Shown here one piece after another: positions 1 through 64,000 of a DNA stretch of 64,000 nucleotides (position 1 is its first letter; the number at the start of each line of letters is the position of its first letter). Under the pieces are notes generated by a model. It worked only from the letters and a program-made list of their open reading frames with translations, had not been told where the DNA came from and did no database searches. A program made the position numbers and the translations under genes. Location: contig JAHQIY010000004.1 in assembly GCA_019054805.1 (NCBI GenBank), positions 6,952,501 to 7,016,500 of the forward strand. The letters are read 5' to 3'. This DNA is from Brachionus manjavacas (taxonomy: Eukaryota > Rotifera > Eurotatoria > Ploima > Brachionidae).

Positions 1-1224
1 AAATAGTAAAAAATTAAAACCACTTAAAATAAAGTCTGAATAAAGTATGATTAAAAATTAGTAAATCATAAAATAACTTTATATTGAATGATTTAAAACA
101 ATTCAAAATCTAAAAAATAATATCGAATTTTCAAATAATCTTTTTAGATCATTTAGTCTATCATTTAGTTTATTATGGTAAATTAGCGATAAATTATTTT
201 TTTCAAGCGACCAGCGTTTCTTTGAAATCTAAACTTAGTTGATACAGTTTCATTAAAATTTTGTTTATTTTAAAGGTGTTTAAATAAAGCTTTTATTTGA
301 TTTCCAAATTTCTTTTTAGATTTTATAGATTTTTCCAATAATTAATTATGAGCTTTAAAAATATCACCCTTCGCCTCGACTTAATTAATTATATAACTTT
401 TAATCCCTTGAAAAAAAAAAGTTTTTTACTAAAATCAAAAAAATCTAGTATTAGGAGTCAACAAATTTTTTTACAGCGGAGCTAGATTTAGGTAAGATTT
501 TTTGCAATAGTGTAAAAATGCTAATTAAAAATTTATTAAGTAAATAAAAGAAAAAAACTCAAAAAGGGCAAATAAAAAATAATAATCATGATAAACACAA
601 TATTAATTGATTATATAGTTATAAACCTAATTGATAAATCTAGAGTTTCAAAGTCCAAATTTAACTTCGAATTGCTAAGACAGGATTTTTGATAATGTTT
701 TTAAGTAAACTATTATATCATTAATCATTAAAAATTGTCAATTGAATTTATCCTAATCATCTTAGATAAGAATACCTCTTGTATCACCAAATATTTCTTG
801 CTATAAATTTAATTTAATATAATAAAATAAATAAAATTTGCTCTGAAGTACAAAGATTAATTTAGTTTTTCAATTTTTAGATTCGTTATTTAAAATTTAA
901 AAATAATGCTCTATAAAACTTTGATTTTAATTTTAAGTTTCTTAACTTGAACATAAAAAATATTGAATAGCATATTTAAAAATCTAATTTTTCAATAATT
1001 TCTGACTAAAAAAAATATATATACTAAAATAAGTAAAAAATTAATAAATAAATTTCAAAATAGTATCGATTATATTAATAAACTGGAGAAATAGTTTCAA
1101 GTAAAATTGGCGACAAATTTTGAAATTGATATTTTTTGATACTTGGAAAAAATATTTTTAGAAGAATTCATTTTTTAAAAGAAATTTTGAAAATCTCAAT
1201 TATGTATTAAAAAGTAATTTGAAA
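1..1224. other. AT-rich stretch without recognised gene
   Basis: Both strands carry frequent stops and homopolymer A/T runs. I see no exon with good splice signals, no RNA gene and no repeat that I can name. It may be intron or upstream DNA of the zinc finger gene whose first visible exon is at 3813. Confidence 0.5.
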
Positions 1225-1597
1225 GGTGACCAGTTGGTCACATATTATTTGTTCAGTACCCTCTTTCCTAAAATATTTGACCAAGACAGATCACTTAATT
1301 TTTGAAGGAGTAAAATGTGACCAGATTTTTGATAATTAAAAATTAAGTGACCAAAAGAGCAAATAAGTGATCAAAGAAATTCAAAATCATCAGTTCTAAA
1401 TCTTAATGTTTTTTAGTCTAATGTATTTTTAACCCTTTTCTCTCAAAGAAATTATCACATGCAGGACACTTGACTGGGCTTCTCTTATTGATTAAATTTT
1501 TTTTCTTCTTTTATAGTTTCATCTGTGCATTTTTATTTTTCAAGTGCCTGTTTTTGATAGCATGAAATTTTATATTTTACGCTATCAGATTTTACTT

Positions 1598-2740
1598 AGT
1601 ATTAGTAGTAGATAACTACGTGGATCTTATCCACAAAGCTGAGAACGCCTGAGCGTTTTATTTTCAGCCATAGCAGTCCTATACATTTTCTTAAACTTAT
1701 ACAATAATTGAATTGATAAATTAATAATTACACTTAAAAGTAAATGCCAAATAATGAATGATAAACACTAAAAAAGAAAAGAAAAGAAAAGAAAAACACA
1801 TCTTTGACAAAACTAAAATAAAATAGTTCAAGAGAAACCACAAAATGCTAAAGACACAAAACTTTGACTTAACAAAACAATAAAAAACACTGAATAATAT
1901 AATAGTTTTTTTTTTTTTTAATTAGTTTAAATTAGTTTTGACTCGTTAGATTCCAGCCATTTGTCTAGCTTTGCTTTAAATTAGTTGACCGATTTCGCTA
2001 CGACTATGTCATAAGGTAATTTATTCCACCACATGCTTGTTCTGTTTGTGAAAAAGTTAAGTCTAGAACTGACTGATGAACAAAAATCGTTTCTCTCTCT
2101 CGCGTTGAAGCTTTGGGGTCTCACTCTCTTACTGTTGCCTCTTGTAGACAATGAAGGCCCTTGTAGTAGTAAGCTATCTCTAGGCAAAGGTTTATTTAGT
2201 AAGTTAAGGGCATCGACTTGGTTAACAAATTTTTAGAATTGAATGAGATCACCTTGTTTTCTTCTTAGCTCAAGAGTTGTTAGTTTCATGTTCTTCAATC
2301 TTTCGTCGTAGTTTAAGTTGAAGTGCTTGACGGGGATTCTCGTGGCTCGGTGTTGAACTTTTTCGAGTAGCATGATCTCGGCCAAGTCGGGAGGGGACCA
2401 GGCTGACACTGCAAACTCTAAGTGGGGCCTTACGAAAGTTTTGAATAAATTAGACCAAAGCTCGCAATCTCGGCTTTCAAAGGTGTTTTTGAGCATTCCG
2501 AGAACCCGAGATGCCTTATTGACACAGATTTGAGTGTGCTCTTTCCATTTAAAATTAGGCTGAACTTGAATTCCAAGATCTCGTTCCGACTCGCTCAGTT
2601 CTAAAGCAGTAATTTTGCCCTTAGAATCCATGTTGTATGTTTGTTCAACCTTTTCGACCACTAAAGCCATCGAGTTTCAGGAGTAAGGCACTTCTAACAG
2701 CTTGTCATTTATTTTAACCATGTTTCATCAAATAAAATTA
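1598..2740 (-). mobile_element. LINE (CR1/Jockey-like) 3' end, decayed
   Basis: The minus strand reads the C-terminal part of a non-LTR reverse transcriptase. The typical words RVLGMLKNTF, FVRPHLEFAVSAW, LEKVQHRATR, LRRKQGDLIQF and FFTNR...WWNKLP appear in order from 2670 to about 1930. In-frame stops at 2233-2235 and 1981-1983 interrupt one otherwise continuous frame, so the copy is dead. The 5' part is missing. The 3' UTR probably continues to about 1598: it contains a 13-A run near 1907-1919, two hairpins (1644-1657 and 1620-1634) and a short TAC-type tail on the minus strand, the same arrangement seen in the other two copies in this window. It lies inside the inverted-repeat element at 1224-3461. 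Confidence 0.8.
1773..1797. repeat. AAAAG microsatellite
   Basis: About five copies of an AAAAG pentamer, in the presumed 3' UTR of the neighbouring LINE fragment. Confidence 0.8.
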
Positions 2741-3812
2741 AACTTTTTTTTAAAGTTAGAATCTTCAAAAAAAATTTAAAAAGACATTAAAAATAGCCTT
2801 GTATTTAATTGGGCAGTATTCTAATTTAATTTTTCAGTAAAAATAATTAGATTTTATCAGTAATTATCTCGAATTGTCAGTAAATAAATTTAAATATCAT
2901 TAATTGTCAGTAAATGTATTGATTATTTTTTTTACAATAAGTACAAATAGTGTCTGTATTTTATTCTATTTGTAAATTATTTAAATGAACTGTTAATATT
3001 TTAAATTAATTACCATTATATTAATCAATTTGTCAGTAAAAAAATTAAATCGTTTGTTAAAAAATTAAATGATAAGTGTTATATTGGATTTCCGTTCAAT
3101 CAAATTTTTTTATACTAATATAATAAATATTATAATATTTAAAAAATTAAATTTAAAATTTAAAAAAATAAATAATTATTTATGTTCTTGTTTTTTAAAG
3201 AAATATATATGCAAGCATATTTTAGGAATCAGGCTTCGAACAACGAATCCGGAAATGAAGATTTTTTTTTATTTACTTAAGTATTACTGACAACTATAAA
3301 CTGACAAAAATTTATTTATTGACTGTTTTGAAATTTTTACCGAAAAAAAACATTTATTTACTGACTATTTTAGAATTTTATAAAAAATAGGTGATCAAAT
3401 TCTGGTCACATATTTTAGGTGAGGGGTACTGGTCACGTAATATGTGACCAACTGGTCACCTACCACTATAAACTCAGTTAAAAAAAATTAAAAATATTGT
3501 TTAAAAATATTAAAAATATAAAAATATTAAAAATATTATTTTAAATAAGCTAAAATATAAATTTCAAAAAATAGTTCACCCAGTTAGGCTAGTTGATTTT
3601 ATATTATTAATATATTTGTGAAAAATTAATTAAGTGACAATTATCTATAAAATAATTGATTGTTTTTGTTCAAATTAAACGATAATTTTCTATACATTTA
3701 AGAGTTCTTCAACAAAAAAACAAGAGTAATCTTTTTTTAGTTAATAAATGATAGAAGCTTCTAAAATTACATATAAAAAACATAAATGGATTTATTTTTT
3801 GTTTAAATTTAG

Positions 3813-6800
3813 TTTTGAAGAACCGAAGCCTGAAATTTGTAAAATATGCGGCAAGGGATTCAAAAATATTCCAGCTTTGAATGGTCATATGCGCCTGCAC
3901 GGCGGATTTATAAAAACAGTAATATAAAAAAATTTCAAAATTTTCAATTTTTGAAATCACCCAAATAAATCATTCAATTATTCATAAAGACCCTTCATAG
4001 ATTTCGTAAAATTCAATCATTCACCCAAAATGTTGAAATGTACCTTTTATTTTCTATGTATTTATTTAGAAATTGGGCGCTAAGTCAACCAATGACTTAG
4101 CTAACTCGGACTCAAACTCAAACACTTCACAATCTCAACAAGGTGCGCAAAATCTACACATCAACCAGCCGCTTTCTAATTCATCATTATTATTCAATGA
4201 CGATTCCATGTCGTCCAATTGCTCTTCAAACAATTCATTTACCTCTAATTTTTCATCAAATAATAAAAAAATCAATCACTATACCACACAGTCCAATCTT
4301 GTCCACAAACCATTTCAGCTTCCGATTTCACAGCCTCAGGTCAAGCCAAAGTCCAAAGGCAAAGTCATAAGCGAAAAGGAAACTTCCAATAACAAGAGCA
4401 CTAGCTTGGCCAGCAACCAACTAAACTCGTTCAGTCAGCTACCTGAACAAAACAAGAAAACAAATGGCAAAATTGAATCAAACGAAAAGTCGGCCCAGAT
4501 GCCTGCTCCGAACCTAATAATGCCGCAAAAATCGACCAAAGAATTTCAGCTGTATTCTAATTGTGGCCAAAATTTTCCGCGCAATTTTTTAGATCCAGAT
4601 TTACCCAGTGAAACATCAAAACAGAATGAAGCAGAAAATTCAACATTTTTACCAGTGAATCACTCAATCAGCGAGCAACATGACAATTCGGATGCCAAAG
4701 AAAATGAGAATGAGAAAAACTTACAAATGTTTTCAAGGATTTATGATTTTACCAATGCCTTTATGAATCAAAGAGCTACAATGCAAGCGGCGGCCGCAGC
4801 AGCAGTGGTGGCTGCAGTGATGAATCAGCCTCAAAATCAACACAATATAACGAAGCCAAAACCAAAACCAATGCCACTGGTTATACCTCAAGCCATAAGT
4901 GCTTTCCAAAAAGCTTCCTATCAAAAGCCGCTTTTTTATCCTCAATTATCAAATGGCTCGTTCATGCCTCCCATTTACCCAAATGCTACGCTGCTTAAAT
5001 CTCCCAGGCTGTTTGACACGGACACAAAAAAACAGTATACTCCTCCGCCTATGCTGAGCCCGTTTCGCAAAGGACCCGGTCTCTTCTACAATCCAAAGAA
5101 TATAAATAACTTGTTCACTATGCCTAATTTTTTAAACAACAGATTCAATGGTTTTAATACTAATGCACCGTTTTCTTTCAATTATAATCCTGGCTTTGGT
5201 TTTAATAATAATGAATGGCAAATAAATGAAGAACAAGAAAAAGTTGAGGAAAGAAATAACAATTTCAACATTACAATTGAAGAAAATGTTGCGGTGGGTG
5301 AACCAGCGCACAACGAGAATCAAACAGAACAAAATCTAAAGCCTAATTTACTAAGGACTAAGCTTTTGAACCAGGTTAGCCAGACAAGTGGACAAATGGG
5401 AACTTTTTTCCCCGAAGAGACCATTTCTAACGAAGTGATTGCGGCTTCTTTGATCGATGACTCAAAGAATAACAAACCATTTATTAATATAGGCTCAGAA
5501 TTTCAGGCAGTGATTCCTGAGTGTAAAGACAGATTCGAAGATGAATATTTGTCAGCACCGGAGTCAGAGGACTTAATGTGGTCGAGTGATGTTGTGGAAA
5601 AATTGAATTCGCATCAAATAGCTAATTATTTAAATTTAATCTGCAAAAGCTCTCTGGTATATGGATCGTCCAATAATTTGGAACTTGGCCTGCATATACT
5701 GAATTATTTTAATGGTGATATTAAATGCTCATTGAAGGCCTTTTTGGATGAAACTGTGGAACTTCCAGAAAATCATCCCATAACGACCTATAAATACACA
5801 GGTATGAATTTGAATTTTTTTTATTGTGAAAAAATATGGATGTTTGTATTCCATGATTAATTAAATAAAAAAAAATTAAATTTGTGAAATAGCAGAATGA
5901 ATTCAAGAAATCATTATAATGTTTTTATGGCCTTAAGCCTCGTGGGACAAAAAATTTATTGAAAAAAAAACATAAGAAAAATAATAAAATAAAAGAGTAT
6001 TTTTTTTAATTAAAGTTAAGAAACACTTTTTAACTTCAACTCTTAACATGTTCAATATGTTCAATAAGTTCGATACAAATAAAAATGATTTTTTTGTTAA
6101 GGAGATAAAATTATGAATTAAAATTTAAATTTTTTTAACAACTCAATGATCGACGTTGTACAATTATTTTATAATCTAAAAAAATTTAACATAAATTTCG
6201 ATAATTAACTTTTAAAATGATATTATAGTTTTAAATAAAAGATATTTTTTGTTAGAATTTTTTTTTTAATTTTGACTAAATTATTATTTTATTCTTAGAT
6301 TTTGTACAAATTTTATGTAAAAGATACAATCTTAGGGTTAATTTTCATTTCGGTTTACTAAATTAGTTGAATAGAAACCTAAGGTAATATTTTTTATTGA
6401 GACAAAGGTCATCGATTTTACATTAAAATATATTTTATTTAAATTGAAGTGAAATTTTAATTCATTTATATTTCTTTCTCAATTTTCTCATTTAATTCAA
6501 TAGTAGAAATAAATAAGAAAATTTGAATATTCAATTTTTTGTATAAAAAAGTCTATTGTCATTTTAATTTTTGTTACAATTTTAAGAAACTGACATTTGG
6601 ACTACTGAAGAGATAAAAAAATTCGAAACAGCAATTTTAAAACATGACAAAGTGTTCTCAGAAATAGCTAAAGAGGTTGAAACTAAGTCTATTAAACAAT
6701 GCATTGAATTTTATTATCTCTGGAAAAAAGTAATGTCAGATAATACAAAAAAAAAATGGAAAATTTTGAAAAAGCGACGTTCATTCGAAGAAACAATAGA

Positions 6801-7116
6801 GCAAAATTTGCGTTCATCGAGTAATGGAAAGACCGGATTTTCAAATGAAAATGGATCAGAAGAAGCGTCCATAAAAAATGTTGAAAATGAATTTGATGAT
6901 CAGTTAGACGAGGTTGACTTTACCAATGGAAATACATCAAAGAATTACTTGAAAGAGAGCCAAAAAAATCGTCTTGGAGTTGACGAAAACAGCAAAAGCC
7001 GCTTATCTACTCCATCCCCAAGTCAATTTGCAGGCAACAGATACGATCGTGACAAATGTAGTCAAGGATTCGTAAATAAAAGAAAACTCAGTCAACATTT
7101 AGAGGCAAAGTATTAA
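3813..7116 (+). CDS. TRERF1/ZNF541/MIDEAS-like zinc finger-ELM2-SANT corepressor, 5' end missing
   Basis: Three exons are supported: 3813-3918, 4070-5801 and 6587-7116, with matching phases and GT/AG introns (the last intron is 785 nt). The first encodes a C2H2 finger, [20 protein letters not shown], whose [10 protein letters not shown] core is what I remember for TRERF1 and ZNF541. The second is a long low-complexity Asn/Ser/Gln-rich segment with a short poly-Ala run (near 4790-4820). It ends in an ELM2 domain starting at [13 protein letters not shown] (about 5480). The third opens with a SANT domain ([20 protein letters not shown] to YYLWKKV), then a basic/acidic tail and a degenerate C-terminal finger. 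In the family ELM2-SANT recruits class I HDACs (MiDAC-type complexes) in the nucleus; that role is inferred here. Upstream exons and the start codon were not found and may lie outside the window. Confidence 0.85.
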
Positions 7117-10100
7117 AAAAATACTTTTTTTACGTGCCAAAGAATCCGCAACCGGTTAAAGAATCCGTAGCATTTGTGACAATCAATCAATGAAACCCCA
7201 GTGATTTAATTTTTCTTATAAATGTATTTAGATACTTTATAAGATCTTCGGTTTTTGTTGACAAGGTTTTTGTTAAAAATTTTATCGTTTTTTTTTGTCA
7301 TTCTTGTTCAGGTGTATTTTCTCTTGGTTTCATTTTATTTGTCCATAGATTTTAACTTTTTTTTTCTTTATTTTGTTATTTATTATTAGTCTATGGCCTA
7401 CAAATATTTTTAAAACTTTTCAAGTTTGTATTTTAAATTTTTTAATTTGTTTGTTTAAGTATTTTTTTTTCTAAAGGTTATCTTTTAGGTTTATTCTGAT
7501 TTTTAACATGCCTTTTTCATGTACCATTTTTCAAAAATTTTTAATTAAAAAACTTTTAAAAATAACAGTGTCAATATTTAAAAAATCATTTATTCAAAAA
7601 ATAAAAAGTATTAATTTAAATTAAAAGTTTGTTTATCAATTTTCCATAAAAATAATTTTTGTTTTTTGAAAAAAACAAAAATAGTGGTCAAGTTTCACTT
7701 AATTAAAATTCAAATCTTATTCTCGAGGCTACTGCGTCTTTTTATATGAGCCAAATTATTTTTCAAAACAATAGATTTTTGATCTCGAGTGAAAAAAATT
7801 TACGAATAAAATTTTCATTAGATTATTTCATTACCAAATCTAAATTAAAATGAAATAGAAGAATAATTTCAAAAAAAAAAATCTTAAACACTAAAATCTA
7901 ACCTTATATTTTATTAAAATTTAAAACAATAATTTTTTACTTTTTTAAAGCCAAAAATTAAATCTAATGAGAGTATAAGAGAGTTTTATGTGTTCTCTAA
8001 AAGCAAAAATTGATGATTTTAGAATTCAACTTTTGGTGACAAATTAACAAAGTATACCTAGTAATCATTTGATAAAACAATACAAATAGATAAAATCATG
8101 TTTAATTAATATTCTTTTTTTAATTTTTTAAACTAGAAATTTTATGATTTCTTAGATTTTTCGTTTATTTTAGCTTTTTTGTTTATACATAATTATTGTA
8201 ATAAACAATATTTAGCTTTTTTGTATGAAAAAAAATATTCCATTTTTTATTTTCTTAAGGCTGGTATTTGAGGTTGTTGCCATTTTAAAAGTTAAGGTAA
8301 AAACAATACATATGAAAAATTATTAACGATTATTTTCATTTAATTTTTTTTTTAAATATTAATTTTTCCCTTTTTTAATAGCCTATTTAAAATTCATTTA
8401 GATCTAACCCATACTAACAAAAATCTGATATTTCATTTCTTTATGAAATATCTTTTAAATCATGATATATTTAAGCAGATGACTTAAAAAAAGGTTTTAT
8501 CAAAATCAATTAATCATTAGATCTTTAAAAATTATCAACAAATTTTTTAATTAGAACCAAATTCAGATAAAATATTTTAAATTGTTAAATACAATGAATT
8601 TATTAGCTAAAATTATAAAGAGCAAATTTTTTTAATTGATAATAGGAGACAGTCGATATCATGGTAAATGTTAATCACAATTGAAAGATGAATTATATGT
8701 TTGATTCTAATCGTCTGTATAAACAATCTTATTAATATTTTCCAAAAGAGGCCCAATTAAATTTACCAATAATTGGGTTAATTGCTTGCGTTGGTTGATT
8801 TTAACTGTCAAAAATTAACCCAAATAAGACAGCTAAAGACTGACCAAGGTTTTTTTCTAAATAGTACAAAACAAAATACAAATGTAATTAAATATTTTGT
8901 AAAATAAAGAAAAACATTAATAAATTTTATTATTTTAGTTAAATAAAATGGACGACTAAAATCTGTTTTTAACTTTTTAGAATTTTCTCATGTTAAAGCA
9001 TGATTTAAACATAGTAAAATTTAAAAAATTTTAATTTTTAATTTCTAATTAATCAAAGTCATATAAAAAAAAAATATATTCTTACCTTGTAAGTTTGCGC
9101 AGAATTTTAGTAGATTAGAGTAGTTTATTCAGCTTTTTTAATTAGATTTTCTTTTAGATCATTTTATTAAAGTTCATTTCAAATTGAAAGTTTTTAAATT
9201 ATTTTGTTTAAAAAATATTTCAGAACTTTTAAATTGGAATTTTTTCTATTAAAATCGATAAAAAATTTTGAGAGTTATGTAAGAATTTTAAAAAAATAAA
9301 TAACTTAAAATATTATTCATATTATTTATAAACAAAATCTTTTATTGTAATTCTTATTTTTGGCTTCGTAATTTCGTCTCATATTTAACTTAGTTATTAT
9401 ATTTTGAGTAAATAAAATATTAATATGTCTTGAAAATTATTTGTAATTTAATTAGTATCAAATTTTAATAAGACAGAAAACTAAAAATAACCAGAGAAAA
9501 AGATATGAGTTTCTTAAAAAATTCTGTAATGAAATAAATTTATATTTTACTTAAGGAATTTAAGTTTATTTTTTTTTATTTTTTTTTGGTTGAAAAATAA
9601 AAATAGTCTAAGTTGTAATTAAATATCAACTGGTAAATATGAATGAACGGAAAATTGCAAAAGGGCTACTAGCGCCATTGCTTGGGATTCGGATACCAAA
9701 GATTAAAAAAAAATTTTTTTAATAATTAAAAAGGATTTGGTTAATATTTTTTCGAAATATTTTTTTGTTATATTTGAATATTTTTAATTTTAATTCTTTT
9801 AAACAAATAAGCTTTTTTTAAAAAAATTATAAAATTTGATAAAAATTTATTTGTTTTTTTTTTGAATAAAAAAAGTAAAAAAAAATATTTCTTAAAAAAG
9901 GTTGATAAAATAAACAGTTATTAATTATTATGAAATATTTTTTTTTGAAAAGTTTTGTTTATTTGTTTTCTTAGAAATGTGTGTTAAATTTTTTTTTTAA
10001 TATTTTTTATGCCTTAAAAAGTGCTAAAAAGCCTATATTATTTCTAATTTAAAGAATCTGTCCATTCAAAACATTTTTTGGTAGAGAAAAAAATCAAATA

Positions 10101-11272
10101 TTCTAAATTAAACTGTTTTTCACTTGCTTTTATTTTAAAAGGTCAACTGTTATTTTTACAATATTTTAAATTTGTATTATAAACCGTAACCAAATTCTTT
10201 GAAAACAAAAAAATCATTGTCTAAATAAAACCATTTTTAACATAAATGTTTACTTTTTTTCAATTGAAATTTACAAAGAAGGAAATCGAAACGAATATAG
10301 TAACAAATTTTTGATTTAAAAATAAAATTCAAATGTAGAGAAAATAAGAAATTGGATATTTGGGAGGCAATTAATTAACCTTTAAAAAAAATGGCCTGTC
10401 TAAAAAGCGACAATCAAAAATGGTCTTAATATTTATTTTTGAAAAAAAGTGCATTCCCGGAGCATTCCACTACAAAATGTTTTAATTTTTTGCCTCTTAA
10501 TTGTAATGAATTTGAAGAATCAAAATATTCTTAAAAATTTTTAGCAAAAGACTTATTAAGAATTAAGATACAATTATTTTCTGACTCTATAAGGAAATAT
10601 AATAAAGAAAAAGAATTCATTCAAAGTTAGTTTTTTGCGAAAATAAAGAAAAGAGTTATTGTGATTAAGTTACATGAAAATCTTCTTAGATCACAATTAA
10701 ATATTTCTATTTCAGAAAAAGTTGTCAGTTCAGTCTAAAAATTAAGGGTTCGAAAGCTGCTTTAAAAAAAACAAGCGATAACAATCCGATAGGATTTTTA
10801 AGTTTTTCGTAAAACAAAAAATTCGTGTATATCTAATAGCTCTTGATATCATGAAATAATGAATTTATAAATAAATCAAAGAAAGGTGCTCATTTAAAGT
10901 TTTTAAAACGTTAAGAAATTGGACCGGCCTGACAGATATTTTTAAAATAGTGCTGTTTTTGTTTATTCGCCGTATTTATATATTATAAAGGACACCCTAC
11001 GTTATAAAATAATTAAATTTTGAACAAAATTGTCTGTCATAAGTTGAACATTTTTGTACAAGAGCAAAAATTAAAAACCAAGATTAATTCATTAAGGGTA
11101 TTTTATTAAAATTATTAAGAAATGCAATTACAAAATAAGAAAGTTTTTGTACAAGTAGTCCCAAGATTTAAGAAGCCAACCTAATAGTTTTGTTCTTGAA
11201 GGAGCAGTGGCCTTAAATGTTGACATATTTTTCATGTCATCCACCAGCTTGTTCGTCCACTGCTTTCTCGTT
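7117..11272. other. 4 kb AT-rich intergenic DNA
   Basis: No reading frame, splice-site pattern, RNA gene or named repeat could be supported. There is one small inverted word near 8748-8777 (CCCAATT...AATTGGG), and a patch of higher complexity near 9655-9700 that I cannot assign. Confidence 0.5.
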
Positions 11273-11840
11273 TTAGTAGTAGTAATAATTATAATTGCTA
11301 CGCTTTCGCGTTAAGTCCGGTTATATCCAGACCATAAGCAATAATTTAGTCTTTCAAAAGTATGTCTAAATTAGTTTTAAAAATGTTTGTTGATTTTGAT
11401 TCTATAACTTTGTTTCCAAGCTGATTCCAATCATTGACTATTCTGTTGGTGAAAAAGTTGAATCTTGGTGCACAGTTTTTGACAATTTCTCTTCTTAATC
11501 TGTAGTTGTTGCCTCTTGTTTTATTTACACCAAAAACCTTGTCTGGTTGTTTATACCAGTTGACTTGATCGTAATTATTGAGCAACTTAAACATTTGTAT
11601 TAAATCACCTCTCTTTCTTCTTGTTTTAAGTGTTGTAAGTTTTAGCCTTCTTAGTCGTTCTGGATACTCTAGATTCGATAAACCTGAGATAGAACGCGTT
11701 GCTCTTCTCTGAACCTTTTCAAGCGCATCAATGTCCTTCTTTAGGTATGGGTTCCATGCCGAAACAGCAAACTCTAAATGAGGCCGAACCAGACTCTTAT
11801 ACATCTTACAAATAACGTTCTCACTGCGAATAATTTAAAT
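11273..11840 (-). mobile_element. LINE (CR1/Jockey-like) 3' end, 5'-truncated
   Basis: The minus strand has an unbroken 152-codon frame (11804-11346) for the reverse-transcriptase C-terminus: MYKSLVRPHLEFAVSAWNPY, LEKVQRRATR, RRKRGDLIQMFKLLN and FFTNRIVNDWNQL. Homology continues upstream (RSENVICK) to about 11835, where the copy is truncated. After the stop come about 60 nt of UTR, a hairpin ACGC-GAAA-GCGT (11300-11311) and a TAC/TAA-rich tail (11273-11287). Frame integrity suggests that it is younger than the 1.6-2.7 kb copy. No target-site duplication was established. Confidence 0.85.
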
Positions 11841-11961
11841 AATTTTTTTCCTGTTTAGTAAGTTAAAATGGCAATGTATGGAAGGATGAAAACCATGTAT
11901 CGTTTATTTGAAATGAAATCGGGAGAAATATTTGAGTGGTATTAAAAAAATCTTTTTATGG

Positions 11962-12006
11962 CCTGCTTGCCAAAAAATTTTTGATAAAAATATTTTGGCA
12001 AGCAGG
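11962..12006. repeat. 45-bp long hairpin
   Basis: CCTGCTTGCCAAAA (11962-11975) is repeated in perfect reverse complement at 11993-12006, with an A/T-rich middle that can pair further. Stem 14 bp or more. No gene touches it. It could be a tiny palindromic transposon remnant. Confidence 0.75.
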
Positions 12007-12241
12007 AGATAGAGACCGTAAAGTAGCGACATACATGTATATTGAAAAGTTTTCTATGCATGTTGGGTAAATTTAAGATATCTTAAAGGAATACAAATTA
12101 TTTTCAATGTAAAAGTAATTAAATTCGTAGCAAAAAAAATTTATCAGCAGTAAAAAAAATAAAAAAAATATTAAATCATTATATCAAATATATATTAATA
12201 AAAAAATTCACACATAACTTAAAAATGTTTTTAGTGTTATT

Positions 12242-12652
12242 TTATGGATTTTTTCTAGGACGACCTCTTTTTTTTGGAGCTAAATTTGTAGATGTTGTTG
12301 GTTGTACAATAGTTTGAATGTCATTATTAATACTTTTGGCTAGATCTTGATCATTATCATTTTCATTTGAAAGCGGATCTGGTTGAATGATTGAGCCATT
12401 TAATTTGGAAATTCGTAGTTAAAACTTTGTAGAGCAGGATTAATTGGACCGGTCGAAATACGTTGCACTAAAGCAGGTGTAGCTTGTTTTCGTCTTTCTC
12501 GCTTTTTATTTGCCTCAGGATTGAGATCTAAGCCAGGAAATTCAGGATCATTTTCGGTGTCCTCTTCATTTCTTTGTGCCACGAAGAATGATGAAGATGA
12601 AATTCGGTATCGCTCATTTTTAGTTTTTAAATTTTCGAATTTGTTTATTTAA
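12242..12652 (-). pseudogene. AT-hook reading frame with one frame break
   Basis: On the minus strand an open frame from about 12652 to 12400 gives a polar, basic protein segment (NEEDTENDPEFPGLDLN, then NKKRERRKQATPAL). It stops just as a second frame takes over, running to the stop at 12242-12244 and ending in an AT-hook, KKRGRPRKNP. The two parts read like one protein with a one-base shift near 12405-12415. AT-hooks bind the minor groove of A/T DNA. I do not recognise the protein. It could be a recent pseudogene, a piece of a transposon protein, or a gene with an assembly error. No promoter or intron was identified. Confidence 0.4.
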
Positions 12653-13533
12653 ATTTCAAAATTTTTTAAAAAATAACTTTTGCTACTAATTAATTTATTT
12701 TACAATTAACAGCCTTTTTTTTACTACTTTTTTATTTAATTTACTACGTGTAATATTTGCTACAATTATTTATTAAATTTGCTTCTAGTTTAATTTTTTT
12801 TTGCCACTGAATTAAACAGTAGGCAGCAGCATTATTATAAAAAATAAAAAATCGTCTTAATGTTAAGTTAGTTTTGCAGTCTATGAATTAATTTCAAAGT
12901 TCAATGGCTATTAGCTGAAAAAAAAATAAAAATTTCTGAAACCAAGACAGAACGGATGTGCTCAATAAGTCATGATAATTCTCAAGAGCCATCAACTCAC
13001 ATTATTAACATAATTGCTGAAAATAATCCAATAATCGATATTTTCACTCGCGAGCATCTCTCGGCTCGTTCACTCATCTCGCTCGGTCCATTTTGCATAA
13101 ATTATCATAAAAAATTAAATTTTCACAGTTCCCAAATTTTAACAGAACTCGACTCGTCGTCGAGTCATTATAGCCTAAATTTCTTTGTTTTGTCATAAGG
13201 AAACTAAAAAATTGACTTTATCTAAATTTGCTATCACTCTTTACATTGGACGATTAATTAATAAATATTTGAATTAATGGCGTGGCTTAGGCTTGTTCAA
13301 CTACTTAACTAAATTTCTAAGCTTTGAAACAAAAATGGAGGAGTACGATCAAACTAAATGTCGCACGCCCCTATTAACTTAAAAATTCTATTTGGACATA
13401 ATAACTTTTTCCTCATCTTTTCCTAGCGCTCAATAAAATTTCATTGCTTTTTTAGACCTATGCTACAATTTTGACGAATGCTAGTTTTCAAGTTTATTCT
13501 TAATATGTAACTAGACTCAACGGCAACGTCATA
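12653..13533. other. Region upstream of the phosphatase gene
   Basis: About 880 bases with no convincing exon. From about 13,050 to 13,170 there is a local island richer in CG and TCG, including the perfect hairpin GACTCG-TCGT-CGAGTC at 13151-13166. Its position 370 nt before the phosphatase start would suit a promoter or 5' UTR, but no TATA or initiator is clear. Confidence 0.4.
13151..13166. repeat. Perfect 6-bp stem hairpin
   Basis: GACTCGTCGTCGAGTC pairs with itself around a TCGT loop, in the CG-richer patch before the phosphatase start codon. Confidence 0.6.
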
Positions 13534-16500
13534 ATGATGCGCGTCAATTCCTCAATATTTTGGCTCATTATCAATATTGTTTTGTTCATGGTAAAAAATG
13601 GTAAGATAAAGCAAAAGGAATTAAAACAAATGGTGTGCTGAGACTTAAATTTTTTATTTTTTTAGAATGTTCTAAACAAGGAGAATACAAATTTTTATTA
13701 AATAAATCCTATAACATTTTCATTGATAATGGACTATCAATAAACCGGAGTAGAAACGACTTGATTAGGTCTAATCAATTTCGTCTCAAATGCGATTTAA
13801 CTTTGGATAAAAGTTCGAACAGCACAAGCGAGCCGGATGAGTCAATGAATCAACATTATCAAATAAAATGGTTTAAGCTCGATCCGCACAAGCTATTGAT
13901 TTTGCATGACTATGCCAAATATCAACTAGATCAACTGAATGATCAGCTAATGAGCGACATAAGCATTTATCCTATTGAAACTGATTTATCCGATGAGCAG
14001 CGCTTTAGTCTTTCGTCCAACCTGATATTCAACTATAGATACAGCAGAGATTCGTTGCTGAAAATGAATGGGGTGTATTTATGCAAATTGAGTCCGAAGA
14101 GTAATCAGACATCACTTCCAAAATCTTTGTTTTTCCAGTCAGTTCAGCAAGTATCTGTTAATGGTAAGATTTTTTCGTATCTTTTGTAAATGCAAAATCT
14201 TTAGCTTTAATTAAATTTAATTCTGAATCGTCGGTGATCAGGCTAATGAATTAATCACGATCAGGTTTCGAATACTCCATTGTATAATTGATTTTGTTGT
14301 GCTAAGACAACAGAGAGTTCTAGAGAACAATAGAAGGAAAATATTAGCTATTAACTATTAACCTTTATTTCTAGGCATAACTTTCGATGAAAACCTTTGC
14401 TTCGACTCGCATGTAGATTTTATTAGATCAAGATATTATTGGAAACTTAATTACAATACTTTGGTTGATTTATGAAAAATTAATTGGCTCTATTTTTGAT
14501 TACAGTTTTTTCATTACTATTCTGATCTCAAAGACCAACCTCTCCAGGCTTCAAGTTTTCAATTAAGCACAGTTGTAATTTTCCTCAAGACACTTCATCG
14601 GATCTTCTGGTAAATTTCTTAGATGACATTAAGCTTGATAGCATTGAAGTTCGTCTAAATAAACTATTTATAAAATATCCAAAAAATAGTGTTATTTTCA
14701 AAAATACACTAATAATAGAATTAATCAAAGACTACGTTAGTGCTTTTGTTAATAGCCCAATACTCTGTAAGAACAAAAACCCATTATGTAATTAATGGAA
14801 TGAATTAATTGAAAGGTTAAATGAAAAAGGGACTATTTCTCTGATTTTCGATCTTTTTCGTTCTTTTTTTTTCATTTAAAATTAAAACAAAAAAATCTTG
14901 CTATCGTTTTTTCCAGTAATTTACTAATTTATCCGTGTACTTTATCTATCAAAATTTTCATTTAAAAATTTCGTTTTGATCTTGTCTAATGGCGGACGGA
15001 GTTTTATTACTCAGTGCCATTTCAAATTTAAATAAACTATAAAAAAAAATGGGTTGTAACTATTTATTTAATAATAATAGAAAAGTAAAAAATGAATCCT
15101 TTATGAATCCTTTATGAATCCTTTATGAATCCTTTATGAATCCTTTATGAAAAAGAAAGAAAGAGAAAAGCTGTTAGCCAAACTAAGGCTGCCAAATCTT
15201 TCTTATATAGTTTAGTCTCTGATAAAGCACAACACTATCTTACAGTTTTTATTTCTTTAATCTTCAAATTTTCAAATAATTATCTCACATTTCTTTAATT
15301 TTAAATTTCTTATATTTGCTTAGAATTTCATTGATCAAATCTTCAAGATTGTAGCACAATTATTGAAGAATAACTTTCAAAAAAAGCGGCTCACTTTTTT
15401 AAAATCATTCTTTTATCAAGATAATTTAGAGAATCTTTTTTTTTGGACAATCATGACATAAAAAAATAATTTGAAATTTTTTTATGATTAATTATTTAGC
15501 TAAAATAATAATCATTTAAGTAAAATAATCAATTCTACCTTTTTTATTAAGCTAGATTGATCAATCCTAAAAAATTTAATTCTATAAAAAAATCAAAATA
15601 ACAATTGTTTTATATTTTTCAAACAATTATTGCAATTTTTATGGCATTTTAGACTACAAAAAGCATCATTTTAACTTCAAGTGTTTTGGCATTTGTCAAC
15701 AAAGTAACATTTCACGAACCCTTGGCTACCAGTAATGTAATGAAGACCATTAATCTCTCTTAAATCATAATATTTAGATTTAATAAGTATTTGTTTAAAA
15801 AATTGAAATGAAGTTCTTACATTCCATCCACGAATGATACCATGCTGAGTGACAAGTTGATACAATTGATGATTGTTGATTTTTGTTTTATATGCAAGAA
15901 AATTAACAAACTGAATCATTTTGACCTTGGTCTACGTCTGGTCCTGTTAATTAAACAGTATCACCTGTCTTAGCTTCGCCTATTTTGGGAACGTGCTATT
16001 TTGCACTTTCTTTCACTTTCTATCAAATCACTTTCTTATTTCATTTTGATTTGACTTAAATAATATATATTAGCTTAAAAAGAAAAGTTGAATTGATTAT
16101 TTTACCTAAATGGTTATTATTTTAGCTGAATAATTGATTTTACTTTTTCTTTACGATATTTATTTCTAAAATTGGTTTCAACACTAAACAATTTTTTCTC
16201 CTTAGTCCAAATATTTTAAGTAGATTTTGTGATTTTATGTACAAAAAAGAAAAGTTCTTATAACTTTTATTCTATAAGTATAAAAATCAGTTCTGTAACA
16301 TATTTTGCATCATCAAATTTAAATTGAATTTTTATATAAACTTAATGGAACTTATAATCTGAAAAATAAATACTGAAATAAATAAAATTCATAATATTTT
16401 TTGTAACAAGGTTTTTGGTTTAAAAATAAATCAATGTTTGTTTTAAAACCAACATTTACAAAACTGATTTTTAACTTAAAAAAATCTAAAATCAAGGAAC

Positions 16501-19500
16501 TCATCTTTTTAAATAAAAAATTAAAATTTTCAAATTACTTTAGAATTAGATCACAAAAATCAAGTAGAAGATGTCAATTTCAAAATAGTGCAACAAAGTT
16601 CTAGTCATGTTCTTGCTGAAATTCAAACCAACCATACATCCATTTACTTCTCTCTAATAAAGTAGATTTTTTAAAATTAAATAAAAAGCTGAAATATAAG
16701 AAAATAAATCTAATTTTATCCACATAGATCTCCAACTGGTCAAATAATTGGCAAAGGCAAAATTTCGAACTCAGACTCTTTTCATAAAAAGCATTATTTG
16801 TTTATGGAAACACTAGAGGCCTCTACATCCTATACATTTCAATTGTATGCAAATTTGAGTCATAATCGACAAAAATTTGCGCTGATTTTCTCTCACAACA
16901 TAACAACCAACGAATCTGACCAAAACATTTTATATAACGACTATGAGTATGATCTTAACTTAGATTCGAATCAAGATTTCCTAAAACGAGTCATAAACTG
17001 TGAGTTAAGTGTGAAAGAAACAGATTTAAAAGGCCAAAATTTTCAATCCCTCATTACCAAATTAAAATCTAAAAAAAAATACCAAATCGTAACCATCAAC
17101 TATTCTCCCAAACTAATGTCATCTATTCTTAGTGAACATTTTAAGAAACCTGAAAAATATCTCTCACTGGATCATGTTGAAAATTTTTCCAGTTTTTTTG
17201 AACTGGTTAAATTTTATCAAAATTCCCAAAATTTCATAACAAATTATGAGTGTCTAAGACAATTTAAAAAAATAAAATCCACTAAGCCTTTGTGTGTATT
17301 CGATTTTCCAGTTGACGTGAACAGTGATACATCTGAAGACTATGACTACTACGACTCGGCATTGATCGATGATGAAGAGCCAAATTTTAACGTTCATACA
17401 TCACTTGAACTCGAACACCAGACAACGTTGCATATTTCTTCGCGATGTTTAAGATCTAATCGTCATGTTCGAGTCCCAAATGGTCGATCAATCAACTTGT
17501 CTTCGGTTAAAAATTCTGCATCAGAGCAAATAATCTTTCCGATCAAAGAAGAAACTACCATTAGCTTTATACCCATTACTAGAATGCAAAAAAGCGAAAA
17601 TGATACAAAAAACAAATTTCAGCCAAAAGTAAAACAGCTCTCATCATACAAAAAAGAAACACTAGACTCCATAATACCAAACTATTTGGCAAAGCATATG
17701 ACAAGCATAAATAATTGCTACATAATAAACAATAGAGAAATTCAATTTCAGATTGATAGTAATAAAATTTCGGACAATATTTATGGTAATGGCAAAATAC
17801 CACCACAAATTAATCGTGTTCAATTAATTAACAAATCAATGCCTTATTATTACTATATTGAAATATTTAGTTCGGATCTGCCGGAAAATTTAAATGGTCA
17901 AGAGCTAAACCAAAGATATCGGACAATTCTTAATAATTTAGCCATTTTGTCACGATTCAAATTTAGAATATTCAATTCTTCACAAGTAAGTGATTTTTTA
18001 AAAAAAGCTTAAATTAAATTGATTTTGATTTTTTTGCCTTAATTTATTTGTTTCATTTGATACAAAATAATTTTATATCATGCTCCTTTAAATTATGGTT
18101 GAAGTATCTGCAATAAGATTTTAATAATCAAATTTAGGGATCATTATCAAAAATTATTACTGATGATCAGGTACGACCAAAAATGCGAATAAAATGCAAA
18201 ATTTATTAAATTAACTGAATCCTGATCACATGCATTACAAAATAGTTTTTGTTTTTTTATGCTGAGGTTGTCATCTTCAAACTGTTTTATCCGTTTTTGG
18301 GGAGTATTTTCACTCATTTTTTATTCTGATGATAAGTAATTTAATTAATAAAGTTGATTTTCAAATATTGGAAGAATAAAATTCTTAAATTTTTTATATT
18401 TCTTTTTTGGATTTTTTTCTGTAACCAAATTTTAACATTTATTGAAAAATTTTTTTTCCCACAGTAAATTCAATACTTTACTTTTAGCAATTTCTGTTAA
18501 AAGAAATTAAAAAATGTTTCAAATAAAAAAATATCTTTCTTTATGCGTATATCGATGTTGGAGAAACAAATGTCTTTAATGAAGAAATTTTTTTTTTAAA
18601 TAACAGCTGATGTAGCAAATTTTGCTTCACAATGCTACATTTGATTAATTAAAAAAATTTAAAAAAAGTCATCAATGCAAAATAGGAAACCAAGTTATGC
18701 ATAATTATGCATATAAAATTTTTGTTCACTATTTTGCAAATATGTTGCAAAATTTTAAATTTTTTTTTTTTTTAGAGAACAATATTTTTTATTATAGCAA
18801 AAAAAGGAATGGTAAATAAAAATAGTGATAATTTCTTTTTAATTTTTTTTACATCAAACAATTCAAATATTAAAAACAATTTTTTGCTATATTTCCCCTC
18901 TTTTGGCAAACATAACATTTTCTTTGAGGTGATACTGATCTACTCCTGCTCCTCCTTTGATTATACTTCCGGTTTTTAATAGTAACTTTTTGACCTATTC
19001 CGTCTATTTGAAACTTCCCTCCTATTAGCTCCTCTACTTTTTCTAGGATCCTCCTCGTTGGTTTTATTATCGTTATATCGATCTATGTCAATCTTGTTAA
19101 TCTTCATCGTACTTAGTCTTAACTCGAGTGATTTTTCTATTTTACTCGTCTTTGAGAAGCTAATCTCAAATTAAAAACAACCAAGTGCAAATTTGGGGTA
19201 AAGAAGATAAAATTCCTGGGATTTATTATCTCTACCGATCATCAAACCAATCATTCACACAATGATCTATATGTGCTGGAACGTCATCTTGCTGAAAAAA
19301 ACATTGGTCTTCCGCATCACAAAAAAGCTCCACTGATGGTTAAAGGTTTTTTTCAAGTGTTTGGATATGCATAAATTGGTTAATATAGCCAGTATAAATG
19401 ATTCATGCATCAGCGTCTTCATTAGAAATGCATCCCCATTTTCTACTAATCCTCTTGCATTTTGTAACCTTGATATACAAACCTAGGTTGACATTACTCA

Positions 19501-22500
19501 TTTTTTAACCTTCTAATTATTACTCTTGTTTTACGATTTAAAAACTCAAAATTGGACTCGTCACTAAAGCTTACCCTCGCCCAGTCATTAACTGACCAAT
19601 TCAACCTTTCCTTTCACCACTTATATCTTTTTTGCCGATCTTTCACAGTAAAAAGAGGCTATCTTAAGATTCTAAACCTTTACGGTGTACCTACTTTCTC
19701 TGTATGTTGCCTCAATTTGCCTTCAGATTAGAATCAACAGATAAGTTTTTAAATTAACTTAAATTGATAGATTTCTTGATTGAATCCGAATTTCTAAAAT
19801 TTTGCGTAGTTTTTTTTTTGATTTTTACAGGAAGTTTTTCAATTTAGATTTATCAGTAGGTGAAAAAAATATTTAAGATTAAAGAGAAAAAAAAGCAAAT
19901 TAGTATTTTTAGATTTTTATTTAGTTTTAATTAATCTTAATAGTTATTGCAAAAAAAAAAAAAATAAAACAAAATAATATCTAAACTTTTTCAACATCTT
20001 CATAAATAAAAATAGCTTAAATGTTGATTTTGCTAAGTACAACAATGCCTTTCTGCTCGAATTTTTTTTAATAAATATTAATCATTAAAAATGGCACTTA
20101 GACAATTTATCTCATCTAAAATGAAGATAAAGTAAATTAAATCAGATTATTTTATTTCTAAGCTATTAATTAACAAAAAAAATTAAATTAAATTTTTTAG
20201 TCTTGTTCCATGTGACCATTATCATGATACTTTTTGACCTTTATTACACCAAGAAAGAGATGAGGATTGTTTCAGAATTTATATTAATATTGATATTAAA
20301 TATTGAATCTTTATTGTCAATTTAGTTTTTCACTTTGAAATAAAAAAGCAGGAGCCGGTGTCAGGTGAAAAGATAATTTAGTACTTTCTGATGTCTTTCT
20401 ATATTTTTCATAATAATTTTTAATTACCTAATCATTTATTCAAAGATTGCTAATATAAATGAATGAAGCGAATTTATTATAAAATTTTAGCTCAAATTAT
20501 GATCGTTAGAGGAAAATTAACGAATTCTTCAGCAAACCCTTAGTTTACAAAGTCAAAAACACCAATGCATGTGATGCATTCAGAGTTTGTTTTAAAAAAT
20601 CTTCATAGTAATTCTTTAAAATTTGAAAAAATTAAAACCATTTGTGATTAAAATATGTGATAAAATAATATCTTTATTTTATCTTTTAAACATCGACTTA
20701 AAAGCTCATTTAAAATGACACAAAATGAGTTTACAAGTGAAGCTTTGCGCACAATTAATTTAATAAATTGAAAAATTATAAGTTATTCAAATGAATCTTA
20801 AACTTTTTATTTTGGTATTTTTTCTCCTAATAAAAATAGCTGATTAAAAGAAGTTTACAATAAAATATAGAAATAATTTGACAAAATAATAGGCTTGACT
20901 ATTTCACTTGCACTTCACTGTTCATATAAGTAAAACATTTAAATAAAACATTTTTAAGTTTTAAAATATTCATTAAAATTTCATTTGTTTTTTATTCATT
21001 TTCCAATTTTGATATAAAGCAAATACTTTGTTCCCTAAATTCGTTATCTGAATTCAGCGTAACTTATTAATAACTGGTAGGGTTATAAATTTGCAGATAA
21101 ATTTAATCTTGAGTTTAGAAAAAGTTAATTAATTTATTCAATGAATTAAAACAATTATTATCGGGTTAGAAAGGCTTCAAACTTAAACTTAGATTATTTT
21201 TGGTAATCTAACATCACTTAAGGTTGATTCAAGGATTCAAATGGATATTAGATTCTGAAAACTTAAGGGTTTTTTTTATGAATTTTGTTCGAATAATGGA
21301 TCTCGAAATTATTTTTTGAACAAGAATTCATTTTTTTGTTTTAGTATCTTTAAATTCTGAGATGATTTTGTTTTTTTTTAATTTGAAAAATTGAAAAAAT
21401 TACGAACTAATTTTTTTCTGGTTTTAAATTTTAAATTTCGGTCTCTTTATATTTTTTCCAAATAAATTTGTTTTATAAATTATCTTGTTCTTTAGATGAA
21501 CATTAGAAAAGAAACAGTGAATACTGTAAAAATAAATATCAAATAATTCAAAAATTCCTATCAAAAATTTATTTTTCTTTTTTTTTACAAAGTCGATTTT
21601 TCGTTGACTGGGATAAGATATAGTCGACTTATTAAATTATTAGTGAACTCACATTTCTAATTTATTTTATTTAACTTAAAAAAATTTAAAGAATTTAATT
21701 TTTTTAAGGATCAATATAAACAAAACGGACTTTATGATTTTGAATTATTTTTATTTTTCACTTTTAATATCTTGACTATTCATGCTTAAGTTTTAATAGA
21801 GTTTATTCGATTGGGTTGGCTAAAGCTTTATAAAAGCTATTTCAAAATGTGTTTTTTTATAGATGTTTGTTTCAGACGAATAAATAATCAATTGATAATT
21901 AATATTGTAGATTGGAATCCTCACAAATAGAGTATTAAGTATCAAGTCATAGATAGATATTCAAATTAGTTATGGGCATTAGTTTCTGAATATTTATTTA
22001 TTTTAAAACATCGGAAATATTCATATCGTATTATTATTCTCAAGTTAAAACTAAAGATAACTATAAAATTTTGAAAATAACATTTCTCTGTATGTTGCCT
22101 CGGTTGGCCTTTAGATTAAAATTTGCGTTCGACAAAGACTTACCAATTTTCAAAAGAAATGCTAAACTAAAAAAAACTTCATCTAGGTTCAATTTTGTTG
22201 TTTTATTCTCTAAACTCAATTTTGATTCTAATTTTCAGCTAATTATGAAATAAAATTAAGGGATTTTTTTTAGGTTGTGAAAGCTAACTTGAGCCATCGA
22301 CCCAGAAACGCGTCAGTTAATCAATCGACAAGCTCTACTAAATCTGCAACAGCGTTAGCAGATCCTGAAAACAAGATTCATGCTTCTGTTGAAAGATTAA
22401 AATCAAAAAAAAGTCTAAACGAGGACCAAAGTTATGAGCCCGCAAAATATTCTGATTTAGAAACAAACGGTTCCGTGGCTGAACGACTAGATGCTTCTAA

Positions 22501-25500
22501 ATTAGATGACACATATGTGTTCAAAGTAAAGATTTTGTCTGAAGAGAACACAAACTTGAACGAGTTTGACATAAATGTGCATTGCAAAAAAATGAATACC
22601 ACCTTAACATTGCATTCGAATGGTCCAATTGACCTCAATCAAAATGGTAAATAGAAATTTATTAAAAAATTAATTAGTTTTTATGAAAATTTTTTTTTAA
22701 TTAATTATCTTTATTGAAATGCTCACAAGTTTATTAAAGATCAAATTTCATATCAAATTTTTAATGATCAATGAACCTAATTCTTCTAAATTTGTAAAAA
22801 ATTAGTTCTGATTGATTAGAAAAATTGATATGTTGAAAGTAATAAAAAACTTAAGATTGCCTAGATCGATTCTTAGTATGAAGCGTGTAAAGTATTGAAT
22901 TCTCATTTTTCAATAGCGATCAAACACAAATATATATCCAATTTAGTGGAAATAAAAAAAATTCAATATTTAGTTGCTTTAGTAAGCTAGTCGAAAAATT
23001 AAAAACAAAACATATTTTGTTATTACACAATCGCAAAAAAGTCCTTAATTAGCCAACATAATCCAAAAATTCCAATAAGCTCTTTATTTTTTATTTTTCA
23101 AAAAAAAAATCAATTAAAAAAAAGAAATTAATTACTCCTAATTAAATAAAATTTTCATAGCTTTAAATTTCCATGTTAAAAATTTTTAGACTATCAAGTT
23201 TAAAAAAAAATTAATTATCGTAGCATGTAATTCACTGTAATTTTTTTAATTGTTTTAAATTTAAGATGCAAACAATTCGTTCTTTGGCTTAGTACTTACA
23301 ATTTTATGCGCTGTGATTATAATCATAGCCGGTTGTTTGTTCTGTCTAGTTATCAAAAGGTAATCTATTTAAGCCTTAATTAAAGGTTAAATTGATTTGA
23401 ATAAAAAATTTAAATCTTAATAGAAAATACGGTCTTAATGCGCCCAACTATTTGCTTAACTTCAAAAATAGCTTTTTTCTAAAACCAAGCAATTTGAATC
23501 TGGAAGTAGACACAAATTGTAAAATGGCAAAAAAGTCGCGTACATTTCAGTACCACCATCAATACCAGCAGCAGCAGTATCAACTTGAGCCGAGCAAAAG
23601 ATCCAATTTACCTTCGGCAAATATTCAAAAAACAAACGTGTTCAATCCAGTAGTTAAACCGCACTCATTTAGCTACAACTATGGTAAGAATTTTTTTTTC
23701 TAAAATAATCCTTTTCCTTTCTTCAAAATCTCTATTGGGTTTCCTCGATTCTTAGTTCGTATGCTTCGAAAAAAACTACAGTCTCGTTCATCTCAGAGTC
23801 CGGACTATTCATTGTCCATTTCATCGTCAAATAATAGTAAAATAAACATAGACGAGTCTAGTAATTTACTCAGGCGAATTCGGCAATTTTTTAAACTTGA
23901 AGAAAACCAGCCTGCTAACTTTATGTGCATGACACAAGGAGATAGTTCAACTGGCACATCATCGTCTAGCTCGTCACCTCTAGTTGTATTTACAAGACCA
24001 ACTACCGACTCGACACAAATTGACCTGTCCATCAACTCTTCGATTTCAAATACCGAAACTAGTTTATTTGCTTACCAAGGTTAATTGATTAAGTTTTATG
24101 AGTGTTGTTATAGATTTTAGTGTTGGGTGTAAAAATTAATCTAGTCGCTAACATTTTTAAAATAGATTTTTGCTTTTTTTAGCTCATCAATAAAAATATA
24201 CCAAGTTTTTAATTTTTATTTTTTTATAAAAAGAAGACAATGACGCAGTACCAATCGAAGCCTTTGAGGAATATGTCAATAAAATGCATGTAGATGGAGA
24301 TTTCGGTTTTGCTCAACTATACGAAGTATTAACAAATAAAGTTCAATAAAATTACATTTGTTAATTATTTTTTTCTAGGAAATCTCAAATGCTACCAAAG
24401 CTTATTCTTTTAGCTCAGATATATCTCTTCACGAATGTAATAGGTGCAAAAATCGCTACTCAAATATTTTAACATGTAAGGTCTTATTTTTTTATTTAAA
24501 TAGCAATAAAAATTCGATTTTTTAAAAGATGAACATAGCCGAGTAAAACTGTCCCATGATGAGAGGGATGAGTCGTATGGCTATATTAATGCAAATTATG
24601 TGGATGTAAGATCATCAATTTATTTTTTGTGATTTTTAAAATTTTTGCTTCAAAGGGATACCAAAAGCCTAATGCATACATTGCCACTCAAGGTCCATTG
24701 CCGAACACTTTTGCAGATTTTTGGCGCATGATATTAGAAAAAAATTGTAGCATTGTGGTCATGATTACGAATGTAAAAGAAAAAGGACGAGTAAGTTTTC
24801 ATAATAATTTAAGTTGAATTTTATATGAATTTGGATTCAGATTAAGTGTGACCAATATTGGCCAGATGAAGGCATAGAGTTTTATGGTAGTATACAAGTG
24901 ACTCATTTGCACACAATCGTGTACGCGTTTTATACCAAGCGAATCTTTACCATAAAAATAAGGAATTCAAAAAAGGTAAAAACAAATGCATCTTAATTCG
25001 ATTAAACAATATCTGATAATAATTTGTAAAAATTTTCGCAGGAATCAAGGTTCTTTAAGTTTTATCAAAATTAGGAATTTAGTTTATTGCATATAAGTCA
25101 TTTTTGAGTTAAAAAAATTTCTTAAAAAAATTGAAATAAAATTACCAACTTGTTTATTAATTTGAACTTATTTTTATGAAAAATCGGCCAATTCGATTTT
25201 TAAAACCTTATTTGATTTTTTATCTGTTTAAAAAATACTGAGTTAAAATCAGATATATTTTCTAAAACTGGTGAGATTTTTTTTTTGTCTAGAATACAAT
25301 AAAAAGAAAATATAAGTAAATATTTAATCTGACTAATGACAATTTTAAAGATTAACAAATAAAATCAAGATCAAATTAAATTTCTTTTGAGCTTTTACTT
25401 AATAAGTTTAATTAAAGCGTTAAATCTCTATTCTAATAATATTCATTAGAGATTGGTATAATCTTATTTTTTTGAACAGGAAAAAAACAGTGTAAAAAAA

Positions 25501-28500
25501 ATTATAATTTTGAAAAGGATAGCCGGCTGTGATTTAAAATTTTTATGAAATTTGAAATTTTATCTTAGTATTTTTATTACCTTGAGTTATAAAAAATTCA
25601 TAAAAAATGTTAAATAAATGATCGTTGATTTTCACTTATTCAAATTTTTCTTTAAAAAAAAATTAACTTTATAAAACACAATTTTTTTAATTTAACATTT
25701 TATATTTTTAGTGCAGATTTTCTTTAAAAAACTTATTTCTAAATATTTAATAACAAGCTTTCTTTAAGCGTGGAGGTATCGAACGATTAGTTTATCAATA
25801 CCACTTTACCGATTGGCCGGATCATGGCGTGCCATATTACATACTTCCAGTTTTGTCCTTTATCAAAAAGTCATCTCGTTCTAATCCGGAATTGGGTGGC
25901 CCTATTGTAGTCCATTGCAGTGCTGGTGTTGGACGAACCGGAACTTACATCGTAATAGATGCAATGATGAAACAAATCAAACACAAGGCTACAGTTAACA
26001 TTCACAATTTTTTGAAACACATTCGCCATCAACGAAATTACTTGGTTCAAACCGAAGAACAATTCATATTCATTTATGACGTACTCCTGGAAGCAAATAA
26101 AAGTGATGAGACCGAATTGAATGACAAAAACATTGAGTCTTACATTAAAAAACTAAATGAAGCAGTCTCACCAGATGGTACCAAGCTAATTGACAGACAA
26201 TTTGAACTCATAACCGAGTTTAAGCCCAAGGATTATCAGATTTCTGCTGGAAACATGAATTTTAACCTAGAGAAAAATCGAACTCAGAGCATTCTTCCTG
26301 TAAATAATAGCCGAGTAGTCTTGGCTAGAAAACCTGGTATCGAGGGATCCGAATACATAAATGCAACCTATCTAAATGTAAAATTTACTTTTAATCTCCA
26401 CAAATACCACAAACTCAGATTTTAGACAAAAATAGGCTAATATCAAATGAATACTTATTTTTTTTGTATTGAAGATTCTAATTTGTGATTTTTTTTAAAT
26501 AATATAATTAAAGTTAAAACTAAAGTTCTTGAAAATCTTTACAATCATTTTAATCTTTTCATCAAGTTCGCTAAAGTTCGATATAATTTCAATAGTTTTT
26601 AAAAAAAATTTATAAATTTTGAAAAATGCAAATTTGTATTGAAATTTTGTATCAACTTTAAATTCAACTTCAAAAAATTTTTGTTTTCCTGAAAAATGAA
26701 TAACATAGGCAAACTTGACATTCATTTTTCAGATTTTTATTTTAAGATGGTACAAAATTTGGAGGAGATCTTAAATCTTTTAAGAATTTATTCTCCTTAT
26801 TCTTCAAGAAACCATTCCAGTTTTAATGAGTTGAAATAAAATTCATAAAGGTGCAGATTAAAACTTGAGGGAATTTTAAATTGTTTAGTTTTAAAAATAT
26901 GATTATGATATTTATATTAATTATACAAGTGTCATAATGAGCAATTTTGTTACACCATTTTTGGTAGTTATAGTATGCTATTTAAAAAAAATAAAAAAAA
27001 ATAAAATTTTTGATCTCTTTAATATTTAAACTAAGTTAATGTTTTATAAATTTTTTCAAATTCAAAACACAATGTAACATGCTTTGTAGCTTTTGACTAA
27101 TCTATTAATATTATTAATAATTATGTGGGCAGATCTGGTCTTACAATAGATTGCCAGTCTATGGGTCAACAAATTGTTGAGTATTTATCTTTACGGATTA
27201 GGAAAAATTGAACCAAGTAGGGTGAGGTTCCTAAATTTTATGAAAGTACCTTAAACTAATTTAAACATTGCTTTAAATATTTAAATATGTATCGACACAA
27301 CATTAATACCATTCTGAACTCATTGAGTATTTTTTGATGGCTACCTCTCGGGATCATTTTTGAAAAATAAATATACTCAATGATCGGACCTTGTCTATGG
27401 ACTTACTTTAAAAATTTATGCTTTTAATAAGCCATTTTATTTGGCGTCTGGGCTTAGCTCGTCATCAGATATTGGCAAAGGTGTTTCTATAACAGTTAAA
27501 CAGGCATCAGTTAAAATTTTTTACACTTGAAGAACTCACAGAATATTATTTCTATCAATTTAAATTCAAAAATTGTTCAAAATATTACCAAAGATTCATA
27601 AAAGTGAAATTTTTTATTATTCTAATAGGATTAGAAAAAATATTTAAATTTATACAATAGATAAAAATTATTTTCAAAATTTTAGTTTGTTGGAAAAAGA
27701 TGTTTTTTCTTTTAAAATAACAAATAAAAATATGTTTTTTTTTATTTTGAAGGGTTGTAATCGCCAAGATGAATTTATAATCACTCAGTATCCAATGGAA
27801 AATACAAAAACAAGCTTTTGGCAAATGGTATGGGACAATAATTCAAGTCAAATAGTTGTGTTGAATTCTGAAGACACAGAAGAGTGCATGCCTTATTGGC
27901 TTCAAGTTGGTGAGCCGATGAAATGCGACAGTTTCACCGTAATTTTAAGAGAGGAAAATTTTGACATGGACTTCGCTGTCCGTGACTTCTTGCTTCAATC
28001 AATAGACGAAGACTATGAATTTACGTGCCGCATGATAACAGCCAGCTACTGGCCAGACAGTTGCACTCCAATCAAGAGCGCTTTTGACCTCATCAACAAA
28101 GTCAAACAATTCCGATTACAAATGATCAACTCAAACATAAGCAACACAATTGCGTCTAATTACGCCAATTTCAACACAAATCAATCGCCTTTGATTGTTC
28201 ATGATCTTGTTGGAGGACACCGAGCTGCTGTTTTTTGCGCCCTGTTTACCTTTCAAGATTCAATTTACTTGGAAAATAGCTGCAATGTTTACGAAATAGC
28301 TAAAATGTACCATCTCAAAAGACCTAACTTATGGTCTCATAAATCAAATATCCAAACACTGTACGAAGCAGTTCAGAGCTTGTTCGACGAAATAAACTCA
28401 AGCAATCAATATCAATTTAAAACTTATCTAAATATGAATATAGAGAACCATTTTAATTTCATGTACAGTCAATCAATGTCGGTGGCAAATTTGGCGTCCA

Positions 28501-29180
28501 AAGCTCCTCCACTGGTTCAGCCAAATACTTCGACACTTCCTAATTTGTCCAACAAAATTGATGAACTCAAGAATGGCGATACCGCGGCCTCAAAATTACA
28601 CGGGGTCTACAAGAGCGAATCTCACGATCACGTGATCAAAAATCCTACAAAAATCGAGACCAAAAAAGCAACCAAAATGGAACAGAACGCCAACAAATCA
28701 ATATTGAATGATCTGCCAAAAATTTTACCTTTTTTGAACGAGAATAAAAGTGGTGGCTCTCATTTTGGAACCAAAAAAGCTAGAAAATTTATGAACACAA
28801 TGATGATGAAGAGTACCACATTTAGAAAAGCCCTGTTTCCTTTGATAATGGGAAATCAGAAGAATGAAAGTGCAAAAACTGATGTAGTTGAAGTAGAAGC
28901 GGCGCTCAGCAACAATTTTGAAATTAAGGTCGACGAAGTTAAGAAACTTGAAACAGCAACATCCTCCGAAGGCACTAGTTCATCTGCAGCTGGATTTTCT
29001 TCGTCTACTCTCGCTTTGTCAACAACCGCCATCACCGCAAATGAATCTATCAGCTCGACCAGCAAAGCAGTAAATGCACTCAGCCGAAACAGTTCGACTT
29101 GTAATTTGGCCAAATCAAATGCATCTACTTCAAAAAATACCTCAGTCGAAAGGCTTAACGCTATTCAATCGTGTAAATAA
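13534..29180 (+). CDS. Receptor-type tyrosine phosphatase, R5 (PTPRG/PTPRZ/Ptp99A)-like
   Basis: Fifteen exons: 13534-13600, 13666-14163, 16544-16661, 16728-17985, 22274-22646, 23266-23359, 23424-23683, 23756-24079, 24234-24325, 24379-24475, 24529-24605, 24656-24790, 24841-24975, 25769-26377, 27753-29180. They sum to 1,854 codons plus stop. Order: signal peptide; an Ig-like domain (KCDL...WF...YLCKL); a fibronectin III-like segment ending [13 protein letters not shown]; a long unassigned ectodomain; one membrane helix (about residues 775-797, [18 protein letters not shown]); a Ser-rich linker; and two phosphatase domains. D1 keeps KNRY, the WPD loop (DWPDHGVP), [10 protein letters not shown] with Cys about 1226, and QTEEQ, so it should dephosphorylate phosphotyrosine in the cytoplasm. 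D2 has HDLVGGHR where HCxxGxxR belongs and should be inactive. The Ser/Thr-rich tail follows D2. An AATAAA lies at 29252. The R5 carbonic-anhydrase domain was not found. Confidence 0.9.
14365..14795 (+). mobile_element. LINE reverse-transcriptase C-terminal fossil in phosphatase intron 2
   Basis: The plus strand reads [20 protein letters not shown] near 14,370, a typical segment after the LINE RT core. Near 14,600-14,795 it reads a 60-residue frame ([21 protein letters not shown] and NKNPLCN) that resembles the extreme C-terminus of the same kind of LINE. Stops and shifts separate the parts. It lies wholly within the intron and in the sense direction of the host gene. Confidence 0.65.
15093..15151. 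repeat. 11-bp tandem repeat
   Basis: Five exact copies of TGAATCCTTTA followed by TGAA, within phosphatase intron 2. Perfect identity implies recent expansion, so copy number is probably variable. Confidence 0.95.
15487..16139. mobile_element. 0.65 kb inverted-repeat element (MITE-like)
   Basis: About 48 bases at 15487-15534 match 16091-16139 in reverse complement with few mismatches (shared core AGCTAAAATAATAA). Weaker pairing extends inward to about 70 bases. The interior has an 80-codon minus-strand frame (15919-15677) with an [23 protein letters not shown]..., which I do not recognise. Size, inverted ends and intronic location suit a non-autonomous DNA transposon. No target duplication could be fixed. 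Confidence 0.7.
15677..15919 (-). CDS. 80-aa unrecognised frame inside inverted-repeat element
   Basis: It starts at an ATG and ends in YFVDKCQNT. Composition is ordinary for protein (aromatic, Lys and Gln residues mixed) rather than the Phe/Lys/Ile/Asn bias of random AT-rich frames. No family match from memory; it may be a transposase remnant. Confidence 0.3.
   Translation of the reverse strand: MIQFVNFLAYKTKINNHQLYQLVTQHGIIRGWNVRTSFQFFKQILIKSKYYDLREINGLHYITGSQGFVKCYFVDKCQNT
17986..22273. other. 4.3 kb intron 4 of the phosphatase gene
   Basis: Donor GTAAGT directly after 17985, acceptor TTTTTTTTAG before 22274, phase 0. It contains a Tc1-like fossil, a separate arginine-rich frame fragment on the minus strand near 18,930-19,120 that I cannot assign, and two copies of a 40-base word at about 19,697 and 22,085. 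The rest is A/T-rich filler. Confidence 0.8.
19235..19700 (-). mobile_element. Tc1/mariner transposase fossil
   Basis: The minus strand reads [11 protein letters not shown], then [20 protein letters not shown] (family: W..V.FSDESKF, carrying the first catalytic Asp). Further on it reads [19 protein letters not shown] (family: QQDNAPCHTA..., the second catalytic Asp). Multiple stops and shifts lie between the blocks, and the third acidic residue region is not recognisable. Terminal repeats were not found. Old, dead copy. Confidence 0.75.
24976..25768. other. Phosphatase intron 13, A/T filler
   Basis: A 793-nt intron between the exon ending at 24975 and the exon that opens with the WPD-loop segment. 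Nothing else is visible in it. Confidence 0.7.
26378..27752. other. Phosphatase intron 14 with an unassigned patch
   Basis: A 1.4 kb intron splitting D2. Between about 27,120 and 27,500 the sequence is visibly less A/T-biased than its surroundings and may be an old repeat, but I could not match it to any protein or RNA pattern. Confidence 0.5.
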
Positions 29181-30551
29181 TTCATATATATCAATTTTAA
29201 TGATGTAAATTGCTAGTCGATGTTTATTTGTTTTGTTTTCCATTTTATTGGAATAAAATCTTTACCGAAATTTTCTTATATATTTTACATATTTTTAAAA
29301 ATTGTAAGTTTCTACTAAATGATCTTTATTTTAGAATTCTGGAATAAATTTTTCAAATGATTGTCTCTTTTTTTTTACTAATTTTAAATTGAATTAACAG
29401 AATTATTTTCTTCACAGAAAAGTTATCATTTTATTTGACTCGAAAAATATTAAAAAATCTAATCAAAATAAGAAGAAGAATTTTCTTTTTAAATGAATTT
29501 TTTGACTTTGCATGAGGGTATAGTTGATTCCATTTAAACAAACCTCTTTGAAAAATAACCTCTTTTTATCGAACAAAATTGAAAAAATTTTAAAATTAAA
29601 AAAATACGACAATTTTAGGCCCTTTTGCGATTAGCACAAAAAAGTAGAAATTTAGGTTATTTTACATACATTTTCGAATTTTTCAGATAAATTTCGAAGA
29701 TTTTCTTTTTGTAAATTTACGAAAAATTACACAAATTACTACTTTTTAACGTAAGTTTACGTAATTTTCCGTAAAAATTTCCAAAAATATCATGTCAAAT
29801 CAATATGTCTTGTGAAAAAATCAATACTGTAAAAGAATTCACGGTTTTACCACGACTCAAAATACCAGATTGTATTGTGTAATTGCTACTTTACTTTTTC
29901 CTCTTTTTTTCCCGAAGCTTCAACTATGTAAACATATGTCACATGTTACACTCTATTTCAATTAAAAAGATTCCTCATTTTTGTAAAATCTTGTAACAGG
30001 AATAGTAAAGCACTAATAAAAATTTTTTTAAAAATTATAAAAAATTTTTGAAAAATCTTAAAAATATATTCTTATTGGGATCCTAGAAATCTTAATTTTC
30101 CTCGAGAATCCTACTTTTTCCTGTTTAGGACTTGCAGGATCCGATACTGAACTTGATCAAGAAATGATACTTAACTGCAGTTAATCAATAATAAGATTTT
30201 AGTCAAGATTTTTAAAGGATTTTTTAGGAAATCCTATGGAGATCCTGTTAAAGATCTTATCAAGAATTTAAATATGGGTTTCATAAATTTTCGGTACTTT
30301 TTGTTTAAACAAAGTCTTGATAATCAAGACTTATGTCCTTTGATACTAATAATGCTTATCAAAAAATCTGTAAACACGACTTTAAAATGTTAAATCAAAA
30401 AGATAAGAAAGATTATTTATAAATATAATTTTTTTTTTACTAAATTGGTTTTATAAAGTAAATTTTCTTATTGATATACTATTTTTTAAATAATTTCAAG
30501 TATTAAACTAGAAAATAAATTGAAATAAAAAATATTTGAAATCTAACAAAA
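29181..30551. other. Intergenic, tail-to-tail between phosphatase and ATPase
   Basis: It holds the poly(A) signal of the phosphatase at 29252 and, near 30,060-30,250, a patch with repeated AGGATCC/GGAATCCT-like words that may be an old repeat. No exon is supported. Confidence 0.5.
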
Positions 30552-30557
30552 TTTATT
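30552..30557 (-). promoter_or_regulatory. Poly(A) signal of the ATPase gene
   Basis: AATAAA on the minus strand, about 29 nt beyond the stop codon, which implies a very short 3' UTR. Confidence 0.55.
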
Positions 30558-30585
30558 TAAATTCAAATTTACAAAGACAGTTTGT

Positions 30586-33500
30586 TTAAGAATATGTTTC
30601 TCTTCTAACCCAACCATTGGGATTCTCTCTCAAAAAGTACTTTCGTATTTCATCATAAACAAAGAGTAAAATTCCAAAAGGTATTGACATAAACCACCAT
30701 GATATTCTTTAAAAAATTAAATAAATTAGTAAAATAGTTTTTAATTCAAATTTTTACTTTAAAGGACACATTTGAACCACTCCATTTACTCCGGGAGTAT
30801 AAACCAAGAATAAAGCGAGACACACTTCCACAAACATGGCCGCATTTAGAGCAATATTTCTGTACGATAGAAAACATTTAATTATCAATTTTAAAATTAG
30901 AGGCTTATACCCTAATCCTTGAGTGAAAATTGAATTTAGTCTTGTCTTGCAAACCAATACAGAAAACATTTGAACCATAACTACCGACACAAAAAAGCCA
31001 GTTTGGCTTGTTCGTTCTAGAATTTTTCTTTGCTCATAAGTCTTTTAAAATAATAAAAATTAAAAAGATAAAAAATAAATGAAAAGTTACCCATTCTTGA
31101 CCATAACTGTCCATCAGATCATTTACTGACTTTGAATTCCATTCCCTTCTTATTCCAGAAAGTCGAGATGGTAAAAATCCATTTTGAGCCATTATCATAG
31201 TATAAGTAAAATAACCAGCTGTTGCTACTATCATTCCATATTGCAAATATGAGAGTAAAATCAAACTCAAAACATTTGAAATAAAAAAAATTAAGTTTAA
31301 AAAATTCAAAATTACTTTGAGTTGACCAAACGATCTTTTTTTGAGTTACGTGGAGGTCTTTTCATTATATCAGACTCGGATTTTTCATAAACAAGCGAAA
31401 TAGAAGGTATCAAATCAGTGCCTAGATCAATGCATAGAATGGTGATTGCTCCCAAAGCTAGTGGAATATTTCCAACAACATAGACAATAAATGGAGCTAG
31501 CTCAGGAACTTTTGAAGATAAGGTATATGTGATGGATTTTTTTAGATTATCAAATATCAATCTGCCTTCCTCGATAGCTATTTCAATCGAGGCGAAATCA
31601 TCGTCCAGAAGTATCATATCTGCGGCCTCTTTGCTCACATCACTTCCAGCAATGCCCATTGCTATTCCAATATCAGCTTTTTTCAGTGCTGGCGAATCGT
31701 TAACACCATCGCCAGTCACTGCAACCACAGCGCCTAATCTCTGACAGCTTTCCACTATTTTCACTTTTTGATAAGGAGTGGTGCGCGCAAAAACTATCTC
31801 TGGATACTTTCTCAACATTCTATCCAGTTCACAATTAGTCAAAGTCTTGAGCATATCGCCAGTTACCACAGCTGCCTTGGGCACATTCGGATCTATTGAA
31901 GAAACATTTACACCATATCTTTCCGCAATATCCTCAATAGTTTCAGTTGTAATGATTCCGACAGACTTGGCAACGGCTTTAGCTGTCAGTGGATGATCTC
32001 CTGTGATCATAATGACTCTTATACCAGCAGTCTTGCATTTATCAACTGCATCAGAGACACCAACTCGTGGAGGATCGAGCATGGATACCAAACTTATGAA
32101 TCTCATGTGATCAAGCGGAAAATTTGGCTCTTCATTTTCATCTAATTGAAAGTAATAGTCAACAGTATAAACTTCAGGATCAAGTCGAAAATCACACACA
32201 GCCAAAACTCGTTCACCATTTTTGGCAAAATTTAAACAGGCTTTTTCAATTTTTCTTCTCCATGTTTCGTCTAGAGGAAGATTTTGATCATTTATGAAAA
32301 TCTCCTTTGACTTGTCAATCAGTATGTCTGGCGCACCGAGCACCACTACCAATAGGCGATCATCTTCGTCGTTTTCAAATGTGCTGAATATGGATAGTTG
32401 ATATTTTTTGGTCGAGTTGAATGGAATCTCGAAAATACGGTGATGTTTTTGACGGAAAATGTTTACATTTTGATGGGTGATTTCCATAAATTTTAGTAAG
32501 GCTATTTCAGTTGGATTCCCTTTGCTAAAAAAATAAAAATTAATTAATTTTTTCCAATTTTTAAAATTACCAGTGTCTCAAGTGAATTGATGATTTTGAT
32601 GCATTTTTGTGTTGATCTTCAAAGATTGCATTTGATCCGAGCATACAACAGGTAGAAAGCTCTTTCCAGCATGAAACCTTTTTTTTGGCAAACTTAACCT
32701 GGATTTCCAGCGAATCGGCTGTGTAAAATCGATCGTTCAGCCAAACGTTTGAGACAATCATTTTGTTTTGAGTCAATGTTCCGGTTTTATCTAAATAAGA
32801 AAAATTTAAAACAAGAATGAATAAAAAAATAAAAAAAAATAAAATACCTGAACAAATAACTGTGGTCGATCCGAGAGTTTCGACTGCTTCTAAATTTTTG
32901 ACATAACAATTTTTTTTAGATATACGCTTGGCTATTGAAGTGAGAGCAACAGTGATGGTTGCCAATAGACCTTCAGGTACTTTGGCGACCAGAATACTTA
33001 TGAGAAAAATAATAGAATCCAACCAGAAGTATCCATATAACAGAGAAATAAAGAAGAACAATATTCCAATTATTAAAGCTGCTATGGAAATCGAATGTAT
33101 AAAATGGGTTATTTCGCGGCTTAGAGGAGTAGACCAGAATTCAACCTCTAAATAGGCTAAATAAAATTATTATTTTGGAAAATCGAAATTGATTTTACCC
33201 GATGTAAGAGAGGCTATCCTTCCCATAAATGACCGATCACCTGTTTTTATTACTACTCCAGCACCAGATCCTTCAATGACAAGTGTTCCCAAAAATACTA
33301 AATTTTTGCTTTCCAAAGGCTCCAGATTAGTGAAAAAAGTGGTTCTCAATTGAGGTTTGGACTCTCCTGTCAAGGAAGAATTATCAACCTAAAATAAAAT
33401 AAAATTTTTGCTCTTAAAAATAAATCGACGCACATATAACTTCTCAGCCTCGAATATCCTCAAATCAGCAGGAATCTTATCACCAGCATTTAACAAAACA

Positions 33501-34267
33501 ATGTCTCCGACAACCAAATTTTCGACCTTAATTATCATTATGACTCCATCTCGAATCACTCGTGCTTTTTGTGGTACTATATTTTGGAAAGATTTTATTA
33601 TATTTTTACATTGCTCTTCCTAGTGTAAAATTGAAAAATATAATGCAAAAAAACTAATTTGAATATTTACTTGATAAAATGAGAAGCACCCAGAGATCAA
33701 ATTGACAAATACTAATGCTATACCGAGCCAAAGACTTTCTTTGAAATGATCATTGCTTTTCAAAGAGTGTATACCATAAGCAATAAAGCAAAGAACTGCG
33801 CCTATAAGTAACAAAATGCCGAAACCACCAAATAAGCTTTGTAAAAATAAAATTATTTTGGGACTCTTAGGCTGAGGTGTAAGCACATTTGGACCATCTT
33901 TGTCAAGCAATTCATAAACCTGGGAATGACTTAGCCCCTTTATTAGAAAAAAAAAATTTTTCTTCAATAAAAATATAAATTTTAATATTAACTCTGTCAA
34001 TATCTGTGTCAAGTTTTTGGATTAGCTCTTCAAATGGAATTATATGCTCATCCTACATTTAATTATTAAAATTAAATTTAAAATTTTATTTAAGTGAATT
34101 ACCCATATTGTTGCATTATCTCTTTCATTTGACTTTTTGGTGATCCGATTTAGCAAGGGTACTTTGGATTTTTCATGCTTGGCCTCCTTAAGATTAAAAA
34201 GATGTTCATTACCTCCGAATGTTATAAGTTTAAATGCCACTCTACCATTACTGTTTAAATTTTTCAT
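30586..34267 (-). CDS. ATP1A: Na+/K+-ATPase alpha subunit with lysines in TM4 and TM5
   Basis: Twelve exons (transcript order): 34103-34267, 33993-34052, 33671-33937, 33434-33619, 33199-33388, 32848-33156, 32571-32790, 31316-32524, 31091-31265, 30911-31041, 30758-30859, 30586-30706. They give 1,044 codons plus stop, normal for the family. It is a P-type IIC pump of the plasma membrane. [14 protein letters not shown] (phosphorylated Asp about 393), [11 protein letters not shown], the TM4 PEGLL Glu and both TM6 Asps (DLGTD) are present. Differences from ordinary pumps: VAKVPEG (Lys 348) for VANVPEG; SSKVPE (Lys 804) for SNIPE; VQMFS (Ser 954) for VQWAD; VLGAP (Leu 528) for MKGAP; and the C-terminus is RRETYS for KETYY. 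HK-ATPases carry their TM5 Lys one residue earlier, so this is not that family. No beta subunit gene is nearby. The long N-terminal exon before the [10 protein letters not shown] segment is less certain. Confidence 0.92.
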
Positions 34268-35090
34268 TCGTATAATTCATCGAGTTCTTTTATTTTATCT
34301 AAATTTTTGTAAATGTTTTTTCCAAAAATTATGAAAATTATTTATTACAACTTTGCTAAGCCAAGCGTTGAAATTTTGTTTAGTAAAGAACAAGCACGCC
34401 ATTGTTTCATAGACCAGAATAAATTAGACTTAAAAATTTTTTGTTATTTCAGTTAAATTTTAATAGATATCTTTCTATTTTTTTATTGTCGCAAGTTGAA
34501 AATTTTCATAATGAAAAAATTTTTATGCAGTTTATATGTAATTTTTGACTTTAAATAATGGTACTGAAATAAATCCAGATTTTGTTTTTTCTGTTTTTGT
34601 ATTTGATTTCTCAAAGATTCTAAATTTTTTGCTTTTATTTTCCATGGGTTTTGATAAAATTTTTGTCACTTTTTTCGAAAATTTAATCATTATTTAAGAG
34701 ATTAATCGGTCAATGTAATGGCCATTATGACGATAAAAAATTCAAAAATTCATTTATTTACTAAATGTTTCTATCTACAATTAAAAACAAAAAACAAATG
34801 TAAATTATTAGTATCAAAATACAAAATATCAAATCATCATTTTTTTAAAATTTACAAAAAATTCAAATCATTCAAAAGGACAAAACCAGTCTAAACAATC
34901 ATTTAATATAATTTAATTAAACCATCACGTTTTATTAAATTATATGAATTTAACATTCCAGGTTAAGTATTAAATTAAATTCCCAAGACATTCAATGATT
35001 TTATTTTTAATTTTAAATATTTATTGCAGCGTTTATTTTTAAATAGACAAAGCTTTATTTAAAATTTAAAAATATTTTGAAATTGTATGC
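34268..35090. other. Intergenic between divergent ATPase and next gene
   Basis: Presumably holds both promoters. I see only A/T-rich sequence and no clear TATA or initiator element. Confidence 0.4.
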
Positions 35091-35122
35091 AATATTTGAA
35101 CAAGTTTTTAATTTTTATTTAG

Positions 35123-35375
35123 AATATTTTCAAGACGTAAAACAGGTTCATATCAAGAAAAATAAAAGAAAACTTAAAATTTATTTTTTAGAATTTGAAT
35201 TGCGTAAAAGTTTTATCAATGAATCTAAAACTCAAAATGAACAGTTTTATTCACCGGTAAATTTTTAATGTGATTTAAAATACTGTTATATAAGCAGTTT
35301 TTAAAATTTTAATTGTTGGAAGTCTATTCTTTTAAAGGAATTGACGGAATTGAAACAAATCAAGAATTCAAAGAT
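35123..35375 (+). CDS. Two possible small exons, unrecognised
   Basis: Segments 35123-35256 and 35338-35375 are each flanked by AG and GT and join in phase to read EYFQDVKQVHIKKNKRKLK... then ELTELKQIKNSKM, a lysine-rich helical-looking peptide. I find no start codon or continuation, so they may belong to the gene that follows or be chance frames. Confidence 0.3.
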
Positions 35376-35639
35376 GGTAATTTGAGTTTGATAGTTAAAA
35401 AATAAATACATTTAAAAAAAATTCTGTTTTATTAATTTTAAATAAAATATCAATTTCTAATGACATGTTTATTTATTAAATTTTAAGAATGATTTAATAT
35501 TTATAATATATTAGATCCATTTTATAAGCATGATCATTCACATAGTTTGAATGTCCATAATATTTCACAAGCTTTCATTTTATTTAAAATATGAATAAAT
35601 CTAAAAAAAAAAATTATTTTTATTAAAATCCAGAATTGG

Positions 35640-35900
35640 ACTTTATATTTTTGCCGTTCCTAGTAGTTATTGTGGCGGCCTAGTTAAAATCAGAGTGACT
35701 AAAATTTGCTTAATCGAATTTTTCCCGGACTATTTTCTTTTTAAGTCAGAAAAACAAGTCCGAACAAAGTTTGATGAATTAAAGTTTTTTTTTAAGTCCT
35801 ACATGAAATTTTTGCGATTCTCAGCTGTTGACAAGTCTCAATAATTTTTATCCGACCAAAAGGCATATTTTAAAAAGTCAAAGTCTTTCTCTTTATTACT
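35640..35900. repeat. Degenerate relative of the 52.7 kb inverted-repeat element
   Basis: It shares the word GGCGGCCTAG (35682-35691) with the reverse complement of 52,784-52,795, plus nearby CGGAC and AAGTC words in similar order. The ends are not clear. Confidence 0.45.
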
Positions 35901-36529
35901 TAGCTCTAATATTTACATTTTAGCAAGAAGACTGAGAATCTTTTTTAATTTTTATAAAATTAAATTTCGAAGATTGAAATAACATTCTAATTATTTTAAG
36001 AAAAATGTCGTAAATAGTTGGAGTTTAAGCCTGATACATTATAAAATTAGCTGGTATTTAGATAAAATTTGTTTCATTTTAGCAAAAAAGTTTACTCATT
36101 TTAAAAATTTAGAATTATAAAAATTCTTGAAATATTGTGAAAGAAAGTGAAAATTCGTAAAATATTATGGACGTGATCTTTCATGAACGTTCAAGAAAAT
36201 ACTGTGTAATGGCTATGACTTTTTCAATAGAACTAAAAATTCAAAAATTCAAAAAAAATTTAAAATCTCTTGAGTTTATAAAATAAAATAAAATATTAAT
36301 TAATAAATTAAATTTATTTTTGGAAGCTCTCGGGATTTTTTAAGATTGAATTGTAATTCACTTTTTTTTACCCTCCCTAAATTTTACCTGCTAAAATATT
36401 CGGGTTTCAAATAGATTTTTCTTCAGAAAAAATAATCTCCATGGATACATTAAAAAATTAATTTATTATTTTTTGAAAAAGTATTTTACTAATTTTATTT
36501 TTTTAACAATAAAATATTCCATCAATAAA

Positions 36530-38629
36530 ATGAGTTTCGATTCAAGTGAATTAATGGAATCTTTATCATGTGAAAACAACTATATTAGTATTCTTGTAAG
36601 AAAAGTGTTTTTTTAAATTAAAATTTTTTTAATTTAGCGCGAAACCATATAATCGAATATTTAAATGACTCTGTTGAGCAACTTTTGGAATTAAAAAATA
36701 TCGACCCAAAAATTGATGTTCTTGAGTTTTTTACAGAATAGTAAAATATTACCAAACAAAAAATTAAAAAATTTGGCTAATTTTTTATTGTTAGCTTCAA
36801 AACTGTCTTGGAAGGCAACCATATTTTGTATCGAGATTTTTCTTTTGTTTCAAGTACACAGTACAATAGAGCTTGTTTTGTTCAAAAAATTTTTGAACTT
36901 TTCTGCCATCTTCTCACAAGAGAAGGTAAAAAAGTTTTGACTCAGATCCAGACTAAAAATTAATATCTTTTAAAAGAACGAGTCAATTCTTTGGAAATGC
37001 ATTCATTAATAATGCTAATTTGTGTAAATTTTCCAAAAAATTTGGTCGATAAAAGCTTCAGGTATTTTTTTACTTTTAATTCAATTCATTCAATTCAGTC
37101 TTAAGAATTTTGTCTCGAGACGAAAATCCAAAGATTTGTTTCAAAGATTTTATTTATCTTTTCCAATTTCAATTTTTTTATAAAGGTAGTATACAAGAGC
37201 ATTAATTAATTTTCGAATGAAAAATTATTTTTTTTCTCTTTAGAATTTGTTGAAGAAGCAAGACAGATTTACGATAATTCAACTAATTTTGATGATAAAT
37301 CAATTAAAGATGTGATAACAATTTTTGAAAAAATTTTTATTTCAATAGAAAAGTCAAAATTTGAGTAACCTTAAAAAACATATGTTTTTTTTTTATTTAT
37401 TTTTTGAATTATTTAAGATGTCCACCTGTTAATTTAATTAAAGAAATTCTAAACGAGAAATCTAATAAATTAGATTTTTTTGAATTATTGCATAAACTGG
37501 CTTTCAATGAGAAAATAATAAAGCATATAGGTAAGAACAGACAAGAAAAACTAAATTTTTTCCCCATAAAATGCATTAATCGTAGAATTCTAATCTTATA
37601 TTTTATCTTTTTTAATTAATTAAACGATCATATCCAAGGAATTTAGAAATATTTTTTGTTTAAGTATAATTTAAGTTATTTAATATCCATTTTAGAATTA
37701 CAGAAATGATTTAATGGATTTTCTTTACCAAAAGACATCTTGAAAGATCAAAATAGACTTATTTTAGGTATAGGAAGAATTAAATAAAAAAAATAAAGAA
37801 TTGATTTAATGACCCTCATGTATGGTAAACTAGTTTTTGGAATGAAAGATAATTCTCAAATGTTTAAAAATGGTTATTTCGAAGCATATTATTTTTTCTT
37901 ATTATTTTTGAATGTGCCGTGTTTATCTTTCTTTGCGGATTTCAATTAACACCTCTTTTTTCAGGAATATCACCTTGTCTGAATATAAAAAGAGAAAATC
38001 GAATTCAAACTCGAGTAATAAATTTAGAATTATTGATAATGTAAATTTTAAAATATTACAAAAATTTAAAAAAGAATTTTTTTTTCAAATCAAAAACTTT
38101 TTCTCTAAAATTTATCAAGTGATACAAAGTTTTTATCACCTAAATTTAGTCTTACCATAAACTCCCCATATATGGAAAATTGGATTTTTTATTTTTTAAT
38201 TCTTTAATTCTTTTGATGGTGAATGAACTTGCAGAGTTTTTACAAAAATTAAATTCCCATTATCCGTATATTTTAGCCAATTAGTACAAAATCATATTTT
38301 ATAGACTCAATTTAAAGCTTTAAATTTAAAAAGGTAAATTGCCATGTCCAAATGAAATGCTTGATTTTGAAAAAAATATGCCAAAGTAAATATAACACTG
38401 ATAATATTATTTAAATTTTATTTTTCTACATTTTATTAGCAACGATAAAAGTACAAAGGAAGTCAAAGAACAAATTTTGGGTGATAAATTGAATCTTTCG
38501 AATTTTAAACCAAATGGTCTTAGACAAAAAAGTTTAACAAATATTTCGAATTGCATGTCTAAGCAATCTCCAGTAAATCAAAAGAAAAAACGCTACTCAT
38601 CTGATTCATCATCCGACACTGACACCTAA
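36530..38629 (+). CDS. Unrecognised multi-exon gene, frames partly unsettled
   Basis: Pieces that look coding: a start exon 36530-36569 (MSFDSSELMESLS), 36638-36926, 36977-37061, about 37100-37187, 37245-37366, 37416-37531, 38332-38393 and 38438-38629. The last ends in a Ser/Asp-rich tail (KKKRYSSDSSSDTDT). The middle is Leu/Ile/Lys/Asn-rich and helical (for example LKNLANFLLLASKLSW and CPPVNLIKEILNEK), like a HEAT/ARM-type scaffold, but I cannot name a family. Within 36638-36926 the frame shifts at a run of six T near 36728; one T fewer would keep it open, so either an assembly error or decay. Several phases between pieces also disagree. The stop lies 27 nt from the stop of the convergent TRPM gene. 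Confidence 0.45.
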
Positions 38630-38656
38630 ATTAAAAAAAATGATATATTTAAATAT

Positions 38657-41600
38657 TTAATCGCGCAATTTTGTCAAAATTTCATTTAATTTTTGAGTTA
38701 TTAATGAAAAATTTTCACTTTGCTGTTCGATTATCTTAATTAAAAAAATTGAACAAAAATTAACAATTGTTTTTTGTTTACCTTTGTTTTGAAGAGATCA
38801 AATTCATTTTCCAATCTATTCAAAGCTTTTTGTAGCTTTGGTTCAACTGATTCATCTCTAAATTATAGCAAGTTTAAATTATAATATTTTGAAAATAAAA
38901 TTTCACATTTCATTAATGTCACTTAAATCCTGTCTGCTGTGTTCACCATTTTTTTCCAAATAAAATTTATCTCGGTGATACATTTCAAATTTTACATAAA
39001 CATTTTTGGCCATATCGTCTACATTCTGGATTCCTATTTTTGGGATTTTTTTAAATATGTTTTTAAAACAAATAAACTTAACTAACTAAATTTTTCACTT
39101 CTCGTTGGATAACTTCCTTTAAAGTATCCACGAATATAACTTATTAAAAAATAAGCGTATTCTACAATTACAAAAGGAGGGGGAACAATTGTTTTTTCTG
39201 CAAATTCTTTGATACCAGTAAAACGAATGAATTTGAAATATTTAGTACTGTTTATATTTATCTCTTCAACTGTTGATCTAAATGTGAATAAAAAATATAT
39301 TTTTTTATGGGAATTTTAATAATAAGCCTACGTGAAAGTTGCGATTATCATGTTCAAAAGCAAAAGGTTACAGGCGACCGTATAGAAAGCAAAACCAATG
39401 TATAGGAATAAACTTGACAAGCTTTGTTCACAAATTTTATCTTCTCGATTTGTGCCATTTATTTTTACATTAATGCAATTAAAGTCTAAAAAAATTGAAA
39501 ATTAAAAAAACTAAATCCTTTCAGTATACTTTACCATTAAATTCGTCTAAGATGTCTAGTAATTCTCCAAACATGACCCTTAGAACAAGTGTTTTTAAAA
39601 CAGTTAAAATTTTTTCAGAAATAAAATTAAATACCAGAATCCCCTGTTGATTGCGCTTGAAAAAGCGCCAAACGAAAATTTTTGAGTCTTGTTCAAGACG
39701 CTTTCCATAGAAACACTAAAGGGGATCAAAAATACCAAAATAAGCATTATATAGACTGCCAATTTTTTGACCATTTCCTTGATAATGATTATTTTTGGAC
39801 CCCAAAATGGAACACAACTGATCAGTTGAAAAACCTTCATGTACCATAAAATTGAATCGATACAATATAAAACCCTTTTGAGAAAAATATTAAACCACTA
39901 GTTTAATTCTTATTAAAAATTTTTGCCAACCTCGCTACTTCATAGCAATTGTCGGCACCAATATAAAATAAGTTGCCAAATATTGGAGAAAATCGAATCG
40001 CGAAGGCAACAAAAAATATAAAATAAACAAAAAAATCGAAAATATTCCATTTATTGTCCAAATAGAATGCTTTTAGTTTTGAACTTATCTTTTTATCAGT
40101 TGTTTTTGTAATTATTAGCTAATTTATAGAAAACAAAAATTTTTTAAAAACCTTTTTAAAAAAAATTACTTCTCTGATTTCATCCGTCAAATAGATAATA
40201 ACACATATTATAACTACTAGTTCAGTTGCTGTTACTTTTATAAAATCTTTCTTCTCGTACACGGTAATTCTAATGATCGTAGATCGACTTTCCTCGTCAG
40301 GATAATAATCAAATAGTAGAAATCCGGAAAAAACAAAAAGAAATAAAATATAGGAAATCTTAGATAACAAAATATACAAATTGGCTTCAAAAAATACCAA
40401 AAATTTTTACCAAATGATTTAAAAATTTAATTATGGGAGCACTGAAGTAGGAATAAATTCTGTCAATGCCAGTTAATTTGCAATTTGTTTGTCTATAGCT
40501 TAAATTTCGATTTGGAATATTTTCTATGTGATTAAAATCATCAGTAACATATGATTTTTTACCAGATATCATTTTAGCTTGATCTTTTCTAAAATTTTGA
40601 CAAAAAATTAAAAACAAGGTGATTTATTTATTTTATAACTAAAGCCACTAAAACTTTGACTAAAATTACTAATAATTTTGCTTAACTGAAATTATCTTAA
40701 TAATTTATATAAGACGTATTTAAATTATAAATTAAACATAATACTAAAAACCCCAATTTTACACAATACTAATTTATTTTAAAAAATCAAAATCAACTGA
40801 TTGATTTCCAAAATATGATTGACGTTTAGGTTGACTTTCTAGAATTTTTGGGTCTACTTGACCAACATAATATCAAAAGCTTTTTAACATACTAGTGAAA
40901 CTAGTATACTAGTATGTTAAAAAGCTGCTGAATTTTTGAAATAAATAAAAAGTTTTACATAAGAAATATTTTAAATTTAAATCAATTTAAGTAAATTAAA
41001 AAAAAATTATTTAGATTTTTTATCAATGATCTCTCTCATATTTTCAGTCCACCAAGCTTGAGTTTGTTCACAAAATTATTAGACTCTTGTAATTGTCTTA
41101 TTATCAACAAATTTCCACCACACATTTTAGATTAAAATAAAAAATTTTATTCTAATTTAAATTAAAAAGGAAGAAAAATTATTATCTTGTTCAAAAAATT
41201 TCCATTTCGAATGCTTTTTGGCGAATTGTTTGCACTTGCTACCGGGAGGTCATTCAAGTGAAAATTCGGGAAGACTTTTTGAAAAATAGTATTAGTTTGT
41301 CAATCAGATTTTAGTATGTTATTAAGGTGTTTGTTATGTTAATAATGCAGGTATAGTGGGATGAATATTGGGTATGCTGAAAAGTTTTGCTAGTATGTTT
41401 AAAAGTTTTATCGGTATGTTAAAACAACAATCCCAGAATTTTTTGAACCAGAGAAGGCTCGAAGCGAACCAAGAACATGAAGAAGGAAAAAACCTTGGAA
41501 TGTAAGGCAAAGAATTAATTTTTTTAAATATAGATAAAAATTAGAAAAACTAGCATCGAACTTTTTTTTTTAAATAAATTCACATTTTTACATCAATTAC

Positions 41601-43805
41601 GTAATTTTATCAAAAGAAAGGTATTTTCCTATGCATCTAGTAAAATTAGTAATTTTAGTAAAAGAATTAGCTCACGCTATTAAAAAAATATTCTAATTTA
41701 CTTGATGCTGATTTTGGATGAGTTTTCGTCCAACTCAGTTAGATTGATAAGTTCTACGATATCGCTTCTAAAAAAACTGATAGGCATAAAAAGACTCGGA
41801 AAAAATATGTATGGCAACGTGATCTGCCAATTGGGCAAGCAAGGATTAATTTTATCAAACCAAACATCTGTCAATAGTTCTTGAACAGGACTTAAACTAG
41901 TTATGTCATAAGACTGAGCTTTTATGGCCAGTTCTAAAATTGTATGGTTATAAAAAATGTCCTTTTCAAGAATTAATAGGTCTTGAGAAATTAAATCATT
42001 GCTCTCTAAGCATTTTGATATAACTCCAATTATCATATGTTCAAATTCCCTTTAATTAACAATTTAAATTTGTTCCAAAAACTAAAGAATATCAAAGAAT
42101 ACCTGATAATGGTTTCCATACTTTCTTTTAGGTCATCAGGAACAAAATTTTCTTGCATCAAACTCCTAAATGTAATGATTCCTACTAGACAACAAGCAAT
42201 TGGATATTTTGATTTTGACCAGAAATGTTTAGGTAGATCTAGATCATTTTCATTTCCGCCATACAGCAATAGTGACCAAATAAAAAGCTCGTCATATGGA
42301 ACATCACTCACATTTTTTGTCTTATCGTTCGAGTCATATCGTTTAGTCAAGCATGGCAGCATGTAGACATCGTAAAAAATTGATTGCATTGTATCTGTAT
42401 AGTTGGTGCCATCAAAATTACTGTCTTGTTTCTTTTGAATTCTATATAACAAACTGCTTTTATTCTTAAATTACAAAAGTAAGTATTAACAGGAGACTTT
42501 TTGGCAAAGGCAATAGAAAAATGCGATCGCACTTTCTTTCTTCGCTGTTTGATTTAAAAATTTTATGCGAAAATCAATTTAAATCAATCAATATTATTTT
42601 TTTTTAAGTTTAACACTCTCTAAATTTGTAAATAAATGATAAAACAAAATAATCAAAATGTTTGTCAAAATTAATTTCTGCATTTTTGGTTTTTTAAGAC
42701 CGGTTGTATTGTGGTTGAAAACCACGAAGGGTTTTCAAAATGAAAATTTTTCAAAATAAAATTTATCAAAAGATTTTCATCAATTTAAAATGAAAGTAAT
42801 TTTTGTTACTTTCTTCAAAACAAGAATTTAAATGAAAATTGATTCATGGGTTCTTTTAAATGTCAAAATTATTTATCCTTAATGTTTAATCATTTGTATA
42901 TTTTTGGTCTTTATAATTGATACTTTACCTTTGGATGAAGCATATACAACTTTTTGATATATTGGATTTCTATTGACTCCAATTCAAGATTGCAAATTTT
43001 TTCCAATATCTCAAAATCACGAAGTTTCAGTTCTTTTTGTTGAACCCTTGACTATTAAAAATAGAAAAAAAATTTAAATTGTTTTAAAATAAAAATTTTT
43101 TTTTCATTTTTTTGAGTTAATCTATCAAAAACCAAAAACACTTTAGTAAAATTTCAATTTTCATTTCTTAATGTGTTATGGAATTTTTTTATAAGAATGT
43201 CGTAAATTTATGTAAAAATTAGGAATTTTTTTTTTTTGATGAATCCTATTTATTATTAATAAATTATTTTTGACATCTTGAAATTTAGGGTTATTTAATC
43301 TTATAATTTTCATTATTATCAATGTAATTGTCATTGAGAAAATACTAAATAAACTTTTTTCTACATTTTTCTGATTCATGATTAATTAAATTTCTGCAAA
43401 TAAACGGAGTTTTTGATTTTTTTTGTATTACAATGGTATAAATTTTTACTTGGGTATTGGGATTTACCAGAGAATTTTTTGGTAAATTTTTGTACGAATT
43501 TAAACTAGATCGATGAATAGGATTGATACGACTTGCATTTTGTAATACACTTTCGACTTTCGGTTCGTTTAGGTTGCTCTTTAAACATAAAATTTTAATA
43601 TACACAGCATACTTCAGTTTATTTTTTTAATTACTTGGAAATTATTTGAACTTTCGGCCAATTGCTTTTTCAAAATATTTAATAATGGCAACTGCGCTTT
43701 GGACACAGTGGGTTCAGCTATAGCTTCTACATCAGGATTTACCTCGTTCAAATGGTTTAATTTGAGGTGACTTTTAAGATTGAACAACTTTTTGGAGTAG
43801 TCCAT
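38657..43805 (-). CDS. TRPM-type cation channel, short N-terminus
   Basis: Fifteen exons in phase: 43635-43805, 43450-43578, 42929-43051, 42103-42464, 41702-42049, 40411-40588, 40170-40358, 39931-40088, 39635-39874, 39535-39578, 39332-39485, 39084-39277, 38907-39033, 38782-38857, 38657-38734. They total 856 codons. Family words: ELFIWSLLL...FWSKSKYPIA and SPVQELLTDVWF of the TRPM N-terminal half; APIIKF before S1; S3 (NKWNIFDFFVYFIFF); RVLYCIDSILWYMKVFQL in S4; S5 starting GPKIIIIKEMVKKLA; pore FWVMFGELLDILDE, whose FGE resembles divalent-permeable TRPMs; S6 LLLLNMIIATF; and a C-terminal coiled coil. The 650-residue first part of a usual TRPM (nucleotide-binding MHR1-3) is absent. An AG just before the ATG (43813-43814) means that upstream exons may exist. 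Confidence 0.8.
40589..41701. other. TRPM intron with palindrome
   Basis: A 1.1 kb intron. It contains a 19-bp perfect inverted repeat at 40878-40926 and, near 41,340-41,440, several loose copies of a GGTATGTTAAAAG-like word related to the palindrome arm. Confidence 0.6.
40878..40926. repeat. 19-bp perfect inverted repeat
   Basis: AGCTTTTTAACATACTAGT at 40878-40896 is exactly complementary to 40908-40926, with an 11-nt spacer that itself carries CTAGTAT. It could be the collapsed ends of a small transposon. Confidence 0.9.
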
Positions 43806-43814
43806 CAAGCTATG

Positions 43815-46130
43815 ATTAAAAAAGTATCAACAATTTTCAATATTTATTATTAAAATTCAAGCTTTAAATCCAATTTTAAATTAAATTAAAAGTAAATTCG
43901 AATCCCATTTGACCAAAATCAGGTAATAAACCGAGGCTCATCCAAATAAGAATTGCTTGTTGACATGGTAACATTTTGAACCAATTTATTGTCAAGATAA
44001 ATTAAATTTATTCATCATCAATCGGCGTATATACCCAAGACATGTAGATCAACACGTGACTAATATCAAGTCAGTATTCTTCAAGGAAATAAATCTATCG
44101 AATCTTGAGTGATATTGAAAACGAAAATAAACATGCAATTAGACTATCAACCTTTTAATAGGATAAAAATAAAGTAATAAACCAAAATTCGTGTTAATTT
44201 TATATCCTTAGGGTGAGTTTTATCTTTATATTGAACTAATTTGATTTTTAACGTTTGAATGCTTTGTTTAACTTAGATATTTGGGAATATTTAATGACAA
44301 GTTCAATGGTATATACTCGACAAAGTCTCGAAATGGCTATAATGATCAAATAAAGAGGACAATCGAGAAGTTATCTATTCTAAGAATGATTTTGTCTCAA
44401 TTTTCGGAGAGTCCCAACAAAGTATTGAGACAAGTTTGAATATTCAAATATGTACATTGTAAACTAAATTTCTAGTTTATTTTCTTATCGGTAATAGCTT
44501 TATAAATTTGTTTAAACTTAGATCGAAAATGTGTCAAAAAAGAATAGAAAGCTTTACTAAGCACAGAAAATAGTAAGTAAATTTTCTTTTTGTAAATATT
44601 CTGCGATTAACCGAATTTGTTTTCATTTTTTTCACAAAGACAGAGTTTTAATTTTAACTAAATTAAAAATAAGTTTTAATTTTTGTTCCATTACTATGAA
44701 AAAATTTTCTTGATTTTTGACTTTAATCAAATTTAACTGAGGATAAAAGAATTTTGCGTGAGAATTTAGGGCCAAAAAGATATAAAACAAAAATCCGATC
44801 TAATTCAAACGATCGAAGGATTTATTTTTTTAAAGAAAAGTCAGGTAGATTTTGTTCAAAACTTTTATTTGTCTTATTTAATAAAAATAGTTTAATTCTA
44901 GTTCGAATATTTTATCAAAAAATGTTTGGACTATCTGATTTAAAGCTGATAAATAAATTTTGAACAAACATTTGATTTATGCTTTTTATAAGTCAAAATT
45001 AAATTTTTGCAAATTTGATATTAACTTTTTATCCAGCAAAACGGCAAATATTTAATTATCCTTGAAATTTTGAATTTAACTCATAGGCTACAGTTCATTT
45101 GAAACCATACTGACCTTTAGTTCAATAAATTTAAAATTAAGTAAAAGAATCATAAAATTCAACTCACTTGATTTAAGTTGAGAAATAAATTAAATCATCA
45201 AGCGTAACTAAAATGCTAAATGATCTTGTGTTAAATATTATTTTGTTTTTTCCTCATTTATCTTTTCAAGAATAATCCTCAAATGTGACATTTTATTTGA
45301 ATTAAAAAAATTGAAGAATACTTAGAATTTCGGGTTATTTTTGAAAATCAAAGAATCGAAATTAATAGATTTTTGAAGTCATTCTAAAGGAATAATTTCA
45401 TTGATTTTTTGATGCAGTAAAAAATGTTTCCGTCATCATTTATAGATGTTCGACTAAAAATTATCATGATAAATTGGTACACATTATTTTATTTTTATTG
45501 TACTAAAGTGAATTTAAATAAAACAAAAATCTTAAGCTTTCTTTTTTTTAGCCATCGTTGAACCTTCTTTATTTTTTTTTTGATCAAAGTCATTCTCTTC
45601 ATTTAACGAATTTTTTCTTTAATTTTTTCTTAGCCACGTACTTGGTAAAAAGATAATATCTTCTTAAATTTATGACAGACCACCCTTCTTTAAATTTTGT
45701 AGGATCGTAAATATATCAGAAATAGAATCTATCTGAAGATCTTATCAATATATCATATTTATGCTCAAATTCCATTAACAAGATGCATTCATAATAATTT
45801 GCAATCTTGCTGAATGGTTATAAGAAGTTGAATTTGTACGTCAATATCAATAGAAGAGCTATTACTGATTTGGAATAAAATATAATAAATAAAAAGCAAA
45901 ATTGTGGGGTAATGAAGTTAATAGTAAAGTAGCAGTTATTATACAGTCATTATACAATTTTAAAAAAGGTGCTAAAATAAAAGTAAAAGTTGTTTTCGAA
46001 TTAATGATCACATTTAAATGGTAATGCTCAAAATTTATTATTAAAAAAAGTTTTTAGCTTATTTTTATTTTGAATTTATTTGCAGAAGAAAATTTTCAAA
46101 GTAAACATTAAAACTGAATTTTTTATATGT
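43815..46130. other. 2.3 kb without supported gene
   Basis: Frames such as the one at 44,754-44,963 are short and lysine/phenylalanine-rich, as expected by chance in A/T DNA. If the TRPM gene has further 5' exons on the minus strand they should be here or beyond, but I found none. Confidence 0.4.
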
Positions 46131-46798
46131 GCAAATCACTGCTAAAATGTTATGCATGCAGAACCGTATTCTTGGAATGATATAAAAGTCATTCAAATAC
46201 CCTACGACGGAAATTATTAAATTACTTTATTGTTCGTTTGTCAGGCCTCAATTGGAGTATGCAAGTGCATCATGGTGTCCATTTTATGAAAAAGATTTGA
46301 ATGAACTTGAAAAAGTTCAACGGAGAGCGACTAAGTTAATCCCTAGTTTGCAAGATCTTGAATATCCAAAGCGTTTATTGAAACTTGGTTTAACTGATCT
46401 TAGAATAAGACGACTTCGAGGTGATCTTATTTAAATGTTTAAGATTGTAAACAATATGGAAAGAGTTAATTTTGAAAACGGGATCAATTTTAGCCAAAAC
46501 AAAATACCTGATACCAGAAGATACGACTTGAGAAGGAATAGCAAGAACCTAATCCGGGAATGTGTAAAAAACTGTCTTCCAAGATACAACTTTTTTACTT
46601 ATAGAGTTGTGAATGAGTGGAACAAATTTCCAGAAGAAATAATAAATGCAAAGTGTCTTAACAGTTTCAAGGCAAAGATTGATAGGTGGTTGGCGAAGCA
46701 TATTGTAACGACTGCTATAGCTTATTAAAGCTTCGCTTGGAGAATCTCCAAGTTGCAGTTAATTTTACTACTACTACTACTACTACTACCACTACTAA
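46130..46798 (+). mobile_element. LINE (CR1/Jockey-like) 3' end, decayed
   Basis: The plus strand reads NRILGMI, then FVRPQLEYASASW, LEKVQRRATK, LRIRRLRGDLI and, after one in-frame stop at 46432-46434, MFKIVNN and FFTYRVVNEWNKFPEE to the stop before 46730. Another in-frame stop lies near 46,183. The 3' end has a stem-loop CTTGGAG-AAT-CTCCAAG (46736-46752) followed by GCAGTTAATTT and a (TAC)n tail from 46766 to 46798. 5'-truncated. Confidence 0.88.
46766..46798 (+). repeat. TAC trinucleotide tail of LINE
   Basis: About ten TAC/ACT units with one interruption, directly at the 3' end of the LINE copy. Confidence 0.95.
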
Positions 46799-46962
46799 TA
46801 ATGCACAATACTTAGATATAGTTTAACATGATTTACAACACACGAAAAAATATTTCTGCATTTAGTTTTTGAATGAAAAATGTTAAAAATCTATTTTTTG
46901 TTGGAAAACTTTTGAGCGTGATCATGATAATTTGATCATAAAAATAAAAAATCCGGTTGATT

Positions 46963-47110
46963 GAGGTAAAAACAAATTTGTTGGTTCTAAATTTAGCCTC
47001 TGCAAACGATTTAAGTATTTTTTTTCCTTTTATTTGGTGAGCATATTTGAGAAAAAATGCAGAGTTTTTACAGAGGGTGAATTTAGATCTATTAAATTTG
47101 TTTTTACCTT
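46963..47110. mobile_element. 148-bp inverted-repeat MITE-like element
   Basis: AGGTAAAAACAAATTT at the left is matched by the reverse complement at the right end. Pairing continues inward over roughly 45 bases with mismatches (…TCTAAATTTAGCCTCTGCAAA against TTTACAGAGGGTGAATTTAGA). No coding capacity. Confidence 0.7.
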
Positions 47111-48341
47111 AAACAACATTAACAATATGGTAAATTTATTATAATGTTAGCATATAAAGATTGATAACAAAGTTTTGTTTCAGAATTTTACTCATTTTTA
47201 AATTTATCATAATCTTAAGTACGGTTCGTTTTCAGTTTCGTTTGTTAATTTACTTTAAAAAAATTTAGAAAATTTTTTCCTAATATTATCCAACATTAGT
47301 TAGTAGATAGTATTTACACGATTTTAATATCCAAATAAAATCTGGTCAAAAAGAATATCTAAAATCTAAAATATTTGATTCATAACCATAAAAATTCGCA
47401 AATGGTGATAGCTGAATGCTGGTATAGTTCCATTAGTAGACTTTCAAATTTTTCAGATTTATTTTTCAAATGTAGATTTTTCTAAATTCTTGATTTGAAT
47501 TTTTTTTCTTATAATTTTAAATTTTAATTTCACACCTAAATGTTTTTCTCTGAAACCTATTGATTAAAGAAATTAGTGTTCTCAAGTTTTTTTATTCATT
47601 GTAAAAAAAAATTCACAATTGAAGCAAACATTTCTACTCCTACAAGTGGCTTAAATGTTTCTTATTTAACAAAGAAAAAATATGGCGAATGTCATCTTTG
47701 AGCTTAAATTTTAAGTTTTAAAAGTCAAACAATTTGTCAATATTTACTTTTCCTTTTTTAACAACTTTTAATTGAATTAAAGTAAACTTTTAAATTAAAT
47801 TTTTAATCCTAGCATAAACAATTTGCACAAAAGAATCAGAGATATTAAAAGATAGAAGCTCAAACAACTAAAAAAAATTGCGATTCTTCTTTATTTGGGA
47901 TTAAGAAAAATATAAAAGCGAACTTTGGAAATGACTCATTATCTATGATATTTAGCTAGGGTATCATTCTCAAGTTATAAAAGACCTTTCCGCGTAATCA
48001 AAGCGACAAAATTTTGGATAATTACCAATAGGGATGATTTTTTACTTAACTTTTATTGCTTCATTAGAAATTTTGACTATTCTAAAATCTTAAATAAATT
48101 TTGATATTTTCGAGTTTTCTTTCCACCAAAAAGAAACCCGTCGTAAGAATTCAACCTAATTTATTATTTTTTTGACTTTTAAACTTAATCCGTATTTTTT
48201 ATTTTGACTGGCGAGCTTGTACTTGTTTTTTTTTCTAGTCAATTTTACAATTAAACTAATCGCTCATTAACTTATGCTTTCTTTTGAATATAAAGAAACA
48301 AATTTTTATCAAAAAGCAAACAGATAAATTTATCGATAAAA
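47111..48341. other. Upstream region of the modular membrane protein gene
   Basis: No exon or repeat was recognised. It probably includes the promoter of the gene starting at 48342. Confidence 0.4.
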
Positions 48342-51300
48342 ATGAAACTGATCAATTCAAAAGATTACGGCTTAATAGGCGTAATATTTTACCTCATTCA
48401 GCCTTTCGAGTTTTATGAACCATTGAACTTGAATGTTCCAGATGAGTATGAGATCCCCACAGGTTGGTTTAAAAAAAATCGAATTTTTGTTTATTGATTA
48501 AAAAATTTTATAGAAACTTTTGTTCTGTGCGATTTGAGCCAAGATTTTTTGCGCAATTACTGTCATAATAATGGAATTTGCTATACACTTGTAGATCATA
48601 GAAAAAGAGAACAAAAAAGTATTTATTCAATATCTGACATTTATTGTTCGTGTCCTACCGAATACACTGGACCACAGTGTGGTAAATAGATAAAATTTAA
48701 TTAAACATTTGCTTTAATTTTGATTTCTAGAGGAAAAAATAAGCCATGAGCAAATAAAGCATCAAAATACCGCGACTCGTGAGCCAAATAGAAATTCAAG
48801 CTTCTCTGAAGCAAAATTGAGCTCTTCGTTGTCTTCAATTGAGTGTCCAGCGCACATTAAGTGTTTAAATGGAGGTACTTGCATTAATGATGCAGTCGAG
48901 GGTTTTAAATGTAAATGTTTATCAGATTACATTGGGTTACATTGTGAAAATAGTAAAAATTATTTTCGAAAATATTTTGTTTTAATCTTTGGTTTTCTAT
49001 CTTAGAATTTACTTGTCCTGATATGAGAATGTGCAATTTAAAATGTGAATTTGGTTTTAAAATAGACCAAAACAATTGTCAAACATGTTCTTGTAGTTGT
49101 GTCAACGAACAAAATTTTTTCGAAGAAACTAAAAATTACTTCAATTCAAAAGAAAAGAAAAAAACATGCACAAAATCATGCAAACTGGGCTTTGTTAAAG
49201 ATGAGAACAATTGCTTTAAGTGTCAATGTCTAGAAGATACTCTTACAACACCGGAATTTTATGACCCTTTTGAAATTCAACCGAAAAATGATCAGCAAAG
49301 CTTTGAAAATTTTTGTCAAGTATTAACTTTTATTTAAAATTTAAATCCACTGGGTAAAAATTGAATTTGTCAAGAATGCAAGATGCCAAGAAAATCAAAT
49401 TTGTAAGTATTTTGACCGAAGCTGGTACATCTGTCCAGCAGAAATGAAAGATTGCAAAATTTTTGACAATTTTTCAAAATTTCCAATTTGCGTTGATAAA
49501 AATCAAAACGGTATTAACAAAAAAAGATTGTGATTTTTTTATTTTTTATTTATTTAAAAGAGGCATGTATGGAAGAAGTTTCAGTAGGAAAGTGTGGAAA
49601 TAGCCACGAACGCTATTTTTATGATCCGATAGACAAAAAATGCAAAAAATTTTTCTATTCTGGCTGTTTAGGGAACCGAAATAATTTTTTAACTATTCAA
49701 GAATGCAATTTATTCTGCCTTAAAGACGAATTAAGTCATCAAAATGTGAAAATAGATTATCAAAATTATCAATTATTTAACAAAAAATTGTTGAATGAAA
49801 CTGCTAATCCTGTTATTCAAAGTGGCATTCAAATAAATGATAAATTATCTTTTTTTTCTACTACAAAAATTGTCACAAATATTTCGTTCACGTCGGTAGT
49901 TCAGCCCGGTAGGTTAAATGAAACAATAGCAAGTAATTTCAATTTAATTTAAAATGATCAATTAGGTATATAATGAAAATTTTTAGATGTAAAATCAGAG
50001 ATTATAAATGATCCTAATACGTGTAACTGGGTCTGTGATTTAGATTGTACATTTGGTTACAAAATTGATTACCGAACAAAATGCTATAAATGTGAATGTA
50101 TCGAGTTGAATATGACTGAGTGTGGTGTACCTTGTTTTCTTCAAGGTACTAGTTCATGTCTTCACTCAATGAGAGCGAATAGTAGACCAAAGTGCGTTTG
50201 TAAGCCTAATTATGACGGTGTTTACTGTCAAATATGTAAGTTAAATTTTTTAATTAATTCTGCTAAAATTAATTTGAAATCTTTCAAGATAAAAAAAGCT
50301 ATAATTTTTCGACTAGAGTAAAAAGATCGCTCAAAATTAACAAACAGATTGCTAACGATATCAAAACGTAATTCAAATTTTATTTTAAAGGTGATTTTTT
50401 TTTAATTTTTAATTTTAAGAAATTTCACTCAAAAGTTATCAATTGAACTTGACATTAGTCAAAACCAAATTGTGGTTAATGAAGTAAAAATTATTTAATA
50501 TAATCATAAAAGATACTTTTAATGATTTGTTTTATTTTTTTAGCTGCGGAATAATCTAAAAGAAAATTTTTTTGTGATAAAATTTACAGTGTATGCACCC
50601 GATTTCACTAACGAAAACAAATTTAATTACTTAGTTAATAAGATTAATGATTTAGTGAGTTTATAATAAAAGGAAAAAACTGAATTTTAAAATTTCTTTT
50701 AGCTTATGAAAAAAAATCTCACGCTAAACGTTTTAAATGAGGAAATTGCTCTTTATCCAAGTAATCAAATAATTAAAATAAAAGAAAATCAAATTTTTAA
50801 TTTTTCATTAATTTTATTAGATTGTGAAAAAAATGAAGAGACAATTTCATTAGGCTTAAGCGAAAACTATTTGTTCTCATCAAATAAATTAAAAAATATA
50901 ATTAGGTAAAATTGATATAAAAATAAAAAAAAAATAAAAAAATTTTAAATAATTTATTTTAGTGATTTAAAATCGGATATTATCCAGGCTTATAAATTAA
51001 AAAGTGGTTCGATTCATTTAGTCAAGGTACGTAACATTGGAGAAAATTCAAAAAAAATTTGTTTGATGATTCTATTTTTATTTTAGCTGAATATTGAACC
51101 AAATATTCAACTTGAAATTTTATTAAAAAATGACCTAAACGATCCGGACTTTTGTGTCAAGTCTTTCAATTTGAAAAATGATGTAATTTAAATTTTAAAT
51201 TAAATTAAAAACATAAATATGTTTTTTTTAGCTTCAATCGAACAACTTCATGCCTACTAAACTAAAACAGAGACTGTTGGACGGTCAGAATTTTTCCCAA

Positions 51301-51654
51301 ATTGGTGACAAAAAGTTAAACTATATAGAGCCACTTGCTTCAGAAAATCTATTTCTATCTCGCAGTTCAGATTTTAACACAATTAATCAAATGACATCGT
51401 CCGTTTTTTTGAATCATAGCATCGCTTATCTTTCAGTTATTGCATCTTCTTTTTTTATAATATTATTTTTAGTTAGTTTATTTGTTGTAAGTTTTTTTAA
51501 ATCAAAACATTTGGCTACTATTAATGAATTTTTAATAAAAAAGATAACTCATTTGAGACGTCGCCAGAATAAAAAGATTGCTAAATTTGATGATTCGGAT
51601 AGCAGTTCTACATTTGAAAACTACGAAAAAGTAAATTTTTATAAAAGCTCTTGA
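48342..51654 (+). CDS. Modular single-pass membrane protein: EGF, antistasin, Kunitz domains
   Basis: Fourteen exons: 48342-48462, 48514-48681, 48731-48952, 49006-49319, 49375-49510, 49561-49908, 49987-50235, 50289-50367, 50420-50483, 50544-50654, 50703-50905, 50963-51026, 51087-51182, 51232-51654. They sum to 865 codons plus stop. Order: signal peptide; EGF (CDLSQDFLRNYCHNNGICY to CSCPTEYTGPQC); EGF (CLNGGTC to CLSDYIGLHC); two antistasin-type repeats (CKLGFVKDENNCFKCQC); a Cys-rich segment; a Kunitz/BPTI domain (CMEEVSVGKC, FFYSGCLGNRNNFLTIQEC); another antistasin-type repeat; EGF. Then come a furin-type site RVKRS, a Cys-poor region that resembles a SEA-like fold (QIVV...FFVIKFTVY), a membrane helix near the C-terminus (IAYLSVIASSFFIILFLVSL) and a short acidic/Ser tail. 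The antistasin and Kunitz domains suggest serine-protease inhibition at the cell surface; this is inferred. An AATAAA lies near 51,951. Confidence 0.88.
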
Positions 51655-52674
51655 TTAACTCTAAAATTATTTGTGTTTTTAAAGAAATCTGAATTTCATG
51701 GATATTTTTTACCTAATTATGCCACAGTGAAAACAGAGACTTCGCTCGCGAGATGCTCGATAGACAAATTCGGTGTCTATTAAACTTTTTGTTAATGCTT
51801 ACCTAAACGAACCTTAACTCAACAGAGATTCGATTTAAAAACAGATTTTTGTGAACTTAAGTTTTCAAATTTTTATTTAATGTACATTTTTTTTGTTAAA
51901 ATTATCCATTCCAAAAGAAAGTTTTTTTCTTAAAACATATTTATTTATTAAATAAAGCTTTTAGTTAAAAATAATTATTCACAGTACAATTATAAAATTT
52001 ACTCATTTTATCACAAGAGAATGATTGCATTAACTTAAAGCAAATCTGCTTTTGAAGAAAATCTAATCTTATTATTTAACAAAAATCCTAGTGTTTAAAA
52101 AAGCCAATTTTCTAACACTTAAAACGATTTTTAAAAGTAAAAAAAAACTTTTAAGAATTCCTTAATTTCGACTTTTCTTCAAATTAATTGTAGAAAACTA
52201 AAATTAAATAATAATAATTAAAATTTAATTTTTTTTTAACTTTCAGTTATTAATTATCATCATCATCATCATAAAACAAAAGGTAAACAACTGTTCGCAG
52301 ATTTATTTTATAGATATAATTTTAGTTTTGAAATAAAAAGCAATATTTAAAGGTGGTAATTAACCGCACTCATATTTTAATTAAATTATCTCATAAAAAG
52401 TTTGAGTACATATGGTTCAAAATAATAAGAAAAAAATTAATTAAGTCATCTCATTTTTAAAAAAATTTGAATTTTAGTAATACATAGCAGATTGCATGAT
52501 AATGAAAACAAAGCTTAAATATGTTATTAAAAATATTTATAAGAAATGATAATAATTTACAATGATAATGATTAAATATAGAATAATAATTTTATGCGAT
52601 AATTTTAATAATTTAAATTTTTATTTTATATTAAATAAATATTTTTTTTAAACCTATTCTAAACCCAAATCCAG
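51655..52674. other. 3' flank of the modular gene
   Basis: It holds the likely poly(A) signal near 51,951 and a short ATC microsatellite near 52,256-52,271. Nothing else was recognised. Confidence 0.45.
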
Positions 52675-52972
52675 AGTTGCTTAAAAGTCCCAAATTAAAG
52701 TCAAAATCATTATAAAAAAGTCAGAGAGTAGACTTTTGAATTTTTTTCTGAGTCCGTACAAGTCCGGACATTTACACTTGCTAGGCCGCCATCATATTTC
52801 ATTTGTCCGTGATTTTGACTGACTAATTTCCGATGCTAATTATTTGGCTCAGTTTAATTTGAATAAATTTTAATTTAAAAAAAAATAATCAAAATAAATG
52901 TTTGGCTCGGATTTTTGAAAAAAAAAGTCCAGACTTAGACTTGACTTGAGACTTGGGACTTTTAAACAACTT
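52675..52972. mobile_element. 298-bp inverted-repeat MITE-like element
   Basis: AGTTGCTTAAAAGTCCCAA at the left end is matched by TTGGGACTTTTAAACAACT at the right end with one mismatch. The interior repeats AAGTC/GTCCGGAC words and contains CTAGGCCGCCATCAT. A diverged relative sits near 35.7 kb, so this is a dispersed family. Confidence 0.72.
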
Positions 52973-53148
52973 TGCACATAAAATAATTTGATAAAATAAA
53001 TAGTAGATAAAAAATAAAGGAATGTTGAATATTCTAATTTTTAATTTTTCAAAAAAATTTTATTAGAAACGTTCTTAATTTTAATTGGCAAGACAGTAAC
53101 TTTAAAATTAATCTCAACGAACCACTATTATTATATAAAGAATAATTT

Positions 53149-54181
53149 TTAAAATGATCTATTGCGCACCGATTTTTTGTGCCTAAAAATCGAACTGATA
53201 ATTTTGATTAAAAATAGTAAAACTATAATTATGATCAGTACCAAACCGAAAATTGCTGATGGGCTTTGACCACTCCAATTTTTTGCCAAAATACCTTGAG
53301 AAAAACATATTTTCAAATTTTCAAAATTATAGAAATTTACTATATTTACCTGAAAATGCTATAAATAATTGCAAATAAGGACTAAAAGTGTAACGTAGAA
53401 ATTTTTCCAGAATAAAAATTTCGAGTACAAAATAGGTAAAAATAATTAATGCTGCGAATGCTAGGCAAATAGCGGAAGCGATTTCTCTTTTTCCATTCCA
53501 TTCATAAGTCCATGCAATGGCCATGTTCAAGAAAGTTGCTACTGTAACCCATGTAGCATAAAAAGCAAGACCATTGTTTAAAAGTATTCGATATAGCCAT
53601 AAATATCTAAAAAAAAATTTTATAACAAAAAATTCAAAACCATAATTTTATTCCTACCCTTTCTTTTTGTCCAAAAACACTTCGGCATCGTAAATATTTT
53701 TATGACTAATAACTGTTGCGATATAAAGAGCAATTGTCAGAAGAGCAAGAACAGCAAAACCAGCACTAAAATACTCCTGATCCCAAATAAATAACCATGC
53801 AATGTTGAAGGCATAATTTAAGAAAATAAAGAAAAAAAATAATTTTGTAAAAACTGGCGGTTCTAAGTATAATCTTCCGTAGTCTGTTTTTAAAAATATA
53901 GAAACTACACTGTACAGTATCCAAAGTCCTTGCCAAGTATAAATAATTCCCCAAGTAGAAAACGTCCAACCCGCAGGTGTGATATCAACTGGATGACGGT
54001 CTGATATATTTCCGGTCGCCTGCTTGAAAATTCCGATTGCTGGTGAAGACGCAGTTGCATTTATGAAAACCAACACAACATAAAATAAAAGATTCAACAC
54101 GATCAACAATATATCTAATATGCTATGAGCTTTTGTATTTTGTCTGAGCCCACTTGTTTGAAATGAAGTCGTTTCTTTCAT
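53149..54181 (-). CDS. Multi-pass membrane protein, distantly TspO/MBR-like
   Basis: Three exons in phase: 53658-54181, 53350-53606 and 53149-53294, giving 308 codons plus stop. The protein starts MKETTSFQTSGLRQ and has about seven hydrophobic segments. It contains the tryptophan-rich stretch PAGWTFSTWGIIYTWQGLWI, similar to the FSIWGIIY/WQ pattern of TspO/MBR-related proteins, plus FNIAWLFIWDQEYFSAG. The C-terminus is a last helix followed by a basic tail (RHKKSVRNRSF). Similar uncharacterised proteins occur in marine invertebrates as far as I recall. Ligand and location are unknown. Confidence 0.75.
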
Positions 54182-57100
54182 CTTTAATCCTGATTTAAAT
54201 TAAATTTTTAAAATTTTAGAACTGTAAGATAGATTTATATTAGAAAATTTATTAAATAATTTTTCGTTATGAAATAAAGTCAACCTTAAGATGCTGCATT
54301 AGTCTTATCGTAAAAACTAAATTCAACTTTAATATTTATATTTCGTGATTAAATAATTAGATGATTAATAATTACAAATTGAGAATTTTTCTTGATTAAA
54401 AAGTAATTTATCAAAAAAATTTTGCGCTTTAGAAAAAAAAATTCAATTACATAATTAATTCACGTTTACGAAGCACACATTTTTAAATGTAATAAATCAA
54501 GGTAAAAAATTTAAATTCTGTGCTGGGCTTAACCATCAAAAAAAAAGTTTTGGTTTTAAATTGAATCTTACACAATAGCTTCGAAAGTGAGAATTTTTAT
54601 AACAATTTAAAGAAATTTTGATGTATTTTTTTTTTTTTTGGAACTATAAAAGAACCACTATCGAGCCACAATTACTGTTCAGCTAAAACAAATCGACTTA
54701 ATTTTAATTTATTTCTTTAAAAAATGAAAGAAATTATAAAATTTTTAGAGAATATTTGATTTAACGCTTCTTGGATCTAAATTAAAAACAAATTAAAAAA
54801 AATTAAAAATTTCTAACAATTATAAAATAGGCTGAGCATATGATTTTTTTTTGAGCATGACTCTAGCTTAGATATTTTTATCTTGTTCCGAAATTTTTAA
54901 TAAATAAAAAATATTTACAAGTTATCATGCGTTTAAAATTTAGAATCATATGACCAACGTGACAAAAATCAAAAATAAATAATTAAATTTCTCCATAAAT
55001 AATTAGTTCTTGATTTTAAAATAATTTTTATAAAATTTTAACTTTAATTGAAAAACTAATTAAAACTGATGTGTTCGTAAAAAAGTTTTAGTTGTTTATT
55101 TCGATTTAGAAATTTATCAGTCATATTAAAATTATGCATCCCAGAAAGAATTTCAAAATTTTGAATATTTTTTTAAAAGAAAAAAAATATTTAATTTTTG
55201 TTCTGTTAGTCCAAAAATACATATGAATTAAAGACAAATCATTTTTTTGTCTTTTATTTCTTTTAATTTATAAGTAACTAAATGAAATTAAAATTTGGCC
55301 GGTTAAGTAGTAAAATTCAATGTTGAATAAATTATTAAACTGAATTTATGTCTTCATTTCACCTCATGGGCTAAAATTTTTAAATGTTATTCTTCATTTC
55401 GTTTAATATACCTTTTTTAATATTCTTTTTATTACTTAGACTTGCTTATCCTTTTTTCTTTTATTTTCTTTAATTTTATCTTTTTATCTTTATATATTCT
55501 AAAGGTTCATTAGCTCGGAACAAATAAACAAATAAATTAAACTTAGATAATTTAAATATTAGTCTCAAGAATTAATGGCCGGACACTTTTCTTCTGAATA
55601 AATTAACTAATTTTGTGAATACTTATTTTGTCTTTATTTTTTTTGATAAAGCTTTCGATTGTATTTTCTAAATTAAATAAGCTTCAATAATAAATTAATT
55701 AGTTTATGATTTAAAAAAGCAAAGAAAAATTTAAAAAGTAATTCTTAAGGAGAATTAGAGATACCAAATTTTGAAAATTTAAGATTAGGAAATTTTACCT
55801 AGGACGATTTGAATTTCATTAAAGAAAGAATTATAAAAATGGTTCTTATAAGAACGAAACGCCCGCCTATTGAAGCTATTTTGCAAGTTCATTTTTAAAA
55901 CCAAAATTCGCTTGTTAATGGTAAAGCCCAGCATAGAATTTATTGCCTTGATTTATTAATCAATAAACTACTCAAATTAATACTAAGTTATAAAAGAAAG
56001 TTTTTTGTTTTTATTATTTTGTTTCATGCTGCATAAAAATATATTAGAAAAAAATCATACCAATTTTCAATCATGCCACGCAGAGATCTCAATTAATTCT
56101 TTTAAAAGAAAGATATCAACTCAAAAACTTCCCCACTAGTCATAACATAAAATACTTCAAATAAATCAATCTAAATGCGATTCTGAAATAATTAAAATAA
56201 AGACCTGATAAATAACATTAATTATTTGAAATTATTTGAAAAAAAATTATAATGTCCCACTAAAAATAAATAGTCCAAATTTTTTAAAGATAAATATGTT
56301 TTAAAATTAGATTTTTCAATTAAAAATTATGACTTTTGAAAGCACTCGTTTTTTCACAAAAAACTTATAAAGCTAATATGCAAAATTTGACCCTAATCAA
56401 ATAAAATTATTTTCAAAATATAATTTATTTAGGAAAAATTTAATTGAAAAATTAAAATAAAAAAAGTTATTGTCTAATGATTGTACAATATAACAACTAC
56501 AACACACACACAAAACAAAAAAATCTCTCAAATTAAAAAAATTTCAGGTTCAAAAAGGTTTTTACCTCATAGTCTCAACGGACAATGTCCTTGATTTAAA
56601 ATAAACAAAAAAACAACAACATACTTAAAAATCTTTAGTTTTGTTGAAATTACATACATTTAGTTAATGAAATACAATTATATATGTTGTAATATGTATT
56701 AAAAAAAACAAACCTTGCAAAACAAAGCCTTTTTAATTGTCATTAACAATTTTACCAAGTAATGTTAAATTTTTTCGACTAGAGTGACATGTCGCTAACC
56801 TAGACACTAAATTATGTAATATTATTTTAGGCCTAATCGTCATTTGTAGGCAATATTATTTTTATTAAATTACTTTCTAGTTTTTGATTTCCTTTTGAGT
56901 TCTGGAAATTTTTATTTATTGGTTGGATATCGGATCTGGAAAAGTTAAATAATAAATTAAAATATTTTTTAGGTGTCAGATAAGGAAAAAAAATTTAACC
57001 AGGAAATGGTTTTGTGAAATTCATTTCAAAATATACCAGAACAAGATTTGAAAACACTGATTGTTTTTTTTTCAGAAAATTAAAAATCAGATTTGTGAAT

Positions 57101-57820
57101 TTAATTTTAGAGTGCAGTAAGTATTTTTGAATTATTTATAAAATTATGAAAATTTTCTTAAATTTAAAAATCAAATGAATTCTTGGTAAAATAAGTGATG
57201 TTTTTCCTATTTTACATCATTTTTTAGTTTTTGACCAAGAAAATTATTTTTAAACAAATTATGAAAAAAAATTAAATATTTAGTAAAATAATAAAGCTTT
57301 AATTATTTTTATTTAGGTCAAGTATTGGAAATGTCAAAATATACGATATTAGAAACAAATAAAATTGAAATTATTATCAGTTACTTACTATAGTAAGATC
57401 TTAGTAACAGTATTTGTAAAAAAGCCCTTTATATATCCTCACCAAATTTACTTGATAAAATTTATGACTTTAAAGTTCTATACAATTAGGACAAGACAAG
57501 TGATCACTACCCAGTCAACTAAAATTAAGGCTGTCAGTATCGAGCACAATAAATTTAGTATAAACTAGCACAAAATATTAAAAAGTATCAACAAAAATTA
57601 CATATTTTTATCTCTTTATTTTTTTATAAATAAAATAATTAAATCAATGAAAACGTAACAAATCTATCAAATTTACAACTTTTATCAAATAAACTGCAAA
57701 AAATAAAATAAATGAATAAAATCTTAAAAGCTCAATATTTTTTATAATTGACAACAAATTAAGCACTCATCCAAATAGTAAATGATTTGAAGTTTTTATT
57801 GATAAAAGTGAACATTTTTA
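54182..57820. other. 3.6 kb A/T-rich intergenic DNA
   Basis: No supported exon, RNA gene or repeat. The frame at 57,365-57,568 looks like chance. Confidence 0.45.
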
Positions 57821-58219
57821 TGCAATCCGTCGATCAGACCAAATCAAGTGAAACCGTATTACTCAATCCTGAAGACGAAATTCTTAATGATGCGGAATCA
57901 TTTCCATTTTTAAAAAGTCTTGCAAAAGTCTAACAAAAGTATAAGAGGCAGGAATATTGAATTTAAACCACATGAATTTTTTGATAATTTTTAATGAAAT
58001 GGAATTGAAAGTGCAAAACGGTGAGATAAACGGGAATTTTTGAGTATTAAATGCAAACAAGATGAGATTAGTCGATGTTTTTGTAGGTTCATGGATCAGC
58101 TTTGGTTTTAGAATTGATCAATGATAATCGATGCAAATTCAAAGAATCAGAGGAGACACATTCGAATCATTCCGAACAAATTGTTGTACTAAGAAAAATA
58201 ATTAAATTTTTTTCGTAGA
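57821..58219 (+). pseudogene. Possible gene remnant
   Basis: An ATG at about 57,821 opens MQSVDQTKSSETVLLNPEDE, which reads like real protein and stops after some 37 residues. The next frame continues with NIEFKPHEFFDNF, and after an AG near 58,087 a third piece reads VHGSALVLELINDN... to a stop at about 58,217. The pieces do not join cleanly by splicing. I do not recognise it. Confidence 0.25.
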
Positions 58220-58350
58220 TTTTTTTAAGTTTTCTTTTACTAAAAGGTTTTTTTATTGATTAAATTCAATTTTTATTAAATTTAAAAAATTAAATTTTTT
58301 TGGTATTTTTACTTATTATGTTTATTTTAAATAAAAAAATTGATACAATA

Positions 58351-59095
58351 TTACCGTATACCCTTGCAAAGAGATGCATGCACCTAAAACCAAAACTCAA
58401 GTTTTAGCACAAGCATCACGTTACATCTCGCCCATGTTAAACTTTCCCCCTTTTGATGCGTGCATAAAAATACAGATTTTTGGTTTTTTGGTATTTAACG
58501 ACGCGTTAAAACCCAAAACTCAGTGGAAAACGCGGCGTTAATTCCTGAAAATCGAATTTGGATGTGGCATCAATAATACATGTAAGTCATTAACTTATTT
58601 TTGCAATTCAAATTTAGATGCCGGGTTAAAAATTGAAAAAAAAATTAATTCATATTAAAAATTATTTATTATTAAAAATACATTTTCTAGTTTTAAGTGC
58701 CGGGCTAATATTTAGATATTAAAGTAAAAATTTTAGGAAAAAGTAGAAATGTATATGTTGTTATTAGATTTTTCAAACTAAAATGCTTTTAAAATAAAAT
58801 ACAGTTGTATTAAAGCTAAAACTCAATAGAAATATACACGCTTTCTCTTTTTCTTAAGCATTTTTTTTATCCATTTATTTGGCTTATATTCACAAAAGTT
58901 ATTAAGATATAAAAAATGAGCGATTCTAGTCAAAGTGAATTTGTATCTGGGACTGATAGTTCAACTGAAAATTCAGATACCGGTGAAGCACCAGTCGGAA
59001 TTTCACCAAGTCGTATTAGATACACGTTAGAATTTAAGTTAAAACTTGAGTTTTGGTTTTAGAAGCATGCATCTCTTTGCAAGGGTATACGGTAA
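58351..59095. mobile_element. Non-autonomous pogo-like DNA transposon
   Basis: About 58 bases at each end are near-perfect inverted copies: CCGTATACCCTTGCAAAGAG after TTA on the left, and the reverse complement before TAA on the right. Only a few differences are seen, so this is a young insertion. TA lies at both junctions, the target duplication expected for Tc1/mariner/pogo. Next to the right end an ATG frame runs straight into the terminal repeat. Confidence 0.82.
58916..59062 (+). CDS. Truncated transposase N-terminus in the pogo-like element
   Basis: A 48-codon frame starting MSDSSQSEFVSGTDSS has an acidic/Ser-rich leader and then RIRYTLEFKLKLEF, like the start of the Psq/CENP-B helix-turn-helix of pogo transposases (YS.EFKL.VV). 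The frame ends within the right terminal repeat. The DNA-binding domain is cut after its first helix and there is no catalytic part. Confidence 0.5.
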   Translation: MSDSSQSEFVSGTDSSTENSDTGEAPVGISPSRIRYTLEFKLKLEFWF

Positions 59096-59214
59096 CTTTA
59101 TTATTGCATTATTTTCTTTGGCGATTTTTATTAATTCTGTGGAATTTTTACTAAAAAAATTGTGCACAAATATTAAGGGTCTATAATTAACCCAAATTAC
59201 ATTAGTATTAACAT

Positions 59215-60420
59215 TAGTTTGGACAAATACCTGGGGAGGATCTCTATAGGTACTATAGTTTCTCAATGATCATTATTAAAATTGGTGACAATTTAAGCAG
59301 TCCTTTCAAAACTACTGAAGGTGTGAAACAAGGAGGTGTTTTGTCGCCGTACTTGTTTAATTTCTTTATTAACTTGATGATTGTACTTTGCACTGATCTA
59401 AATGTTGGTGCAGCGATTGATGATATTACGTACTGTGATCAGATAATCATACTATCACCATCTGAAAAGCAAGCCACAATGTTATTAAAAGTATGTGAAG
59501 AATACGCTGTCCGGTGGAAAATTGATTTCAATGCTTCAAAATTGGCTGCTATCTCTTTTTGTAAAAAGAACATAAACAGTGAGCCTGATTTTAAAATGAG
59601 CAGTAAAACAATAGCAGATGTAACTTCTCTGATTTATTTAGGTTTGCCAATTGGTGATCAATATTCAGTTAATGGATATGTCGAGGAGAAAATGAAAAAA
59701 GTATAGCGAAGTCTGTATTCACTAAATAGCATTGGATGTAGACCAAAGATGATTAAACCGGTGACTGTTGCTTTTTTGTACAAACAGTTCTGCCAATCGA
59801 TTTACAGGTATCACTTGGATAATATTTTCATTTGTGAAAATGGTTTAAAAGAAATTAATATTCGTCAAAATATTATGATTAAACGACTAATTTGACTCAA
59901 TAAGTATACAAAAACTAGGCCTCTAAATAAAGCGCTCAAGTTGGAATCTATCAGACAAAATATAACAATCACAAGATATTTTTCTTGAAACAAATTTTAA
60001 ACAACTCGGTCAGGGTTAAATTTAAGAGTCTCTTATGCAACAGCTACAATGAAAGATGCTCTGATCTACAGTATAATAACATTGAGGCTATTACTAGGAA
60101 ACTTACCAATGAATTAGGTAAAGCTGCAAGCAGGTCCATTCCATTTAAATCTTGTAAGTTATTCAGACAAATACTACCAAGAGACATTAATTATACAATT
60201 AGACAAAGAATGAAAGCAAAAAGACTAACATAAAAATATGCAGAATTCAGGTTTTCATTCAACAAATTAACAAACGAATTGAGTTTTAAATTAAGAGAGT
60301 TTAGAAAAAAAACCTGGTCTAATTTTATTGATAAAATCGGCAAAAATCCAAAATTTGGTAAACCATTCTGGATTAAGATAAACAGATTTAGAAAATCTAA
60401 CGCAAATTAATAAACTTTTG
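59215..60420 (+). mobile_element. LINE reverse-transcriptase debris, second family
   Basis: From 59,266 the plus strand reads a non-LTR RT core: EGVKQGGVLSPYLFNFFINL, then TYCDQIIILSPS where the catalytic YADD box should be, then LIYLGLPIGDQYS. The frame stops at 59,704-59,706 and continues in pieces (LNKALKLESIRQNI, FLKQILNNS). From about 60,080 to 60,410 it reads KLTNELGKAA, LPRDINYTIRQRMKAKRL and, later, KTWSNFIDKIGKNP...FWIKINR, which looks like the linker that normally lies upstream of the RT. Inactive: catalytic Asp lost and frames broken. Confidence 0.75.
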
Positions 60421-60689
60421 TATAAAAATAGCAATAATATGTATGTAAGATACAATAAATATGCTGTAAGATACATTTTATAAACTTCCTTTCAAAACCT
60501 CCTTTGAATCAAAAAAATAAATTAAATATCAATAAAATTGACCACAGATTAAGCAATCTCTTGAAAAATCACCTTCGTAATGCTCTGGATTATTCAGTAC
60601 CATAGCCTATGGTAATTGGCTTGTTTCGGAGTACCAAAGAGGCTTCGATTCTAGATTTATTACGAATCCTGCTCCTCTATGTAGTAAAA

Positions 60690-63600
60690 ATATGTAAAAA
60701 TTTTCTGACTCTTCAGATCATATCCATGTTTTTTTGTTGTTTTTTTTTTTCGTGATTCTCATATTATTTTATTCATTTATTTTCCCAACTCTTTTTATTT
60801 GTTAACTAAATAATTCTTAATATATTATTAATCATGTAAGCGATGGTATAAATATACCTCGCTTTTATGATTTAATATTTTTAACAATAAAATAAATTTT
60901 AACTAAACAGTCTTAATTTAGTTAGGACCCCACCTTACAGACCCCAATCTTACATTGGTGATAGCGGGTAAGCTTAAACAATTTAAGCTTAAGTGAAAAA
61001 AAAAACGAGGAGAATAGAAAAGCTGATCTAATTGTTCAACTCGAGAATCGAGGTCGAAAGAAAAAAAAAGAAGAGAAAAGCTAGTCTGTGGAGAAAATCG
61101 AAAGAGAGAGAGAAAGAAAGAAAGTATTCAATTTTGTATTTCAAGTGTAAAGAAAAAAAAAAAAAGAAGAAATATAGAGACTGAAGTATAAAGAGAAAAA
61201 AAAAATTTGGTGCTGTGGAAAAAAATAGAAGAAACGCTAGTTGTTGAAAAGTTTGAATTTAAAATTTTGTTAGAAATATTATTTGAAATATTTATTGTTG
61301 CTTTTGTTTGGAGTAAGCTTAGAGATAAATAGTTGAAAAAAAAAAAAAAAAAATGAGACGTGGCATAGGTAACAACTTGGTGTATGATGGAGAGAGTGGT
61401 AGTTTTGATGAGTTCGAGGCGGCATTCAAGTATGACTGTATCATTTACGGATGGGACGATCGTAAACAAGTTGCGGCAATTGAACTTTGTTTGGTTGGCA
61501 AGGGAAAAAAATTGTTTAGTCAAATAGAGGAAGCAGACAAAAATGACATAAAAAAATATTAGAATGTTTGAAAAGAGGCTGTGTTAAATCGCCCGAGTAT
61601 TATCTCAATCTTTTTTATTCAAAGCAACTAAAACCAGATCAAAAAATTAGTGATTTTTGTTATGAAATCGAAAAGTTGATGGATAAAGCATTACCAAATC
61701 TCGACGAGGATAATAGAACAAGAATGCTAAGATCTAGACTCCTATCAGCGGTACCTGAACACATAAAGAGCTATCTGGAATTACTTTCAGATAAAAAATG
61801 GAAAGAAATTGTTGCAATTTTTGACAAATCGGTTGATTATAAAAAAATATACCAAGGTTCGTTTAGTTTTGGAAAAAAAGAAGGATATGTGATTGATGCC
61901 GAAATTGATGTTGAGTCTGATGGAAGTAGAGAAGCAAATATGATTAAATGCCAAAATTATTTTAGTAAAAACACTAACACACTTAAAAAATTAATTCGAA
62001 TTGAGTCTGATGTTGAGTTCGGTGGCGAACGATTTGGGTTGAAATTTTTGGCTGACTCAGGTGCAAGCGCGTCTTTCATTAGTCCGGATTCATTACCAAA
62101 AAGTTTGTCAAAAAAAATTGATGTATTTTTGGAAACTGGAAAGCAAGAAAAATGGTTAAATTTGAGAAAATCAAACCTTACGATTAAATCAGCACTTAAT
62201 TCAGAGACTGTTAAAACAGCTGTTGGTACAGTAAGACTGAGATTTAAGGATTAGGAAGGTGAACATGAATTTATTTTTTCAAAATTGTCAGAACGTGCTA
62301 TTTTGGGGATTGATTTCCTTACAAAATTCAAAGCCAATTTCGATTTTACAAACCAAAAGATTACAATTTCGGATGGTGGAAATTGGCATCAAATAAACAC
62401 AGTCCGAGAAATTGAAAGCAATGATATGGTACAATTAAATTTGAGTAACAAAATAATTGTTAAAGGCTATTCGGAAAATATGGTAAAGATTAAACTTGAT
62501 TGTTATAAACCGAGAGACAAAGTTGTGTTTGAGACAAAAGCTCCGACTGTCAAATACATGGCTAAGGGTATAATTTGGGGAAATTGTCTAAATGAGGTCA
62601 AAGATGATGGAACTATCTTGTTAAGTGTGATAAATACACTCAATAGAGAGGTTGTTATCGAAAAAGGTTCATCGATCGGTGATGTTTACATGGCAGACGA
62701 AGCATTTTTGGGTTCCTTACAAGAAGTTCAAGAATCAGGTGAATCTGAGAGTCACGAGAGTCTTAAAATGAATTTTGATGATGTAAAAATGGGTGTAAAT
62801 ATGTCAGTCGAACAACGTAATCAAATTTTCAAATTATTGGAGAAATTTAAGCAAGTTTTTGAGTGATTTGAATTTTGCTCGTCAAATACAACACTAACCG
62901 AACATAAAATCAATACTGGCAACGTTGTTCCAATAAAACAGAGACCATACAGGCTTCCACAAAGTGCACAAAAAGAGGTTCAACGTCAAGTCGACGAAAT
63001 GTTGAAAAACAAAGTAATAGAAGAGAGTCAAAGCCCGTGGGCAAGTCCAATTATTTTGGTAAAAAAGGAGTGTCAGAAAGGCGAAATACAAAAATTGAGA
63101 TTTTGTATTGATTTTCGTAAATTGAATGAAGTAACAGTTAAGGATTCGTATCCATTACCCAGAATTGACGATACCATTGATGTATTGAGCCGTTCAAAGT
63201 ACTTTTCAACTCTAGATTTGCTAACGGGGTTTTGGCAAGTACCTATGGCAAAAGATGACAAAGAGAAGACTTGTGGTAAACCAAAAATTGTACCAATTTA
63301 CAAAAATGCCATTTGGATTAAACAATGCTCCATCAACATTCCAAAGACTTATGGATACATTGCTAAGGAATCTTACTTGGAAATACTGTTTAGTATATTT
63401 GGATGATGTGATGGTTTACTCAAGCGATTTTGAATCACACTCGACAGATTAGAGGTTATTTTGTCAAGATTTGAAGCTGCTAAGCTTATGCTTAAACCAT
63501 CCAAATGTAATTTTGGAATGGATGAAGTGAGTTATTTGGGTTACAAGATTTCGAGTAAAGGTTTACAACCCGACGAGGCTAAGACCGAATCGATCGCAAA

Positions 63601-64000
63601 TATGCCTACACCGAGTTCAAAAGAAGAAATAAAACGTTTGTTGGGCGTGATGTCTTATTATCGTCGATTTATTCCGAACTTTAATACGACTGCAGCATGC
63701 CTTTTTGAGTTTACCAAAGAAAAAGTAATTTTTCAGTGGACAAAAGAAACAGATGAATCTTTTATAAAGCTGAAACAGCAGCTTCTGCAGTCACCTATTT
63801 TAATGTACCCAGATTTTGATCTTGAATTTAGCATCTATACGGACGCTTCGAATTATGGTATCGGTGCTGTTTTGACACAGTTGGTTGATGGCATTATTCA
63901 CCCAATAGCGTATGCTAGTCAACAACTAAATAGTGCCGAAAAAAATTATTCAACAAGTGAGAAAGAGATGCTGGCTATCGTTTGGGCTTCCAAGCATTTT
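60690..64000 (+). mobile_element. Ty3/gypsy LTR retrotransposon, broken, runs off the right edge
   Basis: A probable 5' LTR ends near 60,953: TATA-like TATAAATATA near 60,848, AATAAA near 60,885 and a terminal ACA. Its start is uncertain, and 60,690 is a guess. The following TTGGTGATAGCGGG is a plausible primer-binding site, and a purine-rich leader runs to about 61,350. Parts in order: gag-like capsid region about 61.35-62.0 kb; aspartic protease about 62.0-62.4 kb (DSGAS and ILGIDFL); reverse transcriptase about 62.9-63.6 kb (FCIDFRKLN and YLDD); RNase H from about 63.8 kb (TDAS). The order is that of Ty3/gypsy. It is a fossil with a handful of breaks, but motif conservation suggests that it is not very old. 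The 3' part and second LTR are outside the window. Confidence 0.85.

Follow-up and report, generated by a model that had tools for sequence, protein, structure and literature searches.

Does the rotifer Brachionus manjavacas encode a sodium pump of the double-lysine type known from the brine shrimp Artemia, and how many ions would such a pump move per ATP? The question arises from a locus within the window, by which we mean the whole 64-kb stretch of DNA analyzed, where a sequence-only reading had placed, at 30586-34267, a Na+/K+-ATPase with both cation-path asparagines replaced by lysine.

A complete P2C-type ATPase alpha gene

With reading frame, homology and GT-AG intron ends as guides, we recovered a complete P2C-type (Na,K/H,K) ATPase alpha gene on the minus strand, running from the ATG at 34267 to the stop codon that ends at 30586, with 12 exons coding for 1041 amino acids. 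The span first proposed is thus the whole gene in the spliced model.

34267-34103, 34052-33993, 33937-33671, 33619-33434, 33388-33199, 33147-32848; minus strand; pump gene exons 1 to 6
32790-32571, 32524-31316, 31265-31091, 31041-30911, 30859-30758, 30706-30586; minus strand; pump gene exons 7 to 12

All 11 introns are GT-AG and measure 45-57 nt, and the spliced frame is unbroken, with no stop across the 12 exons. An earlier model, with an intron 5 of 42 nt, 1044 amino acids and a three-residue insert, underlies the profile, PDB, identity, alignment, tree and region counts given below, as well as the protein query of viral contigs; we prefer the 1041-residue model, in which the acceptor lies 9 nt further on (intron 5 of 51 nt), the insert is gone and the loop has its usual length, and the identities are the same with it. 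The N-terminus, whose first 52 residues are without an aligned counterpart, is the least certain part of the gene model. GC content is 36.7% in the pump coding sequence as against 26.7% in the whole window; the section of PMC6555955 on five Brachionus assemblies gives a gene GC of 26.4-29.2% and mean introns of 118-392 bp. A motif scan of the 64-kb window recovered no second P-type ATPase, the pump gene being the only one found.

In profile searches, the product of the 1044-residue model scored 1328.8 bits with TIGR01106 (Na,H/K antiporter alpha subunit; cut-off 946.1), whereas the second-best family, TIGR01522, stayed at 466.2 bits, under its cut-off of 798.3. Among the best 60 of 67 distinct PDB sequences, the closest matches were the canonical human alpha3 (8d3u; 1164.5 bits) and pig alpha1 (3wgu; 1163.5 bits), with which it has the domain plan and catalytic motifs in common, while Artemia alpha2KK (8k1l), non-gastric H,K-ATPase (7x23) and gastric H,K-ATPase (2xzb) scored 1109, 1048.1 and 1014.8 bits, respectively. 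The motifs TGES, DKTGT and GDGVND are all present, and the stretch with the beta-subunit contact motif SYGQ is unchanged relative to both Artemia alpha2KK and human alpha3. The motif is missing from some nematode sequences, as stated in a portion of PMC9609216, and the window pump differs from these in retaining it. Motifs that had been described as intact are indeed so for TGES, DKTGT and GDGVND, but not at KGAP, where the lysine (pig Lys501) is replaced by leucine, a change that may weaken ATP binding. Residues are compared here with four comparators, namely pig alpha1, human alpha3, Artemia alpha2KK and gastric H,K-ATPase.

32788-32848 (exon ends); minus strand; split codon (32848 and 32790-32789, across intron 6) of Asp390, the phosphorylated residue of DKTGT
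31097-31108; minus strand; SYGQ motif, kept, with the Ser codon at 31108-31106, then YGQEW
32338-32340; minus strand; Leu525 in the nucleotide domain, pig Lys501 of KGAP (Lys in all four comparators)

Lysines at both ion-pathway asparagines

The two lysine codons lie in frame within the spliced ORF, exactly where they had first been read:

32981-32983; minus strand; Lys345 in TM4 (VAKVPEG), codon AAA; pig Asn324, Artemia alpha2KK residue 308
31510-31512; minus strand; Lys801 in TM5 (SSKVPEL), codon AAA; pig Asn776, Artemia alpha2KK residue 758

The phmmer ranges set the TM4 lysine against residue 324 of 3wgu and 308 of 8k1l, and the TM5 lysine against 776 and 758; the alignment table concurs, and the alignment with pig alpha1 and Artemia alpha2KK, which runs without a shift, bears out their assignment to the Asn324 and Asn776 positions. 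The Artemia study in PNAS of 2023 is said to name the lysines Lys308 and Lys758, to give Lys308 a role and to describe induction by salt; this numbering fits the phmmer positions. Under salinity stress only one Artemia gene is up-regulated, according to an excerpt of PMC3793950. The literature that we found names no other animal with the TM4 and TM5 lysine pair, a silence that counts only weakly as evidence of absence.

Asn-to-Lys is a common change in this AT-rich pump gene. Among the 35 Asn columns common to pig alpha1 and human alpha3, the window pump has Asn in 19 and another residue in 16, five of these being Lys when Lys345 and Lys801 are counted; taking the Lys share of its other changed Asn columns (3/14), the chance that both sites become Lys, given that both change, is (3/14) squared, about 0.05. 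The weight of the pair therefore lies in its place in the ion pathway and its exact match to Artemia, rather than in rarity by itself.

Artemia alpha2KK is, like the window pump, a P2C alpha with Lys at pig positions 324 and 776, SYGQ and the site II ligands. It differs in keeping Asp926, Arg934, the C-terminal Tyr pair and Lys501, all of which the window pump lacks:

30961-30963; minus strand; Ser951 in TM8 (VQMFSVL), codon TCT; pig Asp926 (Asp in all four comparators)
30937-30939; minus strand; Leu959 in the TM8-TM9 loop; pig Arg934 (Arg in all four comparators)
30589-30591; minus strand; Ser1041, the last residue (RETYS as against ETYY); pig Tyr1016 (Tyr in all four comparators)

Thus, where the canonical 3Na:2K signature is Asn324/Asn776/Asp926, the window pump has Lys/Lys/Ser; it carries the Artemia-type lysine pair, with Ser951 in place of the site III Asp and a terminal Ser in place of the Tyr pair. 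Judged by these residues, it appears to be a pump of the double-lysine type known from Artemia, with Asp926-to-Ser as an added unusual change.

Ion sites and predicted stoichiometry

In the relevant passages of PMC5026471, Asn776 coordinates Na+ and K+ at site I, Asp926 is a ligand at site III, and Na+ binding is compromised in D926N; of the 14 Na+/K+ ligands listed there, 11 are kept in the window pump (T774S, N776K and D926S differ), 13 in Artemia alpha2KK and 12 in gastric H,K-ATPase. An arginine in M8 that likely neutralizes the site III aspartate gives 2Na:2K, according to PMC10812997. The window pump also keeps Gln923, Tyr771 and Ser775, as well as the residue at pig position 933. This position, Arg935 in rat, reportedly links the C terminus to Na+ affinity, going by the title of a cited reference.

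We consider it an even call whether the gene encodes a working, beta-dependent P2C pump with a reduced ion load, a fast-evolving extra alpha and not the housekeeping one. In such a pump, the side chain of Lys801 would sit in ion site I and substitute for the ion there, taking the site out of use for both Na+ and K+; Lys345 would assist the remaining K+ site, as is said of its Artemia counterpart; and the loss of Asp926 would weaken or remove Na+ site III, costing further Na+. With site II left, fewer than three Na+ would leave and one K+ would enter per cycle, 1Na:1K with zero net charge being the limit and 2Na:1K being predicted if site III is still functional. Such a pump would move fewer ions per ATP but could work up a steeper sodium gradient. 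With 55 kJ/mol ATP, -70 mV and a K+ gradient of 30-fold, the thermodynamic limits on the Na+ ratio are estimated as 68 for 3:2, about 3,100 for 2:1 and 1.5e8 for 1:1.

At the limit, two of the three Na+ sites would be out at once, site I by the tethered lysine and site III by the loss of the Asp, and an electrogenic Na,K pump would have evolved into an electroneutral 1Na:1K one, reaching an H,K-like stoichiometry yet not turning into an H,K-ATPase. We offer this tentatively, as a reading with the balance of probability well against it. In passages of PMC10812997, Na+ at site II alone suffices for phosphorylation, the bulky mutants studied did not cycle, and pumps with any of several bulky neutral substitutions of the site I/III serine are inactive; the latter imply that cycling can stop when sites I and III are disabled. 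This point, the possible drift at Asp926, the Lys501-to-Leu change and the conserved residue at pig position 933 all count against the reading of a reduced ion load as a whole. The main rival is an Artemia-like pump in which the lysine pair yields 2Na:1K, with Ser951 tolerated and neighboring site III residues still binding Na+ weakly. This we regard as possible though short of probable: the lysine pair is identical, Gln923, Tyr771 and Ser775 are all retained, T774S is conservative, and 2Na:1K is the ratio that the same source, in the part concerned, gives for the brine shrimp pump with its M4 and M5 lysines; however, Artemia alpha2KK has the Asp926 and terminal Tyr pair that are absent from the window pump.

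If the reading of a working pump with a reduced ion load, site III included, is true, the double-lysine solution would not be limited to brine shrimp, and site III would have been given up as a further step. Three questions could then be clearly tested on the protein: the way each ion site determines pump stoichiometry, the sufficiency of site II alone for driving a full cycle, and the reason for an animal to move fewer ions per ATP.

Independent origin of the lysine pair favored

We favor an independent origin of the pair relative to Artemia alpha2KK on the strength of the tree topology. In a tree extended by Drosophila Atpalpha and a partial Artemia alpha-B-like sequence, both Asn/Asn and unverified, Artemia alpha2KK groups with the arthropods (support 60 and 79), leaving the window pump outside. 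To this extent the convergence proposed by the sequence-only reading gains ground, but a clade of the window pump and Artemia alpha2KK costs 8.7 log units on that tree, with an AU p of 0.201, and is thus not rejected. The alternative, descent of both genes from one old protostome double-lysine alpha, strikes us as rather unlikely. Besides the AU result, it can call on the split of window and Artemia sequences from vertebrates, with 90% ultrafast bootstrap in an unrooted tree of five verified or window sequences, yet animal relationships would by themselves produce such a split. The deeper node of a six-sequence tree had a support of 43. Quartets numbered 25 for the window pump with Artemia, 27 for the window pump with H,K-ATPase and 9 for the window pump with alpha3, or 24, 24 and 12, respectively, with pig alpha1 instead of alpha3, long branches blurring the signal. 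At 55 columns uniform in pig alpha1, human alpha3 and H,K-ATPase, the window pump and Artemia alpha2KK both depart; the two carry the same residue in 22 of these, Lys776 included.

Searches of other sequence collections returned no useful relative. A protein query of viral contigs gave 13 pattern stretches with no relatives among them, and an alignment query of the same contigs gave 45 stretches with four relatives at 31-34% identity, too distant to inform; the search of genome contigs gave 80 stretches, again with no relatives. An exact 11-residue pattern occurred in neither genome nor viral contigs, and its Asn form was likewise absent from the viral contigs, so these zeros carry no weight; a shorter Asn pattern was absent from two of four loci checked.

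Divergence and retained constraint

The window pump is a Na,K-type alpha with the Artemia lysine pair, as originally read, but two substitutions in an otherwise ordinary alpha do not describe it: it is strongly diverged and has further substitutions at or near site III and in the ATP pocket. Of the comparators, human alpha3 comes nearest at 54.0% identity, followed by pig alpha1 (53.7%), Artemia alpha2KK (52.3%) and gastric H,K-ATPase (49.4%); Artemia alpha2KK, at 70.1% identity to human alpha3, is far less diverged (70% as against 54%). At 133 of the 517 positions invariant among the comparators (a few tail residues of one comparator being filled in by hand), the window pump differs, the changes including Asp926 to Ser, Arg934 to Leu, Tyr1016 to Ser, Lys501 to Leu and Asn122 to Ser. 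The change at Asp926 could be drift, because it is one of these 133. With Gln111 also changed (to His), the window pump has substitutions at all of the canonical alpha1/alpha3 residues Asn324, Asn776, Asp926, Lys501, Tyr1016 and Gln111/Asn122. We take Gln111 and Asn122 to be ouabain-sensitivity positions. Glu953 to Val was considered as a special sign and rejected, as Glu is also missing there in Artemia and gastric H,K-ATPase.

The changes are unevenly spread: none of the invariant positions is altered in TM6 (0/11), the TM7-TM8 loop with SYGQ (0/15) or TM9 (0/6), as against 4/9 in TM8, 5/18 in TM5, 3/19 in TM4 and 44/94 in the nucleotide domain. Constraint persists in the parts that a pump requires. 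This pattern bears on the reading of the gene as a decaying or non-transporting paralogue with another role, in which the lysines and Ser951 would be relaxed drift in an AT-rich, lysine-rich genome. We hold that to be unlikely: the number of altered invariant positions, the loss of Lys501, the long branch (0.87 substitutions per site) and the frequency of Asn-to-Lys changes in the gene are in its favor, but the 12 exons are intact without a stop, and the catalytic motifs and every invariant position of TM6 are kept. An exchanger of protons or another cation for potassium, resembling the H,K-ATPases in a tethered TM5 lysine and a neutral site III, is more improbable still, for although these belong to the same family, have a TM5 lysine and carry an M8 arginine that, in the part of PMC10812997 concerned, neutralizes the site III aspartate, their lysine lies one residue earlier (pig position 775, Ser in the window pump), the gastric enzyme has Glu at 804 and Tyr at 324 where the window pump has Asp and Lys, the Arg after TM8 is Cys in the window pump, both H,K-ATPases score lower than the canonical alphas, and the identity to the gastric enzyme is the lowest of the four.

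Other features of the window

Outside the pump gene, the window holds the following protein-coding features and retroelement pieces:

25754-29180; plus strand; receptor-type tyrosine phosphatase with two PTP domains (PF00102), the second of which reads VHDLVGGHR as against the active-site HCSAGVGR (Cys to Asp) and looks catalytically dead
39082-42470; minus strand; TRPM-like channel exons lying upstream of the pump gene, with PF25508 on one ORF (29.2 bits) and no Pfam match in the other tested ORFs of this span
48724-51654; plus strand; secreted or membrane protein with EGF-like and Kunitz domains
4070-7116; plus strand; large low-complexity protein with ELM2 and Myb/SANT domains, the arrangement seen in MIER-type co-repressors
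53327-54199; minus strand; small multi-span membrane protein, TspO-like by eye, the scanned ORF 53654-54199 being without a Pfam match
2233-2676 and 11346-11834; minus strand; retroelement pieces
46186-46728; plus strand; retroelement piece
59218-59706 and 61547-63406; plus strand; retroelement pieces

Reverse transcriptase matches were obtained at 59218-59706 and 62867-63406; by eye, the remaining retroelement ORFs look like LINE tails or gag, those scanned being without a Pfam match.
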